Shown: positions 1 to 64,000 of the stretch, piece after piece
Layout of the letters: each line of letters starts with the position of its first letter
How positions within the stretch are numbered: position 1 is the stretch's first letter
NCBI GenBank assembly: GCA_016869145.1
Contig: VGEU01000002.1
Location: 1 to 64,000 of the forward strand
Origin: Alphaproteobacteria bacterium
GTDB taxonomy: Bacteria > Pseudomonadota > Alphaproteobacteria > MPNO01 > VGEU01
Direction: 5' to 3'
Length of the DNA: 64,000 nt
Translations under genes and position numbers: made by a program
The notes under the pieces: model-generated
What the model was told of the DNA's origin: nothing
Database searches by the model: none
The model's input: the letters and a program-made list of their open reading frames with translations, nothing else

Positions 1-447
1 CTTGCGGTCGGCGAGCGCGGGCCGGATCACCTCGGTCCAGGCGCGGGGCGACATCTGCGCGTACTCGTCGAGGATCACGCCGTCGAGATAGAGGCCGCGG
101 AGCGCATCGGGGTTGTCGGCGCCGTAGAGCCGGATCTGGCGATCGCCGGGGAGCGTGACGCGGAGCTCGGTCTCGTGCACCTCGGGGCCCGGGATCGCGG
201 CGGTGTAGGCCTTGAGATAGTCCCACGCCGCCGCCTTCGCCTGGCGGTAGAGCGGCGCGATATAGGCGAAGCGCGGCCGCTCCAGCGCGCAGCCCAGCGC
301 CTCGTGGATCAGCTCGTTGATCGCCATCACCGTCTTCCCGAACCGGCGGTGGCAGACGACGACCGAGAACCGACGCCGCGCCCGGTGGATCTCGTCCTGA
401 AGCTCGCGCGGTCGGTATCCCGTGCTAACGCGTTCGACGCGTCGCAC
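1..447 (-). CDS. Phage terminase large subunit, N-terminal part (cut by window edge)
   Basis: Reading leftwards from a GTG at 447, the frame stays open to base 1 (149 codons), so the C-terminal nuclease domain lies outside the window. The translation has a Walker A-like motif CHRRFGKT near residue 35 and a Walker B-like motif GVILDEY near residue 130, the ATPase signatures of phage packaging motors. The N-terminus VSTGYRPRELQDEIH is typical of the Terminase_6/GpA-like group. It overlaps the end of the small-subunit gene by 23 bp, the usual translationally coupled arrangement. The start is uncertain because the frame is open further upstream. The role would be ATP-driven packaging of phage DNA into proheads. 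Confidence 0.85.
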   Translation of the reverse strand, partial: MRRVERVSTGYRPRELQDEIHRARRRFSVVVCHRRFGKTVMAINELIHEALGCALERPRFAYIAPLYRQAKAAAWDYLKAYTAAIPGPEVHETELRVTLPGDRQIRLYGADNPDALRGLYLDGVILDEYAQMSPRAWTEVIRPALADRK

Positions 448-889
448 GGCTGATACCTGTGTTGACGATGATGGTCATCGGCGCATCACCGATGCCGTCG
501 GTGTCCTGGCCGAGCTCGCAGCGGCCGAGGAAGATCGCCATCGTCGCGTTCTTCTCGGCAAGACGGCGCTGCAACCAGCGGAGATGGATGCGGCCGCCGA
601 CCTTGCCGCGATCGTATGCCGCGGCGAGCGACGGGTCCTTGAGTGACTTCCGGAAGCGGCCGAGCGGCTGGCCGAACCAGCCGGCGAGCTCGTCGACGGT
701 GCATCCGAGAGCCGCGAGCTCCTCGAGCTCGCGCGCTCCGACCGTGGACGCGTCGCCTCCGGCCTTTCCCGTCGCGGTGCGCCCGACCGCGCGCGCTCCT
801 TGGGCGTGGCTTCGACATGACGCCTCGCTGGAAAAGAAAACGGCCGGCGTCTGGTCGCCGGCCGCGCGATAATTCTCAGAGTTGGTCAT
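425..889 (-). CDS. Phage terminase small subunit-like protein
   Basis: A 154-aa protein directly upstream of and overlapping the terminase large-subunit gene. Residues about 50-125 (LEELAALGCTVDELAGWF, then a conserved LRWLQRRLAEKNATMAIFLG stretch) look like the helix-turn-helix and helical body of small terminase subunits, which recognise the phage packaging site. The first 45 residues are low-complexity and the ATG at 889 has no strong ribosome binding site, so the true start may lie further in. Identification rests on the HTH-like segment and, mainly, on position. No integrase or attachment site is visible beside it. Confidence 0.65.
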   Translation of the reverse strand: MTNSENYRAAGDQTPAVFFSSEASCRSHAQGARAVGRTATGKAGGDASTVGARELEELAALGCTVDELAGWFGQPLGRFRKSLKDPSLAAAYDRGKVGGRIHLRWLQRRLAEKNATMAIFLGRCELGQDTDGIGDAPMTIIVNTGISRATRRTR

Positions 890-1104
890 TATTACACGAA
901 AACCGGTCCCCGTTCAACATCGACGAGAGCGACGGTGTCGTCGCGACGCCGACGCATCAGCCGACGTCATGCGGCGAAGCGCAGGCATCCGGCACATCGG
1001 CCTGTTCGGCGCGGCTGACGGCGCGTATCGTTTCACCGAGATCGGTGTCGAGGACTGAAACCCCGCCGCACCCGCGACAGTAAGAAGACGAGGAGGACCG
1101 CGCG
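890..1104. other. Intergenic gap between phage module and catabolic region
   Basis: This 215-bp gap separates divergent genes. It holds the ribosome binding site AGGAGG for the MBL-fold gene at 1105 (spacing 8) and possibly the upstream edge of the phage module. No tRNA, direct repeat or hairpin terminator was recognised. It is a candidate position for one breakpoint of the inversion proposed in the findings. Confidence 0.4.
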
Positions 1105-1983
1105 ATGACGATGAAACCCTTCACGATCGGCGACTGCACGGTGATCGCGATCGAGGAATGGATCGGCCCCTATGTCGCGCCGCTCAAGTTCATGCCCGAT
1201 GCGACCGCCGAGCGGATCGAGCGGCAACGCACGACACTCCAGCCCGTCCACTGGGATCCGAAGACCGATCTCCTCGTCTTCGCATTCCAAAGCTTCGTCG
1301 TGAGGACACCGCGGCACACGGTCGTCATCGATACCTGCGTCGGCAATGACAAGGAGCGACCGGCGCGCCCCAATTGGCACCGCAAGAGCTGGCCGTGGAT
1401 GGACAATCTGCGCCGCGCCGGCATCGCGCCCGAGGCGGTCGACTATGTCCTCTGCACGCACCTGCATGTCGACCATGTCGGCTGGAACACCCGCCTCGTC
1501 GACGGGCGCTGGGTGCCGACCTTTCCCAACGCGCGCTATGTCTTCGCGCGCAAGGAGTACGAATACTGGGAGAAGCGGAACCGCGAGGAGCCCTTGCCGC
1601 AGGGACCGCTCCTTGAGGACAGCGTGTTCCCGATCGTCGAGGCCGGCCGCGCCGTGCTGGTCGATACCGACCACCAGATCGCGCCGGGCCTCAGGCTCGA
1701 GCCGACGCCCGGTCACACGCCGGGACATGTCTGCATCCATCTCGAATCGGGCGGCCGGCACGCGATATTCGTCGGCGACATGATGCATCATCCGATACAG
1801 GTGCCCGAACCGCTCTGGAGCTCCGGCTTCTGCTCCGATCGCGTCCAGTCGGGATTGACCCGGAAGTCTTTCCTCGAGCGCCACGCCGACACCGACGCGG
1901 TCGTCGTTCCGGCGCATTTCGCAGGCGAGACGGCGGGCCGCGTCCGGAGCGACGGCGCGACGTTCCGCTTCGAGTTCGGCTGA
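1105..1983 (+). CDS. MBL-fold metallo-hydrolase (lactonase-like)
   Basis: A 292-aa metallo-beta-lactamase-fold hydrolase. The dinuclear metal signature THLHVDH lies at residues 118-124 (His119, His121, Asp123, His124). Further ligands are probably the His in GHTPGH, the Asp in FVGDMMHH and the His in VVPAHF. The start is well supported by AGGAGG eight bases upstream of ATG 1105. The family includes N-acyl-homoserine lactonases and other ester or lactone hydrolases, and the substrate cannot be told from sequence. A close paralogue is at 11277-12149, sharing long stretches such as HVDHVGWNTRLVDGRWVPTF. In a catabolic neighbourhood, hydrolysis of a lactone intermediate is plausible but is only an inference. 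Confidence 0.85.
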   Translation: MTMKPFTIGDCTVIAIEEWIGPYVAPLKFMPDATAERIERQRTTLQPVHWDPKTDLLVFAFQSFVVRTPRHTVVIDTCVGNDKERPARPNWHRKSWPWMDNLRRAGIAPEAVDYVLCTHLHVDHVGWNTRLVDGRWVPTFPNARYVFARKEYEYWEKRNREEPLPQGPLLEDSVFPIVEAGRAVLVDTDHQIAPGLRLEPTPGHTPGHVCIHLESGGRHAIFVGDMMHHPIQVPEPLWSSGFCSDRVQSGLTRKSFLERHADTDAVVVPAHFAGETAGRVRSDGATFRFEFG

Positions 1984-1986
1984 GGC

Positions 1987-4317
1987 TCAGCGCCGGCTCG
2001 CGGCGATCAATTCGAGTATACGGGTCGGCCGTATCGGCGTCTCGCCGATCCGGACGCAGAACGGCGCGAGCGCGTCCTCGACCGCCGAGACGACAGCGGC
2101 CGCAGCCGGTATCGTCCCGCTCTCGCCGACACCCTTGACGCCGAGCGGATTATGCGGGGTCGGGATCTCGATGTGGACCATCTCGATCCGCGGAATCTCC
2201 GGGGCGCCGGGCACGAGATATTCGGCGCTCGTGGTCGTCACCGGCTGCGCCGCCGCGTCGTAGCCCATCCATTCATAGAGCGCGTTACCGATGCCGTGCG
2301 CCGCGCCGCCGAGGATCTGGCCGTCGACCATCATCGGGTTGATCATCATGCCGCTGTCGTGGGCGACGACGTAGCGGCGGATCGCGACCGCGCCGGTCTC
2401 GATGTCGACCTCGACCTCGGCGGCGGTGGTCCCGTAGGCGAAGGTGAGCGCCTCGAACAAGGCATGCCGGCTCGCCTCGACGCCGGGCTCGAGCCCGCCC
2501 GGGATGCCATAGCCGGGCAGACCCGCGAGCGCGTCGGCGAGCTCGCCGATACCGACCGCCATCGCCGGCACGCCCTTGACCCTTATTGTCCCGCCGATGA
2601 TCTCGAGGTCGGTCGCATCGGCCTCGAGATGGATCGCCGCCGCCTGGAGGAGCTTGTGGCGGACGGCGAGCGCGGCGAGATGGACCGAGGTCCCGGCATT
2701 GACCGCCTGGCGGCTGGAGGCCGCGCCGTGGCCGAGCGCGATCGTGCCGGTGTCGCCGGTGACGACGGTGATGCGCGCGACATCGACGCCGATCGCATCG
2801 GCGCAGATCTGGGCGAGCATCGTCTTCGTGCCTTGGCCGATCGCGGTCGCGCCGCTGTAGATCGACACCCGTCCCGAAGGCCCGACGCGGATCGTGACCG
2901 ATTCGAACGGGCCGCGGCCCGTCCCCTTCATGTAGTTCGCGATCCCGACGCCGAGATAGCGGCCTTCGGCGCGCGCCGTCGCCTGCCGGGCGCGGAAGCC
3001 GTCGTAGTCGATCGCCGCCAGCGCGGCCGCCTGACACGCCGGATAATCGCCGCTGTCATAGATCATTTCGGTGCCGCCACGGGTCTTGATCGGCAGCCGA
3101 TAGGGAAGCGCCTCGGGCGGGATCAGGTTGCGCCGGCGCACTTCGGCGCGGTCGAGACCGAGCTCCTGCGCGACCCGGTCGAGGAGCCGCTCCATCGCGA
3201 ACGCGCCTTGCGGATGGCCGGCACCGCGTACCGGTGAGACCGGCACGCGGTTGGTCAGCGCGAGCGTCACGCGAAGCTCGTAGGCCGGCACGCGATAGAC
3301 GCCCGGCACGATCTGCGCCGAGTTCTGTGCGAGGTTGATGCCGCGCGCGGTATAGGCGCCGTGATCGTGGATCATATGGCCACGCACGCCGAGGATGCGG
3401 CCCGTCGCATCGGCCGCGATCTCCATGTCCCAGTGCTGGTCGCGCTCCTGGGTCGTTGCCATGAAATGCTCGCGACGATCCTCGATCCACTTGACCGGCG
3501 CCCCGACGATCCGCGCCGCCAAGGCGACAAGAATATCCTCCTGGTAGAAGACGAGCTTCGGACCGAAGCCGCCGCCGACATCGGGCGATACGACACGGAC
3601 ACGGTTCTCGTCGCAGCCGAGGAGCTTCACCAGCATCCGCGCATGCGAATGCGGTGCCTGTGTCGAGCTCCAGAGAACGAGGCAATCCTGAACCGCGTCG
3701 TAGTGTCCGACCGCGCCGCGGCACTCGATCGGGTGGCTGACGCCGCGGTGCTGCAGAAGCGACGTGCGGACGATATGTGCCGCCGACGCGAAGGCGCCGT
3801 CGAGATCGCCATAGGCCATCGTGAACTCGGCGACGACGTTGGTCGCGGCACCGCTGTGCGCGCGGGGGGCCTCGGGCCGGAGCGCGAGACGCGCATCGCT
3901 CACCGCGGGAAGCGGCTCGAGGTCGAGGTCGACGAGCGCCGCCGCATCCTCGGCGATGTAGCGCGAGCGCGCGATGATGATCGCCACCGGCTCGCCGACA
4001 TAGCGCACCTCGTCGGTCGCGAGCACCGGCCGATCGACCACGAGACGATAGGCCTTGCTCGGAAGCCCGACCGAGAGCGTCGTCGTCGCGAGATGGGGCT
4101 CGAGATCGGCCGCCGCGAGGATCGCGACGACGCCTTCGACCGCCGCCGCCCGGCCGCGATGGAGGCCGCGTAGCCGCGCATGAGCGAGGGGGCTTCGCAC
4201 GATCGCCGCATGGACCATGCCGGGCAGATGGATGTCATCGACGAACCGCCCGCGGCCGGTGAGGAGCGGACGATCCTCGATCCGTGGGATCGGCTTGCCG
4301 AGGAGATCGCCGGCCAT
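1987..4317 (-). CDS. Xanthine dehydrogenase-family molybdopterin-binding subunit (copy 1)
   Basis: A 776-aa large subunit of a molybdenum hydroxylase (CoxL/XdhB type). It starts with the typical GKPIPRIEDRPLLTGRGRFVDDI, has the glycine-rich GGGFGPK Mo-cofactor loop near residue 250, and GVGESGT near the C-terminus with the putative catalytic Glu at about residue 732. The active-site loop reads PVRGAGHP, not the AYRCSFR of true form I CO dehydrogenase, so it is a hydroxylase of unknown substrate. Such enzymes hydroxylate aromatic or N-heteroaromatic rings or aldehydes using water. The 2Fe-2S and FAD partner subunits are not in this window. It lies 10 bp downstream of the 4,5-dihydroxyphthalate decarboxylase-like gene, probably in one transcript. 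Confidence 0.9.
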   Translation of the reverse strand: MAGDLLGKPIPRIEDRPLLTGRGRFVDDIHLPGMVHAAIVRSPLAHARLRGLHRGRAAAVEGVVAILAAADLEPHLATTTLSVGLPSKAYRLVVDRPVLATDEVRYVGEPVAIIIARSRYIAEDAAALVDLDLEPLPAVSDARLALRPEAPRAHSGAATNVVAEFTMAYGDLDGAFASAAHIVRTSLLQHRGVSHPIECRGAVGHYDAVQDCLVLWSSTQAPHSHARMLVKLLGCDENRVRVVSPDVGGGFGPKLVFYQEDILVALAARIVGAPVKWIEDRREHFMATTQERDQHWDMEIAADATGRILGVRGHMIHDHGAYTARGINLAQNSAQIVPGVYRVPAYELRVTLALTNRVPVSPVRGAGHPQGAFAMERLLDRVAQELGLDRAEVRRRNLIPPEALPYRLPIKTRGGTEMIYDSGDYPACQAAALAAIDYDGFRARQATARAEGRYLGVGIANYMKGTGRGPFESVTIRVGPSGRVSIYSGATAIGQGTKTMLAQICADAIGVDVARITVVTGDTGTIALGHGAASSRQAVNAGTSVHLAALAVRHKLLQAAAIHLEADATDLEIIGGTIRVKGVPAMAVGIGELADALAGLPGYGIPGGLEPGVEASRHALFEALTFAYGTTAAEVEVDIETGAVAIRRYVVAHDSGMMINPMMVDGQILGGAAHGIGNALYEWMGYDAAAQPVTTTSAEYLVPGAPEIPRIEMVHIEIPTPHNPLGVKGVGESGTIPAAAAVVSAVEDALAPFCVRIGETPIRPTRILELIAASRR

Positions 4318-4327
4318 CGTCGCGCCG

Positions 4328-5317
4328 TCAGATGCGCTTGCGCTCGCCGCGTCCGCGTCCCTCGCCCGCCGTCAGGAACAGCTCTTCGATCGTAAGCCGC
4401 CGGTCGATCATGCCTTGTTCGTGGGAATAGCCGACCGCGGTTTCGATATTCTTGCGGTTCTGATCGCCGAGACCATAGACCCAGGGATCGGGGCCGAGGA
4501 GCGCCTGCTGCTCCTCCCATGCCTCGCGGTACCACGCGAGCGGCACGATGCGCGGGTTCTCGAGACGCCGATAGGCTGCGCGCTTGGCCGCCTCGAAGGC
4601 GCGCTGCAGATTGATCGGCGCCCATGGATAGCGATCGACGATCTCCTGGCGGATCGCGGTCACATGCATGATCGGAAAGATGCCGGTCCGCTTGAAATAG
4701 TCGATCTCGACCGCCTTGTGGTCCTCGAACAGGCGGCGCACCCGGGGATCGCCCTCGACGAAGGGGTCGATGAGATCGGGCGAGAGCACCGCCGCGACCT
4801 CGCCCGTCGGCAGCATCGCCTCGACGCTCCGACCCGCCGGGGCCTTGACCAGCCGGAGGCCGGGCGGCGGCGTGAACTCGACGTCCTCGTCAAGCTCGCT
4901 CACCCACTCCACCTCGCGGTGCGGCACGCCGTGATCGTGCTCAAGGATGCCGCGCATCCAGAGGATCGCCGTCGCCTGGTAGGTCTTGACACCGACCTTG
5001 CGGCCGATCAGGTCGCGCGGCGACTTGATCCCGGCGGCGCTGTTGACGAAGACGAAGCCGTGGCGGAAGCGCCGGTGAAGGAACACGGGAATGGACGCGA
5101 AGGGCCGGCCCGTCGCCTTGGCTATTAGGTAGGACGAGAGCGACAGCTCGCACACGTCGAACTCGCTGTTGCGCAGCATCCGCCAGTGGCGGGTGGTCGA
5201 GTCCATGTCTGTCAGCACGTTCAACTCGATGCCGTCTGGGGCGACCGAGCCGTCGCGGAGCGCGCGGACGATCTCATAGTCGCCGCAAGCGAGCGTGAGC
5301 GTGAGTTTTCTCGACAC
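4328..5317 (-). CDS. 4,5-dihydroxyphthalate decarboxylase-like / periplasmic-binding-fold protein (copy 1)
   Basis: A 329-aa protein starting at a GTG with a strong upstream GGGAGGAG. It opens with LTLACGDYEIVRALRDGSVAPDGIELN and carries the family landmarks FDVCELSLSSYL, GIKSPRDLIGRKVGV and a C-terminal DPWVYGL. Database members are named 4,5-dihydroxyphthalate decarboxylase or substrate-binding protein, and the fold is that of type 2 periplasmic binding proteins. It has no signal peptide, which favours a cytoplasmic enzyme or sensor. It is encoded just upstream of a molybdenum hydroxylase subunit, and a diverged copy sits in mirror image across the divergent promoter region at 5318-5457. 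The reaction is not known; decarboxylation of an aromatic acid is one possibility. Confidence 0.8.
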   Translation of the reverse strand: MSRKLTLTLACGDYEIVRALRDGSVAPDGIELNVLTDMDSTTRHWRMLRNSEFDVCELSLSSYLIAKATGRPFASIPVFLHRRFRHGFVFVNSAAGIKSPRDLIGRKVGVKTYQATAILWMRGILEHDHGVPHREVEWVSELDEDVEFTPPPGLRLVKAPAGRSVEAMLPTGEVAAVLSPDLIDPFVEGDPRVRRLFEDHKAVEIDYFKRTGIFPIMHVTAIRQEIVDRYPWAPINLQRAFEAAKRAAYRRLENPRIVPLAWYREAWEEQQALLGPDPWVYGLGDQNRKNIETAVGYSHEQGMIDRRLTIEELFLTAGEGRGRGERKRI

Positions 5318-5329
5318 GGTCTACTCCTC

Positions 5330-5346
5330 CCGTTCCGACCGAACGG
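5330..5346. promoter_or_regulatory. Inverted repeat in divergent promoter region
   Basis: CCGTTC-N5-GAACGG is a perfect 6-bp-arm inverted repeat, 13-29 bp upstream of the leftward GTG at 5317 and at the start of the region shared with the rightward gene. Its size and position suit a dimeric regulator, but it overlaps the edge of the leftward ribosome binding site, so it could also be an RNA hairpin. No regulator is known. Confidence 0.35.
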
Positions 5347-5457
5347 TTCTAGATCAGCACGGGCTCATTGTCGCGGCCGATCGTGTGTCGTCCTTTGACC
5401 CGCGGGCCGCGCTTGGCTAGGCTTGCCGCCCGAGGCTGGCGAACCGGCCCGGATCAT

Positions 5458-6477
5458 GTGAGCCAGGGGAGACCGTCCATCTCCACCACCATCACGTTCG
5501 CCTGCGCGAACTACGACCGCGTCCGCCCGATCGCCGACGGTCGCATCGCGGTCGAAGGCTGCACGATCAATTTTCTTCCCGTCGGACCCGAGGAGGTGTT
5601 CTTTCGCGCCTTCCGCTACGCCGACTTCGACGTGTCGGAACTCTCGCTCAACAGCCATTCGATGGTCACCGCGCGCGGGCAGAACGCCTATATCGGCATT
5701 CCGGTATTTCCGTCGCGCCTGTTCCGCCACTCGAGCTTCTATATCAGGACCGATCGCGGCATCCGGAGCCCGCAAGACCTGAAGGGTCGCCTCGTCGGCG
5801 TGCCGGAATACCAGCAGACCGCCAATGTCTGGGTCCGCGGCATGCTAGAGGAGGACTACGGGGTCAAGCCATCGGACCTCAAATGGCGAAGCGGTGGCGC
5901 CGAGGAACCGGGCCGCGACGAGCGGACGCCGCTCGTGCTCCCAGACGGCATCGACCTGCAGCCGATCCCGCGCGACAAGACGCTCTCCGGCATGCTCGCC
6001 GCGGGCGAGCTCGACGCGTTCCTCACCGCCCGCGCGCCCTCGGTCTATCTCCACCGCGCACCCAATATCGGCCGCTTGTTTCCCGACTTCCGTGCCGTCG
6101 AGCAGGACTATTTCCGGCGCACGCGGCACTTCCCGATCATGCACCTGATCGGCATCCGCCGCGACATCGTCGCCCGCCATCCATGGCTGCCGGCCAATCT
6201 CTTCCGGGCGCTGGTCGCCGCCAAGGCTCTCGCTATCCGCGACCTCGAGGAGAGCCTCGTCGATCCGGCGATTACGCTCCCCTGGTCGGAGGACATCCTC
6301 GCCCGGACGCGCACGCTGATGGGGCGCAATTTCTGGGCCTATGGGCTCGCGGAGAACCGTCACGATCTGACCGCACTCCTCCGCTACTCGCACGCGCAGG
6401 GCCTCTGCGCGAGGCTGGTCGCACCGGAGGAACTGTTCGATCCGTCCACCCACGCGCTTCCCGACGTCCATCCTTGA
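5458..6477 (+). CDS. 4,5-dihydroxyphthalate decarboxylase-like / periplasmic-binding-fold protein (copy 2)
   Basis: A second member of the same family as the 4328-5317 gene, sharing FACANYDRVRPIADGRI at the N-terminus, FDVSELSLNSHSM, GIRSPQDLKGRLVGV and the C-terminal FWAYGLAENR. The reading frame is open from 5368, but homology begins only at about 5480. The GTG at 5458 is chosen as the nearest standard start. A good Shine-Dalgarno (AGGGGAGA, 5465-5472) lies after that GTG and points to a start near the ATC at 5479, so the start is unresolved. It probably forms an operon with the molybdenum hydroxylase gene 64 bp downstream, mirroring the leftward pair. Confidence 0.78.
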   Translation: MSQGRPSISTTITFACANYDRVRPIADGRIAVEGCTINFLPVGPEEVFFRAFRYADFDVSELSLNSHSMVTARGQNAYIGIPVFPSRLFRHSSFYIRTDRGIRSPQDLKGRLVGVPEYQQTANVWVRGMLEEDYGVKPSDLKWRSGGAEEPGRDERTPLVLPDGIDLQPIPRDKTLSGMLAAGELDAFLTARAPSVYLHRAPNIGRLFPDFRAVEQDYFRRTRHFPIMHLIGIRRDIVARHPWLPANLFRALVAAKALAIRDLEESLVDPAITLPWSEDILARTRTLMGRNFWAYGLAENRHDLTALLRYSHAQGLCARLVAPEELFDPSTHALPDVHP

Positions 6478-6541
6478 AACCACGGCACGAACCTGTCGCG
6501 AGGCCGTTCGTGTCGCGTCACATCACCTGTCGAGGCCGGTC

Positions 6542-8872
6542 ATGACGACGACGAAATTCGGCGTGGGCCAGTCGGTCCACCGGGTCGAGGACCCGCGCTT
6601 CCTTCGCGGCGAGGGCTGCTATGTCGACGACATCGTGCTCCCGCGCCAGGCTTATGCCTATGTCCTCCGCTCGCCGCACGCACACGCCGAGATCGCGCGG
6701 ATCGACACCATTGCGGCGCGCGATCTCGCGGGCGTGCTGGCGGTCCTGACGGGTGCGGATGCACGGGCGGACGGCCTCGGCGAGATTCCCTGCCTGATGA
6801 TGCCGTCCGACCGCGGCCTCACGGTGCAGGAGCACAAGGTGAGCCGTCCGATCCTCGCGGGCGAGCGCGTCCGGCACGTCGGCGAGCCGGTCGCGGTGAT
6901 CGTCGCCGAGAGCCTCGCCATCGCGCGCGACGCGGCGGAGCTGATCGAGATCGACTATGACGCCCGTCCGGCGTCGATATCGATCGAGGCCGCGCGCGCC
7001 GAGGCTGCGGCCCTGGTCTGGCCGACGATCCCGCGCAACCTCGCCTGGTCCTTCGCGATCGGCGACGAGGCGGCGACGAACGCCGCCTTCGCGCGCGCCC
7101 ATCATGTCACGCGCCTCGATATCACCAACAACCGGATCACCGCGAACTCGCTCGAGCCGCGCGGCGCGATCGGCGTCTATAGTCGCGGCGACGACCGCTA
7201 TACGCTCTACTCCAGCGCCCAGAACCCGCACCGGCTGCGACCGCAGCTCGCCCATTTCATCTTCCGCCAGCCCGAGACGAAGTTCCGCGTCATCGCGCGC
7301 GATGTCGGGGGTGGGTTCGGCATGAAGGGGACGTTCTATCCCGAGGAGGCCCTCGTCGTCTGGGCGGCACGTAAGGTCGGTCGCCCGGTCAAATGGATCG
7401 GCGAGCGGAGCGAGAGCCTGATCAGCGACACGCATGGGCGCGACCAACGTTGTCGCGGCGCGCTCGCGCTCGATGCCGACGGCCGTATCCTTGCGCTCCG
7501 CACCGACAGCGCCTTCGACATCGGCGCCTACATGACGACGAGCGGCGGCATCACCTCGGTGATCGGCACCGTGATGATGCCCAATGTCTATCGCATTCCG
7601 GCGATGTGGCTCCGCACCGAGGGCGTGATGACGCATTCCAGTCCGACCGCGCCCTATCGCGGCGCCGGCGGACCGGAGGCGATCTACGTGATCGAAGCGC
7701 TGATCGATCAGGCGGCGGTCGATCTCGGTCTCGATCCGGTCGAGATCCGCCGCCGCAACTTCATCCCGGCCGGCAGCATTCCGTTCACCACGCTGACCGG
7801 ACTGGTCTATGACAGCGGCGAGTATGAGACGCTCCTCGACAAGACCGTCGCGCTCGCCGACTGGGGTGGCTTCGCGACGCGGCGCGCGGGAGCGTCCGCG
7901 CGCGGCCGGCACCGTGGAATCGGTCTCTGCTACTATGTCGAGATGACCGCGATTCTGAACGACCGCATGGAGATCCGCTTCGATCCTGGCGGCAATGTCA
8001 CGATCGTGGCCGGCACGCTCAACTACGGTCAGGGCCACGAGACGGTGTTCGCCCAGATGGTCGCCGATTGGCTCGGCGTGCCGTTCGAGACGATCCGGCT
8101 GATCAACGGCGACACCGACCAGGTCTCGTTCGGCCGTGGCTCGTTCGGCTCGCGGAGCATGACCGTCGGCGGCTCGGCGCTACGGGGCGCTGCGGATCGG
8201 GTGATCGAGCGCGGCAGGAAGCTCGCGGCCCACTTCCTCGAGGCCGCTGAGGCCGATATCGCGTTTGCGGACGGCGGCTTCGCGGTCGTCGGGACCGATC
8301 GGGCGATCTCGCTCACCCGGCTCGCCCAGGCGTCCTACGCCCCGAACCTCCCCGATGCGCTCGGGCTCGGCATCGAAGGGGTCGGCACCTTCATGCCGGA
8401 GACGCCCAATTTCCCGAACGGTTGCCACATCTGCGAGGTCGAGGTCGATCCCGACACCGGAACGGTCGAGATCGTTCGCTATTCGATCGTCGACGACGTC
8501 GGCCGCACGATCAATCCGATGCTGCTCCACGGCCAGGTCCATGGCGGGGTCGCGCAGGGGATCGGCCAGGCCCTGATGGAGCACGTGGTCTATGAGCGCG
8601 AATCGGGCCAGCTGCTGGCTGGCTCGTTCATGGACTACTGCATGCCGCGCGCCGATGACATGCCGTTCTTCACCGTCGGCGCGCACGACACGCCGTGCAC
8701 GACCAATCCGCTCGGCGTCAAGGGCGCGGGCGAGGCGGGATGCGTCGGGGCGCCGCCCGCGGTCGTCGGCGCGATCCTGAACGCGCTCCGGCCGCTCGGC
8801 GTTCGCCACCTAGCGATGCCGGCGACGCCCGAACGCGTGTGGCAGGCGATCAGGACCGCGCGGTCGGCCTGA
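6542..8872 (+). CDS. Xanthine dehydrogenase-family molybdopterin-binding subunit (copy 2)
   Basis: A 776-aa molybdenum hydroxylase large subunit, the same length as the copy at 1987-4317. It begins with a segment like VHRVEDPRFLRGEGCYVDDI, has the GGGFGMKG Mo-cofactor loop near residue 258, and ends with GVKGAGEAG, placing the putative catalytic Glu at about residue 731. The active-site region reads APYRGAGGPE, which fits form II CoxL-like or BMS-type hydroxylases more than CO dehydrogenase. No iron-sulfur or FAD subunit gene follows it, so the holoenzyme must take partners from elsewhere. The arrangement with the upstream gene copies the leftward pair, suggesting two related substrates or steps. 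Confidence 0.9.
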   Translation: MTTTKFGVGQSVHRVEDPRFLRGEGCYVDDIVLPRQAYAYVLRSPHAHAEIARIDTIAARDLAGVLAVLTGADARADGLGEIPCLMMPSDRGLTVQEHKVSRPILAGERVRHVGEPVAVIVAESLAIARDAAELIEIDYDARPASISIEAARAEAAALVWPTIPRNLAWSFAIGDEAATNAAFARAHHVTRLDITNNRITANSLEPRGAIGVYSRGDDRYTLYSSAQNPHRLRPQLAHFIFRQPETKFRVIARDVGGGFGMKGTFYPEEALVVWAARKVGRPVKWIGERSESLISDTHGRDQRCRGALALDADGRILALRTDSAFDIGAYMTTSGGITSVIGTVMMPNVYRIPAMWLRTEGVMTHSSPTAPYRGAGGPEAIYVIEALIDQAAVDLGLDPVEIRRRNFIPAGSIPFTTLTGLVYDSGEYETLLDKTVALADWGGFATRRAGASARGRHRGIGLCYYVEMTAILNDRMEIRFDPGGNVTIVAGTLNYGQGHETVFAQMVADWLGVPFETIRLINGDTDQVSFGRGSFGSRSMTVGGSALRGAADRVIERGRKLAAHFLEAAEADIAFADGGFAVVGTDRAISLTRLAQASYAPNLPDALGLGIEGVGTFMPETPNFPNGCHICEVEVDPDTGTVEIVRYSIVDDVGRTINPMLLHGQVHGGVAQGIGQALMEHVVYERESGQLLAGSFMDYCMPRADDMPFFTVGAHDTPCTTNPLGVKGAGEAGCVGAPPAVVGAILNALRPLGVRHLAMPATPERVWQAIRTARSA

Positions 8873-8896
8873 CGCGCCAACGACGCCGACGCGCCC

Positions 8897-9571
8897 TCAG
8901 GCGAGCTGTCGACGGTCGACGGGCTCGGTCGCGATCTCCGACGCCGGCGCGCGCGACCGGCTCTCGCCGGGCGAGATCGCGAAAGCCATCGCGGGCTCGA
9001 GATACCAGACCCACGCCGGCGGCAGATTCGACCAGACATGCGCGACGCGGCGGCCCTGGAACCCGGCCTTCGCGATCGCTGCGCGCGAGGCCGGCGCGCC
9101 GAGGCTGTAGGTGAACTGGACGAACCGTCCCTCGACCGAGAGGAGATCATGGCTCTGCGTAAGGATCGCCTCCTGGGTCTCGCGCAACATCGAGAGGAGC
9201 GGAAGGCCGGAGACGACGGCCTGGGCGCCTCCCGTCGACCACAGGTCGACATCGGCGAGGAGATCGTGGAGCGCTTCCGCGCCGCCGTGGATGATCCGAA
9301 CGCGCGGGTAACGTTCGCGCAGGATATCGCAGAACCGCCGGTTCTTCTCGACCAGCACGAGGCGATCGGGCGCGAGGCCGGTGGCGAGCAATTCCTCGGT
9401 CAGCGATCCCGTGCCGGGACCGAGCTCGACGACAAGCCCCTTCTGGACTGGATCGACGACGCGCGCCATGGCGCGGGCCAGCGCCGATCCGCTCGGCGCG
9501 ACGGCGCCGATCTGAAGGGGATTACGCAGCCATGAAAAAAAGAATGTACCTGGACGGCTTGCTGTTTCCAT
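8897..9571 (-). CDS. Class I SAM methyltransferase, phospholipid N-methyltransferase (PmtA)-like
   Basis: A 224-aa SAM-dependent methyltransferase. Motif I reads VVELGPGTGSL near residue 47, with the acidic VLVEKNRRF strand after it. The N-terminus FFFSWLRNPLQIGAVAPSG is typical of alphaproteobacterial PmtA-type phosphatidylethanolamine N-methyltransferases and their KsgA-like relatives, which make phosphatidylcholine at the membrane. The C-terminal VWSNLPPAWVWYLEPA also matches that group. It is monocistronic and convergent with the molybdenum hydroxylase gene. A small-molecule or rRNA-type methyltransferase is the alternative. Confidence 0.7.
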   Translation of the reverse strand: METASRPGTFFFSWLRNPLQIGAVAPSGSALARAMARVVDPVQKGLVVELGPGTGSLTEELLATGLAPDRLVLVEKNRRFCDILRERYPRVRIIHGGAEALHDLLADVDLWSTGGAQAVVSGLPLLSMLRETQEAILTQSHDLLSVEGRFVQFTYSLGAPASRAAIAKAGFQGRRVAHVWSNLPPAWVWYLEPAMAFAISPGESRSRAPASEIATEPVDRRQLA

Positions 9572-9644
9572 GAATCAGTCGGTCGATGTGAGCGGCCCCC
9601 GAAATTCACCCCGCCGGCCGGCGTCCGACGCTGCCCGGCGCCCG

Positions 9645-10148
9645 TCACCCTCCATAGAACACCTTCTCGCCGAGGTCCTTCATCCAGAGGATCGCGTCGT
9701 CGGGACGCGCCGCCGGCGGCTTGGCCACCCGGGCGTCGACGACCTCGGCGATGACGATGTGATGATCGCCGCGCTCGACTATCTCGGCGACTTTGCATTC
9801 GATGCAGGCGATCGCGTTGTCGAGGATCGGTGCCCCGGTGGAGCCCTTGCGGATCGGCTCTCCGCTCAGCGTGTTGCCGTCACGCGAGGCGGGTTTGAAG
9901 AACGCGAACGCCGCGCCTTGCTGTCCCTTGCCCAGCATGTTGAGCGCGAAATGTGGCGTCTTGCGGAGGATCTCGCGGGCGCCCGAATCGGCCTTTACGC
10001 CGATCACGACGAGCGGCGGCGCGAACGAGGTCTGCGTCACCCAGTTGACAGTGGCGCCGGCGATCGTGCCGTCGGCCGCCTCGGCCGTCATGACATAGAT
10101 TCCATAGGGAATCATCCTGAGCGCCGTCTTCTTCGCGTCCGCGTCCAT
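9645..10148 (-). CDS. Flavin reductase-family (FMN-binding) protein
   Basis: A 167-aa protein started at ATG 10148 because GGGAGAGGG lies just upstream. It has the flavin reductase-like split-barrel pattern: RMIPYGIYVMTAE at the N-terminus, GATVNWVTQTSFAPPLVVIGV for flavin binding, HFALNMLGKGQ, and DAILWMKDLGEKVFYGG at the end. Members supply reduced FMN or FAD to two-component monooxygenases. An HpaB-type flavin monooxygenase component is encoded at 35849-37369, so it could be its partner, but the two genes are 25 kb apart and that pairing is only an inference. Confidence 0.8.
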   Translation of the reverse strand: MDADAKKTALRMIPYGIYVMTAEAADGTIAGATVNWVTQTSFAPPLVVIGVKADSGAREILRKTPHFALNMLGKGQQGAAFAFFKPASRDGNTLSGEPIRKGSTGAPILDNAIACIECKVAEIVERGDHHIVIAEVVDARVAKPPAARPDDAILWMKDLGEKVFYGG

Positions 10149-10249
10149 CGTTCCCTCTCCCTTCGCTCCCCTCGAACTTCGGCAAATAATTCCCGCAACG
10201 CGACGGCCTCCGCAAGGATGTTCTGCGCGGCACCGGGGGAGGGCGCGCA

Positions 10250-10444
10250 CTAGGCCGGAATCTCGATGGTCGCGCGGAGCCCGGGCAGGCCGCGGTGCTC
10301 GTACTGCGCGGCGCGCCGCACGATGAAGGTGCTCGCGAGCCAGTAGACGATGACGGTCAGGAGAAGAACCGACAGGGCGAACAGAGCGACATAGACGAGC
10401 CCGAGACGTGTGGTCGAGCTCCTGAGCAGCCTAGTCGGGTTCAC
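10250..10444 (-). pseudogene. Sensor histidine kinase remnant with internal deletion
   Basis: The 64-aa ORF starts inside the 3' end of the response regulator gene (14-bp overlap), the usual coupling of an OmpR-type regulator with its kinase. Residues 16-42 are a hydrophobic helix like the first membrane segment of a sensor kinase. Residues 52-64 (GLPGLRATIEIPA) look like the last strand of a kinase ATPase domain, where family members end with a similar PGLRxxLxxP. The sensor domain, second membrane helix, dimerisation His box and ATP-binding boxes are all absent. The simplest explanation is one in-frame deletion of about 1.1-1.2 kb. A genuine small membrane protein is possible but less likely. 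Confidence 0.65.
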
Positions 10445-11108
10445 GGATCACGTATCCGCTGCCGCGGACCGTGTGCAGCATGGGTCGGTCGAACTCCTTG
10501 TCGATCTTGCGGCGGAGACGGCTCACGTGCACGTCGATGACATTGGTCTGCGGATCGAAATGATAGTCCCATACCTGTTCGAGGAGCATGGTGCGCGTCA
10601 CCACGCGCCGCGCGTTCCGCATCAGCACCTCGAGCAGGCGAAACTCGCGCGGTTGGAGATCGATTCGCCGGCCGGCCCGGGTGACGGAACGGTCGAGGAG
10701 GTCGAGACGGAGCTCGCCCACCGCGATCGCCGTCGCGGCCTGCTCCGGAGTCCGCCGTCGCGCCAGCGCCTCGATCCGCGCCGCGAGTTCCGAGAAGGCG
10801 AACGGCTTGGCGAGATAGTCGTCGCCGCCAGCGCGCAGCCCGGCGACCTTGTCATCCGCCTGGGCGAGCGCGCTCAGGATCAGGACCGGGGTCGATCGTC
10901 CGGCGGCGCGGATCGCCCGCACGACCGCGAGGCCGTCGAGTGTCGGCAGCATCCTGTCGACGATCGCAACGTCGTATTCGGTCGACACGGCGAGGGCGAG
11001 GCCTGCGGCCCCGTCCGTCGCGCGATCGACGCGATGGCCCCACTCGCGCAATCCGGCCGCCAGATAGTCCGCGAGCGGCGCGTCGTCCTCGATCACCAAT
11101 AGCCGCAT
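10431..11108 (-). CDS. OmpR/PhoB-family response regulator
   Basis: A 225-aa two-component regulator. The N-terminal receiver has the acidic pair in LLVIEDDAPL, phospho-acceptor Asp in VAIVDRMLP (about residue 51) and the KPF lysine near 101. The C-terminal winged helix (about 130-222) includes LQPREFRLLEVLMRNARRVVTR and ends VHTVRGSGYVI-like. ATG 11108 is chosen because it begins the receiver domain exactly; an open frame continues upstream without homology. Its cognate kinase, overlapping its 3' end, is reduced to 64 codons, so phosphorylation must come from another kinase or small-molecule donors, or the regulator acts unphosphorylated. Confidence 0.92.
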   Translation of the reverse strand: MRLLVIEDDAPLADYLAAGLREWGHRVDRATDGAAGLALAVSTEYDVAIVDRMLPTLDGLAVVRAIRAAGRSTPVLILSALAQADDKVAGLRAGGDDYLAKPFAFSELAARIEALARRRTPEQAATAIAVGELRLDLLDRSVTRAGRRIDLQPREFRLLEVLMRNARRVVTRTMLLEQVWDYHFDPQTNVIDVHVSRLRRKIDKEFDRPMLHTVRGSGYVIREPD

Positions 11109-11276
11109 GGCCTTGCTCGAGACGCCTCGTTCCGGTTCGAACGCTACAGAGATAGGCGTCGGGGCGGCTCCGAAAAAGAGCCGGCGCTGTCCGGACCCCA
11201 CCCTTGCGCCGCGACTGAGGCGTGCCTACCGTACAGCCTCGGTCCGCGAAGACCGCTGGCACATAGGGTCCGCACC

Positions 11277-12149
11277 ATGACGACCATCATGCTGGGCGAG
11301 GTGGCGATCACGCCGATCATCGAACGGGACGGTCCGTGGCGGACGCCGTGGCAGCTCTTCCCGGCGATCGAGCGCCCGACGATGCTCGACCGGCTGGCTC
11401 GGCTCGAGCCGTTCCACTATGACCCGGCGAGCGAGCGGCTGGTGCTGACCTTCCAGAGTTTTCTCGTCCGCACGCCGCGCCATGTCATCCTGATCGACAG
11501 CTGCGTCGGCGATCACAAACAGCGGAAGCGCGACTACGACTACCCCAAGAAGCCCTGGCTCGACGGTTTCCTCGCCACCGGCCTTGCGTTCGAGGCCGTC
11601 GACTTCGTCTTCTGCACCCATATGCACGTCGATCATGTCGGCTGGAACACGCGCCTCGTGGATGGACGCTGGGTGCCGACCTTCCCCAATGCGCGCTATG
11701 TTTTCGCGCGCACCGAATACGAGTACTGGCGCGCCCAGGCGGCCATCGCGCCCGACCCATCCGGGCCGATCTTCGAGGACAGCGTGCTGCCGATCGTCGA
11801 GGCGGACCGCGCGGTGCTGGTCGAGGCCGACTACGCGATCGACGACACGGTATGGTTGACCCCAAGCCATGGCCACACCCCGGGTCACGTCTCGGTGAAT
11901 ATCGAATCGCGCGGCCAGCGGGCGGTCTTCACCGGCGACATCATGCATCATGCCGTCCAGTGCCTCGAACCGGGATGGAGCTCGTGCTTCTGCGCCGACC
12001 CCGTCCAATCGGCGACGACCCGCCGTGCGACGCTCGAGGCCTGCGCCGCCGAAGGGTCGCTGGTGGTCCCCGCTCATTTTCCGGCGCCGACCGCCGGTCG
12101 CATCGTTCCAGAAGGCGACGGCTTCCGGTTCCGATACCTCGCTCGTTGA
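11277..12149 (+). CDS. MBL-fold metallo-hydrolase (lactonase-like), paralogue
   Basis: A 290-aa metallo-beta-lactamase-fold hydrolase with THMHVDH at residues 114-120 (His115, His117, Asp119, His120), GHTPGH, FTGDIMHH and VVPAHF metal-ligand segments. It is a clear paralogue of the 1105-1983 product; both keep the FQSF-VRTPRH strand and the DGRWVPTFPNARYVFAR segment. It is followed by the YciI-like gene 37 bp downstream and the MDR gene, all in the same direction, which suggests one transcription unit. The substrate is unknown; lactone or ester hydrolysis is the family's usual activity. Confidence 0.85.
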   Translation: MTTIMLGEVAITPIIERDGPWRTPWQLFPAIERPTMLDRLARLEPFHYDPASERLVLTFQSFLVRTPRHVILIDSCVGDHKQRKRDYDYPKKPWLDGFLATGLAFEAVDFVFCTHMHVDHVGWNTRLVDGRWVPTFPNARYVFARTEYEYWRAQAAIAPDPSGPIFEDSVLPIVEADRAVLVEADYAIDDTVWLTPSHGHTPGHVSVNIESRGQRAVFTGDIMHHAVQCLEPGWSSCFCADPVQSATTRRATLEACAAEGSLVVPAHFPAPTAGRIVPEGDGFRFRYLAR

Positions 12150-12186
12150 GCCGCATCGCCGTCGCGGTGTCGGCAGGGAGAGATCC

Positions 12187-12501
12187 ATGCTCTACATCAT
12201 CTACCAGCTCGACAAACCCAACGCCGAGGCGATCCGCGCCGCCGCGCGCGAGGCCCACTTCAAATATCTCGACAAGCACGCCGACATATTGGTGCTGGGC
12301 GGCGCGCTTCTCGGCGAGGACGGCGTGACGCGAACCGGCAGCGTCCTGATCATCAACGTGCCGAGCAAGGCGGACGCCGACCAGTTCTCGGAGAACGAGC
12401 CCTTCCGCAAGGCCGGGCTGTTCCACACGGTCCAGATCAGCCGGATGCGGCGCGGCCAGTGGAATCCCGCGGCCGCGCCGAAGACGGCCGAAGGCAACTG
12501 A
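12187..12501 (+). CDS. YciI family protein
   Basis: A 104-aa protein started at ATG 12187, which follows GGCAGGGAGAG. It shows the YciI pattern: AHFKYLDKHADILVLGGALL, GSVLIINVPSKADADQF, then FRKAGLFHTVQI. These are small dimeric ferredoxin-fold proteins; characterised members include the muconolactone isomerase-like and chloromuconate dehalogenase TftG types, but most have no known reaction. Placement between a lactonase-like hydrolase and an oxidoreductase suggests a catabolic role, without proof. Confidence 0.85.
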   Translation: MLYIIYQLDKPNAEAIRAAAREAHFKYLDKHADILVLGGALLGEDGVTRTGSVLIINVPSKADADQFSENEPFRKAGLFHTVQISRMRRGQWNPAAAPKTAEGN

Positions 12502-12519
12502 GAACCGGGGAGCGGTGCG

Positions 12520-13443
12520 ATGAAGGCAGCCTATATCGTCGGCCACGGCGGGCTGGAGGTTCTTCGTTACGGCGACGTTCCCGATCCGGTGGCCGGCCCC
12601 GGCGAGGTCGTCGTCGATATCCATGCCGCGAGCGTCAACGGCGCCGACTGGAAGGTCCGCGCCGGGCACTACAGCCGCCTGAGCGCCTTTCCCTACGTGC
12701 TCGGCCGCGACTTCTCCGGCGTCGTCGCGTCGTGTGCGGCGGGCGTCAGCGATGTCGCGGTCGGCGATCCCGTGTTCGGCGTCTGCGAGATGGGCCAGGA
12801 GGGCGCCTATGCGGAGAAGATCGCGATCAAGTCGGCGCTCGTCGCGCGGAAGCCGGAGAGCCTCTCGCATGTCGAGGCGGCGGCGCTCGCCCTCGTCGGC
12901 CTGACCGCGCTCGTCTCGATCGAGGACACGCTCGGGCTGAAACGCGGCGAGACGATCCTGATCCACGGCGGCGCCGGCGGCGTCGCCGGATTCGCGATCG
13001 AGCTCGCCAAGCACATCGGGGCCCACGTCATCACGACCGCGAGCGCCGCCAACCACGACTACGTCCAGAGCCTCGGTGCCGATCGGGTCATCGATTACCG
13101 CAAGGAGGACATCACCAAGACGGTCTCCGATTGCGACGCCGTGTTCGACACGGTCGGCGGCGATGCCACGAGCGTATCCTTCGCGGTTCTCAAACCCGGC
13201 GGGCGCGCGGCCTTCATCGCCGGCGGCAACGCGCCGCCGCCGCCGCCGCGCCCGGACGTCCGCTCGCTCCGCCCCCGGGTGGCGCGCGATCGGCCGCACC
13301 TCGAGCGGATCTGCGCGTTCGTCGCGGCCGGGGCCGTGCGCGTGCCCGAGATCCACAGCTTTCCGCTGTCGTCGGTGGTGGAGGCGCATCGCGTCAGCGA
13401 GGGCCGGCATCTCCGCGGCAAGCTCGTCTTCAAGGTGCGCTGA
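12520..13443 (+). CDS. Zinc-independent MDR oxidoreductase (quinone reductase-like)
   Basis: A 307-aa medium-chain dehydrogenase/reductase. The N-terminal GroES-like domain has PFPYVLGRDFSGVV-type sequence, and the Rossmann part has ILIHGGAGGVAGFAIELAKHIGAHVI near residues 145-172. The structural and catalytic zinc cysteines of alcohol dehydrogenases are missing, so it belongs with NADPH:quinone oxidoreductases and enoyl reductases. It lies 18 bp after the YciI gene. Its stop codon touches the first unit of a palindromic GC-rich repeat array. Confidence 0.88.
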   Translation: MKAAYIVGHGGLEVLRYGDVPDPVAGPGEVVVDIHAASVNGADWKVRAGHYSRLSAFPYVLGRDFSGVVASCAAGVSDVAVGDPVFGVCEMGQEGAYAEKIAIKSALVARKPESLSHVEAAALALVGLTALVSIEDTLGLKRGETILIHGGAGGVAGFAIELAKHIGAHVITTASAANHDYVQSLGADRVIDYRKEDITKTVSDCDAVFDTVGGDATSVSFAVLKPGGRAAFIAGGNAPPPPPRPDVRSLRPRVARDRPHLERICAFVAAGAVRVPEIHSFPLSSVVEAHRVSEGRHLRGKLVFKVR

Positions 13444-13545
13444 ACCGCGCGCGGCGCGCGTATTCGATCAACCGCGCGCGGCGCGCGTATTCGATCAACC
13501 GCGCGCAGCGCGCGATTCGATCAACCGCGCGCAGCGCGCGCCTGG
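13443..13545. repeat. Short tandem array of GC palindromes
   Basis: Four head-to-tail units of about 26-27 bp lie between convergent genes. Each has a palindromic core of the type CGCGCGCGGCGCGCG (first two units) or GCGCGCAGCGCGCG (last two), separated by ATTCGATCAACC linkers; the fourth lacks its linker. Each unit can form a GC-only hairpin. The array begins at the stop codon of the MDR gene and runs into the 3' end of the opposite gene. There are no flanking cas genes and the linkers are identical, so it is not CRISPR. A REP-like element or a terminator array are possible readings. Confidence 0.8.
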
Positions 13546-14156
13546 CCGGCCAAGCCGTCGATCTGGGGCCGGTAGCCGGCCGCGATCACGGCGACGACCG
13601 GTCGCGGCGTGAGCACGAGGACCGTTCCGGTCCAGCGGAACGGCGCGCCATAGCCGGCGGCGCTCCATGGCCACAACGCGCCCTGGCAGACCAGAAACGC
13701 GGACGACGGCCGATCGGCGAGCGTGACGAGGACACCATCGGGCAGTTGGTCGACATCCCACGCATAGGTTCGCTTCGCGCCCCTCTCGTCGAGCCGCGCC
13801 GCATGGAGCGCGCGATCGAGTGCAGCGATCCCTGCGACGGGCTCGTGCACCGCCGCCCAGAGCGCGCGAAACCGGTCGAAATCGTGCCGCCGGCATTCGC
13901 CGCAGGGACGGTGGCCGGCGGCGAGCGCCGTCGCCTCGTCGAGAAAGAAGAGCTCGGTATAGCGGCCCGGCGTCATGACGCGCCGATGGCGGTCCTTGAA
14001 TTCGAGCCGGCACGTGATCCAGGCCCGCGTCGTCCAGCGCCGCCGCGACAATGTCCGATCGCTGCCATGCAGCACGCCGCGATTGCCCATCCACGCGCCG
14101 CGCGCCGGCGTCGCGACGATATCCCCGAAGGGTGTGACGCGGTTCTGCAGCGCCAC
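13521..14156 (-). CDS. Conserved hypothetical protein
   Basis: About 211 residues if it starts at GTG 14156; the frame is open further upstream but that part overlaps the ring-hydroxylase beta gene. I do not recognise a characterised family. Visible features are TPFGDIVATPARGAWMGNRG near the N-terminus, RRVMTPGRYTELFFLDEA, then AAGHRPCGECRRHDFDRFRALW with a CxxC, suggesting a metal site. The rest is beta-rich with WSAAGYGAPFRWTGTVLVLTPR. The C-terminus (LAGQARAARG) is encoded inside the palindromic repeat array, so the original stop may have been displaced. It starts about 12 bp after the ring-hydroxylase beta stop and could be co-transcribed. Confidence 0.6.
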   Translation of the reverse strand: MALQNRVTPFGDIVATPARGAWMGNRGVLHGSDRTLSRRRWTTRAWITCRLEFKDRHRRVMTPGRYTELFFLDEATALAAGHRPCGECRRHDFDRFRALWAAVHEPVAGIAALDRALHAARLDERGAKRTYAWDVDQLPDGVLVTLADRPSSAFLVCQGALWPWSAAGYGAPFRWTGTVLVLTPRPVVAVIAAGYRPQIDGLAGQARAARG

Positions 14157-14167
14157 CAGAATGGCCG

Positions 14168-14677
14168 TCAGATCGGATAGATGAGCGCGTTCGGAATGGT
14201 GAGCGAATCGTAGACGCAATGGCGCTCGCGCAGCAACAGCCGGCCATCGCGGCGCACGAACGTGTCCTGGTAGTGCCCGGCCTGGAAGAGCTCGGTCTTC
14301 TCCTCCATCAGCGTCTGGACGACGAGATAGTTGGCGCGCGCCTTGATCGCCCCTTCGGCGCGCACCTCGTCGATCGAGAGATTGCTGATGTAGTGGCGGA
14401 GAAAGCGCGGCTCGAACGTCGTCGTCCGGAGCGTCGCCTGCACGCGGTCCCTCATCATCTTCTTGCCGTCGCAATAGAGGAGACCGAGCGGCAGCCCGCG
14501 GTCGGCGTTGTCGCGCCCGGTCACCCGATAGAGCGCGTCATCGGTGAAGAAATCCGGCCAGCGCGTGATTTCTCCCGCATCGATGGCCTGCGCATAGGCG
14601 ACATGGAACTCCTCGATCTCGAGGCGGAGCGCCCAACGCTCCTCGAGCCTGGGAACAACGTTCCGGAGCGCGGTCAC
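14168..14677 (-). CDS. Aromatic-ring-hydroxylating dioxygenase, beta subunit
   Basis: A 169-aa protein of the small (beta) subunit family with a cystatin-like NTF2 fold. Features include a helical N-terminus RWALRLEIEEFHVAYAQAIDAGEI, WPDFFTDDALYRV, RHYISNLSI and RERHCVYDSLTIPNALIYPI at the end. It starts at GTG 14677 overlapping the TGA of the alpha subunit (GTGA), so the two are translationally coupled. The beta subunit is structural in the alpha3beta3 oxygenase. The reductase and ferredoxin components are not adjacent. Confidence 0.9.
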   Translation of the reverse strand: MTALRNVVPRLEERWALRLEIEEFHVAYAQAIDAGEITRWPDFFTDDALYRVTGRDNADRGLPLGLLYCDGKKMMRDRVQATLRTTTFEPRFLRHYISNLSIDEVRAEGAIKARANYLVVQTLMEEKTELFQAGHYQDTFVRRDGRLLLRERHCVYDSLTIPNALIYPI

Positions 14678-15930
14678 AGCCCCATCACCCCGCGGTAGTA
14701 GCGATACATCGAGCGCACCGCCGCCTCGGTGATCAGCGTGTCCGAGGTCCCCTCGTCGCGGCCGCCGAGGAGCGTCAGGCCTTTCTCGGTGACGGAGCGG
14801 CGCGCGCCCTCTTGCACCCACTTGATCGCCTCGTTGTCCTCGATGCCGAGAAAGCCCGCGGGTCCCATGAGATTGGACTGGCAGAGCCGGAGCTTGGTCA
14901 TCTCCTCGGTATCGTCGGCGTAGCCGAACATGGTCCAGTACATGTCGATGGAATCCGGACCGCGCGGCACGATATGGCGGACGCCGAGCGTGTTGAGCTC
15001 GCGCTGGGTGATGAAGTTCGGCCAGATGGTCTGCATAGTGACCGTCCACGGGCTCTTGAACTCCGGCACGAACCCGACGACGCGCCCGTCCTCTAGCTCG
15101 AGCTCGATCATCTTGCGCATCTCCTTGTTCACCGCCTTCTGGTCGACGCCCTCCTCCTCGTCGCCCTTAGCCGAGGCCATGGTTCCGTGGCGGCCGAGCG
15201 GATCGGCGATCATCGCCGACTTCTGCCCGGCCTTCATGAGCCCGAAGGTCACGAGGAAGGTGTGCAGCAGCGTCGCGTGATACGGGTCCTTGAGGTTCTC
15301 GTGATAGAGCTTCCAGTTGCCGTAGAGCGTGTTGCGCCAGTAGCCGAGGATCTTGAGCGGCCGGCCGTCGAAGAGCGTGTCGAAGTCCTTCAGGATCTCG
15401 GGCCCGATATACTGATCGAGCGGCTCGACATGATCGGCGTAGGACGCGAACACGACGCCGTTGCGCGTCGCGACGCGAAGCTTGCGGAGCCCGTGCTCGC
15501 TGAGCTTGAAGTCCGCCGGCATGCCACCCTTGCCCTTGACGCCGCGGCGGAACGGCACCGCGCGGAGCGACCCGTCGAGGTCATAGGTCCACTGGTGGTA
15601 CGGGCAGATGAATTCCTTCGAGTTGCCGGTCAGCGAGCGGCAGAACTCGGCACCGCGATGGGCACAGCGGTTCTCCACCACGTGCACATTGCCGTCGGCG
15701 CCGCGGGTCACGATCACCGGGGCCTCGCCGACCCAGGACCGCTTGTAGTCACCGTGATTGGGGATCTCGGCCTCGAGCGCGACATAGTTCCACGTCGGCC
15801 CGTAGAAGATCCGCTCGAGCTCGCGCTGATAGATTTCGTCACTCGTGTATAGCCAGTCGGGAACGGCGTTGAGCCCTTCCTCCGGCCAGACGAACGCGTT
15901 GCTGCTGCCGTTCGGCGGTTGGACGCTCAT
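14674..15930 (-). CDS. Aromatic-ring-hydroxylating dioxygenase, Rieske alpha subunit
   Basis: A 418-aa oxygenase alpha subunit started at ATG 15930 behind GGAGAAG. The Rieske 2Fe-2S site is CAHRGAEFC followed by ICPYHQW (Cys-x-His and Cys-x2-His). The mononuclear iron site is in ENLKDPYHATLLHTF, with two His ligands and Asp later in the chain. The catalytic domain resembles anthranilate or salicylate hydroxylase-type oxygenases; the exact ring substrate cannot be assigned. A maleylpyruvate/maleylacetoacetate isomerase-like gene diverges from it, which would suit a salicylate-to-gentisate type route; that is an inference. A promoter with a MarR-type operator lies just upstream. Confidence 0.92.
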   Translation of the reverse strand: MSVQPPNGSSNAFVWPEEGLNAVPDWLYTSDEIYQRELERIFYGPTWNYVALEAEIPNHGDYKRSWVGEAPVIVTRGADGNVHVVENRCAHRGAEFCRSLTGNSKEFICPYHQWTYDLDGSLRAVPFRRGVKGKGGMPADFKLSEHGLRKLRVATRNGVVFASYADHVEPLDQYIGPEILKDFDTLFDGRPLKILGYWRNTLYGNWKLYHENLKDPYHATLLHTFLVTFGLMKAGQKSAMIADPLGRHGTMASAKGDEEEGVDQKAVNKEMRKMIELELEDGRVVGFVPEFKSPWTVTMQTIWPNFITQRELNTLGVRHIVPRGPDSIDMYWTMFGYADDTEEMTKLRLCQSNLMGPAGFLGIEDNEAIKWVQEGARRSVTEKGLTLLGGRDEGTSDTLITEAAVRSMYRYYRGVMGL

Positions 15931-15976
15931 GGGCTTCTCCCCGGTGACGGGGCCATCCGCGACGGGCGGCGGCGAG

Positions 15977-16010
15977 ATCGTCAGTATACCGCCTTTCTCA
16001 CAGCGGGCAA
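15977..16010 (-). promoter_or_regulatory. Ring-hydroxylase promoter with putative MarR operator
   Basis: On the minus strand TTGCCC (16005-16010), a 16-bp spacer and TATACT (15983-15988) form a sigma70-like promoter for the Rieske alpha gene. The -10 lies inside a 20-bp motif (15977-15996) of consensus AAARGCRGTATACTGACGAT that recurs at 18204-18223, in the divergent region of the MarR gene. Binding there would block polymerase directly. Confidence 0.6.
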
Positions 16011-16097
16011 CAGTCTGGAAATCGCGCCGGTTCGGGTCTATGCGGTCGCGAGACCGAAGGGCGCGGTTCGACGGCGCTCGCAACCCGGGGGACCTTC

Positions 16098-16736
16098 ATG
16101 AAGCTCTATTCGTTCTTCCGCTCCTCGACCGCCTATCGGATGCGGATCGTACTCAACCTCAAGGGCCTCGCGCACGAACTCGAGGCGGTGAGCCTGCCCA
16201 AGATGGAGCACAAGAAGGCCGCCTTCACCGCGGTCAACCCGCAGGGCCTGGTCCCGGCGCTGGTCGACGGACCCAACGTCCTCGTCCAGTCGATGGCCAT
16301 CATCGAATATCTCGACGAGACCCACCCCGAGCCGCCGCTGATCCCCAAGGCGCCGCTCGATCGCGCCTATGTCCGGGCGATGTCCCAGGTCATCGGGTGC
16401 GAGATCCATCCGCTCAACAACGTGCGCGTGCTCAACTACCTGCGCGACGTGATGAAGCTCGGCGACGATGTCAGACAGCAGTGGTACGAGCACTGGATCG
16501 CCGAGGGCCTCGGCGGCCTCGAATCGCTCCTGAAGCATTACGGCAAGATCGGCCGGTTCTGTTTCAAGGACCAGGTGACGATGGCCGATGTCTGCCTCGT
16601 GCCGCAGGTCTTCAACGCGCAGCGCTTCAACTGCCCGCTCGATGCCTATCCGACCGTCATGCGCATCTTCGAGAACTGCGCATCGATCAAGGCCTTTGCC
16701 GACGCCCATCCGTCGAAGCAGAAGGACGCGATCTGA
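16098..16736 (+). CDS. Maleylacetoacetate/maleylpyruvate isomerase-like glutathione S-transferase
   Basis: A 212-aa zeta-class GST. The N-terminal thioredoxin fold begins MKLYSFFRSSTAYRMRIVLN with the zeta-class Ser-x-x-x-Arg pattern, then NPQGLVPALVDG and QSMAIIEYLDETHPEPPL for glutathione binding; the C-terminal domain has the conserved DQVTMADVCLVPQVFNAQRF. Zeta GSTs use glutathione to isomerise maleylacetoacetate (homogentisate route) or maleylpyruvate (gentisate route) to the fumaryl isomer. The divergent ring-hydroxylase favours a ring-cleavage pathway, but no ring-cleaving dioxygenase is in the window. Confidence 0.88.
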   Translation: MKLYSFFRSSTAYRMRIVLNLKGLAHELEAVSLPKMEHKKAAFTAVNPQGLVPALVDGPNVLVQSMAIIEYLDETHPEPPLIPKAPLDRAYVRAMSQVIGCEIHPLNNVRVLNYLRDVMKLGDDVRQQWYEHWIAEGLGGLESLLKHYGKIGRFCFKDQVTMADVCLVPQVFNAQRFNCPLDAYPTVMRIFENCASIKAFADAHPSKQKDAI

Positions 16737-16748
16737 GCGTCTCAGCGA

Positions 16749-18185
16749 TCAGCGCGGCGCGTGCGGCGGTCGCCGATCGGTCCACGGTCGCGCCGTCTCG
16801 AACGCCGCCGCGACCCGGAGCAGGGCCGCGTCGGAGAACCAGCGGCCGACGATCTGGAGACCGACCGGGAGCCCGTCGTCACTCCAGCCGCATGGGATGC
16901 TGACCGCCGGGTGGCCGGTGAGGTTGAACAGGTTGAGATAGGAGCCCCAGGCGACCCGCATGTCACCCGCCGGGACGCCATCGATGTCGATCGGATCGGT
17001 TGTCCGGTGGTCGGCGGCGAGCGGCAGACGGCTGATCGTCGGCGTCAGGATGAAGTCGAAACGGTCGAACCAGGTCTGCACGGTGCGGTAGAGCTGTGTC
17101 CGCTTGTAGAGCGCGGCCTGAACCTCGGCGCCGGCGTAGGCCTGGCCCTCGCGCACGCCGGCGACGAGGGCCGGGTCCATCATCGCCGCGGACGTCTCGA
17201 CGTCCTTGGCGAAGCGCACCGCCCAGTTCGACTGCTGCAGGACCCGCCACGTCGGCTCGGCGTTCTCGAACGCCGTGTCGTTCGCCTCTACCGCGCCGCC
17301 GAGCGCGCGCATGACGGCGAGCGCCTCCTCGCAGCGCGCACGAACGATGCGGGCGAGGCGCGTGTTCCCGATCAGCGGACGCCACTCGAACCGGAGGCCT
17401 TCGAGATCGCCGCCGCGCACGACCTCGGCCTCCGCCCGTGTCGGTACTGTCGCGAGCGAATAGGGATCGCTCGCGTCCGCACCCGACAGCACGTCGAGCA
17501 TGCGCGCGGTGTCGCGCACGGTGCGGGCCATGATCCCGAGATGGATGAAATTGCCGAACCCGTCGGGAACCTGGTTGTGCGGCAGGAGGCCGAGCGTCGG
17601 CTTGAGGCCGACGATGCCGGTGCAGGCGGCCGGGAGCCGGGTCGAGGCGCCGGCGTCGGTCGCGAGCGAGAGCGGCCCGAGCCCCGCGGCGACCGCCGCC
17701 GCAGAGCCGCCGCTCGACCCGCCCGCCGTCAACGCGAGATCCCAGGGGTTTCGCGTCACCCCGAACAGCGGCGCATCGGTGACGAGCTTGCTCGCGAACT
17801 CGGGCGTCGTCGTCTTGCCGACCACAATGGCCCCGGCGGCCTTGAGACGGCGTACCGCCACCGCATCGGCGGTCGGCACGCTGTTCGCCAGGGTCTTCGA
17901 TCCGAACGTGGTCGCAATCCCGGCGGTATTGATGATGTCCTTGATGCTGACCGGGACGCCGTGCAGCGAGCCGGCGATCCTGCCCTCGGCGAGTGCCGCA
18001 TCGGCACGCGTCGCCGCCTCGAGCGCCGCGGCGCGGCTCACGGTGATGTAGGCGTTGAGCGTCGGTTGCGCCGCCTCGATCCGGGCGAGGATGTGCTCGG
18101 TTGCTGCGACCGCGGAGATCCGGCGCGCGCGGATGGCGTCGGCCAGCGCGACGGCCGGCGCGAAACTCGGGTCGAAATCGGTCAC
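16749..18185 (-). CDS. Amidase signature-family hydrolase
   Basis: A 478-aa amidase-signature enzyme. The catalytic Lys is in HGVPVSIKDI (about residue 80), the cis-Ser in TAGGSSGGSAAAVAAG (about 155-170) and the nucleophile Ser in DAGASTRLPAA (about 179). It ends with the typical GLPVGLQIVGRWFSDAALLRVAAAFE. GTG 18185 is chosen because the amidase homology begins there. The substrate is unknown; amides, carbamates and indoleacetamide-type compounds are all possible. The promoter region is shared with the MarR gene and contains the palindromic motif. Confidence 0.9.
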   Translation of the reverse strand: MTDFDPSFAPAVALADAIRARRISAVAATEHILARIEAAQPTLNAYITVSRAAALEAATRADAALAEGRIAGSLHGVPVSIKDIINTAGIATTFGSKTLANSVPTADAVAVRRLKAAGAIVVGKTTTPEFASKLVTDAPLFGVTRNPWDLALTAGGSSGGSAAAVAAGLGPLSLATDAGASTRLPAACTGIVGLKPTLGLLPHNQVPDGFGNFIHLGIMARTVRDTARMLDVLSGADASDPYSLATVPTRAEAEVVRGGDLEGLRFEWRPLIGNTRLARIVRARCEEALAVMRALGGAVEANDTAFENAEPTWRVLQQSNWAVRFAKDVETSAAMMDPALVAGVREGQAYAGAEVQAALYKRTQLYRTVQTWFDRFDFILTPTISRLPLAADHRTTDPIDIDGVPAGDMRVAWGSYLNLFNLTGHPAVSIPCGWSDDGLPVGLQIVGRWFSDAALLRVAAAFETARPWTDRRPPHAPR

Positions 18186-18203
18186 GGGCTGGCCTCGCGA
18201 GCA

Positions 18204-18223
18204 AAAAGCAGTATACTGACGAT
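18204..18223. promoter_or_regulatory. Putative MarR operator between amidase and MarR genes
   Basis: The 20-bp motif matches 18 of 20 positions with the ring-hydroxylase promoter motif at 15977-15996, and its core CAGTATACTG is a perfect palindrome. It lies 19-38 bp upstream of the amidase GTG and 56-75 bp upstream of the marR ATG, a classical place for autoregulation plus control of the divergent gene. Confidence 0.65.
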
Positions 18224-18278
18224 AGACGGTTCCGCCGGGCAGGGTCAATTCGGTGTGCCCGGACGGCGAGGACTGCAC

Positions 18279-18821
18279 ATGGCTGACATCGCATCGAACA
18301 TCGATCGTCCGGCACCGCCGCTCGGAACCGAGCTCGACGAACGCCCGGGCTATCTGGTCCGCCGGCTGCACCAGATCCACGTGGCGCTGTTCCTCGAGGA
18401 GTGCGGCACCGACGTCACGCCGGTCCAGTACGGTGTTCTGACCGTCCTCTACCGCCACCCGGGAATGGATCAGGCCTCGATCGGCGCCGAAGTCGGGATC
18501 GATCGAACGAACGCCGCCGACGTCTTGGCTCGGCTCGAGGCGCGCGGGCTGGTGCGGCGCGCGGTCGGCGCCACCGACCGACGCGTCAAGCACGCTTTCC
18601 TGACGCCGAAGGGAATCGCGCTCACGCTGGCGATGGAACCCGCGATGCAGCGCGCCCAGGATCGTCTCCTCGCACCGCTGCCGCCGGAGACGCGGGCCGT
18701 CTTCCTCGCGCATCTCGACCGGTTGGTGACCGCCAACAACGCGTTCAGCCGGGCGCCGGCGCGCACCGGCTGGCACGACGACGATCGCTCGCGCGTTGAT
18801 CCCGATCCGGTCGCGCGATAG
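18279..18821 (+). CDS. MarR-family transcriptional regulator
   Basis: A 180-aa winged-helix protein. The DNA-binding region spans about residues 45-110: VTPVQYGVLTVLYRHPGMDQ, IGAEVGIDRTNAADVLARLE for the recognition helix, and RAVGATDRRVKHAFLTPKG for the wing. MarR proteins usually repress catabolic genes until a phenolic or aromatic acid ligand binds. The motif it shares with the amidase and ring-hydroxylase promoters suggests those two units as its targets. The downstream gene at 18855 follows in the same direction after 33 bp. Confidence 0.92.
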   Translation: MADIASNIDRPAPPLGTELDERPGYLVRRLHQIHVALFLEECGTDVTPVQYGVLTVLYRHPGMDQASIGAEVGIDRTNAADVLARLEARGLVRRAVGATDRRVKHAFLTPKGIALTLAMEPAMQRAQDRLLAPLPPETRAVFLAHLDRLVTANNAFSRAPARTGWHDDDRSRVDPDPVAR

Positions 18822-18854
18822 TGTTTCGCACCTCTCACAGGAAGGAGCACCGCC

Positions 18855-19238
18855 ATGGCCCAGGAGCCGCTCGGGAAGAAGGGCAACTTTTTCCACATCT
18901 ATGATTTCTACGTGAAGGCCGGGACAGGCGATGCGTTCCTTCGCGCCTTCGAGGACTTCGACTATTCGGACGACAACCCGATGCACAAATCGTCGGCCCA
19001 AGTGAAGGACGGCGTGATGCTCCAGGACACCACGAACGCCGACCATTTCTGGCTGATCGCCGAGTGGGCCGACGTCGACGAGCACGCCCGCATCCTCAAG
19101 GTGCTGTCCGGCAAGCTCCGTCCCGAGTTCCTCGACTACATCCTCGATCTCGACAAGGGCGCCTTCGTGCCGAAATACGCGAAGATCGTCTCGAGCACGC
19201 CGCAGGAAATTCTTGATCGCGACGGCAAGGCGGCCTGA
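18855..19238 (+). CDS. Hypothetical protein, possibly dimeric alpha/beta-barrel monooxygenase-like
   Basis: A 127-aa protein with a good ribosome binding site (AGGAAGGAG). The pattern FHIYDFYVKAGTGDAFLRAFEDF, then ADHFWLIAEWADVDEHARIL, resembles antibiotic-biosynthesis-monooxygenase or EthD-like ferredoxin folds, where a beta strand, a helix with FxxxF and a W-x-D/E strand alternate. No catalytic residue is assignable. It follows marR and precedes a strong terminator and the ubiD-like gene. Confidence 0.5.
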   Translation: MAQEPLGKKGNFFHIYDFYVKAGTGDAFLRAFEDFDYSDDNPMHKSSAQVKDGVMLQDTTNADHFWLIAEWADVDEHARILKVLSGKLRPEFLDYILDLDKGAFVPKYAKIVSSTPQEILDRDGKAA

Positions 19239-19276
19239 CCGTCGACGCGGCCCGGAACGAGCGCCGCACGGACCGG

Positions 19277-19313
19277 AACCCGCCGCCCGCATGGGAGGCG
19301 GGTTCGCTCTTTT
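19277..19313 (+). terminator. Rho-independent terminator after the marR unit
   Basis: AACCCGCC (19277-19284) pairs with GGCGGGTT (19297-19304) across a 12-nt loop, followed by a short T run at 19308-19313. It lies 38 bp after the stop at 19238, closing the marR-18855 unit before the ubiD-like gene. Confidence 0.75.
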
Positions 19314-19409
19314 CGGGGTGCGGCGTGTGCGACGGGGCCTTTGGCCCTTTCGCGGTTCCGTCTATTCTCCGCGGGCGAGCATGATCGCCCCGTAAGCCAA
19401 GGTGCTTCG

Positions 19410-20894
19410 ATGCAGAACAGCAACCTCAAGGCCCACATTCCCTATGACGATCTTCGCGAGTGGATCGCGGAGGCGGAGCGTCTGGGCGAGGTTCGCGTGC
19501 TCAAGGGCCTCAACTGGCAGAACGACATCGCCGACGCCGCCGAGGCGGTGCTGCGGGCCGACCACGGCCCGGCCGTCATTTTCGACGAGGTGCCGGGCTG
19601 TCCCAAGGGTCACCGGCTCATCATCAACGTCTTCGCCGGCAAGCGCCGCAACATGACGCTCGGCTTTCCGGCCGAGCTCGACAAGCAGGAGCTCAGCGAG
19701 GCTTGCTACCAGTCCTATCAGAAGGAGCGGAAGCTCATCCCGCATGAGATCGTCGACGACGGGCCGATCTTCCAGAACGTCATGACCGGCGACGCCGTCG
19801 ATGTGACCGTGTTCCCGACGCCGATCTGGCACGCGGCCGACGGCGGGCGCTATATCGGGACCGGCACCTATACCGTCACGCAGGACCCCGACAGCGGTTG
19901 GATCAATCTCGGCACCTACCGCGCGATGATCCACGACAAGACGTCGGTCGGCTGCCTGATGGTGCCGGGCAAGCACGGCGCCATCCACCGCGACAAGTAT
20001 TTCGCGCGCGGCGAGCCGTGCCCCGTCGTGATGATCATCGGCGGCGATCCGATCACGTTCTTCTCCGGCTGCACCGAGATCCCCTACGGTGTCTGCGAGT
20101 TCGACATCGTCGGCGGGATGCGCGGCAAGCCGGTCGAGGTTGTCCGCGGCAAGATCACCGGCCTCCCCTTCCCGGCCAATGCCGAGATCGTGCTCGAAGG
20201 CTATATCGATCCCAAGACCCGCGTCGTCGAGGGCCCGTTCGGCGAATGGACCGGCTACTATGCCGGCGGCGCACGGCCGGCGCCGGTCATCGACATCAAG
20301 GCGATCTATCACCGCAACGAGCCGATCATCCTCGGCTTCCCGCCGATGGGCGCGGGCGCGGACGAGCTGTCGCGCTACCGCGCGATCATGCGCTCGGCGA
20401 TGCTGAAACAGGACATCAACAACGCCGGCGTCCCCGACGTCACCGGAGTCTGGTGCCACGAGATCGGCTCCTCGCGCCTCCTTCACGGCATCGCCATCCG
20501 CCAGCGCTATCCCGGCCACGCCAAGCAGGCGGGCGTCATCGCGAGCCAGGTCGGCGCCAGCGTCTATGCGAACAAGTACGTCGTCGTGGTCGACGACGAT
20601 GTCGACGTGAGCAACCTCGAGGAGCTGATGTGGGCGATGATCACCCGCTCCGATCCGGCGACCTCGATCGACATCATCCGCAACGCGCGCAACTCGCCCG
20701 CCGATGCGCGCCTCACGCCCGAGCAGCGTTCGATCGGCGATCTGACGACCGCGCGCTGCATCATCGACGCGTGCCGGCCGTTCCACTGGCGTGACCAGTT
20801 CCCGAAGGTCAACGCGCCGACCATCGAGGAAGCCCGCCGTGCGCGCGAACGCTTCGGCTGGATGCTCGATCCGACGGCACGCGAGAAGGCGTAG
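19410..20894 (+). CDS. UbiD-family prenylated-FMN decarboxylase
   Basis: A 494-aa member of the UbiD family, enzymes that decarboxylate or carboxylate aromatic and alpha,beta-unsaturated acids with prenylated FMN. The cofactor-binding stretch GWINLGTYRAMIHDKTSVG near residue 165 carries the conserved Asn and Arg. The active-site glutamates are in VEGPFGEWTGYY near residue 280. ATG 19410 matches the start of homology (LREWIAEAERLGEVRVLKG) and has AAGG upstream. No ubiX-type flavin prenyltransferase is adjacent. The aromatic catabolic context suggests a hydroxybenzoate or phthalate-type acid rather than ubiquinone synthesis. Confidence 0.88.
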   Translation: MQNSNLKAHIPYDDLREWIAEAERLGEVRVLKGLNWQNDIADAAEAVLRADHGPAVIFDEVPGCPKGHRLIINVFAGKRRNMTLGFPAELDKQELSEACYQSYQKERKLIPHEIVDDGPIFQNVMTGDAVDVTVFPTPIWHAADGGRYIGTGTYTVTQDPDSGWINLGTYRAMIHDKTSVGCLMVPGKHGAIHRDKYFARGEPCPVVMIIGGDPITFFSGCTEIPYGVCEFDIVGGMRGKPVEVVRGKITGLPFPANAEIVLEGYIDPKTRVVEGPFGEWTGYYAGGARPAPVIDIKAIYHRNEPIILGFPPMGAGADELSRYRAIMRSAMLKQDINNAGVPDVTGVWCHEIGSSRLLHGIAIRQRYPGHAKQAGVIASQVGASVYANKYVVVVDDDVDVSNLEELMWAMITRSDPATSIDIIRNARNSPADARLTPEQRSIGDLTTARCIIDACRPFHWRDQFPKVNAPTIEEARRARERFGWMLDPTAREKA

Positions 20895-20921
20895 CGAGCC
20901 CGCCCGCCGATGCAGTGTCGT

Positions 20922-21185
20922 CTACGCGGAGTAGGCGGCCGGGTCGATCCCGCACATCGTCAGGAAGTGGCGGAGCCGCACGACCTCGTCCTTGGAGATC
21001 GAATGGCGGGTGCGCGGGAACGCTGCGGTATGCCCGTTAAGAGACACCGCGATCCTGTCGCCGCCCCGAACCGCGACCTCGGCGCCGAACTCGCGCAGCA
21101 TCGTTTCAACGTCCTTGATGTCGATGTTGGCGCTGACCGGATGATCGAACAGCGCATGCAATATCTTGCGATGGCGATGGTTCAC
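20922..21185 (-). CDS. HicA-like toxin-family protein (orphan)
   Basis: An 87-aa protein starting at GTG 21185 behind GGGAGCAGGG. It matches the HicA-like pattern: MNHRHRKILHALFDHPVSANI, DVETMLREFGAEVAVRGGDRIAVSLNG, then a basic stretch RTRHSISKDEVVRLRHFLTMCGI. HicA proteins are double-stranded-RNA-binding-fold mRNA interferases, usually paired with HicB. No HicB gene lies on either side, so it is either solitary or a domesticated variant. The active-site His is not in the usual G-S-H context. Confidence 0.7.
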   Translation of the reverse strand: MNHRHRKILHALFDHPVSANIDIKDVETMLREFGAEVAVRGGDRIAVSLNGHTAAFPRTRHSISKDEVVRLRHFLTMCGIDPAAYSA

Positions 21186-21251
21186 GTCCCTGCTCCCAGC
21201 TGTCCCGACCGTCGGTGACGGCGGGGTCCTCGCCGCTCAAGATGGGGCGCG

Positions 21252-22169
21252 TCAACGCGCGGCGGGAGACGACGCAGCGCCGCTGCGGCGAAACGCCTCC
21301 GCGAACACGCGATCGGGCGACCAGCCGGCCTCGCGCAGGATCCGGATCGTGAACTGCGGTGCGCGCTTGGCGAGACGTCGGCCGGCGTCGTCGACCACCA
21401 GCGGGTGATGGTGCCAGCGCGGCACCGGGAGACCGAGGAGCGCCTGGAGAAGACGATGGACGTGCGTCGCCGCAAAGAGATCGGCCCCGCGCGTCACGAG
21501 ATCGATGCCCTGCGCGGCGTCGTCGACGGTGACCGCGAGGTGATAGCTCGCCTGTGCGTCCTTCCGCGCCAGCACGACGTCGCCGAACATCTCGGGGCGC
21601 GTCGTCTGCGTGCCGGCGGCCTCGTCGATCCAGACGAGGGGACCCGCGAGGCGGCTCGCCGCGGCGACATCGAGGCGAAGCGCATGCGCCTCGCCGCTCG
21701 CTTTCCGCCGTTCCCGCTCTCCGGGCGAGAGCCGGCGACAGGTGCCGGGATAGATCGGGCCATCCGGACTGGTCGAGACGAGATGGGGCGCCGACACGGC
21801 GGTGACGATTTCGGCCTCGATCTCGCGCCGGGTGCAGAAGCACGGGTATAAGATCTCGAGCGCTTCGAGCCGCGCCAGGGCGTCGCGATAGGCATCGAAG
21901 CGGCTCGACTGGCGGATCACCGGCGTCGCCCAGGACAAGCCGAGCCAGGCGAGGTCATCGAGGAGCGCCACCTCTAACTCGGGCCGGCAGCGTGTCGTGT
22001 CGAGATCCTCGATCCGGACAAGGAACCGGCCACCGGTCCGTGTCGCCGCGTCGCGTGCGAACCGGGCCGCGAGCGCGTGGCCGAAGTGCAGCGGCCCGGT
22101 CGGGCTCGGCGCGAAACGCGTCGTCGCGCCGCGTCCGCCGCCCGGAATGACCTCAGAGGAAGTGGCCAC
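21252..22169 (-). CDS. gluQ: Glutamyl-Q tRNA(Asp) synthetase
   Basis: A 305-aa truncated GluRS-like enzyme that attaches glutamate to queuosine 34 of tRNA(Asp). It has the class I HIGH-type motif in FAPSPTGPLHFGHAL, the zinc-site pattern YPCFCTRREI with YPGTCRRL downstream, and a degenerate KMSKS-type motif in RRLAKRAPQ. The anticodon-binding domain of true GluRS is absent, as expected. Start GTG 22169 lies within the end of ribA (17-bp overlap). The two genes share one transcript. Confidence 0.9.
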   Translation of the reverse strand: MATSSEVIPGGGRGATTRFAPSPTGPLHFGHALAARFARDAATRTGGRFLVRIEDLDTTRCRPELEVALLDDLAWLGLSWATPVIRQSSRFDAYRDALARLEALEILYPCFCTRREIEAEIVTAVSAPHLVSTSPDGPIYPGTCRRLSPGERERRKASGEAHALRLDVAAASRLAGPLVWIDEAAGTQTTRPEMFGDVVLARKDAQASYHLAVTVDDAAQGIDLVTRGADLFAATHVHRLLQALLGLPVPRWHHHPLVVDDAGRRLAKRAPQFTIRILREAGWSPDRVFAEAFRRSGAASSPAAR

Positions 22170-23256
22170 CCTTCGACGCCTTGACCGAGAGGTAGAACGC
22201 GTTGTGATCGTTCGCCTCGAAGGCATGGGGAACGCGCTCGACGACCGTGATCCCGTGCTGGGCGAGCCCGTCGACCTTCTCGGGGTTGTTAGTCATGAGC
22301 CGGACGCTGCGATAGCCCATCAGGCGAAGCATTTCCGCCGCCGGCAGGAACAGCCGCTCGTCGAAGCGGAAACCGAGCCGCTGGTTCGCCTCGAACGTGT
22401 CGAAGCCCTGGCCCTGGAGCTGATAGGCGCGGAGCTTGTTGATGAGGCCGATGCCGCGGCCTTCCTGGCGGAGGTACAAGAGGATGCCGGCACCCGTCGC
22501 CGCGATCTGCGCGATAGCGCCACGAAGCTGGTCGCCGCAATCGCACTTGAGCGAGCCCAGGAGATCGCCGGTGAAGCACTCCGAATGGATCCGGATGAGA
22601 ACCGGGCCGGGCCGCGGCGGATCGCCGATCACGATCGCGAGATGCTCGGTGCCGCCGTCGCGCGGCCGGAAGGCGACGATGTTGGTGTTCTCGGCGTCGG
22701 CAAGCGGCACCTTCGCGCTGGTCACGAGCCGGAGCGCGGTCGCGTCCGCGATGTCGTAGCCGAGGATCGGATCGATCGGGCAGCGGACCGCCGTGGCCGG
22801 CGCCGTCGCGGCCGGCACCAGCATGGCGACCACCGCCGGAAGCAGGCGGGCGATCTTGGCCAGTTGCACCGCGGCCTCGTGGGCGCGGAGCGCGCCGCTC
22901 CGCCGCGGCGAGAACGGCCCCCGCAGCGGGTCAGCGAGGTCGCGCGCCGGATCGGCGAGGCTCTGGATCACGCCGGCATCGACATGGCCCTTGACCGGAA
23001 TGAGGATGACGGCCGGGGTATAGAGACCGAGCTTCAGCGTCGCCGCCCGGTCATGGGTCAGGACCAGGTCCGGTGGCTTCGGCGACAAGGACGCCAGGGC
23101 CGCGAGCCGATCCGCGGTGGCGAACTCGGCCGCCAGGACGCAGAGCGCATTGCCTTCGGGGTCTTCGAGGACGACCGGCAGGCCGCGGCGAAGCTCGTCC
23201 GCCGCGCGTTCGACGATCACGAGATCGGAGGGAACGAGGGGGCCGAGGTCGCTCAA
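22153..23256 (-). CDS. ribA: GTP cyclohydrolase II with degenerate RibB-like N-terminal domain
   Basis: A 367-aa protein. The C-terminal half (about 160-367) is GTP cyclohydrolase II, first step of riboflavin synthesis: zinc ligands in CFTGDLLGSLKCDCG and the substrate motif RQEGRGIGLINKLRAYQLQ. The N-terminal half resembles a dihydroxybutanone-phosphate synthase fold but lacks that enzyme's acidic active-site pattern, as in many alphaproteobacterial RibA proteins. The start is a TTG with AGGA upstream. It is followed by gluQ. Confidence 0.9.
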   Translation of the reverse strand: MSDLGPLVPSDLVIVERAADELRRGLPVVLEDPEGNALCVLAAEFATADRLAALASLSPKPPDLVLTHDRAATLKLGLYTPAVILIPVKGHVDAGVIQSLADPARDLADPLRGPFSPRRSGALRAHEAAVQLAKIARLLPAVVAMLVPAATAPATAVRCPIDPILGYDIADATALRLVTSAKVPLADAENTNIVAFRPRDGGTEHLAIVIGDPPRPGPVLIRIHSECFTGDLLGSLKCDCGDQLRGAIAQIAATGAGILLYLRQEGRGIGLINKLRAYQLQGQGFDTFEANQRLGFRFDERLFLPAAEMLRLMGYRSVRLMTNNPEKVDGLAQHGITVVERVPHAFEANDHNAFYLSVKASKGGHFL

Positions 23257-23360
23257 CGCGCAATCCTATCCATCGGGCCCGATCCGCTACCCGGCCGGGC
23301 TTGCGGCACTAATACGCGCCGCGCCGACCGGCGGCAACCTGGGACCGCCCGGTCATGCCG

Positions 23361-24083
23361 CTAGCCAGCACCGCCGACGTCGCGAGGGACTGAAGCCGGC
23401 TCGGTTCCGGGCAGCATCGGCACGAACGCGACCGCGAGAACCTCGCGGTCATGCACTACGCCTGACTTGTCCCGGCGGATCAGGCGGAGCGACTGGTGAT
23501 GCGGGCCCGATCCGATCGGGATGACCATCCGTCCGCCGGGGCGGAGCTGCGCGACCAGAGCGGGCGGAAGGTGGTCCGATGCGGCGGTGACGACGATGGC
23601 ATCGAACGGCGCCTCCTCGGGCCAGCCGGCGAAACCGTCGCCGGGGCGGATCGTGACCGTCGCAAAGCCGAGATCGGCGAGCCGGCGTGAAGCGGTCTCG
23701 GCCAATGCGCCGACGCGCTCGATCGAGAACACCGCCGCCGCGAGCCGAGCGAGGACGGCCGCCTGATAGCCCGACCCCGTGCCGATCTCGAGCACCCGGT
23801 CGCACGGCCCCATGTCGACGAGATCCGTCATCAACGCCACCATGAACGGTTGCGAGATGGTCTGTCGATGGCCGATCGGAAGCGGCCGGTCTGCATAGGC
23901 GAGGGAGCGCTCCACACACGGCACAAAGAGGTGACGGGGCACTGACCGGATCGCGGCAATGACGCGGACGGCGAGCCTCGATCGCCCCGTCCACACCGCG
24001 GTCGCCGCCGCCTCATCCTCGATGGTCGCGATCATCGCATCGATCGCGCGATCGCCGCCGTCGCCATCGATTTCGGCCATCAT
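23361..24083 (-). CDS. pcm: Protein-L-isoaspartate O-methyltransferase
   Basis: A 240-aa repair methyltransferase (start ATG 24083; the frame is open to a TTG at 24119). Motifs are RHLFVPCVERSLAYADRPLPIG, the diagnostic TISQPFMVALM, SAM motif I VLEIGTGSGYQAAVLARL, and GGRMVIPIG near the end. It methylates isoaspartyl residues in damaged proteins, in the cytosol. It lies upstream of ribA and gluQ in the same direction with a 104-bp gap. Confidence 0.92.
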   Translation of the reverse strand: MMAEIDGDGGDRAIDAMIATIEDEAAATAVWTGRSRLAVRVIAAIRSVPRHLFVPCVERSLAYADRPLPIGHRQTISQPFMVALMTDLVDMGPCDRVLEIGTGSGYQAAVLARLAAAVFSIERVGALAETASRRLADLGFATVTIRPGDGFAGWPEEAPFDAIVVTAASDHLPPALVAQLRPGGRMVIPIGSGPHHQSLRLIRRDKSGVVHDREVLAVAFVPMLPGTEPASVPRDVGGAG

Positions 24084-24257
24084 CGCGCTCGGTTCACGTC
24101 CGGGTCTCGATCCTTCCAATCGCCCGAGCGCCGTCGCGACGGGCGGTCATTGCGTACCACACTGTGCCTCATATAATGGCGCGCGCCCGGGCTGCCCACC
24201 CCGGCCGGCGCGAAACGCGTCGACGGCTTCGCCACGCCTTCGGTAGGGAACGACCCC

Positions 24258-25310
24258 GTGGGTCAGATCACCCATACATTGCAGAGCGGCGTATCGCGCG
24301 ATCTCGCCTCGGTCGCGCCCGACCTCATGCCCGCCGCCGCGGCGAGCCCGGCCCCCGACCCGGTCACGGGTATCCGGACTAAGACTTCCGACTTCATCCT
24401 CGAGGGATTCAAGTTTGGGTCGGTCATTTTCGGCACGCCGAGCGGCACGATCACGTGGTCGATTGCGGTGACCAATTTCGTCGCGCGCGAGCAGTACGAT
24501 TTCACCCTGTCGCGGCTCGGCTTCGAGGCGGCGCCGATCCTCGGCAAGGCATTCGCGACCTGGGCGTCCTACGCCAACTTGACCTTCCTGCAGGTGACAG
24601 ACGGCCCGGCTGTCGATATCCGCTTCGGCATGGGCAATTTCGACGGCCGGTCCGGTGTTCTGGCACGGACCTCGACGACCTTCTCGGGCGCCGAGACCCT
24701 CTATGCCGACATCGAGTTCGACGCCGCCGAGGTGTATTCACCGACCGGTGGCGGGAACTCGGTGAATTTCCGTCAGGTCGCGCTGCACGAGATCGGCCAC
24801 GCGCTCGGTCTCGACCACGAGGACCGCGTGCCGGCCCTGATGAACTCGATCCTGAGCCCGACCATCACAGGCCCGATCGACGACGACATCGCCGGCATCC
24901 GGGCCATCTATGGCGCCGCACCGCCGCCCCCATCGAGCGTTTCCCCCAGCTTCGCGGCCCTCTTCAATGATCAATTCTATCTGGCACAGAATCCGGACGT
25001 CGCGGCGGCCGGCGTCAATCCCAAGGCACACTATCTCGCGTTCGGGTCGAAGGAAGGGCGCGATCCGAACAGGCTCTTCGACACCGACTACTACCTCGCG
25101 CGCAATCCCGACGTGCGAAACGCCGGCGTCAATCCGCTGGAGCACTACGCGAGCTTCGGATTTCGAGAATCCCGCGATCCCGGCCCATCTTTCGACGTCG
25201 ATCTCTACCTGCAGGCCAACCAGGACGTGCGGCTGGTCGGGATCGATCCGCTGACGCACTACCTCAATTTCGGCGAGGCCGAAGGACGGGCGATCTTCCC
25301 GGCGGTTTGA
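24258..25310 (+). CDS. Matrixin-like zinc metalloprotease with three C-terminal 38-residue repeats
   Basis: A 350-aa protein starting at GTG 24258 after AGGGAACG. Residues 177-187, HEIGHALGLDH, form the zinc-binding motif of metzincins of the matrixin group, and ALMNS around Met195 is the Met-turn. After residue 220 a PPPPSS linker leads to three repeats of about 38 residues with the pattern FDxxYYLxxNPDVxxAGVNPLxHY and a GxxEGRDP end (about 235-350). No N-terminal signal peptide is visible, so export, if any, would need a C-terminal type I-like signal. Similar repeats occur in large secreted bacterial proteins. Function is unknown beyond probable proteolysis. Confidence 0.85.
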   Translation: MGQITHTLQSGVSRDLASVAPDLMPAAAASPAPDPVTGIRTKTSDFILEGFKFGSVIFGTPSGTITWSIAVTNFVAREQYDFTLSRLGFEAAPILGKAFATWASYANLTFLQVTDGPAVDIRFGMGNFDGRSGVLARTSTTFSGAETLYADIEFDAAEVYSPTGGGNSVNFRQVALHEIGHALGLDHEDRVPALMNSILSPTITGPIDDDIAGIRAIYGAAPPPPSSVSPSFAALFNDQFYLAQNPDVAAAGVNPKAHYLAFGSKEGRDPNRLFDTDYYLARNPDVRNAGVNPLEHYASFGFRESRDPGPSFDVDLYLQANQDVRLVGIDPLTHYLNFGEAEGRAIFPAV

Positions 25311-25460
25311 CGCACCGCCAATGCCGCCTCGCACACTCGGATGATATCGAACGATCCACCACAACGCGCTGGTTGACGACCAGGGTCCGCGCGCCAAGAA
25401 TGGCGCGCCGCGAACGGCAACGAGCGCGATCAAGGATACCAAGAAGCGGAGGCAGTCCCG

Positions 25461-25931
25461 ATGCGGGTTCGCATCACCGAATATCTCGACATCGAACTCG
25501 AGTCCGAACGCTGGTGTTGCAACCGCTGCGGACACGACCTCGGCGACGCGCGCGAATCCTACAAGAAAGGCTGTCTCGTCCGCGATCGCGACCCACGCGA
25601 GATCCATTTTCCGATCGGACCGAGCAAGGAGTTCAACTTCTCCTTCGATCCCAATTGGATGCGGATCGTCGAGTTCTATTGTCCGGGTTGCGGCGTGATG
25701 GTCGAGAACGAGTATCTCCCGCCCGGCCATCCGCTGACCTGGGACATCCAGCTCGACATCGACAAGCTGCGGCAGAGACACGGCGTGACCGGGCCGAAGG
25801 TTGCGTCACGCGCGGCCCCGGCCACCAAACGCAAGAAAGTCGCGCGCGGCGGCGCGACCAAGGCGCCACGCAAGAAGGCAAGGCCGGCCGCAAAGGCCAC
25901 GAAGCGCGCGACTGCGGGACGCCGCAAATGA
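25461..25931 (+). CDS. Small zinc-containing subunit of acetone/acetophenone carboxylase-type enzyme
   Basis: A 156-aa protein. Cys20-x2-Cys23 and Cys74-x2-Cys77 form a zinc-ribbon pair, with FPIGPSKEFNFSFDPNWMRIVEFYCPGCG as in acetone carboxylase gamma and acetophenone carboxylase small subunits. Residues 112-156 are a tail of Lys, Arg, Ala and Pro resembling histone H1 tails, not typical of the family. The stop overlaps the next start (ATGA), so translation is coupled to the HyuA-like gene. It opens the long rightward operon; the 150 bp upstream holds no recognisable promoter. Confidence 0.75.
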   Translation: MRVRITEYLDIELESERWCCNRCGHDLGDARESYKKGCLVRDRDPREIHFPIGPSKEFNFSFDPNWMRIVEFYCPGCGVMVENEYLPPGHPLTWDIQLDIDKLRQRHGVTGPKVASRAAPATKRKKVARGGATKAPRKKARPAAKATKRATAGRRK

Positions 25932-28057
25932 CCATGCGCCTCGGCATTGACGTTGGTGGCACGTTCACCGACGTGGTCTTCCTCAAGGATGGCGAGATCT
26001 ATCGCGGGAAATCGGATACCACGCACTACGACCTGAAGCTCGGCTTCATGAACGCGACGCGCGTCGCGGTCGGCCGTGCCGGGCTCGAGCTCGAGGAGGC
26101 GCTGCGCGGCGCCGACGCCATCGTCTACTCGACGACCGTCGGCACCAACGCGCTGATCGAGCGTCGCGGAACCAAGCTCGGCCTCATCACGACCAAGGGC
26201 TTCGAGCACACGGTGCATGTCGGACGCGCCCGCAACTGGGGCGACGGCCTGCCGACGGAGAAGAAGTATGACCGCGGCCGTGCCGTGCGCCCGGTGCCGA
26301 TCCTGCCGCAAGACCGGATCGTCTCGGTCCAGGAACGGATCGACAATCTCGGCAATGTCATCATCCCGCTCCGCGACGACGATGTCCGGAGGCAAGTCCA
26401 GTATCTCGTCGATCAGGGTGTACGCGGCTTCGTCGTCGTGCTCCTCAACGCCTATGTCAATCCGATGCACGAACGGCGCATCGCCGAGCTGATCGCCGAG
26501 CAGTACCCGGATTGCTATCTCGGCCATATGCCGATCTTTCTCTCGCACGAGATCTCGCCCAAGAGCGGCGAGTATCGGCGCTCGATGACGGTGATCATCG
26601 ACGCCTATCTGCGCGACTTGACCGAGGGTCACCTCCTCCGCCTTTCCGACGACCTCCGCGATGTCGGCTACCGCCGGCCGGTCTTCGTCGCAAAGAACAC
26701 GGGCGGCCTGTCGTCCTTGTCGCGCACGCAAGCCCTCCACCTCCTCGGCTCCAGCCCGTCGGCGACCGTGATCGGCTCCGACTACATCGGCAAGGCGGTC
26801 GGCCACGCCAACGTCGTCGTCTCCGACATGGGCGGCACGAGCTTCGACGTCGGTCTCGTCGTCGAAGGACGCGATCGCGTCTACGAGTACGACCCCGTGG
26901 TCGAGCGCTACCGCGTGCAGATCCCCTATGTTGCGCACTGGTCGGTCGGCGCTGGCGGCGGATCGATCGCACGCATCGAGAACGGGGCGCTCCGCGTCGG
27001 GCCGCAGAGCGCGGGGTCCAATCCGGGTCCGGCCTGCTACAACCGCGGCGGCGAGGACGCGACGGTCACAGACAGCGACGTCATACTCGGCTATATCAAC
27101 CCGGACAATTTTCTCGGCGGCAAGCTCCGCATCGACCACGCGCTCGCCGAGCGCGCCGTGCGGACCAAGATCGCCGAGCCGCTCGGCGTGCCGCTCGAGG
27201 AAGCGGCGTGGAACATCAAGCGGCTGATCGACGGCTTCATGGGCCAGGAGATGTATCGCATCTGCGCCCTGACATCCGGCCAGGACCCGCGCGACTTCGT
27301 TCTTTTCGCCCTCGGCGGCGCGGGCCCCGTCCACGCGACCGGCTATGCCGACGGCACCGACGTCGGGCGCATCGCAACCTTCCCGTTCTCAAGCGTGTTC
27401 GGCGCCTTCTCGACGCTGACGCTCGATGTGCTCCAGACCTACGAGAAGACGCTCAACCTCAATCTCTACGCGCACCGCGACGAAAGCTACGCGGTCGACA
27501 ATATCGCGCGGTTCAACGCCGAGATCGACCGGCTGATGGCCTTCGCACGACGCGACATGACGGAGGAGGGTTTCGACATGGCGGGCGTCCAGCTCCAGGT
27601 CGAGATCCACATGTGCTACGGCCAGCAGCGCCAGACGCTCCCCATCCGCGTGCCGAAGGGCCGTCTCGAGAACGCCGCCGACGTCAAATATCTCTGCGAT
27701 ACGTTCAACGCCGCCTACGGCGAAAAATACGGCAAGGGCGCCGTCTATCCGGAGGCGGGCGTCGAGATGGTCGAGATGCGCCTCAACGCGGTCGGCCCGG
27801 CGGAGAAGTACCAACTGCGCCAGATCGCGGCCGACACCGATCCGGAGCGGTCGCGGACCGGCACGCGTAACGCATACTGGGGACCGAGCCACGGCTGGAT
27901 GATGACGCCCGTCTACGCCCGCGAATCGCTCGGTGCCGGCATACGCCTCCCCGGTCCGGTGCTTTGCGAGGCCGAGGACACGGTCATCGTCACACCGCCC
28001 GGCTGGACGTTCCGCGTCGACGACTGGAACGTCGGTTGGATCGAGCGGAACGGCTGA
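25928..28057 (+). CDS. Hydantoinase A/oxoprolinase-family carboxylase subunit (ATP-binding)
   Basis: A 709-aa ASKHA-fold protein. The nucleotide-binding motifs are DVGGTFTDVVF at the start and VVVSDMGGTSFDVGLV near residue 300, with VGAGGGSIARI after it. In hydantoinases, acetone carboxylase and acetophenone carboxylase this subunit phosphorylates the carbonyl compound or bicarbonate before bond making. It is coupled to the small zinc subunit upstream and followed 33 bp later by the HyuB-like gene, the core pair of such enzymes. Its size (about 78 kDa) matches the 75-kDa class subunit of acetophenone carboxylase. Confidence 0.88.
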   Translation: MTMRLGIDVGGTFTDVVFLKDGEIYRGKSDTTHYDLKLGFMNATRVAVGRAGLELEEALRGADAIVYSTTVGTNALIERRGTKLGLITTKGFEHTVHVGRARNWGDGLPTEKKYDRGRAVRPVPILPQDRIVSVQERIDNLGNVIIPLRDDDVRRQVQYLVDQGVRGFVVVLLNAYVNPMHERRIAELIAEQYPDCYLGHMPIFLSHEISPKSGEYRRSMTVIIDAYLRDLTEGHLLRLSDDLRDVGYRRPVFVAKNTGGLSSLSRTQALHLLGSSPSATVIGSDYIGKAVGHANVVVSDMGGTSFDVGLVVEGRDRVYEYDPVVERYRVQIPYVAHWSVGAGGGSIARIENGALRVGPQSAGSNPGPACYNRGGEDATVTDSDVILGYINPDNFLGGKLRIDHALAERAVRTKIAEPLGVPLEEAAWNIKRLIDGFMGQEMYRICALTSGQDPRDFVLFALGGAGPVHATGYADGTDVGRIATFPFSSVFGAFSTLTLDVLQTYEKTLNLNLYAHRDESYAVDNIARFNAEIDRLMAFARRDMTEEGFDMAGVQLQVEIHMCYGQQRQTLPIRVPKGRLENAADVKYLCDTFNAAYGEKYGKGAVYPEAGVEMVEMRLNAVGPAEKYQLRQIAADTDPERSRTGTRNAYWGPSHGWMMTPVYARESLGAGIRLPGPVLCEAEDTVIVTPPGWTFRVDDWNVGWIERNG

Positions 28058-28090
28058 CGCAGCCCACGCGGCACGGAGATAGAGTGCGGC

Positions 28091-30226
28091 ATGACCACGT
28101 TGTTCGAACGCCACGCGCGCCTGTTCGAGGGCTATGTCTACGAGCGCGATGTCTACGGTCGGCGCCCGGGTTGCGATCCCGACCTGATCTGCCGCGGCCT
28201 CGAGCCGATCACGGAGATCGAGCGCCGTGGCCTATCGAAGGTCAGCGACGTCGACGTCGATCTCCTCAGCCACAAGCTCACCTCGATCGTCGAGGAGGCG
28301 CGCGATGTCTATACCGCGCTCTCGATCTCCGAGGGCGTGATCATGGGCGACATGAACTGCGGTCTGTTCACCGCGTCCGGCGATCCCGTCGCGGTCGGCA
28401 CCGGGATCTACTTCCACACGCTCCTCAACAACGCCCAGCTCAAATACATTCTCAAATACTACAAGAACGACCCCTCGGTCGGGCTCGCCGACGGCGACGT
28501 GTTCTTCTTCAATGAGGAGCTCGCGGGCGGTGTCCACAATCTCGACATGTTCACGGCGATGCCGATCTTCTGGGAGGGCGAGCTCGTCGCATGGGCCGAG
28601 GTCGGCGGACACCAGGGCGAGACGGGCTCGATCACCCCGGGCGGGTTCGCGCCGACCGCGAAGTCGCGCTACGAGGAAGGCATCCACCTGCCATGCATGC
28701 GGATCGGCCGGAACTTCGAGCTCCGCCAGGATATCCTGGATTTCATGGCAGGCTCGGTCCGCAACGGATTCGTGTTCGTGTCCGACCTCAAGTCGCGGGT
28801 CGCGAGCCTGTTCCAGTCGCGCCGCCGCTTCCTGCGCGAGATTGAGCGGCGCGGCGTCGAGGCGGTGTGCGCCGGCATGCGCCGGATTCTGATCCGCGGC
28901 GAGGAGCAGGCGCGGGCGCGGATTCGCGAGGTGAACGACGGCATCTTCCGCTCGATCCTGTTCAATGACGAGCACGGCACCTTCTTCGGGCTGAGCCGGA
29001 TCCCGGTGACGGTGATCAAGGAAGGCGACGAGATGGCGATTCTCGCGCAGGGCGTTTCGCCCCAGTGCGAGGACGGGCCGTTCAACTCGAGCTGGCATCT
29101 ATCGCGCGCGGCGACGGCGGTCTACCTGTTCTCGTATTTCTTCCGCGGTCTGCCGCCCAATGCCGGGCTGCTCGAGCCGGTCAAGTACTACATCGAGGGT
29201 CCGTCGATGCTGAACTCGATGGACGAGCTCGCCCACGGCCTCGCCAACCAGGTCTGCGCCTTCGTCACCCAGAACATGTACATGGCGGGCGCCAAGATGC
29301 TGTTCGACAGCCCGTACCGAATCGCGGTTCAGGCGCCGCATTCGCGCAACTACATGCTGCCGATCTTCGCCGGCAAGAACCGCCGCGGCTACTATGGCGC
29401 GAACTTCACCGGCACGACCAACGCGGCGGGTGGCGGCGGCCGCTACGACATGGACGGCGAGCCGGCGCTCGGCTTCTACTGGGGGCCGTGGACCGATGCG
29501 GGCGAGGTCGAGGATATCGACGAGCGCCTGCCGCACTTCATCCTCGCTCGCCATCTCGACAAGAACTTCCACGGCTATGGCCGCTATCGCGGCGGCACGC
29601 CGCTGATGGAGGTCGCGACCGTCTGCGGCGACGACGGCTGCGTGTTCTCGAGCTGGGGCTCGTGCGACAAGGTCACGTTCAATTTCGGCCTGTTCGGCGG
29701 CTATGCCGGTCCGCCGAATCCGCGCTTCATCATCCGCAACAGCGATTTCTTCGACCAGATTAAGGCGGGCAAGGACGTCAAGCTCGGCCAGTACCAGCTC
29801 CTGACAGAGAAGAACCTCAAGGGCAACTATCTCCTGTCGTCGAGCTCCAAGGACGCCGAGCCTCTGCGTGAGGGCGACATCATCGTCCACAGCGTCGGTG
29901 CCGCGGGCGGCTATGGCGATGTGCTCGAGCGCGATCCCGAGGCGGTACTCAAGGACCTGGAGGACGAGCAGATCACCGCCGACGTGGCGGCGAAGATCTA
30001 CGGCGTCGTCATCGACGCGAAGACCGGCCTGATCGATGCGGTGAAGACCGACAAGCAGCGCGCCGCGATACGCCGCGAGCGCCTGGCGAAGGGAAAGCCG
30101 TTCGATCAGTTCATCGCCAAGTGGCTGGCGCTCAAGCCGCCGGCGGAGATCCTGACCCGCTATGGCGGCTGGCCGGAGCCGCAGGTCCCCGGCTATCGCA
30201 AGCCGTTCTGGGGCCTTTACACCTAG
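28091..30226 (+). CDS. Hydantoinase B/oxoprolinase-family carboxylase subunit
   Basis: A 711-aa HyuB-type subunit, the partner of the HyuA-like gene. Recognisable parts are the DPDLICRGLEPITEIERRGL N-terminus of acetone/acetophenone carboxylase subunits, FFFNEELAGGVHNLDMFTAMPIFW with acidic residues and a His for the metal site, and GGHQGETGSITPGGF. In acetone carboxylase the corresponding subunit carries the metal site where C-C bond formation occurs. The long insert relative to plain HyuB and its size near 80 kDa agree with the carboxylase branch. It lies in the middle of the five-gene set. Confidence 0.85.
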   Translation: MTTLFERHARLFEGYVYERDVYGRRPGCDPDLICRGLEPITEIERRGLSKVSDVDVDLLSHKLTSIVEEARDVYTALSISEGVIMGDMNCGLFTASGDPVAVGTGIYFHTLLNNAQLKYILKYYKNDPSVGLADGDVFFFNEELAGGVHNLDMFTAMPIFWEGELVAWAEVGGHQGETGSITPGGFAPTAKSRYEEGIHLPCMRIGRNFELRQDILDFMAGSVRNGFVFVSDLKSRVASLFQSRRRFLREIERRGVEAVCAGMRRILIRGEEQARARIREVNDGIFRSILFNDEHGTFFGLSRIPVTVIKEGDEMAILAQGVSPQCEDGPFNSSWHLSRAATAVYLFSYFFRGLPPNAGLLEPVKYYIEGPSMLNSMDELAHGLANQVCAFVTQNMYMAGAKMLFDSPYRIAVQAPHSRNYMLPIFAGKNRRGYYGANFTGTTNAAGGGGRYDMDGEPALGFYWGPWTDAGEVEDIDERLPHFILARHLDKNFHGYGRYRGGTPLMEVATVCGDDGCVFSSWGSCDKVTFNFGLFGGYAGPPNPRFIIRNSDFFDQIKAGKDVKLGQYQLLTEKNLKGNYLLSSSSKDAEPLREGDIIVHSVGAAGGYGDVLERDPEAVLKDLEDEQITADVAAKIYGVVIDAKTGLIDAVKTDKQRAAIRRERLAKGKPFDQFIAKWLALKPPAEILTRYGGWPEPQVPGYRKPFWGLYT

Positions 30227-30326
30227 GCATCGGATCGGCGGCCATGATCTCGCGCGCGACCGTGCCGAACCCGACCCGACCGTCCTCGAGACCGGGCGGC
30301 GGTCGTGCACCGACGGATTCCGCCTG

Positions 30327-31208
30327 ATGGCGGCGAAGATCGAGGCACTCCACCGCTCGCTTCGACGCGATCTCTTCGCCCCGATCGCTTTCTCGCTCGG
30401 CATCAAGCTCGAGCAGACGAGCTGGGACGAGATCACGGAGGACCCGTCCTTCGCCGCGTTCGTCCTCCAGTCGACGCGCCGGCTGTTCAAGTCCGATGCG
30501 CTGTTCACCTGGTTCGACGGTTGGCTCGAGGCCGAGGCCGCGGGACTGGCACCCAAGCGCGATGCGCAGGGCGGGGTCACGACCGCGCCCCAGGCGCCGG
30601 CGAGCCTTCCCGATGCCACAGCCTTCGTGAAGGCGACCCCGATCACGCGCGTCCTCGATCTGACCCGGCGCCTCTGCGAGGAGACCCGGAACGAGACCGC
30701 CGTCATCGGCTACCTGACCGGCCCGACGACGCTGACGACGCGGCTCGCAGGTGCGGCCGCGCGCGACCCCGAAGCGGTCCGCCGCGTCGCGTCGCTCTCG
30801 ATCGCGCTCGCCCGACAATATGGCGAGCTTGGCGTATCGGCGCTCGTCCTCGCCGAAGACGTCGCCGTCGCGAGCGCGGAGACGATCCGGCCCTATGACG
30901 CGCTGGTCAACGCCGCGGAGTATTACGGCATCCCGACCTATCTTCTCTGCCGGCACGCGATCGATGTCGCCCTGCGGGACGGCCTTCGGAAGCTCGGCTT
31001 TCGCGCGGTGGCATCACCCTCGGGTCCCGATCCGACTGTGCAGCTCATCGACGACGGCGCGCTCGGCGATCCGGCACACGCGCCCGCCTGGCTCGCGGCG
31101 CGACCGGGCGCGCGTGGATCGAGACTGTTCACGACCGGTTGGGATCTCGCGCCCGACATCTCCCCGGAAGTGGTGATGGGCTGGCGCACGGCGATCGCCG
31201 GCGCATGA
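30327..31208 (+). CDS. Uroporphyrinogen decarboxylase-like protein, candidate fifth carboxylase subunit
   Basis: A 293-aa protein started at ATG 30327, where homology seems to begin. GYLTGPTTLTTRLAGAAARDPEAV, then LARQYGELGVSALVLAEDVA, resemble the URO-D/methyltransferase TIM-barrel pattern, but most URO-D active-site residues are not evident. Its mass (about 32 kDa) and place inside the carboxylase operon match the separate epsilon subunit (Apc5, 34 kDa) of acetophenone carboxylase. Both assignments are tentative, and they need not conflict. It lies 100 bp after the HyuB-like gene. Confidence 0.5.
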   Translation: MAAKIEALHRSLRRDLFAPIAFSLGIKLEQTSWDEITEDPSFAAFVLQSTRRLFKSDALFTWFDGWLEAEAAGLAPKRDAQGGVTTAPQAPASLPDATAFVKATPITRVLDLTRRLCEETRNETAVIGYLTGPTTLTTRLAGAAARDPEAVRRVASLSIALARQYGELGVSALVLAEDVAVASAETIRPYDALVNAAEYYGIPTYLLCRHAIDVALRDGLRKLGFRAVASPSGPDPTVQLIDDGALGDPAHAPAWLAARPGARGSRLFTTGWDLAPDISPEVVMGWRTAIAGA

Positions 31209-31245
31209 TCGAGCGAAGAACAACCCGAAGCGCGGTGGACACGAC

Positions 31246-33216
31246 ATGTACAGCATAGACATCGACATCGGTGGAACCTTCACCGACGGATTCTTCACCG
31301 ACGGCAAGGACGTCCGCATGGAGAAGGTGCTGTCGACGCCGCACGACATCACCGAGTGCTTCATGAATTGTGTCGCCGCCGGCAGCAACGCGTTCGGCCT
31401 CGATCTCGCCGAGTTCCTGCGCCGGTCGTCGGTCGCGCGCGTCTCGACCACGGTCGGCACCAATCTGATCGTACAGCGCTCCGGACCGCGCCTCGGCCTC
31501 ATCGTCACCACGGGCCACGAACAGGATCTCTACGGCACCGGCAAGGCGCCGATGCTCGACCATTTCGTGCGTCAGGACATGGTGTTCGGCATCAGCGAAA
31601 GCGTCGACGACAAGGGCGATGTCGTCCGCCCGCTCGACACCGACGCGCTCCTCGCCGCGGTCCGCGAGCTCGTCCACGCCGGCGCGCGCATGATCGTGAT
31701 CAGCTTCCGGAACGCCTGGCGCAACGCGGCCAACGAGCATGCCGCGCGCACCGCGATCCGCGCCCGCTATCCGATCCACTATCTGAGGTCGGTGCCGCTG
31801 CAGTTGGGGACCGACATCGCCCATGTCGGCGACGACCACAGCCGCACGAACTCGGCGCTCCTCAACGCCTATATCCACAGCGAGATGGCGCGCACGCTCT
31901 ACCGCGCCGAGGACAAGATCCGGTCGGCTGGCTTCCGCAATCCCCTCCTGATCGTCCATTCGAATGGCGGCAACGCGCGCGTCGCCAAGACCATCGCCCT
32001 CAACACGCTTCATTCCGGTCCGGCGGTCGCGGCACGCGGTGCGGCGGAGCTCGCGGGCCTCCTCAAGCTCAAGAAGGTCGTCACCGCCGACATGGGCGGC
32101 ACCAGCTTCGACATGGCCGTCATCGACAGCGGCGACGTCCGCTACGAGGGCGAGCCCGAGATCGACGGCGTGCGCATCGCGGTGCCGATGATCTCCGTCG
32201 ATTCGCTCGGCGCGGGCGGCGGCTCGATCGCGCGCGCGAATGACGGGAAGCTCACCGTCGGACCCGATAGTGCCGGCTCCGCACCGGGTCCGGCGAGCTA
32301 TGCCAAGGGCGGCGTCGAGCCCACCGTGACCGATGCGAACGTCGTTCTCGGCTTCATCGACCCCAACTACTTCCTCGGTGGACGCATGACGCTCGACCGC
32401 GCGGCGGCGGAGCGCGCGATCGAGCGCCGCGTCGCGCGCCGGCTCGGCATCTCGGTGCCGGAGGCCGCCTTCGATATCCGCGCCGAGATCAACCGCGCGA
32501 TGGGCGAGGAGATGAGGCTCCGCCTGCGCGAGCAGGGTCACAAACCGTCCGGGTTCGCGATGTTCGCCTTCGGCGGCGGCGGCCCGCTGCACGGCTGCGC
32601 AATCGCCGATCACGTCGGGATTCGCCGGATCGTGGCGTTTCCGTTCGGCTCGGTCTTCAGCGCCTATGGCGGCTCGACGACGAGCGTCCAGCATCACTAT
32701 GCCAAGACGGTCAACCTCACGACCGGCGGTGTCGCGGAGATCGATGCCGTCCTCGCCGCGCTCCGCGACCAGGCCGAGCGCGACATGGTCGGCGAAGGTT
32801 TCGCGCTGTCCGACATCCACTACGCCGCGGGCGTCGAGGTGGTGGTCGGCGCCAAGCGCGCTTGGCACGACAAGAGCGGCAAGCGCGTGCGCGCGAAGGA
32901 CATCCTCGCCGGTGCCGGTCGCCGGGCGTCGATCGAGCAGATCAGGCTCACGGCCCGTTGCGACGTGCCGCACTGGAACCCCGCCGCGGTCAGGAAGCTC
33001 GCCAAGGGCCGGCCGGCTGCGAAGACGCGACGGCCGATCGGCTGGGAGCGCGGACGGGTCACCGACACGCCGATCTACGATCGCGACCGGCTGTCGCCCG
33101 GCCATGTCGTCGAAGGCCCGGCGCTGGTCGAGGGTCCGGATACGGCCTATGCTGTTGCGCCGGGTTGGCGTCTCGAGGTGGACCCGTTCGGCAGTCTCGT
33201 TATGATCCGGTCCTGA
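31246..33216 (+). CDS. Second hydantoinase A/oxoprolinase-family carboxylase subunit
   Basis: A 656-aa HyuA-type protein with DIGGTFTDGFF at the N-terminus, ADMGGTSFDMAVI near residue 285 and SLGAGGGSIARA after it. It is clearly different from the HyuA-like product at 25928-28057, so the operon encodes two ASKHA subunits, as acetophenone carboxylase does (70 and 75 kDa alongside an 87-kDa HyuB-type subunit). One of the two may be catalytically silent; both here keep the glycine-rich phosphate loops. The start codon ATG 31246 lies 37 bp after the upstream stop. Confidence 0.88.
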   Translation: MYSIDIDIGGTFTDGFFTDGKDVRMEKVLSTPHDITECFMNCVAAGSNAFGLDLAEFLRRSSVARVSTTVGTNLIVQRSGPRLGLIVTTGHEQDLYGTGKAPMLDHFVRQDMVFGISESVDDKGDVVRPLDTDALLAAVRELVHAGARMIVISFRNAWRNAANEHAARTAIRARYPIHYLRSVPLQLGTDIAHVGDDHSRTNSALLNAYIHSEMARTLYRAEDKIRSAGFRNPLLIVHSNGGNARVAKTIALNTLHSGPAVAARGAAELAGLLKLKKVVTADMGGTSFDMAVIDSGDVRYEGEPEIDGVRIAVPMISVDSLGAGGGSIARANDGKLTVGPDSAGSAPGPASYAKGGVEPTVTDANVVLGFIDPNYFLGGRMTLDRAAAERAIERRVARRLGISVPEAAFDIRAEINRAMGEEMRLRLREQGHKPSGFAMFAFGGGGPLHGCAIADHVGIRRIVAFPFGSVFSAYGGSTTSVQHHYAKTVNLTTGGVAEIDAVLAALRDQAERDMVGEGFALSDIHYAAGVEVVVGAKRAWHDKSGKRVRAKDILAGAGRRASIEQIRLTARCDVPHWNPAAVRKLAKGRPAAKTRRPIGWERGRVTDTPIYDRDRLSPGHVVEGPALVEGPDTAYAVAPGWRLEVDPFGSLVMIRS

Positions 33217-33386
33217 ATGATCCGGTCCTGACGGGGGCGATCGGCAACGGGGGCCGACATGGCCGCGGTCCTGGACGGAATGCGCGCCGCCCGCATGAAG
33301 CCGACCGGACCGTAGACCGCTGTCGCGGCCGCCCGTCCTGATGTAGGGTCGCGCACGCACGCGACTGGTTGCAAATGGAGGCCCGC

Positions 33387-34565
33387 ATGGCGGGAGCGTT
33401 GCAAGGCATCACCGTCATCGAGCTCACCACGATGATCACCGGCCCCTTGTGCGGGCAGATGCTCGGCGACCTCGGCGCCAATGTCATCAAGCTCGAGAAC
33501 CCCAAGGGCGGCGATCCGTTCCGCAATTTCCGCGGCGGGCTCTACAGCCCCCACTATTGCGCCTACAACCGCAACAAGCGGAGCATCACCGTCGATCTCC
33601 GCTCCGAGGCCGGCAAGAAGATCGCGCTCGAGCTGATCGATCGTGCGGACGTGGTGCTCGAGAATTTCCGGCCGGGCGTGATGGATCGGCTCGGTCTCGG
33701 GCTGAAGACGCTGCGGGCGCGCAATCCGCGGCTGATCTACGCCTCGATCACCGGGTTCGGAAAGGACGGCCCCTACAAGGATCGGCCCGCCTATGACGCG
33801 GTCGCGCAGGCGATCGCCGGCACCTCGAGCCTGTTCGTCGATCCCGAGCGTCCGCAGCTCACTGGCCCGACGATTAGCGACAACCTCACCGGCATCTTCG
33901 CCTGCCATGGAATCATGGGCGCCTTGTTCGAGCGCGAGCGGACCGGCGTAGCGCGGACGATCGAGGTCAACATGCTCGAATCGACCGTCGCGCTGTCGCC
34001 CGACCCGTTCGCGAATCTCACCCAGCTCTCCATTCCGCAGCATCCGCTGAGCCGCGTCTCTGCGTCGCAGTCCTATGCGCTCCTTTGCGCCGACGGCAAG
34101 CTTCTCGCGATCCATCTTTCGTCGCAGGAGAAATTCTGGGAAGGCGTGACAACGGCCTTCGATCGGATGGATCTGCGCCAGGATCCGCGCTTCGCCACGC
34201 GCATGTCGCGCATCGAGCACTATGTCGCGCTCGGCGATGAGTTCCGCAAGACCGCGCCGCGTCGCCCGCGGCTCGAGTGGATGCAGCGGCTCGAGGCGAA
34301 CGACGTGCCGTTCGCGCCGATCAACACGCTCCCAGAGGTGATGGAGGATCCGCAGGTCCGCCACCTCGGCACCTTCTTCGACTACACCCACCCGACCGAG
34401 GGCTCGATCCGCGCGATCCGTCGGCCGGTCTGGATCGACGGCTCGCGCGACGACCAGCCGCTGATCCCGCCGCCGACGCTTGGCGAGAACACCGATCAGA
34501 TACTGGCCGAACTCGGCTATAGTGCCGATCGGATCAAGACGCTCCGCGACGGCGAAATCGTGTGA
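33387..34565 (+). CDS. CaiB/BaiF family (class III) CoA-transferase
   Basis: A 392-aa class III CoA-transferase, started at ATG 33387 because GGAGG lies just upstream. The N-terminal LQGITVIELTTMITGPLCGQMLGDLGANVIKLENP and NRNKRSITVDLRSEAG are diagnostic. The catalytic Asp is in the YKDRPAYDAVAQA segment (about residue 145 region). It moves CoA between organic acids without ATP. Directly after a carboxylase operon it could activate the carboxylated product (a beta-keto acid) for thiolysis, in place of the ligase used in known acetophenone pathways. Confidence 0.9.
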   Translation: MAGALQGITVIELTTMITGPLCGQMLGDLGANVIKLENPKGGDPFRNFRGGLYSPHYCAYNRNKRSITVDLRSEAGKKIALELIDRADVVLENFRPGVMDRLGLGLKTLRARNPRLIYASITGFGKDGPYKDRPAYDAVAQAIAGTSSLFVDPERPQLTGPTISDNLTGIFACHGIMGALFERERTGVARTIEVNMLESTVALSPDPFANLTQLSIPQHPLSRVSASQSYALLCADGKLLAIHLSSQEKFWEGVTTAFDRMDLRQDPRFATRMSRIEHYVALGDEFRKTAPRRPRLEWMQRLEANDVPFAPINTLPEVMEDPQVRHLGTFFDYTHPTEGSIRAIRRPVWIDGSRDDQPLIPPPTLGENTDQILAELGYSADRIKTLRDGEIV

Positions 34566-34587
34566 GCGGCGAAACCGGGGAGATGTC

Positions 34588-35820
34588 ATGAAAGGGGCGC
34601 GTCGTTTTCGAGAACAGAAATGGCTCCTCGATTCGGTGATCTCGACCGTCGGGCTCGACTGGGACCAGCTCCGCATGGCCGTGACGGTCGCGCCGTCGGG
34701 GTTCGAAGGCGCCGGCGACTGGGCAGTGATCGCGGCCACGGTGAAGCGATTTGACGAGATCACGCCCGGCTTCCACGTCGGCGGCGACCGTCGTCTCGTT
34801 CGTGCCCAGGAGGCCGATGCCCGCGGCGACCGGACGAGCGCGCGCGAGTCCTACCTGATCGCGGCCATTTATTACGGCATCGCGCAGTGGCCGATCGACG
34901 AGGACAGCGCGCTCAACACGGAGCTCAACGCGAAGAAGATCGCGGCGTTCACAAAATACGCGTCGATGGCCCATCACCGGATCGAGCGGGTCGAGATGCC
35001 GATGGGCCGCCACACGATCCCGGGCTGGCTCCACATCCCGGTCGGCGCCACGGCGCCTTTTCCCGTCGTCATCATGTTGCCCGGCATGGACACCTTCAAG
35101 GAGAAGCTCGTCTGGGGCTATGGCGACAAGATCCTGGAACGCGGCATGGCCGCGCTCGCGATCGACGGGCCGGGCCAGTCGGAGGCGCTCGTCAACGGGC
35201 TCAAGGTGACGGCGGACAACTACGCCGACACCGCGCTCGCCTGCATGAAGTTCATCGAGTCGCGGAAGGATCTCGACGCCGATCGCGTCGGCATTTTCGG
35301 GCGCAGCTTCGGGTCCTATTTCGGGACCGTCATGGGCAACGCGCTCGGCGGCAAGCTCCGCGGCGTCGCGGTCGGCCTGCCGTGCCATGAGCCCGGCTGC
35401 CACACGATCTTCGAGCAGGCCTCGCCGACCTTCAAGAACCGCTTCATGTATATGGCGGGCTACGATGACGAAGCGGCGTTCGATCGCTTCATCAAGGATT
35501 TCGATCTCAGGAAGCGCGTCGGCAACCTGACCTGTCCCTATCTCGTGCTAGGCGGCGAGCTCGACGAGCTGTCGCCGATCCGCCACACCTATGATCTCGT
35601 CTCCCACGTCCCGGGGCCGACCGAGCTCGTGATCTACCAGAACGAGCGCCATGCGCCGGGCCGCAGCCCCGCCTCGCAGTTCGGGCCGCACTGGTACACG
35701 ACGATGGCGGACTGGCTCGGCACGCGGGTGCGCGACCGCAAGGCGCCGACCGCGAACCGCTTCATGTACGTCACCGCGTCGGGCAAGGTCGAGGACCGGC
35801 CCTTTCCGACGCGGCGCTAG
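34588..35820 (+). CDS. Alpha/beta hydrolase, 2,6-dihydroxypseudooxynicotine hydrolase-like
   Basis: A 410-aa protein (ATG 34588 behind GGGGAG). The first 130 residues form a helical cap domain, and the hydrolase core has nucleophile Ser240 in GIFGRSFGSYFG, the acid Asp in LGGELDELSP and the His in YQNERHAPG. This architecture is shared with FrsA/YafA-like esterases and with 2,6-dihydroxypseudooxynicotine hydrolase, which cleaves a C-C bond next to an aryl ketone. In a pathway with an aryl-ketone-type carboxylase and hydroxylases, C-C hydrolysis is attractive but unproven. Confidence 0.8.
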   Translation: MKGARRFREQKWLLDSVISTVGLDWDQLRMAVTVAPSGFEGAGDWAVIAATVKRFDEITPGFHVGGDRRLVRAQEADARGDRTSARESYLIAAIYYGIAQWPIDEDSALNTELNAKKIAAFTKYASMAHHRIERVEMPMGRHTIPGWLHIPVGATAPFPVVIMLPGMDTFKEKLVWGYGDKILERGMAALAIDGPGQSEALVNGLKVTADNYADTALACMKFIESRKDLDADRVGIFGRSFGSYFGTVMGNALGGKLRGVAVGLPCHEPGCHTIFEQASPTFKNRFMYMAGYDDEAAFDRFIKDFDLRKRVGNLTCPYLVLGGELDELSPIRHTYDLVSHVPGPTELVIYQNERHAPGRSPASQFGPHWYTTMADWLGTRVRDRKAPTANRFMYVTASGKVEDRPFPTRR

Positions 35821-35848
35821 AACGGTCGCCAGAACCCAAGGACTCGCG

Positions 35849-37369
35849 ATGCTCCGAACCGGCAAGCAGTATGTGGACGCGATAAAGTGTCGTGCCGACG
35901 TCTATGTCGGCGGTGAGCGCGTCAAGGACGTCACGACCCATCCGGCGTTCCGCAATTCGGTCGCCTCCGTCGCACGGCTCTACGACGTCACCTCGGACCC
36001 GAAGAACCGGGACAGGCTGAGCTATGTCGAAGCCGAGACCGGGACGCGGTGCAACAGCATCTTCCTCCGACCCCGATCGGTCGACGATCTCGCCGCCCGC
36101 CGGCGCGTGCACGAGGCGTGGGGTGACGAGACGTGGGGCCTTCTCGGCCGCTCGCCCGACCACGTCGCAGCTTTCATCACGGGCATGGCGTGCAAGCCCG
36201 ACGTGTTCGATCTGCACAACCAGGGCTTCTCGCGCAACATCACCGACTACTGGCGCTACATCCGCGACAACGACCTCTACCTCGCCTATGCCGTCGTGCC
36301 GCCGGCCGGCGCCAAGGGCTCCGAGGCGGTGGCGACGCCGCAGAAGAAGGCGTCGACGGATTCGCAATGGGGCGAGAACGCCGGGCTCCGGGTCGTCAAG
36401 GAGGACGATTCGGGCATCACGGTGTGGGGATTCAAGATTCTCGCCACCGCGGCGATCCTCGCCGACGAGGTGCTGGTCGGCAACGTGCTGCCGCTGGCCC
36501 CCGGCGAGGAGAAGTCGGCGATCACATTCGCGCTCCCGGTCGATGCGCCCGGCCTCAAGCTTCTGTCGCGCCGGCCCTATGAGAAGCTCGCGCTGAGCGA
36601 GCTCGACGACCCGCTCGCCTACCGTTACGACGAGACCGACGCCGTCGTCTTCTGCGACAACGTCAAGGTGCCGTGGGAGCGCGTTTTCGCCCACAACCAC
36701 ATCGATACCGCGCGCGCGATCTTCTACGACACGCCGTCGCACACGCTCGGCAACGCACAGGCCCACATCCGTCTTCTGTCGAAGCTGAGGCTGACCCTCG
36801 GTATTGTCCGCAAGATCGCCGAGCAGAACGGTATCGCCCAGATTCCCGCGGTCCGCGACACGATCTTCGGCCTCGGCGTCCGTGTCGCGATGGTCGAGGC
36901 GCTTATCGTCGCCCAGGAGGCTCGCCCGCAGCAATGGCCCGACGGCTATGTCTCCCAGGACCGTCAGACCATGTACGCGACGATGTCGTGGACGATGGAG
37001 TACTATCCGGAGTTCGTCCGCATCGTGCGCGAGCTCCTCGGCAGCCATCCGTTCCAGCAACCCGCCGACGTCAGCGTGTTCGACAATCCGGTGACCGCCC
37101 ATATCTTCGCCAAGTTCTCGGTCGGAGATTCGGCGCAGGCTCTCGAGCGCTACAAGCTGATGCGGATCGCCTGGGATCTCGTCGGATCGGAGTTCGCGAG
37201 CCGCCACACGCAGTATGAGATGTTCTATGCAGGCCCGCGCCATGTCACGCGCGGACGTTCCGGCTACTATTTTCGCTGGGACGTCGTCGACCGCGAGGCG
37301 GAAAAGGCGCTTGCACGGCTTGGCGATTATGACAGGCTGGTGAAGAACCGCGCCCGCGCGCGCGGCTGA
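35849..37369 (+). CDS. 4-hydroxyphenylacetate 3-monooxygenase (HpaB)-family oxygenase
   Basis: A 506-aa FADH2-dependent hydroxylase of the HpaB/acyl-CoA dehydrogenase-like fold. It begins with RTGKQYVDAI and carries HNQGFSRNITDYWRYIRDNDLYLAYAVVPP, VKEDDSGITVWGFKILATAA and FYAGPRHVTRG. The group hydroxylates phenols (4-hydroxyphenylacetate, pyoluteorin-like and others) or, in the 4-hydroxybutyryl-CoA dehydratase branch, acts on CoA esters; the absence of cluster cysteines here favours the monooxygenase branch. It needs a flavin reductase such as the protein at 9645-10148. It is the last catabolic enzyme before the transporter. Confidence 0.88.
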   Translation: MLRTGKQYVDAIKCRADVYVGGERVKDVTTHPAFRNSVASVARLYDVTSDPKNRDRLSYVEAETGTRCNSIFLRPRSVDDLAARRRVHEAWGDETWGLLGRSPDHVAAFITGMACKPDVFDLHNQGFSRNITDYWRYIRDNDLYLAYAVVPPAGAKGSEAVATPQKKASTDSQWGENAGLRVVKEDDSGITVWGFKILATAAILADEVLVGNVLPLAPGEEKSAITFALPVDAPGLKLLSRRPYEKLALSELDDPLAYRYDETDAVVFCDNVKVPWERVFAHNHIDTARAIFYDTPSHTLGNAQAHIRLLSKLRLTLGIVRKIAEQNGIAQIPAVRDTIFGLGVRVAMVEALIVAQEARPQQWPDGYVSQDRQTMYATMSWTMEYYPEFVRIVRELLGSHPFQQPADVSVFDNPVTAHIFAKFSVGDSAQALERYKLMRIAWDLVGSEFASRHTQYEMFYAGPRHVTRGRSGYYFRWDVVDREAEKALARLGDYDRLVKNRARARG

Positions 37370-37445
37370 CATCGCACCACGCCGCAGGGCAGTAAGGCGC
37401 ATCCGACCGCGATCAGAACGGCCGGACGCCACGGGAGGGAGGATC

Positions 37446-37502
37446 ATGGCGAAACCGTCGACACCGGAGCGCCGCGCGATCGCGGATGGCCGAGGGAGCT
37501 GA
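37446..37502 (+). other. Mini-ORF with strong Shine-Dalgarno before the TRAP genes
   Basis: An ATG at 37446 behind GGGAGGGAGG opens an 18-codon frame (MAKPSTPERRAIADGRGS) ending at TGA 37500-37502, six bases before the dctQ ATG. The ribosome binding site is the strongest nearby, and the position is where the substrate-binding protein gene dctP commonly lies. It could be a leader, a coupling ORF or what is left of a deleted dctP. Confidence 0.35.
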
Positions 37503-37507
37503 TCTCC

Positions 37508-38014
37508 ATGGCCACGCTCGCGCGAATCCACGACAATCTGACCCGCCTCGGCTTTCAGATCAGCGCCCTCCTGCTCGGTCTCATCACCGTCGTCTACTGC
37601 CTCGAGGTGGTGCTGCGATACGTGTTCAACGCGCCTACCACGTGGGGCGGGGAGGCGATCGCCTACTCGCTCTGTATCGGCGTGTTTCTCGCGATGCCGC
37701 ACGTGACCAAGATCGGCGGGCATGTCGCGGTCACGATCGTCATCGAGAAGACGTCACCGCGGGTCGGGCAGATGATCAGCTGGGTGATCTATCTCCTCGC
37801 CTTCGTGTTCTGCGCCATCGGAACCTGGATCAGCCTCGATGAGAACATCCGGCAATATGTCCAGAAGGTGAACCTGATGAAGGTGCACCCCATTCCGCAG
37901 TGGTGGATTTCCGTCTTCATCACCTATGGCTTCGCGATGTCGGCGATCCACTATCTCCGCAAGCTCAGCTTGCGGCATTTCGCGGCCGAGCGGCTGACTA
38001 GCGGGAAGGTCTAG
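37508..38014 (+). CDS. dctQ: TRAP transporter small membrane subunit
   Basis: A 168-aa protein with four predicted transmembrane helices (about 15-40, 52-72, 92-112, 132-152). The VVYCLEVVLRYVFNAPTTWGGEAIAYSL segment is typical of DctQ. TRAP systems import organic acids with the sodium or proton gradient; DctQ and DctM together form the membrane unit and require a periplasmic DctP. It is followed two bases later by dctM. The likely cargo is an aromatic or organic acid used by the upstream enzymes, by context only. Confidence 0.88.
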   Translation: MATLARIHDNLTRLGFQISALLLGLITVVYCLEVVLRYVFNAPTTWGGEAIAYSLCIGVFLAMPHVTKIGGHVAVTIVIEKTSPRVGQMISWVIYLLAFVFCAIGTWISLDENIRQYVQKVNLMKVHPIPQWWISVFITYGFAMSAIHYLRKLSLRHFAAERLTSGKV

Positions 38015-38016
38015 CC

Positions 38017-39327
38017 ATGGAATGGTGGGCGATCCTTCTTTACGGCATGGCGATCTTGCTCGCCCTGTTCATGTCTGGCGTGCCGATCTACCTGACCTTC
38101 CTCGTCATCAATGTCGGCGGCGTCCTCCTTCTCCTCGGCCAGGCCGGCTTCGGCATGTTCGCCAACAGCCTGTTCGAGACGACGAACACCGAGGCCCTGT
38201 CGGCGATCGCTCTGTTCATTCTGATGGGTGAGATTCTGTTCCGCTGCGGCGCGATCGACGCGAGCTTCGGGGCGATGGACAAGCTGGTCGGCCGGGTGCG
38301 CGGCCGCCAGTTCTTCCTCTGCATCTCGCTCTCGACGTTCATCGGTGCCCTCGCGGGCTCGGCCATGGGGGTCGCCGCCATGCTCGGGCGTAGCCTCTAC
38401 CCGGCGATGGCGACGCGCGGCTACGACGTCCGCCTTTCGATCGGAACGATCCTTTCCGGCGCGAGCCTCGCGCCCATCATTCCGCCGAGCGTCCTCGTCA
38501 TCATCATCGGCTCGCTCGCCGACACCTCGATCGCCGACCTCCTGATCGCCGGCATCCTGCCGGGCTTTCTCCTCTCGGCGCTCTTTCTCGGCTACGTGAT
38601 CATCCGCATTCGTATGAACCCGGGCCTCTATCCGGAGATGTCCAAGGAGCCGTCGCGCGATTCGACGTCACGCGACAAGATCCAGGCGTTCTGGGACCTG
38701 ATGCCGATCAACCTGATCCTGATCGTCGTGATGGGCTTCATCATGTTCGGGATCTGCACGCCGTCGGAATCGGCGGCGCTCGGTGTCATAGGGGCGGTCA
38801 TTTCGGCGGTCTACTACCGCACCCTCAGCTGGAAGATGATCTGGGATTCGCTCCTCGAGTCGGCGGCGATCTCGTCGATGGTCATGGTCATCATGGCCTG
38901 TGCGACGATGTTCTCGCAGCTTCTCGCCTTCACCGGCGCGACGGTCGCTCTCACCCAGTGGGTCGCGAATCTCGGCCTCGATCCGCTCGCCATGCTGTTC
39001 GTCATGCTGGCGATGCCGTTTATCTGGTGCATGTTCTGCGACCAGATCGCGCTCCTGATCGTGATCACGCCGATTTACCAACCGCTCCTCAAGGCGCTCC
39101 AATTCGATCCGGTCTGGTTCTGGACATTGATGCTGATCAACGTCACCGTCGGCGGCATGACGCCGCCGTTCGGCTACACCATGTTCGCGTTCAAGGGCGC
39201 GGCGCCGGACGTGTCGATGCGCGACATATTCGCCGCGTCTTGGCCGTTCGTCTGGCTCTACGTCCTCAGCATGGTGATCATCGCGCTCTTTCCCGGCGTC
39301 GCGACCTGGCTGCCCAAGGTCCTATAG
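38017..39327 (+). CDS. dctM: TRAP transporter large membrane subunit
   Basis: A 436-aa, twelve-helix permease of the DctM family. Characteristic segments are the GSAMGVAAMLGRSLYPAMATRGYD stretch, LSGASLAPIIPPSVLVIIIGSLADTSIADLLIAGILPG and TVGGMTPPFGYTMFAFKG. It is translated together with dctQ. No dctP follows; the gene ends 12 bp from the convergent amidase. The solute receptor must be encoded elsewhere or has been lost. Confidence 0.93.
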   Translation: MEWWAILLYGMAILLALFMSGVPIYLTFLVINVGGVLLLLGQAGFGMFANSLFETTNTEALSAIALFILMGEILFRCGAIDASFGAMDKLVGRVRGRQFFLCISLSTFIGALAGSAMGVAAMLGRSLYPAMATRGYDVRLSIGTILSGASLAPIIPPSVLVIIIGSLADTSIADLLIAGILPGFLLSALFLGYVIIRIRMNPGLYPEMSKEPSRDSTSRDKIQAFWDLMPINLILIVVMGFIMFGICTPSESAALGVIGAVISAVYYRTLSWKMIWDSLLESAAISSMVMVIMACATMFSQLLAFTGATVALTQWVANLGLDPLAMLFVMLAMPFIWCMFCDQIALLIVITPIYQPLLKALQFDPVWFWTLMLINVTVGGMTPPFGYTMFAFKGAAPDVSMRDIFAASWPFVWLYVLSMVIIALFPGVATWLPKVL

Positions 39328-39339
39328 CCGCGATCGCCG

Positions 39340-40620
39340 CTACTGGCGCGTGTGGAGCCACTTCGCGATCCGGAGCACCGTCTCGTCCTCGCCCTCGCGC
39401 CCGATGATCTGGACGCCGACGGGCAGGCCGCGCGGACCGAGGCCGAACGGCACCGTCGCACACGGCAGGTGCATCAGGGTCCAGGCGAGCTGGAAGATCG
39501 GATTGCCGGTCGTGCCGAGGCCCTCCGGCGCCTCGCCGGGCGCGCTCGGACAGAGGAACACATCCCAGTCGCCGAACACGGTGTTGATCCCGCGACGGCA
39601 GCGCTCGGCGTGATCGACCGCCGCCGCGAGCCGGTCGGGTGGACAGGCGAGCCCGTCCTCGATCATGCCGCGGAGCCGCTCGCTGATCCGATTGCCGTTC
39701 GTGCGGTATATCTCGCCGAGATTGCGGGACAGCCCGACATTGAGGATCGTCGCATGCGTCGCAGGGAGGCTCGCATAGGTGTCAGGCAGGCGCACGTCGC
39801 CGACCGAGGCGCCGAGTGAGCCGAGCCGCGTCGCCGCACGCGCCACCGCCTCGCGTGACGGCGCTTCGGTCACATCGGTATTGAAGTTCGCGAGCACACC
39901 GATCCGCGGTGGACGCGGCAGGGTGTCGGGCACCGGCGGCATCGCGACACCGCGAACGATGCCGTAGAACGCGGCGATATCGTCGAAGCTGCGCGCCATG
40001 TAGCCGAGCGTGTCGAAGCTGTTCTCGAGCGCGAGGATGCCGCCGAGATCGACCGTGCCGAAGGTGGGCTTCAGCGCGCACACGCCGCAATAGGCGGCGG
40101 GTCGGATCAGCGAGCCGGCGGTCTGGTTGCCGAACGCGATCGGCACCATGCGATCACCGACGGCCGCAGCCGAGCCGCTCGAAGAGCCGCCCGGGGTATG
40201 GCCGGCGTTGACCGGGTTCCTCGTCTTGCCGGGTCGGTAGGTCGCGAACTCGGTCGAGACGGTCTTTCCCATCAGCACCGCGCCGGCGGCCTTCATCTTG
40301 GCGATGCAGGCGGCGTCCTGGCTCGGCCGGTTGCCGGCGAAGATCTCGCTGCCGTACTCGGTCGGGAGATCGGCGCTGTCGATCACGTCCTTGACGCCGA
40401 AGGGAATGCCGTGCAGCGCGCTCCGCGGCGCGACCGCATCGGCGGCGCGCGCCGCGGCGCGCACGCGGTCGGGGTCGATATGGGCCCAGGCCTCGACCTC
40501 CGGCTCGCGGCGGCGAACGCGATCGAGGCAGGCTTCCGCGAGTTCCGCCGCGCTCAGCTTGCGCGATCGGATCAAGGCGGCGGCCTCGGTCGCGGTCAGC
40601 GTGGTCGGGTCCTGTGCCAT
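39340..40620 (-). CDS. Amidase signature-family hydrolase (second)
   Basis: A 426-aa amidase with catalytic Lys in HGIPFGVKDVIDSADLPTEYG (about residue 73), cis-Ser in TPGGSSSGSAAAVGD and nucleophile Ser in NQTAGSLIRPAAYCG (about 165-170). It ends with LGPRGLPVGVQIIGREGEDE. It is more similar in style to allophanate or mandelamide hydrolases than to the first amidase, but the substrate is unassigned. It is convergent with the TRAP operon. Confidence 0.9.
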   Translation of the reverse strand: MAQDPTTLTATEAAALIRSRKLSAAELAEACLDRVRRREPEVEAWAHIDPDRVRAAARAADAVAPRSALHGIPFGVKDVIDSADLPTEYGSEIFAGNRPSQDAACIAKMKAAGAVLMGKTVSTEFATYRPGKTRNPVNAGHTPGGSSSGSAAAVGDRMVPIAFGNQTAGSLIRPAAYCGVCALKPTFGTVDLGGILALENSFDTLGYMARSFDDIAAFYGIVRGVAMPPVPDTLPRPPRIGVLANFNTDVTEAPSREAVARAATRLGSLGASVGDVRLPDTYASLPATHATILNVGLSRNLGEIYRTNGNRISERLRGMIEDGLACPPDRLAAAVDHAERCRRGINTVFGDWDVFLCPSAPGEAPEGLGTTGNPIFQLAWTLMHLPCATVPFGLGPRGLPVGVQIIGREGEDETVLRIAKWLHTRQ

Positions 40621-40746
40621 CCTCCGTCTCCCGTCTTGGTTTTTGCAGGGGCGGCGTTCGCGCCACAGCTCTGGCGCACTCTGGGATGGTGGCGGCTCGC
40701 GTGCAACGAGGACCGGATCGATGCGCGACGGGAAAGAGATCGGAAT

Positions 40747-40794
40747 TTACGCATTATGTAATTTCTTGTTGACATAATTTGCTCTATATGTCAA
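40747..40794. promoter_or_regulatory. Operator-like inverted repeats downstream of the phage-type repressor
   Basis: TTAC-N7-GTAA at 40747-40761 and a perfect TTGACATA-N10-TATGTCAA at 40769-40794 lie in AT-rich DNA, unlike the GC-rich surroundings. The first resembles the repeat at 41542-41556 on the other side of the repressor gene. They sit between the repressor stop and the amidase start. TTGACA within the second repeat could serve as a -35. Confidence 0.55.
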
Positions 40795-40818
40795 TTATTC
40801 TCGTATAGAGGGAATCTA

Positions 40819-41472
40819 TCAACAATCATTCAATCTTTTATGATCCCGCTCGACGTCGATCGGCCCCGACTGTTCCACCGCGAGGTCGTCTTCGCTCGTC
40901 GGCCGCGCCTCGAGCACCGGCGCCGCCCAGGACAGGAGGACATCCTCGATCTCGCGCGCGTTGGTGCTGTAGAGATTGAAGGTGCCGGGACGCCGTCCGA
41001 ACTTGACGCGCTTGACATAGCGCGCGCCGCCACCGGCCAACTGGACGACGCAGAGCTTGCCCAGGCATTCGCTCGGCACGCCGTCGTAGTTGCGCGTGTA
41101 GAAGAGGAGCCAGCCCTCCTCGATCGGCAGCATCGAGTCGCCCTCGACTTCGACGGCCACGGTTTTCTGCGGATCCAGGCGGTCCGGGCAGCGCACGAAG
41201 CGCGCCGCTTGGCCGAGCGGGTAGTCGTCGACGGCATTGACGACCGATCCGGCGCCGACCTTGCCGACGACCGGCACCCGCATCTCGGGCGCCACCAGAT
41301 CGACGACGCTGCACCGTAGCTTGGCCGCGATCCCGGCGAGCCGATCCAGCGTGATGCCGACCTTCCCCGTTTCCCAACGATGCACGTTCGCCGCCGACGT
41401 GCCGAGCGCCGCGGCGAGTTGGTCGAGGGTCATGTGGCGTCGCTTCCGCCATTCTCTGATTTGCGTTTTCAT
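40819..41472 (-). CDS. Phage CI/LexA-like repressor (HTH plus S24 peptidase)
   Basis: A 217-aa two-domain repressor. Residues 1-60 form an Xre helix-turn-helix (MTLDQLAAALGTSAANVHRWETGK), and residues 65-180 a LexA/S24 peptidase-like domain with nucleophile Ser113 in VEGDSMLP and general base Lys154 in RYVKRVKF. A possible Ala73-Gly74 cleavage site lies in KVGAGS. Such repressors keep a prophage silent and cleave themselves after DNA damage. The gene lies in AT-rich DNA with operator-like repeats on both sides, and faces away from the zinc-ribbon and hypothetical genes, as in temperate phage immunity regions. Confidence 0.88.
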   Translation of the reverse strand: MKTQIREWRKRRHMTLDQLAAALGTSAANVHRWETGKVGITLDRLAGIAAKLRCSVVDLVAPEMRVPVVGKVGAGSVVNAVDDYPLGQAARFVRCPDRLDPQKTVAVEVEGDSMLPIEEGWLLFYTRNYDGVPSECLGKLCVVQLAGGGARYVKRVKFGRRPGTFNLYSTNAREIEDVLLSWAAPVLEARPTSEDDLAVEQSGPIDVERDHKRLNDC

Positions 41473-41637
41473 GCGCTTGCGATCGTCGCCTCGACCTCTC
41501 GAATATCATGGCATGAGATGAAAATAACGCAAAACGAAAATTACACAAAATGTAAATTTAACGTGCTCAATCGTTATGTTCATGATATGTTCTTTCCTCG
41601 CGCCTGTCCACTCCGTTCAACCCTGGCGAGAAAGTAA
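41473..41637. promoter_or_regulatory. Divergent phage-type promoter/operator region
   Basis: AT-rich DNA between the leftward repressor and the rightward early genes. It contains TTACA-N5-TGTAA (41542-41556), matching TTAC-N7-GTAA at 40747-40761, and TAACG-N8-CGTTA just after it (near 41560-41577). This is the expected place for repressor-controlled divergent promoters. Exact -35 and -10 boxes could not be fixed by eye. Confidence 0.6.
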
Positions 41638-41796
41638 ATGTCTGAACCCATCGAACGCTCGACCGCCTTGCCCGAACGATCCGGCCCGGCCACCGACCGA
41701 TCGGCGCCCCGCACATCCGAACGACGGTCCGCCGACCGCCACTCTCCGATCGCGTCGCGGCACCGTCGTGCCGTGCTCGGGTCAGGCGAGGCGGCG

Positions 41797-41939
41797 ATGC
41801 GGCGTTGCCTCTCCTGTCAGGTGGTGTTCGCGAGCACGCACGCCGGCAACCGGATCTGCCCGGTCTGCCGCGGCGGCGACGAGTACCAGGCGGCCCCGAT
41901 GCTGGAGCCCTACGGATCCGCACGGAGCGCCGGCGGTGA
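41797..41939 (+). pseudogene. Zinc-ribbon phage early protein, probably frameshifted
   Basis: From ATG 41797 the frame encodes MRRCLSCQVVFASTHAGNR with CxxC, then ICPVC giving a second CxxC: a small zinc ribbon as found next to alphaproteobacterial phage repressors. In this frame no stop occurs before 42717, deep inside later genes. In another frame a TGA at 41937-41939 is followed directly by AGGTGG and the ATG of the next gene, so the natural end is probably there and a one-base shift has occurred between. The frame is also open upstream to ATG 41638, which may be the real start. A sequencing error cannot be excluded. Confidence 0.5.
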
Positions 41940-41956
41940 AGGTGGATCCGATCCCG

Positions 41957-42631
41957 ATGTCCGACATCGCGGGCCGACGCGACGGTCTTGCGACACGCCC
42001 TCGCCCGCGGTCGCTCCGCGACACCGTGCTCCGCCTCGGCGGCGAGGGACGGCTCACGGGCGAGGAGGTGGGCGCCGCTGTCGAGATCCGGGCGATCTGG
42101 GAGGCCTTGTCACGCGCCTTGTTCGCGCGGAGCCGGATCGCCACCACGACGCTCGGGGTCCGCTCGACCGTCGGACGCCCGCGCACCCCCTTCGACGGCC
42201 TCGGGCGCGCCGAGGAGTTCGCGTGGCGGCGCTGCTACAAGCCCTGGGCGGACGAGATGTCGGTCGAGGTGGTGGCGGGGGTCCGGCGCACCACGCGGCT
42301 CCAGATCGCGCTCGATATCGTCGTCGACAACCGCGGCATCCGGGCCGTGGAGACCGCCTACCGGCTGAAGCACGGCACGGCTGTCGGCCACCTCGCCGCG
42401 TCTCTCCGCCGCTATGTCGAGATCGCCGAAGACGCGCGGCGGCACATGCGGGCGATACACCCCGTGCGACCCTCACCCGCCGGCGACGATCGCCCTCTGC
42501 GCGGTCTCGAACAGCGCCAACGGCGGCCGGTAGAGCCCGGCGCCGAGCCCGCCGTCGAGGCCAGCGGCGTGAACGAGCCCGAGCTCGACCACCGGAGCCG
42601 TCCGCGCCGCGACGACCGCATGGACGGATAG
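41957..42631 (+). CDS. Phage-type hypothetical protein with run-on C-terminus
   Basis: A 224-aa ORF starting at ATG 41957 behind AGGTGG. The central part (about 40-155) has coding character: EIRAIWEALSRALFARS, FAWRRCYKPWADEM, and RRTTRLQIALDIVVDNRGIRAVE followed by LRRYVEIAEDARRHM. I recall similar proteins beside phage repressors, function unknown. The last 54 residues lie opposite the 3' end of the DUF1116 gene (159-bp overlap) and look like non-coding run-on, so the natural 3' end has probably been replaced at about 42470. Confidence 0.5.
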   Translation: MSDIAGRRDGLATRPRPRSLRDTVLRLGGEGRLTGEEVGAAVEIRAIWEALSRALFARSRIATTTLGVRSTVGRPRTPFDGLGRAEEFAWRRCYKPWADEMSVEVVAGVRRTTRLQIALDIVVDNRGIRAVETAYRLKHGTAVGHLAASLRRYVEIAEDARRHMRAIHPVRPSPAGDDRPLRGLEQRQRRPVEPGAEPAVEASGVNEPELDHRSRPRRDDRMDG

Positions 42632-43681
42632 GCCGGCGCGTGCGCGCGAGCGCGGAAACGCCGGATGCTCGGCGAGAAGGAGGCGCTCGGGCAACGCGAG
42701 AAGATCGGGCGGCGTGAAATCCTTGTGCAGCGCCCGCATGTCGGGGCAGTAGGCGTGCGCCATGGCACCGAGGCCGAAGGCTTCGGCGAGCGCGCTGTCG
42801 CCATAGGCGCCGGTGCAGTCGGCGAGGACGTAGGGATCCCGCACCTTGCCGAGCGGCGGCTCGGCCGGCACGGTGAACCAGCGGCGCGGCATGGCGCTCA
42901 CCTGGAGGCCGAAGCGCGCGCCATTGCCGCCGAAGGCCGTGACGAAGCCGCTGCCGGCGACCCCCTCGGCGGCGCCGAGCGCGAGCCGTGCTGCCGCCAT
43001 CCAGAAATTGAGATGAAAGATGGGGAACTCGGCGACGAAGGTGCCGACCTTGCCGCCCGCGAAGGCGGCGCCGAGGCGGGTGCGGAGGATCTCGACGAGA
43101 AGCTTGTGCGCCTCGAGATGACGAAGATGGGCGTCGTCGCCCCGTGTCAGCGCCTCGTCGACCAGCGGGAACCACGGGATCGGATCCGCCGCCGCCGGCG
43201 CGATCGCAGGCGCGACATCGTCGTTGAGGAAGCGCAACAGGTCGATCGCCTCCTGCGACCGCCGGCCATAGCGCGGTGCATGCGCGGCGCCGGTACCGCC
43301 GCCGTTGACCGGCGCACAGCTCCGGCGCGCGGGATCGTTTCGATCGGCGAAGGTGAGGACCTTCATCGACGGCGACACGACCGCGGCGAGCGGCGTCGCG
43401 ACGCGATGGTCCTGGGCCGGCGCAAACCGGATGCCGCCCGATGTGATCAGCGCATCGGCCTCGTCGAGAGAGCGCGCCCATCCCTCGTAGACGCAGGCGA
43501 CGGCGGCCGAGTTGATGGTAGGCTTCACCAGCGGGAAACCCGGCTCCGCGGGCGGGCCGCTGTGAAGGAGGACACGGTCGCTGAACCCGGTGATTTCGGC
43601 GGCTCGGGCGACGCCGGTCCAAGCGGGCGACGCGGCGAAGAACCGCGCGACGGCCGCGCCGTCCTCCTTAGGGACCGTCAT
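42473..43681 (-). CDS. DUF1116 family protein (AllG/YlbE-like)
   Basis: A 402-aa protein started at ATG 43681, which follows GGAGGC; the frame is open to GTG 43702. Segments SDRVLLHSGPP, VYEGWARSLDEADALITSGGI, VVSPSMKVL, NLNFWMAAARL-like, FVTAFGGNGARFGLQVS and YGDSALAEAFGLGAMA match the DUF1116 pattern. In enterobacteria the family member AllG works with FdrA and AllH in oxamate carbamoyltransfer during allantoin use. Neither partner is seen here, so the role is open. The gene is convergent with the phage-type hypothetical and upstream of tRNA-Lys. Confidence 0.75.
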   Translation of the reverse strand: MTVPKEDGAAVARFFAASPAWTGVARAAEITGFSDRVLLHSGPPAEPGFPLVKPTINSAAVACVYEGWARSLDEADALITSGGIRFAPAQDHRVATPLAAVVSPSMKVLTFADRNDPARRSCAPVNGGGTGAAHAPRYGRRSQEAIDLLRFLNDDVAPAIAPAAADPIPWFPLVDEALTRGDDAHLRHLEAHKLLVEILRTRLGAAFAGGKVGTFVAEFPIFHLNFWMAAARLALGAAEGVAGSGFVTAFGGNGARFGLQVSAMPRRWFTVPAEPPLGKVRDPYVLADCTGAYGDSALAEAFGLGAMAHAYCPDMRALHKDFTPPDLLALPERLLLAEHPAFPRSRARAGLSVHAVVAARTAPVVELGLVHAAGLDGGLGAGLYRPPLALFETAQRAIVAGG

Positions 43682-43736
43682 GGGCGCCTCCGTTCCGGCC
43701 ACGACGCCCGGCGGCGCGTCGCCGCGATTCAGGGTT

Positions 43737-43812
<76 letters not shown>

Positions 43813-43872
43813 TGGGGGCGCGGTATAGCAAACGGCCCCCCGCTTGTCGAGGCGCCCGGACGCGCGGCAACG

Positions 43873-45027
43873 TCAGGGCGAATCGCCGTGCCGGTTGATC
43901 CGGAGGTCTCGGTGGACATCGGCCGAGAGCAGAAGCCCGAAGCCGATCATCACGCTCAGCATCGCCGTGCCACCGTTCGAGACCAGCGGCAGCGGCACGC
44001 CGACGACCGGCAGGAGACCCATCACCATCGCGGTATTGATGAAGACGTAGAGGAAAAACGTTGCCGTGATCCCGATCGCCACCATGCGCCCGAAATGGCT
44101 CTGCACGCGCAGACTGATCGCGATGCCGCCGGCGATCAGGAGGATGAAGATGAACAGGAGCGTCAGCCCGCCGAACAGACCGAGCTCCTCGGCGAGCATC
44201 GTGAACACGAAATCGGTCTGCTTCTCGGGCAGGAAGTTGAGGTGGCTCTGTGTGCCCTGGAGATAGCCCTTGCCGCTCACCCCGCCCGATCCGAGCGCGA
44301 TCTTGGACTGAAGGATGTGATAGCCGGCGCCGAGCGGATCGGATTCGGGATCCAGGAAGGTGAGGATGCGCTTCTTCTGGTATTCGCGGAGATGGCCCCA
44401 CGCGAGCGGTACGACCGCGAGCGCGAGCGCAGCGACGATGCCGAACTTCCACAGCCGGACCCCGGCGACGAAGAACAGCATGGCGCCCGCGAACACCAGC
44501 ATCATCGCCGTCCCGAGATCGGGCTGGATCAGGACCAGAAGCGCCGGCGCTGCCACCATCGCCGCCGGCACGATCAGATAGAGCGGCCGCGCCACGTTCT
44601 CGTAGTTGACGCTATGGAAATAGCGGGCGAGCGCGAGGACGAGCGCGATCTTCATCAGCTCCGACGGTTGGAGCTGCATGAAGCCGAGATTGATCCAGCG
44701 CTGCGCGCCCATGCCGATCGAACCGGCGAATTCGACGATCAGGAGAAGGGCGAGGACGACGCCATAGATCGCGTAGGCGTAGCCGAGCCAGAAACGCAGA
44801 TCGGAGACCGCGAGCGCGATCAGGAGCGCGAGCGCGACGGCGAAGCGCATCAAATGACGGCTCGCCCACGGGTCCCAGTTGCCGTTGCCGGCCGAATAGA
44901 GCATCGCCGTGCCGACCGCGGCGATGACGATGAGAAGGAACACCATCGGCCAGCTGATGAGGCCGATCTTGCGTCCGATCGAGCGCTGCCCGGCATCGGC
45001 CGACGACGACAGACCGCTCTCGGCCAT
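43873..45027 (-). CDS. rodA: Rod shape-determining peptidoglycan polymerase RodA
   Basis: A 384-aa SEDS-family glycosyltransferase with ten membrane helices. Characteristic segments are LGMQLQPSE-like (NLGFMQLQPSELMKI), LVLIQPDLGTAMMLVFAG, the catalytic-loop region NFLPEKQTDFVFTMLAEELGL, and PLPLVSNGGTAMLSVM at the end. RodA polymerises glycan strands with PBP2 in the elongasome at the inner membrane. ATG 45027 overlaps the stop of mrdA by one base (TGATG), so the two are coupled. It ends the mre operon. Confidence 0.95.
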   Translation of the reverse strand: MAESGLSSSADAGQRSIGRKIGLISWPMVFLLIVIAAVGTAMLYSAGNGNWDPWASRHLMRFAVALALLIALAVSDLRFWLGYAYAIYGVVLALLLIVEFAGSIGMGAQRWINLGFMQLQPSELMKIALVLALARYFHSVNYENVARPLYLIVPAAMVAAPALLVLIQPDLGTAMMLVFAGAMLFFVAGVRLWKFGIVAALALAVVPLAWGHLREYQKKRILTFLDPESDPLGAGYHILQSKIALGSGGVSGKGYLQGTQSHLNFLPEKQTDFVFTMLAEELGLFGGLTLLFIFILLIAGGIAISLRVQSHFGRMVAIGITATFFLYVFINTAMVMGLLPVVGVPLPLVSNGGTAMLSVMIGFGLLLSADVHRDLRINRHGDSP

Positions 45028-46922
45028 CAGCGTCGCTCCGTCTCGTTCACGGCGGCGATCCGATCGTCGCCGCGCGGTGCGCGGTCGCGCCGTGACGGGT
45101 CGCGCCGCTGCGTCTCGATCAGGATGTCGCGCGCGATCGGCGCCGCGACCTTTGATCCGCCGCCGCCATGCTCGACGATCACGGCCACCGCATATTGCGG
45201 CGCGTGCACCGGCGCATAGCCGACGAAGAGCGCGTGGTCGCGCTCCTCCCACGGCAGCTCCTCGTTCTTGAGCACGCGCGTCGCGCGCTCCGCCTTGGTG
45301 ATACGGCGCACCTGCGAGGTGCCGGTCTTGCCCCCCATCTCCTTTCCAACCTCGGCGATGCGCGCGCCATAGGCGGTGCCGGAGCGGCTGTTGGTGACCT
45401 GGTTCATGCCCTCGAGCACGACGCGGAGCGCCGATGGCGGAATGCCGAGAGCGGGCGCCTCGCCGGCACGATGGACGCGCGCACTCTCCCCGCTCGCGTC
45501 CGACAGGGTGAGATGCGGGACCACCGCGCGGCCGCCGTTGACGAGGCGCGCGGTCATCGTCGCGAGCTGCAGCGGGGTGGTCGTGATATAGCCCTGGCCG
45601 ATACCGGCGACGAGCGTCTCGCCCTGCTGCCAGTTCTCGCCGAACGTCGCGCGCTTCCACGCCCGCGTCGGGATCAGCCCCGGCTTTTCGCCCGGGATGT
45701 CGAGCCCGAGGGTCCGACCGAGTCCGAGCTTCAAGGACATCGCTTGGATGCGATCGACGCCGACGCGACGCGCGAGCTCGTAGAAATAGACGTCACAGGA
45801 CTGGGCCAGCCCCGAGATCATGTCCATGGGACCGTGGCCGTGCTTCTTCCAGCAATGGAACCGCGCGTTGCCGAGCTCGGTGTAGCCGCTGCACGTGATG
45901 CGCGTCGCGGGCGTCACCGCACCGGCCTCGAGCGCGGCGAGCGCCACCACCATCTTGAACGTCGACCCCGGTGCGTACTGCCCCGCGATCGCCTTGTTGG
46001 TCAACGGTCCGCGCGGGTCGCGCGTGAGCTCGCGCCACATCGTGGCCGACAGCCCCTGGCTGAAAGCGTTCGGATCGTAGCTCGGCCAGGACGCGAGCAC
46101 GAGGATATCGCCGTTGTGGACGTCGATGACCACCGCCGCCGCCGATTCCTCCGCCTTGAGCCTTTCCATCGCGACACGCTGCAGCTCGATGTCGAGCGTC
46201 AGCGTCACGTCGGCGCCGGGCGTGCCCTCCTCGCGGTAGATCTCGCGGATCGGCCTGCCGACGGCATTGACCTCGACCTGGCTGTTCCCTGCCTTGCCGC
46301 GGAGCCCCGTCTCGTGGAACCGCTCGACACCGGTCTTGCCGATCCTGAAACCGGGCAGCTCGAGCAGCGGGTCGCCGTCGAGATCGCGCTCGGCGGCGGC
46401 GGCGACGTAGCCGAGGACGTTGGCGGCGTCGATACCGAACGGATACTCGCGCGTCTGCCCCACCTCGATGCGCACGCCGGGAAGGTCCGGGGCATTGACC
46501 TCGATCCGCGACACATCGGACCAGTTCAGATTCTCCCGCACCGTGACCGGCACGAACCGCCTGATGCGCTTGAGCTCGCGATAGATGCGCTGGCGATCGG
46601 CATCGGTGACCGTCGTCATCTCCGACAGGATATCGAGCGTCCGATCGACGTCCTGCGCCTGCTCGGCGACGAGCAGCATCCGATAGTTCTCGCGGTTGAT
46701 CGCGAGCGGCTGTCCGGTGCGGTCGAGGATCCAGCCGCGTGGCGGCGCGAGAAGCCGGACGTTGATCCGGTTGTCCTCGGCGAGAAGCGTGTATTTCTCG
46801 GACTCGAGGACCTGCAGCTGATAGAGCCGCGCGCCGAGCAACCCGAACAACGCCATCTGCCCGCCGGCGAGGATCGCCACCCGGCGTGAGAAGCCGCGAT
46901 ACTGGCCGTTGTCGCGATACAT
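45027..46922 (-). CDS. mrdA: Penicillin-binding protein 2 (elongasome transpeptidase)
   Basis: A 631-aa class B PBP. There is one N-terminal membrane helix (about 15-38), then a dimerisation domain with RGWILDRTGQPLA, and the transpeptidase domain with STFKM (Ser-x-x-Lys), SCD in AQSCDVYFYEL and KTGT in MGGKTGTSQV. It crosslinks peptidoglycan during rod elongation with RodA. The C-terminal 30 residues are charged and low complexity. It lies 14 bp after mreD and overlaps rodA. Confidence 0.95.
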   Translation of the reverse strand: MYRDNGQYRGFSRRVAILAGGQMALFGLLGARLYQLQVLESEKYTLLAEDNRINVRLLAPPRGWILDRTGQPLAINRENYRMLLVAEQAQDVDRTLDILSEMTTVTDADRQRIYRELKRIRRFVPVTVRENLNWSDVSRIEVNAPDLPGVRIEVGQTREYPFGIDAANVLGYVAAAAERDLDGDPLLELPGFRIGKTGVERFHETGLRGKAGNSQVEVNAVGRPIREIYREEGTPGADVTLTLDIELQRVAMERLKAEESAAAVVIDVHNGDILVLASWPSYDPNAFSQGLSATMWRELTRDPRGPLTNKAIAGQYAPGSTFKMVVALAALEAGAVTPATRITCSGYTELGNARFHCWKKHGHGPMDMISGLAQSCDVYFYELARRVGVDRIQAMSLKLGLGRTLGLDIPGEKPGLIPTRAWKRATFGENWQQGETLVAGIGQGYITTTPLQLATMTARLVNGGRAVVPHLTLSDASGESARVHRAGEAPALGIPPSALRVVLEGMNQVTNSRSGTAYGARIAEVGKEMGGKTGTSQVRRITKAERATRVLKNEELPWEERDHALFVGYAPVHAPQYAVAVIVEHGGGGSKVAAPIARDILIETQRRDPSRRDRAPRGDDRIAAVNETERR

Positions 46923-46936
46923 GGCCACGCGATCCC

Positions 46937-47446
46937 TCACCGCAGGATGTACTGGTGGAGACGCGCGAAGAACCAGACGAGCACCGGACACGCGCCGAGG
47001 GTGAGGAAGAACTGGAACACCGCGGGCAGCGGATCGACGAACGTGAATGCGAGACCCATGGTCACGAGCCACATGAGCGCGGCGGCGCCGGCGGCGATCA
47101 TGGTGAACGCCCACCAGACGACGAGGAAGGACTTCCCGATGAAGAACCGTTGCTGGTTCGACACCACGTGGTGGACGGTGACCAGGATCAGCGCATGGAG
47201 CCCGAGCGGCGTGCCGGCGAGAACGTCCTGGAACAGTCCGATCCCGAACGCGACCGAGAGCGGCAAGAGGTCGGGCCGGAAGATCGCCCAGTAGAACACC
47301 ACCACGAGGACGAGATTCGGCGCGATCCGCCAATAGCCCGGAAGGCCCAGCGGCAGCGTCGACATCAGCACCAGCGTGACGCAGAGCGCGATCGGCGTGC
47401 AATTCCGTGCGGTGCGATCGAGCCGCTGGAGGAACTCGACGATCAC
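46937..47446 (-). CDS. mreD: Rod shape-determining protein MreD
   Basis: A 169-aa membrane protein with about five helices, starting at GTG 47446 overlapping the mreC stop (GTGA). The APNLVLVVVFYWAIFRPDLLPLSVAFGIGLFQDVLAGTPLGLHAL segment is the conserved MreD core. It bridges MreC and the cytoplasmic elongasome at the inner membrane. Confidence 0.92.
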   Translation of the reverse strand: MIVEFLQRLDRTARNCTPIALCVTLVLMSTLPLGLPGYWRIAPNLVLVVVFYWAIFRPDLLPLSVAFGIGLFQDVLAGTPLGLHALILVTVHHVVSNQQRFFIGKSFLVVWWAFTMIAAGAAALMWLVTMGLAFTFVDPLPAVFQFFLTLGACPVLVWFFARLHQYILR

Positions 47447-48327
47447 GGCCGCTTTCTCGCCGGCGCCGCCCTCTCTGCGGGCAGCACGCCCTCGATGCCG
47501 GGATAGTTGATCACGCGCACGGTCTCGATCCGGTCGAGATCGACCAGCGGGCGCACGCGGATCACGCCCTCCCCGACCGAGCCGACGACGCCGATCGGGA
47601 TCCCGGGCGGGAACACGCCGCCCTGGCCCGAGGTGACGATGCGATCGCCCGGCGCGACGACCGAGTTCTGCGGCAGGAACACCAGACGCGGGTCGCGGGT
47701 GTTGTCGCCGGCGAGAATGCCGTTGTCGCGGGAGGATTCGACCAGGACCGGGATGCGCGAGTTGAGGTCGGTCACGAGAAGGACGCGCGCGGAGCGCTCG
47801 CCCACGGTCGTGATGCGTCCGGCGAGCCCCGCGCCCGTGACCACCGCCTGCCCGCGGCCGACGCCGTCGCGCGAACCGGCGTTGATCAGCATCGAGTGGA
47901 CGAACACGCCGCTCGAATCGGCGAAGATCCGCGCCGTGATCGCCGTCGCGTTCGGATCGGGCACGAACTCGAGAAGTGTCCGGTAGTGCGCGTTTTCATG
48001 CGTGAGGCGGAGCGCGATCGTCTGCCACTCGAGAAGCCGCGCGTTCTGCTCGCGAAGTCGCGTGTTCTCCTCGCGGAGGCTGAACAGATCGTGCAGGGTC
48101 TCGATCCCGCGCGAGACGGCCGCGAGCGGCTCTGCGGCGACATGCATCAGCGGCGAGACGACATCGACGATGCCGCCGCGCACGCGCTCGATGACGACGG
48201 TCTCGGCCTTGCCGAGCAGCATCAGCGCGAAGGCGGAGAGCACCAGGAGGAAGAAGGCGAAGCGCTGCGCGAGGGCGCGCAGGGGGACTGCGATCCGCGT
48301 CGCCGTGCCTGTGCGCTGCTTGGCCAT
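47443..48327 (-). CDS. mreC: Rod shape-determining protein MreC
   Basis: A 294-aa protein with one N-terminal membrane helix (about 22-42), a periplasmic coiled coil (about 70-110, LFSLREENTRLREQNARLLEWQ) and a beta-barrel domain with DGVGRGQAVVTGAGLAGRI and VSSGQGGVFPPGIPIG-type sequence. MreC scaffolds PBP2-RodA in the periplasm. It follows mreB by 74 bp. Confidence 0.93.
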   Translation of the reverse strand: MAKQRTGTATRIAVPLRALAQRFAFFLLVLSAFALMLLGKAETVVIERVRGGIVDVVSPLMHVAAEPLAAVSRGIETLHDLFSLREENTRLREQNARLLEWQTIALRLTHENAHYRTLLEFVPDPNATAITARIFADSSGVFVHSMLINAGSRDGVGRGQAVVTGAGLAGRITTVGERSARVLLVTDLNSRIPVLVESSRDNGILAGDNTRDPRLVFLPQNSVVAPGDRIVTSGQGGVFPPGIPIGVVGSVGEGVIRVRPLVDLDRIETVRVINYPGIEGVLPAERAAPARKRP

Positions 48328-48401
48328 CTTCGTTTCGCTCCGCGCTGCGGCCGGTGGATCCGGTTTCGACGATTGTGGGTCGCGAAGGCGTTAAGGCGCC
48401 G

Positions 48402-49463
<1,062 letters not shown>

Positions 49464-49533
49464 TCAACGGCTCGGCAGCCGGCGGCGCCGGCGCCCGCCC
49501 TGATTGCCTTGGCGTCGACCCGGGATTTCGGTT

Positions 49534-51087
49534 CTACGCGCTGAGAGCCTTCGGTACTGTTTTCTCTCTCTTTACTAACAGTTTGTTTAACGCGTTCACA
49601 TAGGCGCGCGCGGCACTGACGAGCGTGTCGGTATCGGCACCCTGGCCGTTGACCGTCTTGCCGCCTTCCTCGAGCCGGACCGTGACCTCAGCCTGGGCAT
49701 CGGTCCCCTCGGTCACCGCGTTCACCTGGAACAGCTGCAGCTTCACCTCGTGCGGGAACAGCGCCTTGATCGCGTTGAAGGTGGCATCGACCGGGCCGTC
49801 CCCGGTCGCCGTGGTTTGGCGGACCTCGCCGTCGATGTCGAGCTCGAGATCGGCAGTCGGCGCCCCGCGCGAGCCACAGACGATCTGGAGCGAGACGAAC
49901 TTCACCCGGTCGTGGCGCCGCATCACCTCGTCGTCGACGAGGGCGACGATATCCTCGTCGAACACGTCCTTCTTCTTGTCGGCGAGGACCTTGAAGCGGC
50001 GGAACGCCTCCTGGACCGCGTTGTCGCCGAGCTCGTAGCCGAGCTCCTTCAGCTTCACCTTGAAGGCGTGCCGGCCGGAGTGCTTGCCCATCACGAGCGT
50101 CGACTTGGTGAGGCCGATCGATTCGGGCGTCATGATCTCGTAGGTTCCGGCATGCTTGAGCATGCCGTCCTGGTGGATGCCCGATTCGTGCGCGAACGCG
50201 TTGGCGCCGACGATCGCCTTGTTCGGCTGGACGACGAAGCCGGTGACCGTCGAGACCAGGCGCGAGGCCTTGGTGATCATCTTGGTGTTGATGCCGGTCG
50301 TGTAGGGCATCGAATCAGCGCGGGTGCGCAGCGCCATCACGACCTCCTCGAGCGCGGCGTTGCCCGCGCGCTCGCCGAGACCGTTGATCGTGCACTCGAT
50401 CTGTCGGGCGCCGCCGGCGACGCCGGCGAGCGAGTTTGCCACCGCGAGGCCGAGATCGTTGTGGCAATGGGTCGAGAACACGGCCTTGTCGCTGTTCGGC
50501 ACGCGCTCGCGCAGCATGCGGAACACCGCGCCATATTCCTCCGGAACCGCATAGCCGACGGTGTCGGGAATGTTGATGGTCCGCGCCCCCGACTTGATCG
50601 CCGCCTCGACGCAGCGGCACAGGAAGTCGTGCTCGGTGCGCGAGCCGTCTTCGGCCGACCATTCGACATCATCGGTGAAGCGGCGCGCATGGGTCACGCT
50701 GTCGACGACCGCCTGATGCACCTCCTCCGGGCTCATCTGCAGCTTGAACTTCATGTGCAGCGGGCTCGTGGAGATGAAGGTGTGGATGCGCGCACGCCTG
50801 GCGGGCTTCAACGCCTCGCCGGCGCGATCGATGTCGCCGCGACTCGACCGCGCGAGGCCGCACACGACCGCGTCCTTAATCAGCTTCGAGACCTCGGAGA
50901 CGGAGGCGAAGTCACCCGGCGAGGCGATCGGGAAGCCGGCCTCGATCACGTCGACGCCGAGCTCCTGGAGGAGCTCCGCGATCTTCAACTTCTCGTCGAG
51001 GTTCATGGAGGCGCCCGGCGATTGCTCGCCGTCGCGGAGCGTGGTGTCGAATATCGTGACGCGGTTCGCGTCGGTCTTGGTGCTCAT
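49534..51087 (-). CDS. leuA: 2-isopropylmalate synthase
   Basis: A 517-aa LeuA, the first committed enzyme of leucine synthesis, condensing acetyl-CoA with 2-oxoisovalerate. The catalytic TIM barrel has [17 protein letters not shown], metal-binding [17 protein letters not shown] and [14 protein letters not shown]; the C-terminal regulatory domain (about 385-517) binds leucine. Start ATG 51087 lies behind AGGGAG. The leader upstream contains a nested RNA stem and a short ORF, suggesting control at transcription or translation (see the leader entries). Confidence 0.96.
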
Positions 51088-51117
51088 GGATGAGCTCCCT
51101 TTCAACCTTCGTTGCGG

Positions 51118-51189
51118 ACTTAGGTGGATTGGCGGCATTTTTCCCCTGATCCCGTGCGTCACGCGGACGCCGGTCAGGGGCACCTAAGT
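51118..51189 (-). promoter_or_regulatory. Structured leuA leader RNA
   Basis: On the leuA-sense strand ACTTAGGTGCCCCTGA (51174-51189) can pair in two adjoining blocks: CCCCTGA with TCAGGGG (51143-51149), and ACTTAGGTG with CACCTAAGT (51118-51126), leaving a 16-nt bulge. Inside, GCGTC (51166-51170) pairs with GACGC (51156-51160). The structure ends about 20 nt before the leuA Shine-Dalgarno. No U-tract follows, so it is not a plain terminator. Confidence 0.6.
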
Positions 51190-51236
51190 CGCAGAACCCC
51201 GTCGCCACCCTGGTTGTTGATGCCGAGCGCAGGCAT
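51174..51236 (-). CDS. Putative leuA leader peptide (20 codons)
   Basis: ATG 51236 opens a 20-residue ORF, MPALGINNQGGDGVLRLRCP, on the leuA strand. Its last codons, including a rare CTT Leu codon next to a CTG Leu codon, fall exactly on the 5' arm of the leader stem, and its stop closes the inner arm. That is the geometry of attenuation by leucine codons. The ribosome binding site is weak, so translation is unproven. Confidence 0.4.
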   Translation of the reverse strand: MPALGINNQGGDGVLRLRCP

Positions 51237-51249
51237 GACCGGCCGCGTC

Positions 51250-51461
51250 GCCGCGGCGGCGCCGTTCGCATCCCCCCTCGTGTGCCGTCCGCGACATCGG
51301 GATGACCTTGCACTCGATCCGTCTAGGTATTTGTCCACTAGGTACGGGTCCACGCGCCGCGGCGGCGCCGTTCGCATCCCCCCTCGTGTGCCGTCCGCGA
51401 CATCGGGATGACCTTGCACTCGATCCGTCTAGGTATTTGTCCACTAGGTACGGGTCCACGC
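51250..51461. repeat. Perfect 106-bp tandem duplication upstream of leuA
   Basis: Two identical 106-bp units (51250-51355 and 51356-51461) lie head to tail. Each unit itself contains two imperfect 15-bp direct repeats of the form CTAGGTANNNGTCCA. Complete identity suggests a recent event. The unit lies just upstream of the leuA leader and may contain its promoter. The remaining gap to ilvC (51462-51599) holds no recognised feature. Confidence 0.93.
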
Positions 51462-51599
51462 GCCGCGCCGGCGCTGGTCGCCGCCGTCGGTCGTGGCCGA
51501 ATGCCTATGTCTACGCCATGTCGCCGCGCCGTCGCAACGGAATTGTGGAAAACCCGCGATTTCTTGCGGGTTCCAGCGTGTTGCGACGACCGGGCGGCG

Positions 51600-53260
<1,661 letters not shown>

Positions 53261-53287
53261 GATCTCTGTCCGACGCGCCGGTCCGGC

Positions 53288-55051
53288 TCAGACCAGCACC
53301 ATGCCTTCCTCGGAGATCGGCCGCTTGGCCTCGTCATCGGGGCCGAGCAGCATCTCGTTGTGGGCCGCCCCCGACGGGATCATCGGGAAGCAGTTCTCGG
53401 TCTGGTCGACCTGGATGTCGGCAATCACCGGCTTGTCGACGGCGATCATCTCGGCGATCACGCCGTCGACGTCGCCGGGTTTGGTTGCGCGCAGCCCGAC
53501 GCCACCGAACGCCTCGGCGAGCTTGACGAAGTCGGGGAGCGCCGCGGTGTAGCTCTCCGAATAGCGTCCGCCGTGCAGGAGTTCCTGCCACTGGCGAACC
53601 ATGCCCATCCACTGGTTGTTGATGATGAACACCTTGACCGGCAAGCGGTGCTGGATCGCGGTCGACATCTCCTGGATGTTCATCAGGATCGAGGCCTCGC
53701 CCGCGATATCGATGACGAGCGCCTTCGGGTGCGCGATCTGCACGCCGATCGCGGCCGGCAGGCCATAGCCCATGGTGCCGAGCCCGCCCGATGTCATCCA
53801 GCGGTTCGGCTCCTCGAACTTGAAGAACTGTGCCGCCCACATCTGGTGCTGGCCGACCTCGGTGGTGATGTAGACGTCGCGGTCCTTGACGTGCTCGTAG
53901 AGGCGCTGGATCGCATATTGCGGCTTGATGATCGAATCCGAGCCCGCGTAGCGGAGACAGTCGCGCGCGCGCCATTGATCGATCTGCGTCCACCAGGCGG
54001 CGATCGCCTTGCGGTCGGGGCTCAACTTCTTGGCCTTCCAGCGCGCGATCAGGGCCTCGAGCACGTGCGTCGCGTCGCCGACCAGCGGCACCTCGACCGG
54101 CACGTTCTTGTTGATCGACGACGAATCGATGTCGACATGGATTCTCTTCGAGTTGGGCGAGAAGGCGGCGAGGCGCCCGGTGACGCGATCGTCGAACCGC
54201 GCACCGACATTGATCAGGACGTCGCAACCGTGCATCGCGAGGTTCGACTCGTACGTGCCGTGCATGCCGACCATGCCGAGGAACTGGCGGTCGGACGCCG
54301 GATAGGCGCCGAGCCCCATCAGCGTCAGCGTGATGGGATAGCCGGTCATCTGCACCAAGCGGCGCAGGAGCTCGGACGCCTTCGGGCCGGAATTGATCAC
54401 ACCGCCGCCGCAGTAGAAGAGCGGCCGCCGCGCGTTGGCGATCAGATCGACGGCGCGGTCGATCGCATCGGGATCGGCGTCGAGACGCGGCTGGTAGCGC
54501 TTGTGCTGCACCTTGATGGCCTGGCCCGAATAGGTGTGGAGGGCCATCAGGATGTCCTTGGGCAGATCGACCAGCACCGGACCCGGCCGCCCGCTCCGCG
54601 CGACGTAGAAGGCCTCGTGCATGACCCGCTCGAGGTCCTCGATCTTCTTCACGAGATAGTTGTGCTTGGTGCAGGGCCGCGTGATGCCGGTGGTATCGGC
54701 CTCCTGGAAGGCGTCGTTGCCGATGAGGTGGGTCGGGACCTGGCCGGTGAGGCAGACCAGCGGGATCGAATCCATGAACGCGTCGGTCAGGCCGGTCACG
54801 ATGTTGGTCGCGCCGGGGCCGGAGGTGACCAGAACCACGCCGACCTTGCCGGTCGAGCGCGCATAGCCCTCGGCCATGTGGACGGCGCCGCCCTCCTCGC
54901 GCACCAGGATGTGGCGGACGGAGTTCTGCTTGAACAGCGCGTCATAGATCGGGAGAACGGCGCCTCCGGGATAGCCGAAGATGACGTCGACGCCCTGGTC
55001 CACGAGCGCCCGGATGGCGATTTCGGACCCTGTCATCGGCTGTTCGGACAT
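53288..55051 (-). CDS. ilvB: Acetolactate synthase large (catalytic) subunit
   Basis: A 587-aa ThDP enzyme starting at ATG 55051 (MSEQPMTGSEI); a TTG at 55060 is an alternative. FGYPGGAVLPIYDALF with EEGGAVHMAEGYAR carries the catalytic Glu, LVTSGPGATNIVTGLTDAFMDS follows, and the ThDP/Mg motif is GEASILMNIQEMSTAIQHRLPVKVFIINNQWMGMVRQWQ (note GEA in place of the usual GDG start). It forms acetolactate from pyruvate in valine and leucine synthesis. It is the first gene of ilvB-ilvH-ilvC. Confidence 0.95.
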   Translation of the reverse strand: MSEQPMTGSEIAIRALVDQGVDVIFGYPGGAVLPIYDALFKQNSVRHILVREEGGAVHMAEGYARSTGKVGVVLVTSGPGATNIVTGLTDAFMDSIPLVCLTGQVPTHLIGNDAFQEADTTGITRPCTKHNYLVKKIEDLERVMHEAFYVARSGRPGPVLVDLPKDILMALHTYSGQAIKVQHKRYQPRLDADPDAIDRAVDLIANARRPLFYCGGGVINSGPKASELLRRLVQMTGYPITLTLMGLGAYPASDRQFLGMVGMHGTYESNLAMHGCDVLINVGARFDDRVTGRLAAFSPNSKRIHVDIDSSSINKNVPVEVPLVGDATHVLEALIARWKAKKLSPDRKAIAAWWTQIDQWRARDCLRYAGSDSIIKPQYAIQRLYEHVKDRDVYITTEVGQHQMWAAQFFKFEEPNRWMTSGGLGTMGYGLPAAIGVQIAHPKALVIDIAGEASILMNIQEMSTAIQHRLPVKVFIINNQWMGMVRQWQELLHGGRYSESYTAALPDFVKLAEAFGGVGLRATKPGDVDGVIAEMIAVDKPVIADIQVDQTENCFPMIPSGAAHNEMLLGPDDEAKRPISEEGMVLV

Positions 55052-55202
55052 GACGCACAAACCTCTCCGTCTATCGGCTCTCGCCGGTAATCGCCTGGAT
55101 GTTCCCTCGCGTGGATCGCTGGTGCCTGCTAGGCCGCCCGAAGCGGCGCGAAACCGGTCCCGAACGGCCGACTCGCCGACCAGCGCGGCGGAACCTATCC
55201 GC

Positions 55203-56186
55203 TCAACCGTCGAGGGTCAATAGGGAAGCGCTAATAAATGCAAAGATTCCCGGCCCGTGACTTTCCGAATATTTCTCACCGATCCGGACATCGGGTCGCA
55301 GCTGGTGGCGAAACCAGGTCGCCTGACGCTTGGCATAGCGGCAGGTCGCGGCCACCGTCGCGGCCTCGGCCTCGGCGAGCGATGCCCGCCCGGCGAGATG
55401 GTCCGCAAGCTCCCGGACCCCGAGCGCCTTCCGCGCCGGCAGCCGGTCGTCACCGGCGATCGCGATGAGCCGCCGTACCTCGTCGAGGGCCCCGCCCGCG
55501 ACCATGCGGCGGAGCCGGGCGGCGACGGCCTCGCGCACGGCGGCGCGATCCGGATCGACCAGGATCACGACGAAGCGACCCGCGACCGCCAGGGTCTCCG
55601 GCTCCTTCTGCCACGACGACAGCGACCGACCGGTGGCCAGGAGGACCTCCCAGGCCCGGCGCACGCGCTGCGTGTCGGCCGGCGCGATCCGCGCGGCCAT
55701 CGCCGGATCTTCGGCCGCGAGGCGCGCGTGGAGCCCGCGTTGGCCGAGCCGGGCGAGGGTACGGCCGGCCTCCGCCTGGACCTCGGACGGGACCTCCGGG
55801 ATCGGCGCGAGACCGCGCATGAGCGCGTTCAGATAGAACCCCGTGCCGCCGACGACGACGGGCAATCGGCCGCGCGCCCGAGCCTCCGCGATCGCTGCCG
55901 TTGCCAAACGGCTCCAGCGCCCGGCCGAACAGGGCTCGGTCGGGTCGAGGAATCCGAACAAAAGGTGCGGCAGCCTCACCTGGGCAGCCGCGTCCGGCTG
56001 GTCGGTCAGCACCTCGATCCCTCGATAGACCTGCATCGCGTCGGCGTTGACGACGGTGCCGTCAAATCGCGCCGCGAGATCGAGCGCAAGTGCGGACTTG
56101 CCGCTCGCTGTCGGCCCGGCGATAACGACCACCAGCCGAGCGGTGTCACGGACATCGCCCGACGCCCCTTCGATCACGACGCCCAT
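55203..56186 (-). CDS. miaA: tRNA dimethylallyltransferase
   Basis: A 327-aa MiaA that adds a dimethylallyl group to A37 of tRNAs reading UNN codons. P-loop VVVIAGPTASGKSALALDLA is followed by VVNADAMQVYRGIEVLTDQP, PVVVGGTGFYLNALMRGLAPIP, and RYAKRQATWFRHQ near the C-terminus, all diagnostic. It diverges from serB with a 26-bp gap, so the promoters must overlap the coding ends. Confidence 0.96.
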   Translation of the reverse strand: MGVVIEGASGDVRDTARLVVVIAGPTASGKSALALDLAARFDGTVVNADAMQVYRGIEVLTDQPDAAAQVRLPHLLFGFLDPTEPCSAGRWSRLATAAIAEARARGRLPVVVGGTGFYLNALMRGLAPIPEVPSEVQAEAGRTLARLGQRGLHARLAAEDPAMAARIAPADTQRVRRAWEVLLATGRSLSSWQKEPETLAVAGRFVVILVDPDRAAVREAVAARLRRMVAGGALDEVRRLIAIAGDDRLPARKALGVRELADHLAGRASLAEAEAATVAATCRYAKRQATWFRHQLRPDVRIGEKYSESHGPGIFAFISASLLTLDG

Positions 56187-56212
56187 CTTGTTTCCGTCCG
56201 CGGGGTTCGGCC

Positions 56213-57109
56213 ATGCAGGACGTCGCCACGCTTCTCACCGCAACGTCGCGGGCCGATCTGACCGACCGCGATGCCGCCGCCGTGCGCGCGGCGATCGCGC
56301 AATCCGGCGCGACACCGATCGCGACGCAATGGCTGTCGCCGCAGATCGCCTGCGACGTCGTGTTTACGGGCGCGAACCGGGGCGATGTGTCGGCGGCGTT
56401 GCGCAAGACGTTCGCCGACGCGGCCTTCGATCTCGTCGTTCAGCGGCGGCCCGGACGGCGCAAGGACCTCCTCGTCGCCGACATGGACGCGACGATCATC
56501 GCCGAGGAGACGCTCGACGAACTTGCCGCGGTCGCCGGCCTCCGCGACCGCATCGCACCGATCACCCAACGCGCGATGAACGGCGAGATCGGGTTCGAGG
56601 AAGCGATGCGCCTGCGCGTGCGGATGCTCGAGGGAGTCCATGTTTCCCAGCTCGAATCGACATTCGACCGCATCAGCATGACCCCCGGCGCGCGCACGCT
56701 GGTGCAGACCATGCGCGCGCACGGCTCCTATACCTTGCTGCTGTCGGGCGGGTTCAGCTATTTCACGAGCCGGATCCGCGGCGCGATCGGTTTCGATCGC
56801 GACATCGGGAACGACATCGCGATCGAAGGCGACCAGCTCACCGGTGCGATCGACGGCCCGGTCCTCGCGCCCGGCGCGAAGCACGCCGCGCTCGTTCGGA
56901 TCGCCGCCGAGCGCCATGTGCCGCTCTCCGAGACGCTCGCCGTCGGCGACGGCGCCAACGATATCGGCATGCTGCAGGCCGCAGGGCTCGGCGTCGCCTA
57001 CCGGCCGAAGCCGGTCGTCGCCGCCGCGGTCGCGGTCCAGCTTCGCCACGCCGATCTCACCGGGCTTCTCTACCTGCAGGGCTATAGCCAGCAGGAGTTC
57101 CGGCGCTAG
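56213..57109 (+). CDS. serB: Phosphoserine phosphatase
   Basis: A 298-aa HAD-family phosphatase, last step of serine synthesis. The catalytic motif I is LLVADMDATIIAEETLDELA (nucleophile Asp in DMDAT), motif II Ser in LLLSGGFSYFTSRI, and motif III VGDGANDIGMLQAAGLGVAYRPKP. The N-terminal 80 residues form the family's ACT-like extension. It is convergent with degP. Confidence 0.96.
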   Translation: MQDVATLLTATSRADLTDRDAAAVRAAIAQSGATPIATQWLSPQIACDVVFTGANRGDVSAALRKTFADAAFDLVVQRRPGRRKDLLVADMDATIIAEETLDELAAVAGLRDRIAPITQRAMNGEIGFEEAMRLRVRMLEGVHVSQLESTFDRISMTPGARTLVQTMRAHGSYTLLLSGGFSYFTSRIRGAIGFDRDIGNDIAIEGDQLTGAIDGPVLAPGAKHAALVRIAAERHVPLSETLAVGDGANDIGMLQAAGLGVAYRPKPVVAAAVAVQLRHADLTGLLYLQGYSQQEFRR

Positions 57110-57140
57110 CGCGGACCACGCCGTCACGCGGGCGACCCGA

Positions 57141-58715
57141 TCACCCCTTGTTGTCGACCCGAAGCGCCACGAAACGCTGGTTCCCCTCGGTCTCGAGCAG
57201 GACGAGGATCGTCTTCATCTTCGCCTTGCGCGCGTTCTCGACCTTCTGGCGGACCTGGTTCGGGGTCTTCACGACCTCCTGCTCGGGACCGATCTTGCGA
57301 ATGATGTCGCCGGGTCGGATCCGGCGCTCGGCGGCCGGGCTGTCGTCCTCGACCTTGGTCACGACCACGCCGTCGGTGACATCCGGAAGCTTGAACCGCG
57401 ACCGGAGATCGGGCGACATCGGCTCGAGCACGAGACCGAGCGTCGCGACGCTCGGTCCGCCCCCCGAAGGCGCATCGGGGCGCGACGACGCGGCCGCCAC
57501 CTTCTCGTCCTCGGGGAATTCGCCGACCGCGACCTGCAAGGCGACTTTGCGGCCCTTGCGCCACACCTCGATCGGCACCGCACGCCCGACCGGCGTCTCC
57601 GCGACGACCCGGGGCAGCGTCCGCATCTCGTTGATGTCCTTGCCGTTGAACTTGAGGATGACGTCGCCGACCTCGATCTTGGCCTTTTCCGCGGGACCGC
57701 CTTCGGTGAGGTTCGCGACCAGGGCGCCGTTGACGCCGTCGAGGCCGAGGCCCTGCGCGATCTCCTCGGTCACGGTCTGGATGCGGACACCGATCCAACC
57801 GCGGCGGGCGCGGCCGAACTCCTGCAGCTGGGCGACGATCGGCTTGGCGAGATTGGCCGGGATCGCGAAGCCGATGCCGACGCTGCCGCCCGACGGCGAG
57901 TAGATCGCCGTGTTGACGCCGATCACCTCGCCGGCGAGGTTGAACATCGGGCCGCCCGAGTTGCCACGGTTGATCGAGGCATCGGTCTGGATGAAGTCGT
58001 CATAGGGTCCCGAGTTGATGTCGCGCGAGCGGGCCGAGATGATGCCCGCGGTCACGCTGCCACCGAGACCGAACGGATTGCCGATCGCGAGCACCCAGTC
58101 GCCGACGCGCGAGCGGTCCGAATCGCCAAATCGCACCGCCGGCAAAGGCTTCGGCGGATCGACCTTGAGCACGGCGAGATCGGTCATCTGGTCGCGACCG
58201 ACCATGCGTGCCTTGAGGTTGGTGTTGTCCTGGAGTGTCACCGAGATCTCGTCGGCCTCGGCGATGACATGGTTGTTGGTGATGATCACGCCCGCCGGGT
58301 CGATGATGAAGCCCGAGCCCAGCGACGTCGCCCGCCGTTCCGGCGTGTCGCGCCGCTGCTGGCGGTCGAAGAACTCGCGGAAGAACTCCTCGAACGGCGA
58401 GCCGGGTGGAAAGCGCGGGATCTCGAGGCCCGGTCCCTGGCCCTGACCCGGACCGCGCTCGCGCCCGCGGACGACCTGGGTGGTCGAGATGTTGACCACC
58501 GACGGAAGAAGCCGCTCGGCGAGATCGGCGAAGCTATCCGGCGCGCCGCGCGGGGCCTGGGCCAGCGCCGCGCCGGTCGGCGCGATCAGCGCCGCCGCGA
58601 CCGCGATCGCGATCGTGCCGATGCGGCGGCGGAACGAGCCTGGCCGACCGCGGGGCCGCCCGCGGGCCGGATCACCGACGCCCGCTTCGGACCGGGCGAG
58701 GAACAACATGCGCAT
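57141..58715 (-). CDS. degP: Periplasmic serine endoprotease DegP/Do-like
   Basis: A 524-aa HtrA-type protease started at ATG 58715, which follows AGGAGAG. A twin-basic region and hydrophobic stretch (about 30-53, ending ALAQA) act as a signal peptide. The trypsin-like domain has the triad in NNHVIAEAD (His), TDLAVLKVD (Asp) and RGNSGGPMFN (Ser). Two PDZ domains follow (about 290-390 and 430-524). It degrades or refolds damaged envelope proteins. It is encoded with the hflKC membrane complex, as in many alphaproteobacteria. Confidence 0.95.
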   Translation of the reverse strand: MRMLFLARSEAGVGDPARGRPRGRPGSFRRRIGTIAIAVAAALIAPTGAALAQAPRGAPDSFADLAERLLPSVVNISTTQVVRGRERGPGQGQGPGLEIPRFPPGSPFEEFFREFFDRQQRRDTPERRATSLGSGFIIDPAGVIITNNHVIAEADEISVTLQDNTNLKARMVGRDQMTDLAVLKVDPPKPLPAVRFGDSDRSRVGDWVLAIGNPFGLGGSVTAGIISARSRDINSGPYDDFIQTDASINRGNSGGPMFNLAGEVIGVNTAIYSPSGGSVGIGFAIPANLAKPIVAQLQEFGRARRGWIGVRIQTVTEEIAQGLGLDGVNGALVANLTEGGPAEKAKIEVGDVILKFNGKDINEMRTLPRVVAETPVGRAVPIEVWRKGRKVALQVAVGEFPEDEKVAAASSRPDAPSGGGPSVATLGLVLEPMSPDLRSRFKLPDVTDGVVVTKVEDDSPAAERRIRPGDIIRKIGPEQEVVKTPNQVRQKVENARKAKMKTILVLLETEGNQRFVALRVDNKG

Positions 58716-58726
58716 CGGGTCTCTCC

Positions 58727-58915
58727 TCATCCGCGCAATACCCACACCATGCCGACGCCGAGCGCGACCGCGAACACGCCCGCCATGCGGAGCGTCGCGG
58801 CCGGTTGGACGAGCACGGCCTCCATCATACGACGCATGGCGTCGGGGAACAGCGCATAGAGCACGCCCTCGATCACGAGAACGAGCGCGAGCGCCGTTCC
58901 GATCTCGACCACCAT
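58727..58915 (-). CDS. DUF2065 small membrane protein
   Basis: A 62-aa protein with two hydrophobic helices (IGTALALVLVIEGVLYALFP and TLRMAGVFAVALGVGMVWVL), the DUF2065 pattern. It sits between hflC and degP with gaps of about 10 bp on each side, the standard place for this family in alphaproteobacteria. Function is unknown; the context suggests membrane quality control. Confidence 0.9.
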   Translation of the reverse strand: MVVEIGTALALVLVIEGVLYALFPDAMRRMMEAVLVQPAATLRMAGVFAVALGVGMVWVLRG

Positions 58916-58924
58916 CGCAACGGT

Positions 58925-59815
58925 TCAACGCGCCGGCGGCGCCGGCCCGCGACCGGTGATGCTGCCGAAATAGCGGAAGAAATCGCTGTCTGGGCTCATC
59001 ACCATCGTCGTGTCGTCGTTCCCCAGGGCCTCGCGATAGGCCTGCATCGACCGGTAGAACCGGAAGAACTGCGGATCGCGTCCGAAGGCACTGGCCCAGA
59101 TCTGGTTCGCGTCGCGCTCGCCTTCGCCGCGGAGGATTTCGGCCTGCTTGCGCGCTTCCGCGAGGATCACCGTGCGCTCGCGGTCGGCGGCAGACCGGAT
59201 CTGCTGCGACCGTTCGAAGCCCTGCGCACGCTCGTCGCGCGCCTTGCGTTCGCGTTCTGAGCGCATTCGTGCATAGATCGACATGGCAGCCTGATCCGGC
59301 AGGTCGGCGCGCCGGATGCGCACGTCGACGATATCGATCCCGAAATTGCTTGCTTCCTGCTCGAGATCGCGCTTGACACCCGCCATCACCCGAATCCGGG
59401 CATCGCCGAGAACGTCGGAGAGCGTCACGCCGCCGAGCTGGCGGCGGAGCCCCGAGTTCAGGAGCGCGCCGAGCCGGGACCGCGCGATCTCCTCGGTGCC
59501 GAGGGTCTGGTTGAAGCGCAATGGATCGCGGATGCGATAGCGCAAGTAGGAGTCGACCTCGAGGCGTTTCTGGTCGGAAAGAATGACCGTCTCGAGCGGC
59601 GGCTCGAGGTCGAGGATCCGCTTGTCGTAGTAGACGACGTTCTGGATGAACGGGAACTTGAAGTTGAGCCCGGGTTCACGGATGACGCGCTTCGGCTCGC
59701 CGAACTGGAGGACCAGCACCTGCTGGGTCTGATAGACGGTGAACAGAGAGCTGAACAGGATCACGCCGAGGACGATGACGATGATCCCGATGATCGTCAG
59801 GCGGTTGCGGCTCAC
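58925..59815 (-). CDS. hflC: FtsH modulator HflC
   Basis: A 296-aa SPFH/prohibitin-domain protein with one N-terminal membrane helix (about 6-28). Conserved parts are VLQFGEPKRVIREPGLNFKFPF, VDSYLRYRIRDPLRF and FGIDIVDVRIRRADLP, then an Arg/Glu-rich coiled coil. With HflK it forms a large cage around the FtsH protease in the inner membrane. Its ATG overlaps the hflK stop by 4 bp. Confidence 0.96.
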   Translation of the reverse strand: MSRNRLTIIGIIVIVLGVILFSSLFTVYQTQQVLVLQFGEPKRVIREPGLNFKFPFIQNVVYYDKRILDLEPPLETVILSDQKRLEVDSYLRYRIRDPLRFNQTLGTEEIARSRLGALLNSGLRRQLGGVTLSDVLGDARIRVMAGVKRDLEQEASNFGIDIVDVRIRRADLPDQAAMSIYARMRSERERKARDERAQGFERSQQIRSAADRERTVILAEARKQAEILRGEGERDANQIWASAFGRDPQFFRFYRSMQAYREALGNDDTTMVMSPDSDFFRYFGSITGRGPAPPAR

Positions 59816-60969
59816 TGTTGTGCTCCCGTCGATTGGGCGGGCGCCGCGGGGCGCCGGCGCAACTCAGGCAACGGCAGATAGGGCACGACCCCGCCGGCCG
59901 CGCCGTTCGCCTGGTTGGTGTCGATGATGACCTTGTTCATGCCGCGGAATACGTGCTCCAGCGTCTCGAGATAGATGCGTTGGGTCGTCACATCCTTGGC
60001 ATGGCGATAGGATTCATAGACCTCGTTGAACCGCTGCGCCTCACCCTGCGCCCGGTTCACGACCTCCTCGCGGTAGGCGCGTGCCTCCTGGATTTGGCGC
60101 TCTGCCTCGCCGCGCGCGCGCGGCAGGATGTCGTTCCGGTAGCCCTCGGCCTCGTTGCGCATCCGCTCCTGGTCCGCGCTCGCGCGCTGGACATCGATGA
60201 AGGCGTCGATCACCGGACCGGGCGGCTCGGCCTTTCCGAGATTGACCTGGTTGATGTTGATGCCGGCGCCGTATTCGTCGAGAAGCCGCTGCAGGATCGG
60301 CCTCGTCTTGTCCTGGACCTCCACGCGCTTCTGCGAGAACACCTGATCGGCCTCGTACTGGCCGACCACCTCGCGCAGCGCGCTCTCGGCGGCGACCTTC
60401 ACCGTCGCCTCGGGATTGCGCACGTTGAACAGGAACTGGCCGGCGTCCTTGATCACCCACAGGATGGTCGTGTCGACGTCGACGATGTTCTCGTCGCCGG
60501 TCAGCATCAGGCTCTCCTCCGGCACGTCGCGGACCGATCCGCCACGCCCGGGATCGCCGATCGAGCGGTGGCCGATCTCGAGCCGGTTGACCTTCGTGAC
60601 CTTGGGCGTCAGCACCTTTTCGATCGGCGACGGCAAATGATAGTTGAGGCCGGCCTGGGTCGTGCCGACGAACTTGCCGAAGCGGAGCACGACGCCCTGC
60701 TCGTCCGGCTCGACGCGATAGAACCCGCTGAGCAGCCAGAGGCCGATCGCGGCAAGGACGACGAAGAACAGGCCGCGGCCGCTGCCGATCCCGCCCGGCA
60801 TCACCCGCTTGATGCGATCCTGGCCCTTGCGCAGCAGATCCTCGAAGTCGGGCGGCTGCGGTCCCGAGGGGCCGCGGTTCCACGGCCCCTGGCCGCCACC
60901 GCCACCGCCGCCACCGCCACCGCCGCCACCGCTACCCCAGGGCCCACCGCCCTGCTGTTTCCAAGGCAT
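59812..60969 (-). CDS. hflK: FtsH modulator HflK
   Basis: A 385-aa SPFH-domain protein. The N-terminus is MPWKQQGGGPWGSG followed by a run of 13 glycines and QGPWNRG, then a membrane helix (about 66-84) and VEPDEQGVVLRFGKFVGTTQAGLNYHLPSPIE. The glycine run is encoded by near-perfect CCGCCA/CCACCG triplet repeats (about 60895-60940), likely to vary in length by slippage. It is the first gene of hflK-hflC-DUF2065-degP. A 186-bp divergent region separates it from mrp. Confidence 0.96.
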   Translation of the reverse strand: MPWKQQGGGPWGSGGGGGGGGGGGGGQGPWNRGPSGPQPPDFEDLLRKGQDRIKRVMPGGIGSGRGLFFVVLAAIGLWLLSGFYRVEPDEQGVVLRFGKFVGTTQAGLNYHLPSPIEKVLTPKVTKVNRLEIGHRSIGDPGRGGSVRDVPEESLMLTGDENIVDVDTTILWVIKDAGQFLFNVRNPEATVKVAAESALREVVGQYEADQVFSQKRVEVQDKTRPILQRLLDEYGAGININQVNLGKAEPPGPVIDAFIDVQRASADQERMRNEAEGYRNDILPRARGEAERQIQEARAYREEVVNRAQGEAQRFNEVYESYRHAKDVTTQRIYLETLEHVFRGMNKVIIDTNQANGAAGGVVPYLPLPELRRRPAAPAQSTGAQQ

Positions 60970-61155
60970 CGCTTCCTCGTTCTCCCGAGAGTGCCCGTGC
61001 GCGTCGCGTGCGCGTTGCGGGCGAATGTCCCTTCAGTCGTCTTTGCCCGGCTTTGGCCGAACCTATATGTTCGCTAGGCTCCACTGGATGCCGCTCGGCC
61101 CACCGACACGGCCCCCGCTAACATCCATATCAATCGATCGGTCGCACTTTCAAGT

Positions 61156-62244
61156 ATGACACAGCCGAGCGAACAACAAGTGATGGAAACGCTGCGGGCG
61201 ATCCGAGACCCGGCCGGCGGCGGTGACATCGTCGCGCTCGGCATGGTCTCCGGGATCGTGGTCCGCGGCGGCAATGTCGGTTTCACGATCGAGGTCGATC
61301 CGGCCCGCGGGCCGGCGCTGGAGCCGCTCCGCAAGGCTGCGGAGGAGGCGGTGCGCAAGCTTCCCGGCGTCCTGTCGGTGACCGCGGTCCTGACCGCGCA
61401 CCGCGCCCCGGTACCCGAGACGCCCCGGCGCCCGGCCGGCCCCGCCTATCTCCCCGGCGTGACCTCGGTCATCGCCGTCGCATCGGGCAAGGGTGGCGTC
61501 GGCAAGTCGACCACCGCGGTGAACCTCGCGCTGGCATTGGCCGCCGGTGGGCGGGCGGTCGGGATACTCGATGCCGACATCTTCGGCCCGTCGCTCCCCA
61601 CCATGATGGGCATCCGGCGCCGCCCGGCGTCACCCGACGGTAAGAAGATCATCCCGATCGACCAGCACGGGCTTCGCTGTATGTCGATCGGGTTCATGGT
61701 CCCCGAGGAGACGCCGATGATCTGGCGCGGCCCGATGGTCATGGGTGCGCTCGAGCAGATGCTCCGCGACGTCGAGTGGGGGACGCTCGACGTCCTCGTC
61801 GTCGACATGCCGCCCGGCACAGGCGATGCCCAGCTCACGCTCTCCCAGCGCGTGCCGCTGGCCGGCGCCGTCATCGTCTCGACGCCGCAGGACCTCGCTT
61901 TGATCGATGCCCGCCGCGGTCTCAACATGTTCCGGAAGGTCGACGTGCCGGTCCTCGGCATCATCGAGAACATGAGCTATTTCATCTGCCCGCATTGCGG
62001 CGGGCGATCGGACATTTTCACCCACGGCGGCGCGCGCAAGGAGGCCGAGCGGCTCGGCGTCGAGTTCCTGGGCGAGATCCCGCTCGACATGGCGATCCGC
62101 GAGACCGCCGACGGCGGCACGCCGATTGTTATCGCCGCCCCCGACAGCCCGCAGGCCAAGGCCTACGCCGCCATCGCCGAGCGGATCGGCGCCAGGCTCG
62201 CCGCCGACGGCGGCCGCGCCGCGCCCCGGATCGTCGTCCAGTAG
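61156..62244 (+). CDS. mrp: Mrp/ApbC iron-sulfur carrier P-loop ATPase
   Basis: A 362-aa protein. The N-terminal MIP18-like domain (about 1-85) is followed by the deviant Walker A VASGKGGVGKSTTAVNLALALA, DADIFGPSLPTMMG, and the cluster-binding Cys-x2-Cys in MSYFICPHCGGRSDIF. It carries and transfers Fe-S clusters in the cytosol. Its ribosome binding site is weak. Confidence 0.95.
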   Translation: MTQPSEQQVMETLRAIRDPAGGGDIVALGMVSGIVVRGGNVGFTIEVDPARGPALEPLRKAAEEAVRKLPGVLSVTAVLTAHRAPVPETPRRPAGPAYLPGVTSVIAVASGKGGVGKSTTAVNLALALAAGGRAVGILDADIFGPSLPTMMGIRRRPASPDGKKIIPIDQHGLRCMSIGFMVPEETPMIWRGPMVMGALEQMLRDVEWGTLDVLVVDMPPGTGDAQLTLSQRVPLAGAVIVSTPQDLALIDARRGLNMFRKVDVPVLGIIENMSYFICPHCGGRSDIFTHGGARKEAERLGVEFLGEIPLDMAIRETADGGTPIVIAAPDSPQAKAYAAIAERIGARLAADGGRAAPRIVVQ

Positions 62245-62279
62245 GCCAAACCGCACAACGCCCGAGACCCGACCGCACC

Positions 62280-63176
62280 ATGAGCGCCCCGACGATCCCG
62301 TTCCGCCGCGAGATGACCGTGCGCTACCGCGTGGCCGAGGAGCTCTCGCCGCGCGTCCGTCGTGTGATCGCGGAGAATCCGAGCTCGTTCACCTTCCGCG
62401 GCACCAACACCTACATCGTCGGTCGCGGGCGGGTCGCGGTGATCGATCCCGGGCCGCGGATCGAGGCCCATCTCGATGCGCTCGTCGCCGCGCTTGCACG
62501 CGAGGTGGTGACGCACATCTTCGTTACCCATACCCATCTCGACCATTCCGAGGCCACGCACGCGCTCCGCGATCGTGTCGGCGGCAAGCTCGTCGGCGCC
62601 CACCCGCGGCCGATCGACGAGGCGGAGAAACCTTCCGAGTCGATCGACCGGCGATTCGCCCCCGACATCGTGCTCACCGACGGGGCCGTCTTCGCCGAGG
62701 GCGGCTGGACGCTCCGGTCGGTGTTCACGCCGGGCCACATGTCGAACCACCACTGCTTCGCCCTCGAGGAAGAGAACGTCCTGTTCTCCGGCGACCATGT
62801 CATGGGCTGGAACACCTCGATCGTCTCGCCGCCCGACGGCAACATGCGCGAATACATGGCGAGCCTCGACCGCTGCCTCGCCCGTGGCGACCGCCTCTAC
62901 TGGCCTGGCCACGGGCCCGAGATCCCGGAGCCGAGACCCTTCGTCCGCGCCTATCTCGGCCATCGCCGGATGCGCGAGACCGAGATCACCCGCTGCATGG
63001 AGCGGGGTCAGCGGACAATTCCGGAGATGGTGGCCACGATGTACCGTCATCTGCCGATCGAGATGCACGGGGCGGCCGGCCGCGCGGTGTTCGCCCATCT
63101 CGAGCACATGGTCGAGACCGGGCGGGCGGCGTGCGACGGCCCGGTCACCGCTGCGTCGAGCTATCGGCTGCCGTAG
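62280..63176 (+). CDS. MBL-fold metallo-hydrolase (LACTB2-like)
   Basis: A 298-aa metallo-beta-lactamase-fold protein with FTFRGTNTYIVGRGRVAVIDPGP, metal motif THTHLDHS, FTPGHMSNHHCFALEEENVLFSGDHVMGW and LYWPGHGPEI. The layout, including the C-terminal helical region HRRMRETEITRCME, fits the LACTB2/RNase-type or hydroxyacylglutathione hydrolase-like group that often follows core genes in alphaproteobacteria. It starts 35 bp after mrp, probably in one transcript. Confidence 0.88.
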   Translation: MSAPTIPFRREMTVRYRVAEELSPRVRRVIAENPSSFTFRGTNTYIVGRGRVAVIDPGPRIEAHLDALVAALAREVVTHIFVTHTHLDHSEATHALRDRVGGKLVGAHPRPIDEAEKPSESIDRRFAPDIVLTDGAVFAEGGWTLRSVFTPGHMSNHHCFALEEENVLFSGDHVMGWNTSIVSPPDGNMREYMASLDRCLARGDRLYWPGHGPEIPEPRPFVRAYLGHRRMRETEITRCMERGQRTIPEMVATMYRHLPIEMHGAAGRAVFAHLEHMVETGRAACDGPVTAASSYRLP

Positions 63177-63182
63177 GCCGGC

Positions 63183-63707
63183 TCAGGGCAGGATATCGAT
63201 CGGCGTACCATCGTCGACGGCGGCCCAGATCTCGTCCATCTCGCGGTTGGTGACCGCGATGCAGCCGCGCGTCCAGTTGAGGGCTGGATGGCCGAGCGCG
63301 CGCGCCGACCAGCCGTTGGCGAGCCCGTGGATCATGATATTGCCGCCCGGCTTCACGCCGCGCTCGCGCGCCCGGGCGATGTCGTCCTCGTTGGGATAGG
63401 TGACGCGGATCGCCTTGTAGAAATTGCTGCGCGCGTTGCGGCCGTCCAGCCAATAACGGCCCTCGGGCGTGCGGCTGTCGCCCTGCTCCTCCTTGTGCCC
63501 TTCCGCATAGCGGCCGAGCGCGATCGTATAGGTCTTGAGGATCGCCTCGCCCTGCATCAGGTGCATCCGCTTGGCAGCCTTCTCGACGACGACGCGGTCG
63601 GCCTTGCCGAGCGGGCGGGTCGCGGCCAGCGCCTCGCCGGCGCGCACCGGGGCACCGTCGATCAGCAGCACGGCGAGAAGCGCAAGAGCGACGATGAAGG
63701 CACGCAT
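63183..63707 (-). CDS. L,D-transpeptidase (YkuD-fold, YafK-like) protein
   Basis: A 174-aa exported protein started at ATG 63707, so that a signal peptide (MRAFIVALALLAVLLIDGAPVRAG) opens it. The YkuD domain shows GDSRTPEGRYWLDGRN, NIMIHGLANG and the catalytic Cys in NWTRGCIAVTNREMDEIW. Such enzymes crosslink peptidoglycan or attach proteins to it; YafK-type members instead cleave the Lpp linkage. It is convergent with the MBL-fold gene, 6 bp apart. Confidence 0.9.
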   Translation of the reverse strand: MRAFIVALALLAVLLIDGAPVRAGEALAATRPLGKADRVVVEKAAKRMHLMQGEAILKTYTIALGRYAEGHKEEQGDSRTPEGRYWLDGRNARSNFYKAIRVTYPNEDDIARARERGVKPGGNIMIHGLANGWSARALGHPALNWTRGCIAVTNREMDEIWAAVDDGTPIDILP

Positions 63708-63801
63708 CGATCGGGCTGTCAGCGCGGTTTCGGGGCCGTTCGGACGCAACGTTCCGGCCCTGGACTTACCAGACCGCTAACGGCGCCCGCAAGACATCCG
63801 A

Positions 63802-64000
63802 TCAACGCCCGTCGCGTCCGAGAACCGCCATCAGCTCGCGCCATTCCCTCGCGCCGAGGCCGGAGCCGGGCTGGTCGACCGTCTCGCCGGCCAGCATGCG
63901 GCGGACGACCGCGATCGCCGTCCGCGACAGGGCCGCGCCCCCCATCCGGTATTCCATGAACGCCGCATGCACCATCGGGACCCAGCGCTTCAGGACCTCG
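63802..64000 (-). CDS. thyX: Probable flavin-dependent thymidylate synthase, C-terminal end
   Basis: The minus strand encodes 65 residues and a stop, open to the window edge: VLKRWVPMVHAAFMEYRMGGAALSRTAIAVVRRMLAGE and REWRELMAVLGRDGR. The AFxEYR and SRTxxxVxRRxLAGE pattern followed by a REWxE end fits the C-terminus of ThyX proteins. With only a fragment, and no catalytic RHR motif visible, this stays tentative. Confidence 0.55.
   Translation of the reverse strand, partial: EVLKRWVPMVHAAFMEYRMGGAALSRTAIAVVRRMLAGETVDQPGSGLGAREWRELMAVLGRDGR

Follow-up and report, generated by a model that had tools for sequence, protein, structure and literature searches.

A matrixin protease with no signal peptide and a C-terminal array of NPDV repeats: a candidate type I substrate in an alphaproteobacterium

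The window analysed here is the whole 64,000-nucleotide stretch of contig VGEU01000002.1, taken from an alphaproteobacterial assembly (GCA_016869145.1). It contains a complete open reading frame on the forward strand, starting with GTG, which encodes a matrixin-type protease followed by three tandem repeats. The features of the gene are the following:

24245..24249, + strand: Shine-Dalgarno-like AGGGA, 8 nt 5' of the GTG start (read from the sequence)
24258..25310, + strand: matrixin protein with three 38-residue repeats, 350 aa, pI 4.7, zero cysteines
24537..24914, + strand: M10 matrixin catalytic domain, aa 94-219 (PF00413, E=4.6e-21; best PDB phmmer match MMP-9, 1.6e-13)
24786..24818, + strand: zinc site HEIGHALGLDH, aa 177-187 (sequence, aligned to MMP-9)
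24840..24842, + strand: Met-turn methionine, aa 195, in ALMNS (alignment to MMP-9)
24915..24962, + strand: proline-rich linker (AAPPPPSSVSPSFAAL), from the sequence; a PPPP linker is likewise present in the relative L099
24963..25076, + strand: NPDV repeat 1, aa 236-273 (repeat alignment)
25077..25190, + strand: NPDV repeat 2, aa 274-311 (repeat alignment)
25191..25304, + strand: NPDV repeat 3, aa 312-349, ending EGRAIFPA (repeat alignment); V350 alone stands before the stop

Upstream of the GTG the frame remains open as far as an in-frame TAA at 24174, and no ATG, GTG or TTG lies in between. The only near-start is a CTG at 24192, which is followed by no hydrophobic stretch. A missed upstream start supplying a signal peptide, which the sequence-only reading had named as the observation that would overturn its proposal, was ruled out on this ground. 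The GC content at third codon positions is 0.83, against 0.50 at the second position, as in a coding gene. The upstream neighbour, a protein-L-isoaspartate methyltransferase gene, is divergent and starts at 24119. Directly downstream lie an acetophenone carboxylase beta-like gene (25461-25931) and an ApcC/hydantoinase-like gene (25937-28057), and further frames that look like acetophenone carboxylase or hydantoinase, assigned by look alone, occupy 28091-30226 and 31246-33216; these genes have no evident link to the protease. The loss of a downstream RTX region through a frameshift was also considered and rejected, as only 150 bp separate the gene from the next one, the acetophenone carboxylase subunit-like gene.

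The catalytic domain scores 75.8 bits against the Peptidase M10 matrixin profile (PF00413, curated cut-off 24), and both the HExxHxxGxxH zinc site and the Met-turn (M195) are intact. By PDB sequence search, human MMP-9 and MMP-1 are the closest proteins of solved structure. Alignment to MMP-9 and direct reading revealed that the calcium-region motifs FDGxxGxLA and D-x-x-F-D are retained in the alignment, and that the structural-zinc histidines of the MMPs are missing. A full-length single-sequence structure prediction reached a pLDDT of 31.8 and was left out of all readings. With karilysin and the human MMPs (M10A) the protein shares the HExxHxxGxxH catalytic domain and the MMP-type Met-turn, but it differs from them in having no Sec signal, no cysteine-switch propeptide of the kind found in human MMPs, and no structural-zinc histidines. 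Defined by a Sec signal plus a cysteine-switch propeptide, M10A does not include it, since it has no hydrophobic core and no cysteine. Serralysins (M10B) are a textbook case of the metzincin fold without a signal peptide and with type I secretion, and they have a tyrosine after the Met-turn (MSY). The window protein resembles these PrtD-dependent RTX metalloproteases as a metzincin with no signal peptide and presumed type I export. However, its Met-turn is of the matrixin type (MNS, not MSY), no PF00353 (RTX) or PF08548 (Peptidase_M10_C) match was found in it with Pfam, and it reaches only 30 bits against the NCBIfam model NF035945, whose cut-off is 500.

The repeats start at residues 236, 274 and 312, with a period of exactly 38 and pairwise identities of 21, 16 and 19 of 38. 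Their summed identity is 56, a value reached by none of 100,000 within-repeat shuffles (shuffle maximum 23). The earlier description of a metzincin joined to three 38-residue repeats is therefore correct. The NPDV unit is defined here as the tandem 38-residue F[DN]xxYLxxNPDVxxAGxNPLxHYxxxGxxEGRdP, and the three units of the window protein are 44-60% identical to 65 other arrays. An AlphaFold2 model of the array, built on a 66-row alignment (pLDDT 94.9, pTM 0.87), predicts with high confidence that the three repeats fold into a compact all-helical block, to which each repeat contributes three to four short helices. No Pfam model matched the repeat, even at E=10; a PDB sequence search with the repeats returned chance matches only, and Foldseek of the array model against the PDB gave no match (best probability 0.02). 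In the literature searched, the repeat was found neither as a motif string nor as "NPDV" combined with repeat and secretion. The matrixin enzyme itself is fairly ordinary, but no description of the widespread NPDV tail module was found in the databases and papers searched, and a separate family model for it is warranted.

The presence of a Sec signal was assessed by a crude test, in which 12-residue hydropathy was compared with four reference signal peptides rather than scored by a trained predictor. This test found no Sec-like hydrophobic core near the N-terminus: the best N-terminal value, 1.43, falls within the protease region, and the signals of OmpA, PhoA, TEM and MBP reach 2.0-2.6. Together with the lack of an alternative upstream start, this agrees with the original observation that an N-terminal signal is missing. 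The accompanying claim, that such a state is unusual for the matrixin fold, did not hold. A catalytic-domain search over 385 genomes of the class found matches in 16 genomes, the bacterium's own included, and among the 17 readable best alphaproteobacterial relatives a clear Sec signal was seen in L162 only. Most of these 17 carry RTX nonapeptides, and two (L155, L159) have a DUF5648-like tail instead. The two closest relatives (G037, 42-43% identity) are signal-less and combine matrixin with CARDB or Calx-beta and with RTX. Relatives encoded on plasmids of Pseudorhizobium, Rhizobium and Sulfitobacter bear the annotation DUF4214; the sequence of the Pseudorhizobium one was read, and it is a matrixin without a signal and with repeats of the DUF4214 type. 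The window protein belongs with the signal-less alphaproteobacterial matrixins (L007, L013, L155 and Pseudorhizobium flavum WP_152338526) in the same catalytic subfamily, at up to 42-43% identity, but its C-terminal module differs from their RTX, DUF4214 or DUF5648 tails. Since its nearest relatives are signal-less and vary in their C-terminal modules, it appears, judged by sequence, to be one version of a type I-associated matrixin group in which this module is variable.

An architectural twin was found in Pseudoroseomonas rhizosphaerae (L099:6961-8781), where a matrixin domain, a PPPP linker and C-terminal repeats again occur with no signal and no RTX; unlike the window protein, it has six repeats and carries an additional insert of about 150 residues. 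This twin bears on the possibility that the window gene is a non-functional remnant of a decayed or truncated RTX serralysin, a reading that would fit the lack of RTX, the single copy of the gene and the absence of the same architecture from relatives in a sample of 26 genomes of its order. The zinc site, the Met-turn and the ribosome site are nevertheless intact, GC3 is that of a coding gene, the third repeat is complete and ends as it does in relatives, and an independent protein has the same design, all of which makes decay very unlikely. The window gene encodes a well-formed protease that is probably exported.

The search for type I secretion genes, which the sequence-only reading had proposed as a check, was carried out in the bacterium's own genome (3.93 Mb, 247 contigs, 99% complete) and was successful. 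One PrtD-type ABC exporter was found on contig C18 (759.7 bits, cut-off 510), adjoined by an HlyD adaptor (401 bits, cut-off 209), both above the curated cut-offs; the pair lies close to an RTX gene that is truncated where the contig ends. The matrixin gene is not near these genes. Apparent sugar epimerase, dTDP-sugar and methyltransferase genes surround the PrtD-HlyD region (L036:493-1299 and 1421-14433; neighbour names read from sequence). The genome also holds a serralysin-type gene on C16, with M10_C, RTX and DUF5648, and three further repeat genes, on C25, C139 and C162. The C25 gene has three repeats plus RTX and the C139 gene four repeats plus an RTX/S-layer-like region, so that repeat and RTX are joined within the same genome. 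C139 adjoins glycosyltransferase and epimerase genes, again named from sequence. In C162 (L038:3-1779) two repeats are followed by Calx-beta and pre-peptidase-like domains in an interrupted reading frame, which may reflect a pseudogene or a fault in the assembly.

A scan of the genome collection with the full-length window protein gave no matches. With the repeat alignment as query, 328 relatives were found in the same collection, in a sample biased by query and phylogeny. The best 80 of the 328 correspond to 78 loci, mainly from Methylobacterium, Microvirga, Acetobacteraceae and Sphingomonas, with outliers in Chromatium, Oscillatoria, Acidobacteria and Spartobacteria. In 77 of 104 complete frames the array closes the protein at its C-terminus, with few residues after it, and its copy number is mostly a multiple of three (six copies in 44 frames, three in 20). 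In 17 of the 104 it is N-terminal, ahead of other domains such as RTX in L109. Pfam, run on 58 frames with C-terminal arrays and on the window protein, matched RTX in 22, matrixin in 6 and M10_C in 4, with single cases of subtilase, alginate lyase, alkaline phosphatase, a phytase-like protein and GDPD; in about 60% of the C-terminal-array proteins Pfam detects no RTX. The enzymes matched are of extracellular types, but by the crude hydropathy test a Sec-like core is missing from nearly all of the proteins.

Arrays at the N-terminus or in mid-protein are partnered by RTX, and also by glycosyltransferases, RgpF and WbsX. The original remark that such repeats are seen in large secreted proteins is thus true as far as it goes, but incomplete, as glycosyltransferases carry the repeat too. 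A Foldseek search of BFVD returned confident matches mostly to giant-virus glycosyltransferases and hypothetical proteins, at about 24-36% identity, which is the NPDV module in another context. The viral glycosyltransferases include those of Hyperionvirus and Fadolivirus, an occurrence that suggests extensive transfer of a module that may be related to glycans. Since the module is also present in glycosyltransferases that are probably cytoplasmic, it is by itself no mark of export.

The link to type I secretion comes from gene context and protein ends. In seven of the 78 named loci (L050, L055, L063, L087, L091, L100 and L108) the repeat gene has a strong PrtD or HlyD match in its neighbourhood. 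In L050, from a Hyphomicrobiales MAG, PrtD and HlyD overlap by 4 bases and are followed by three co-directional repeat-tailed genes, the first two of which have no RTX match. Across 385 genomes of the class, the repeat is present in 33, PrtD in 112 and both in 18, a modest co-presence (18/33 repeat genomes with PrtD; odds ratio 3.3, P=0.002). Proximity is more marked: in 4 of the 18 genomes that carry both, PrtD has a repeat gene no more than 5 kb away, whereas random placement would give 0.17 such genomes (P about 5e-5). A C-terminal [FLI][VAI] has been described as a statistical hallmark of type I substrates (PMC8861453). This ending occurs in 24 of 78 C-terminal-array proteins and in 8 of 261 other frames of the same loci (31% vs 3%), being about ten times commoner than in neighbouring frames (P=5e-11, without correction for relatedness). 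The window protein ends in FPAV; its AV is a loose fit only, not a strict [FLI][VAI]. Its zero cysteines and pI of 4.7 were also counted in favour of type I export; type I substrates are usually cysteine-poor.

These observations bear on the choice, left open by the sequence-only reading, between type I secretion and an intracellular role. An intracellular protease that is never exported, with repeats serving as a cytoplasmic docking module for proteins or glycan precursors, would agree with the missing signal peptide and with the repeats of glycosyltransferases and related enzymes, those of giant viruses included. Against it, the nearest matrixin relatives carry RTX, a mark of extracellular calcium-dependent folding, C-terminal arrays occur on typical extracellular enzymes with T1SS-like tails, and repeat genes lie within T1SS operons. 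An intracellular role thus receives little support and is quite unlikely, while the type I alternative gained from the genome's own PrtD and HlyD and from same-tailed relatives in or beside type I operons.

The explanation that we favour, with a probability of roughly 0.6, is a type I-exported matrixin protease with a helical tail that binds the surface or glycans; the export part, taken by inference, is well supported. The protein would be an extracellular matrixin-type zinc endopeptidase, synthesised without a Sec signal, exported from the cytoplasm in one step by the genome's PrtD-HlyD system and read from its C-terminus. Outside the cell the catalytic domain, whose active site is intact, would cleave proteins. 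The C-terminal array would occupy the position held by RTX repeats in relatives, and it is most likely a tether or binding module, perhaps, as a guess, for the cell's own surface glycans. The hints for this guess are that the repeat recurs in glycosyltransferases, that the T1SS genes lie among apparent sugar genes and that C139 adjoins glycosyltransferase and epimerase genes. From the tail statistics of relatives, the best candidate for the export signal would be the very end of the protein, beyond the final repeat.

RTX repeats are usual, not obligatory, in type I substrates. Substrates without RTX are known (PMC3034196): the PrsDE system of Rhizobium leguminosarum exports Rap proteins that interact with EPS (PMC9298526) and also glycanases lacking RTX (PMC3034196). 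By analogy, a glycan-binding role for the tail is plausible. The PrsDE substrates (Rap proteins with CHDL domains, the glycanases PlyA and PlyB) resemble the window protein in presumed or known type I export with RTX not always present, but they carry CHDL or glycanase domains, not a protease with helical repeats. The same precedent would suit a protein whose array is only a surface- or EPS-binding domain, with the export signal elsewhere or another route taken, and the N-terminal arrays ahead of RTX and other domains suggest a portable module for which the C-terminal place is not required. The array is, however, the very end of the protein in most complete frames, with few residues beyond it, and we regard an array without an export role as unlikely. 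A broader proposal, that the C-terminal NPDV array with its short tail is an RTX-independent type I module, of helical fold without a PDB match, which replaces RTX in delivering and folding or tethering many alphaproteobacterial exoenzymes, is tentative and on balance doubtful.

Type I substrates are usually recognised by their RTX repeats, and with some 60% of the C-terminal-array proteins having no such match in Pfam, automatic annotation misses them as exported. A named model for the NPDV repeat would bring to light a group of exoenzymes from Methylobacterium, Microvirga, Acetobacteraceae and others. Given such a model, the small 350-residue window protein would make RTX-free type I export directly testable.

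Two further observations concern the ends of related proteases. Many signal-less alphaproteobacterial matrixin and serralysin relatives (L154, L156, L159, L160, L166, L168 and L015) open with a short cysteine-rich, CxCxxC-like leader, which is odd for type I substrates and is lacking in the window protein. Tails of the DUF5648 type (YRFFNTxTGxHFFTA) are found on M10 proteases without a signal (L155, L159 and L041), two of them apparently without RTX, and may represent another non-RTX type I tail.
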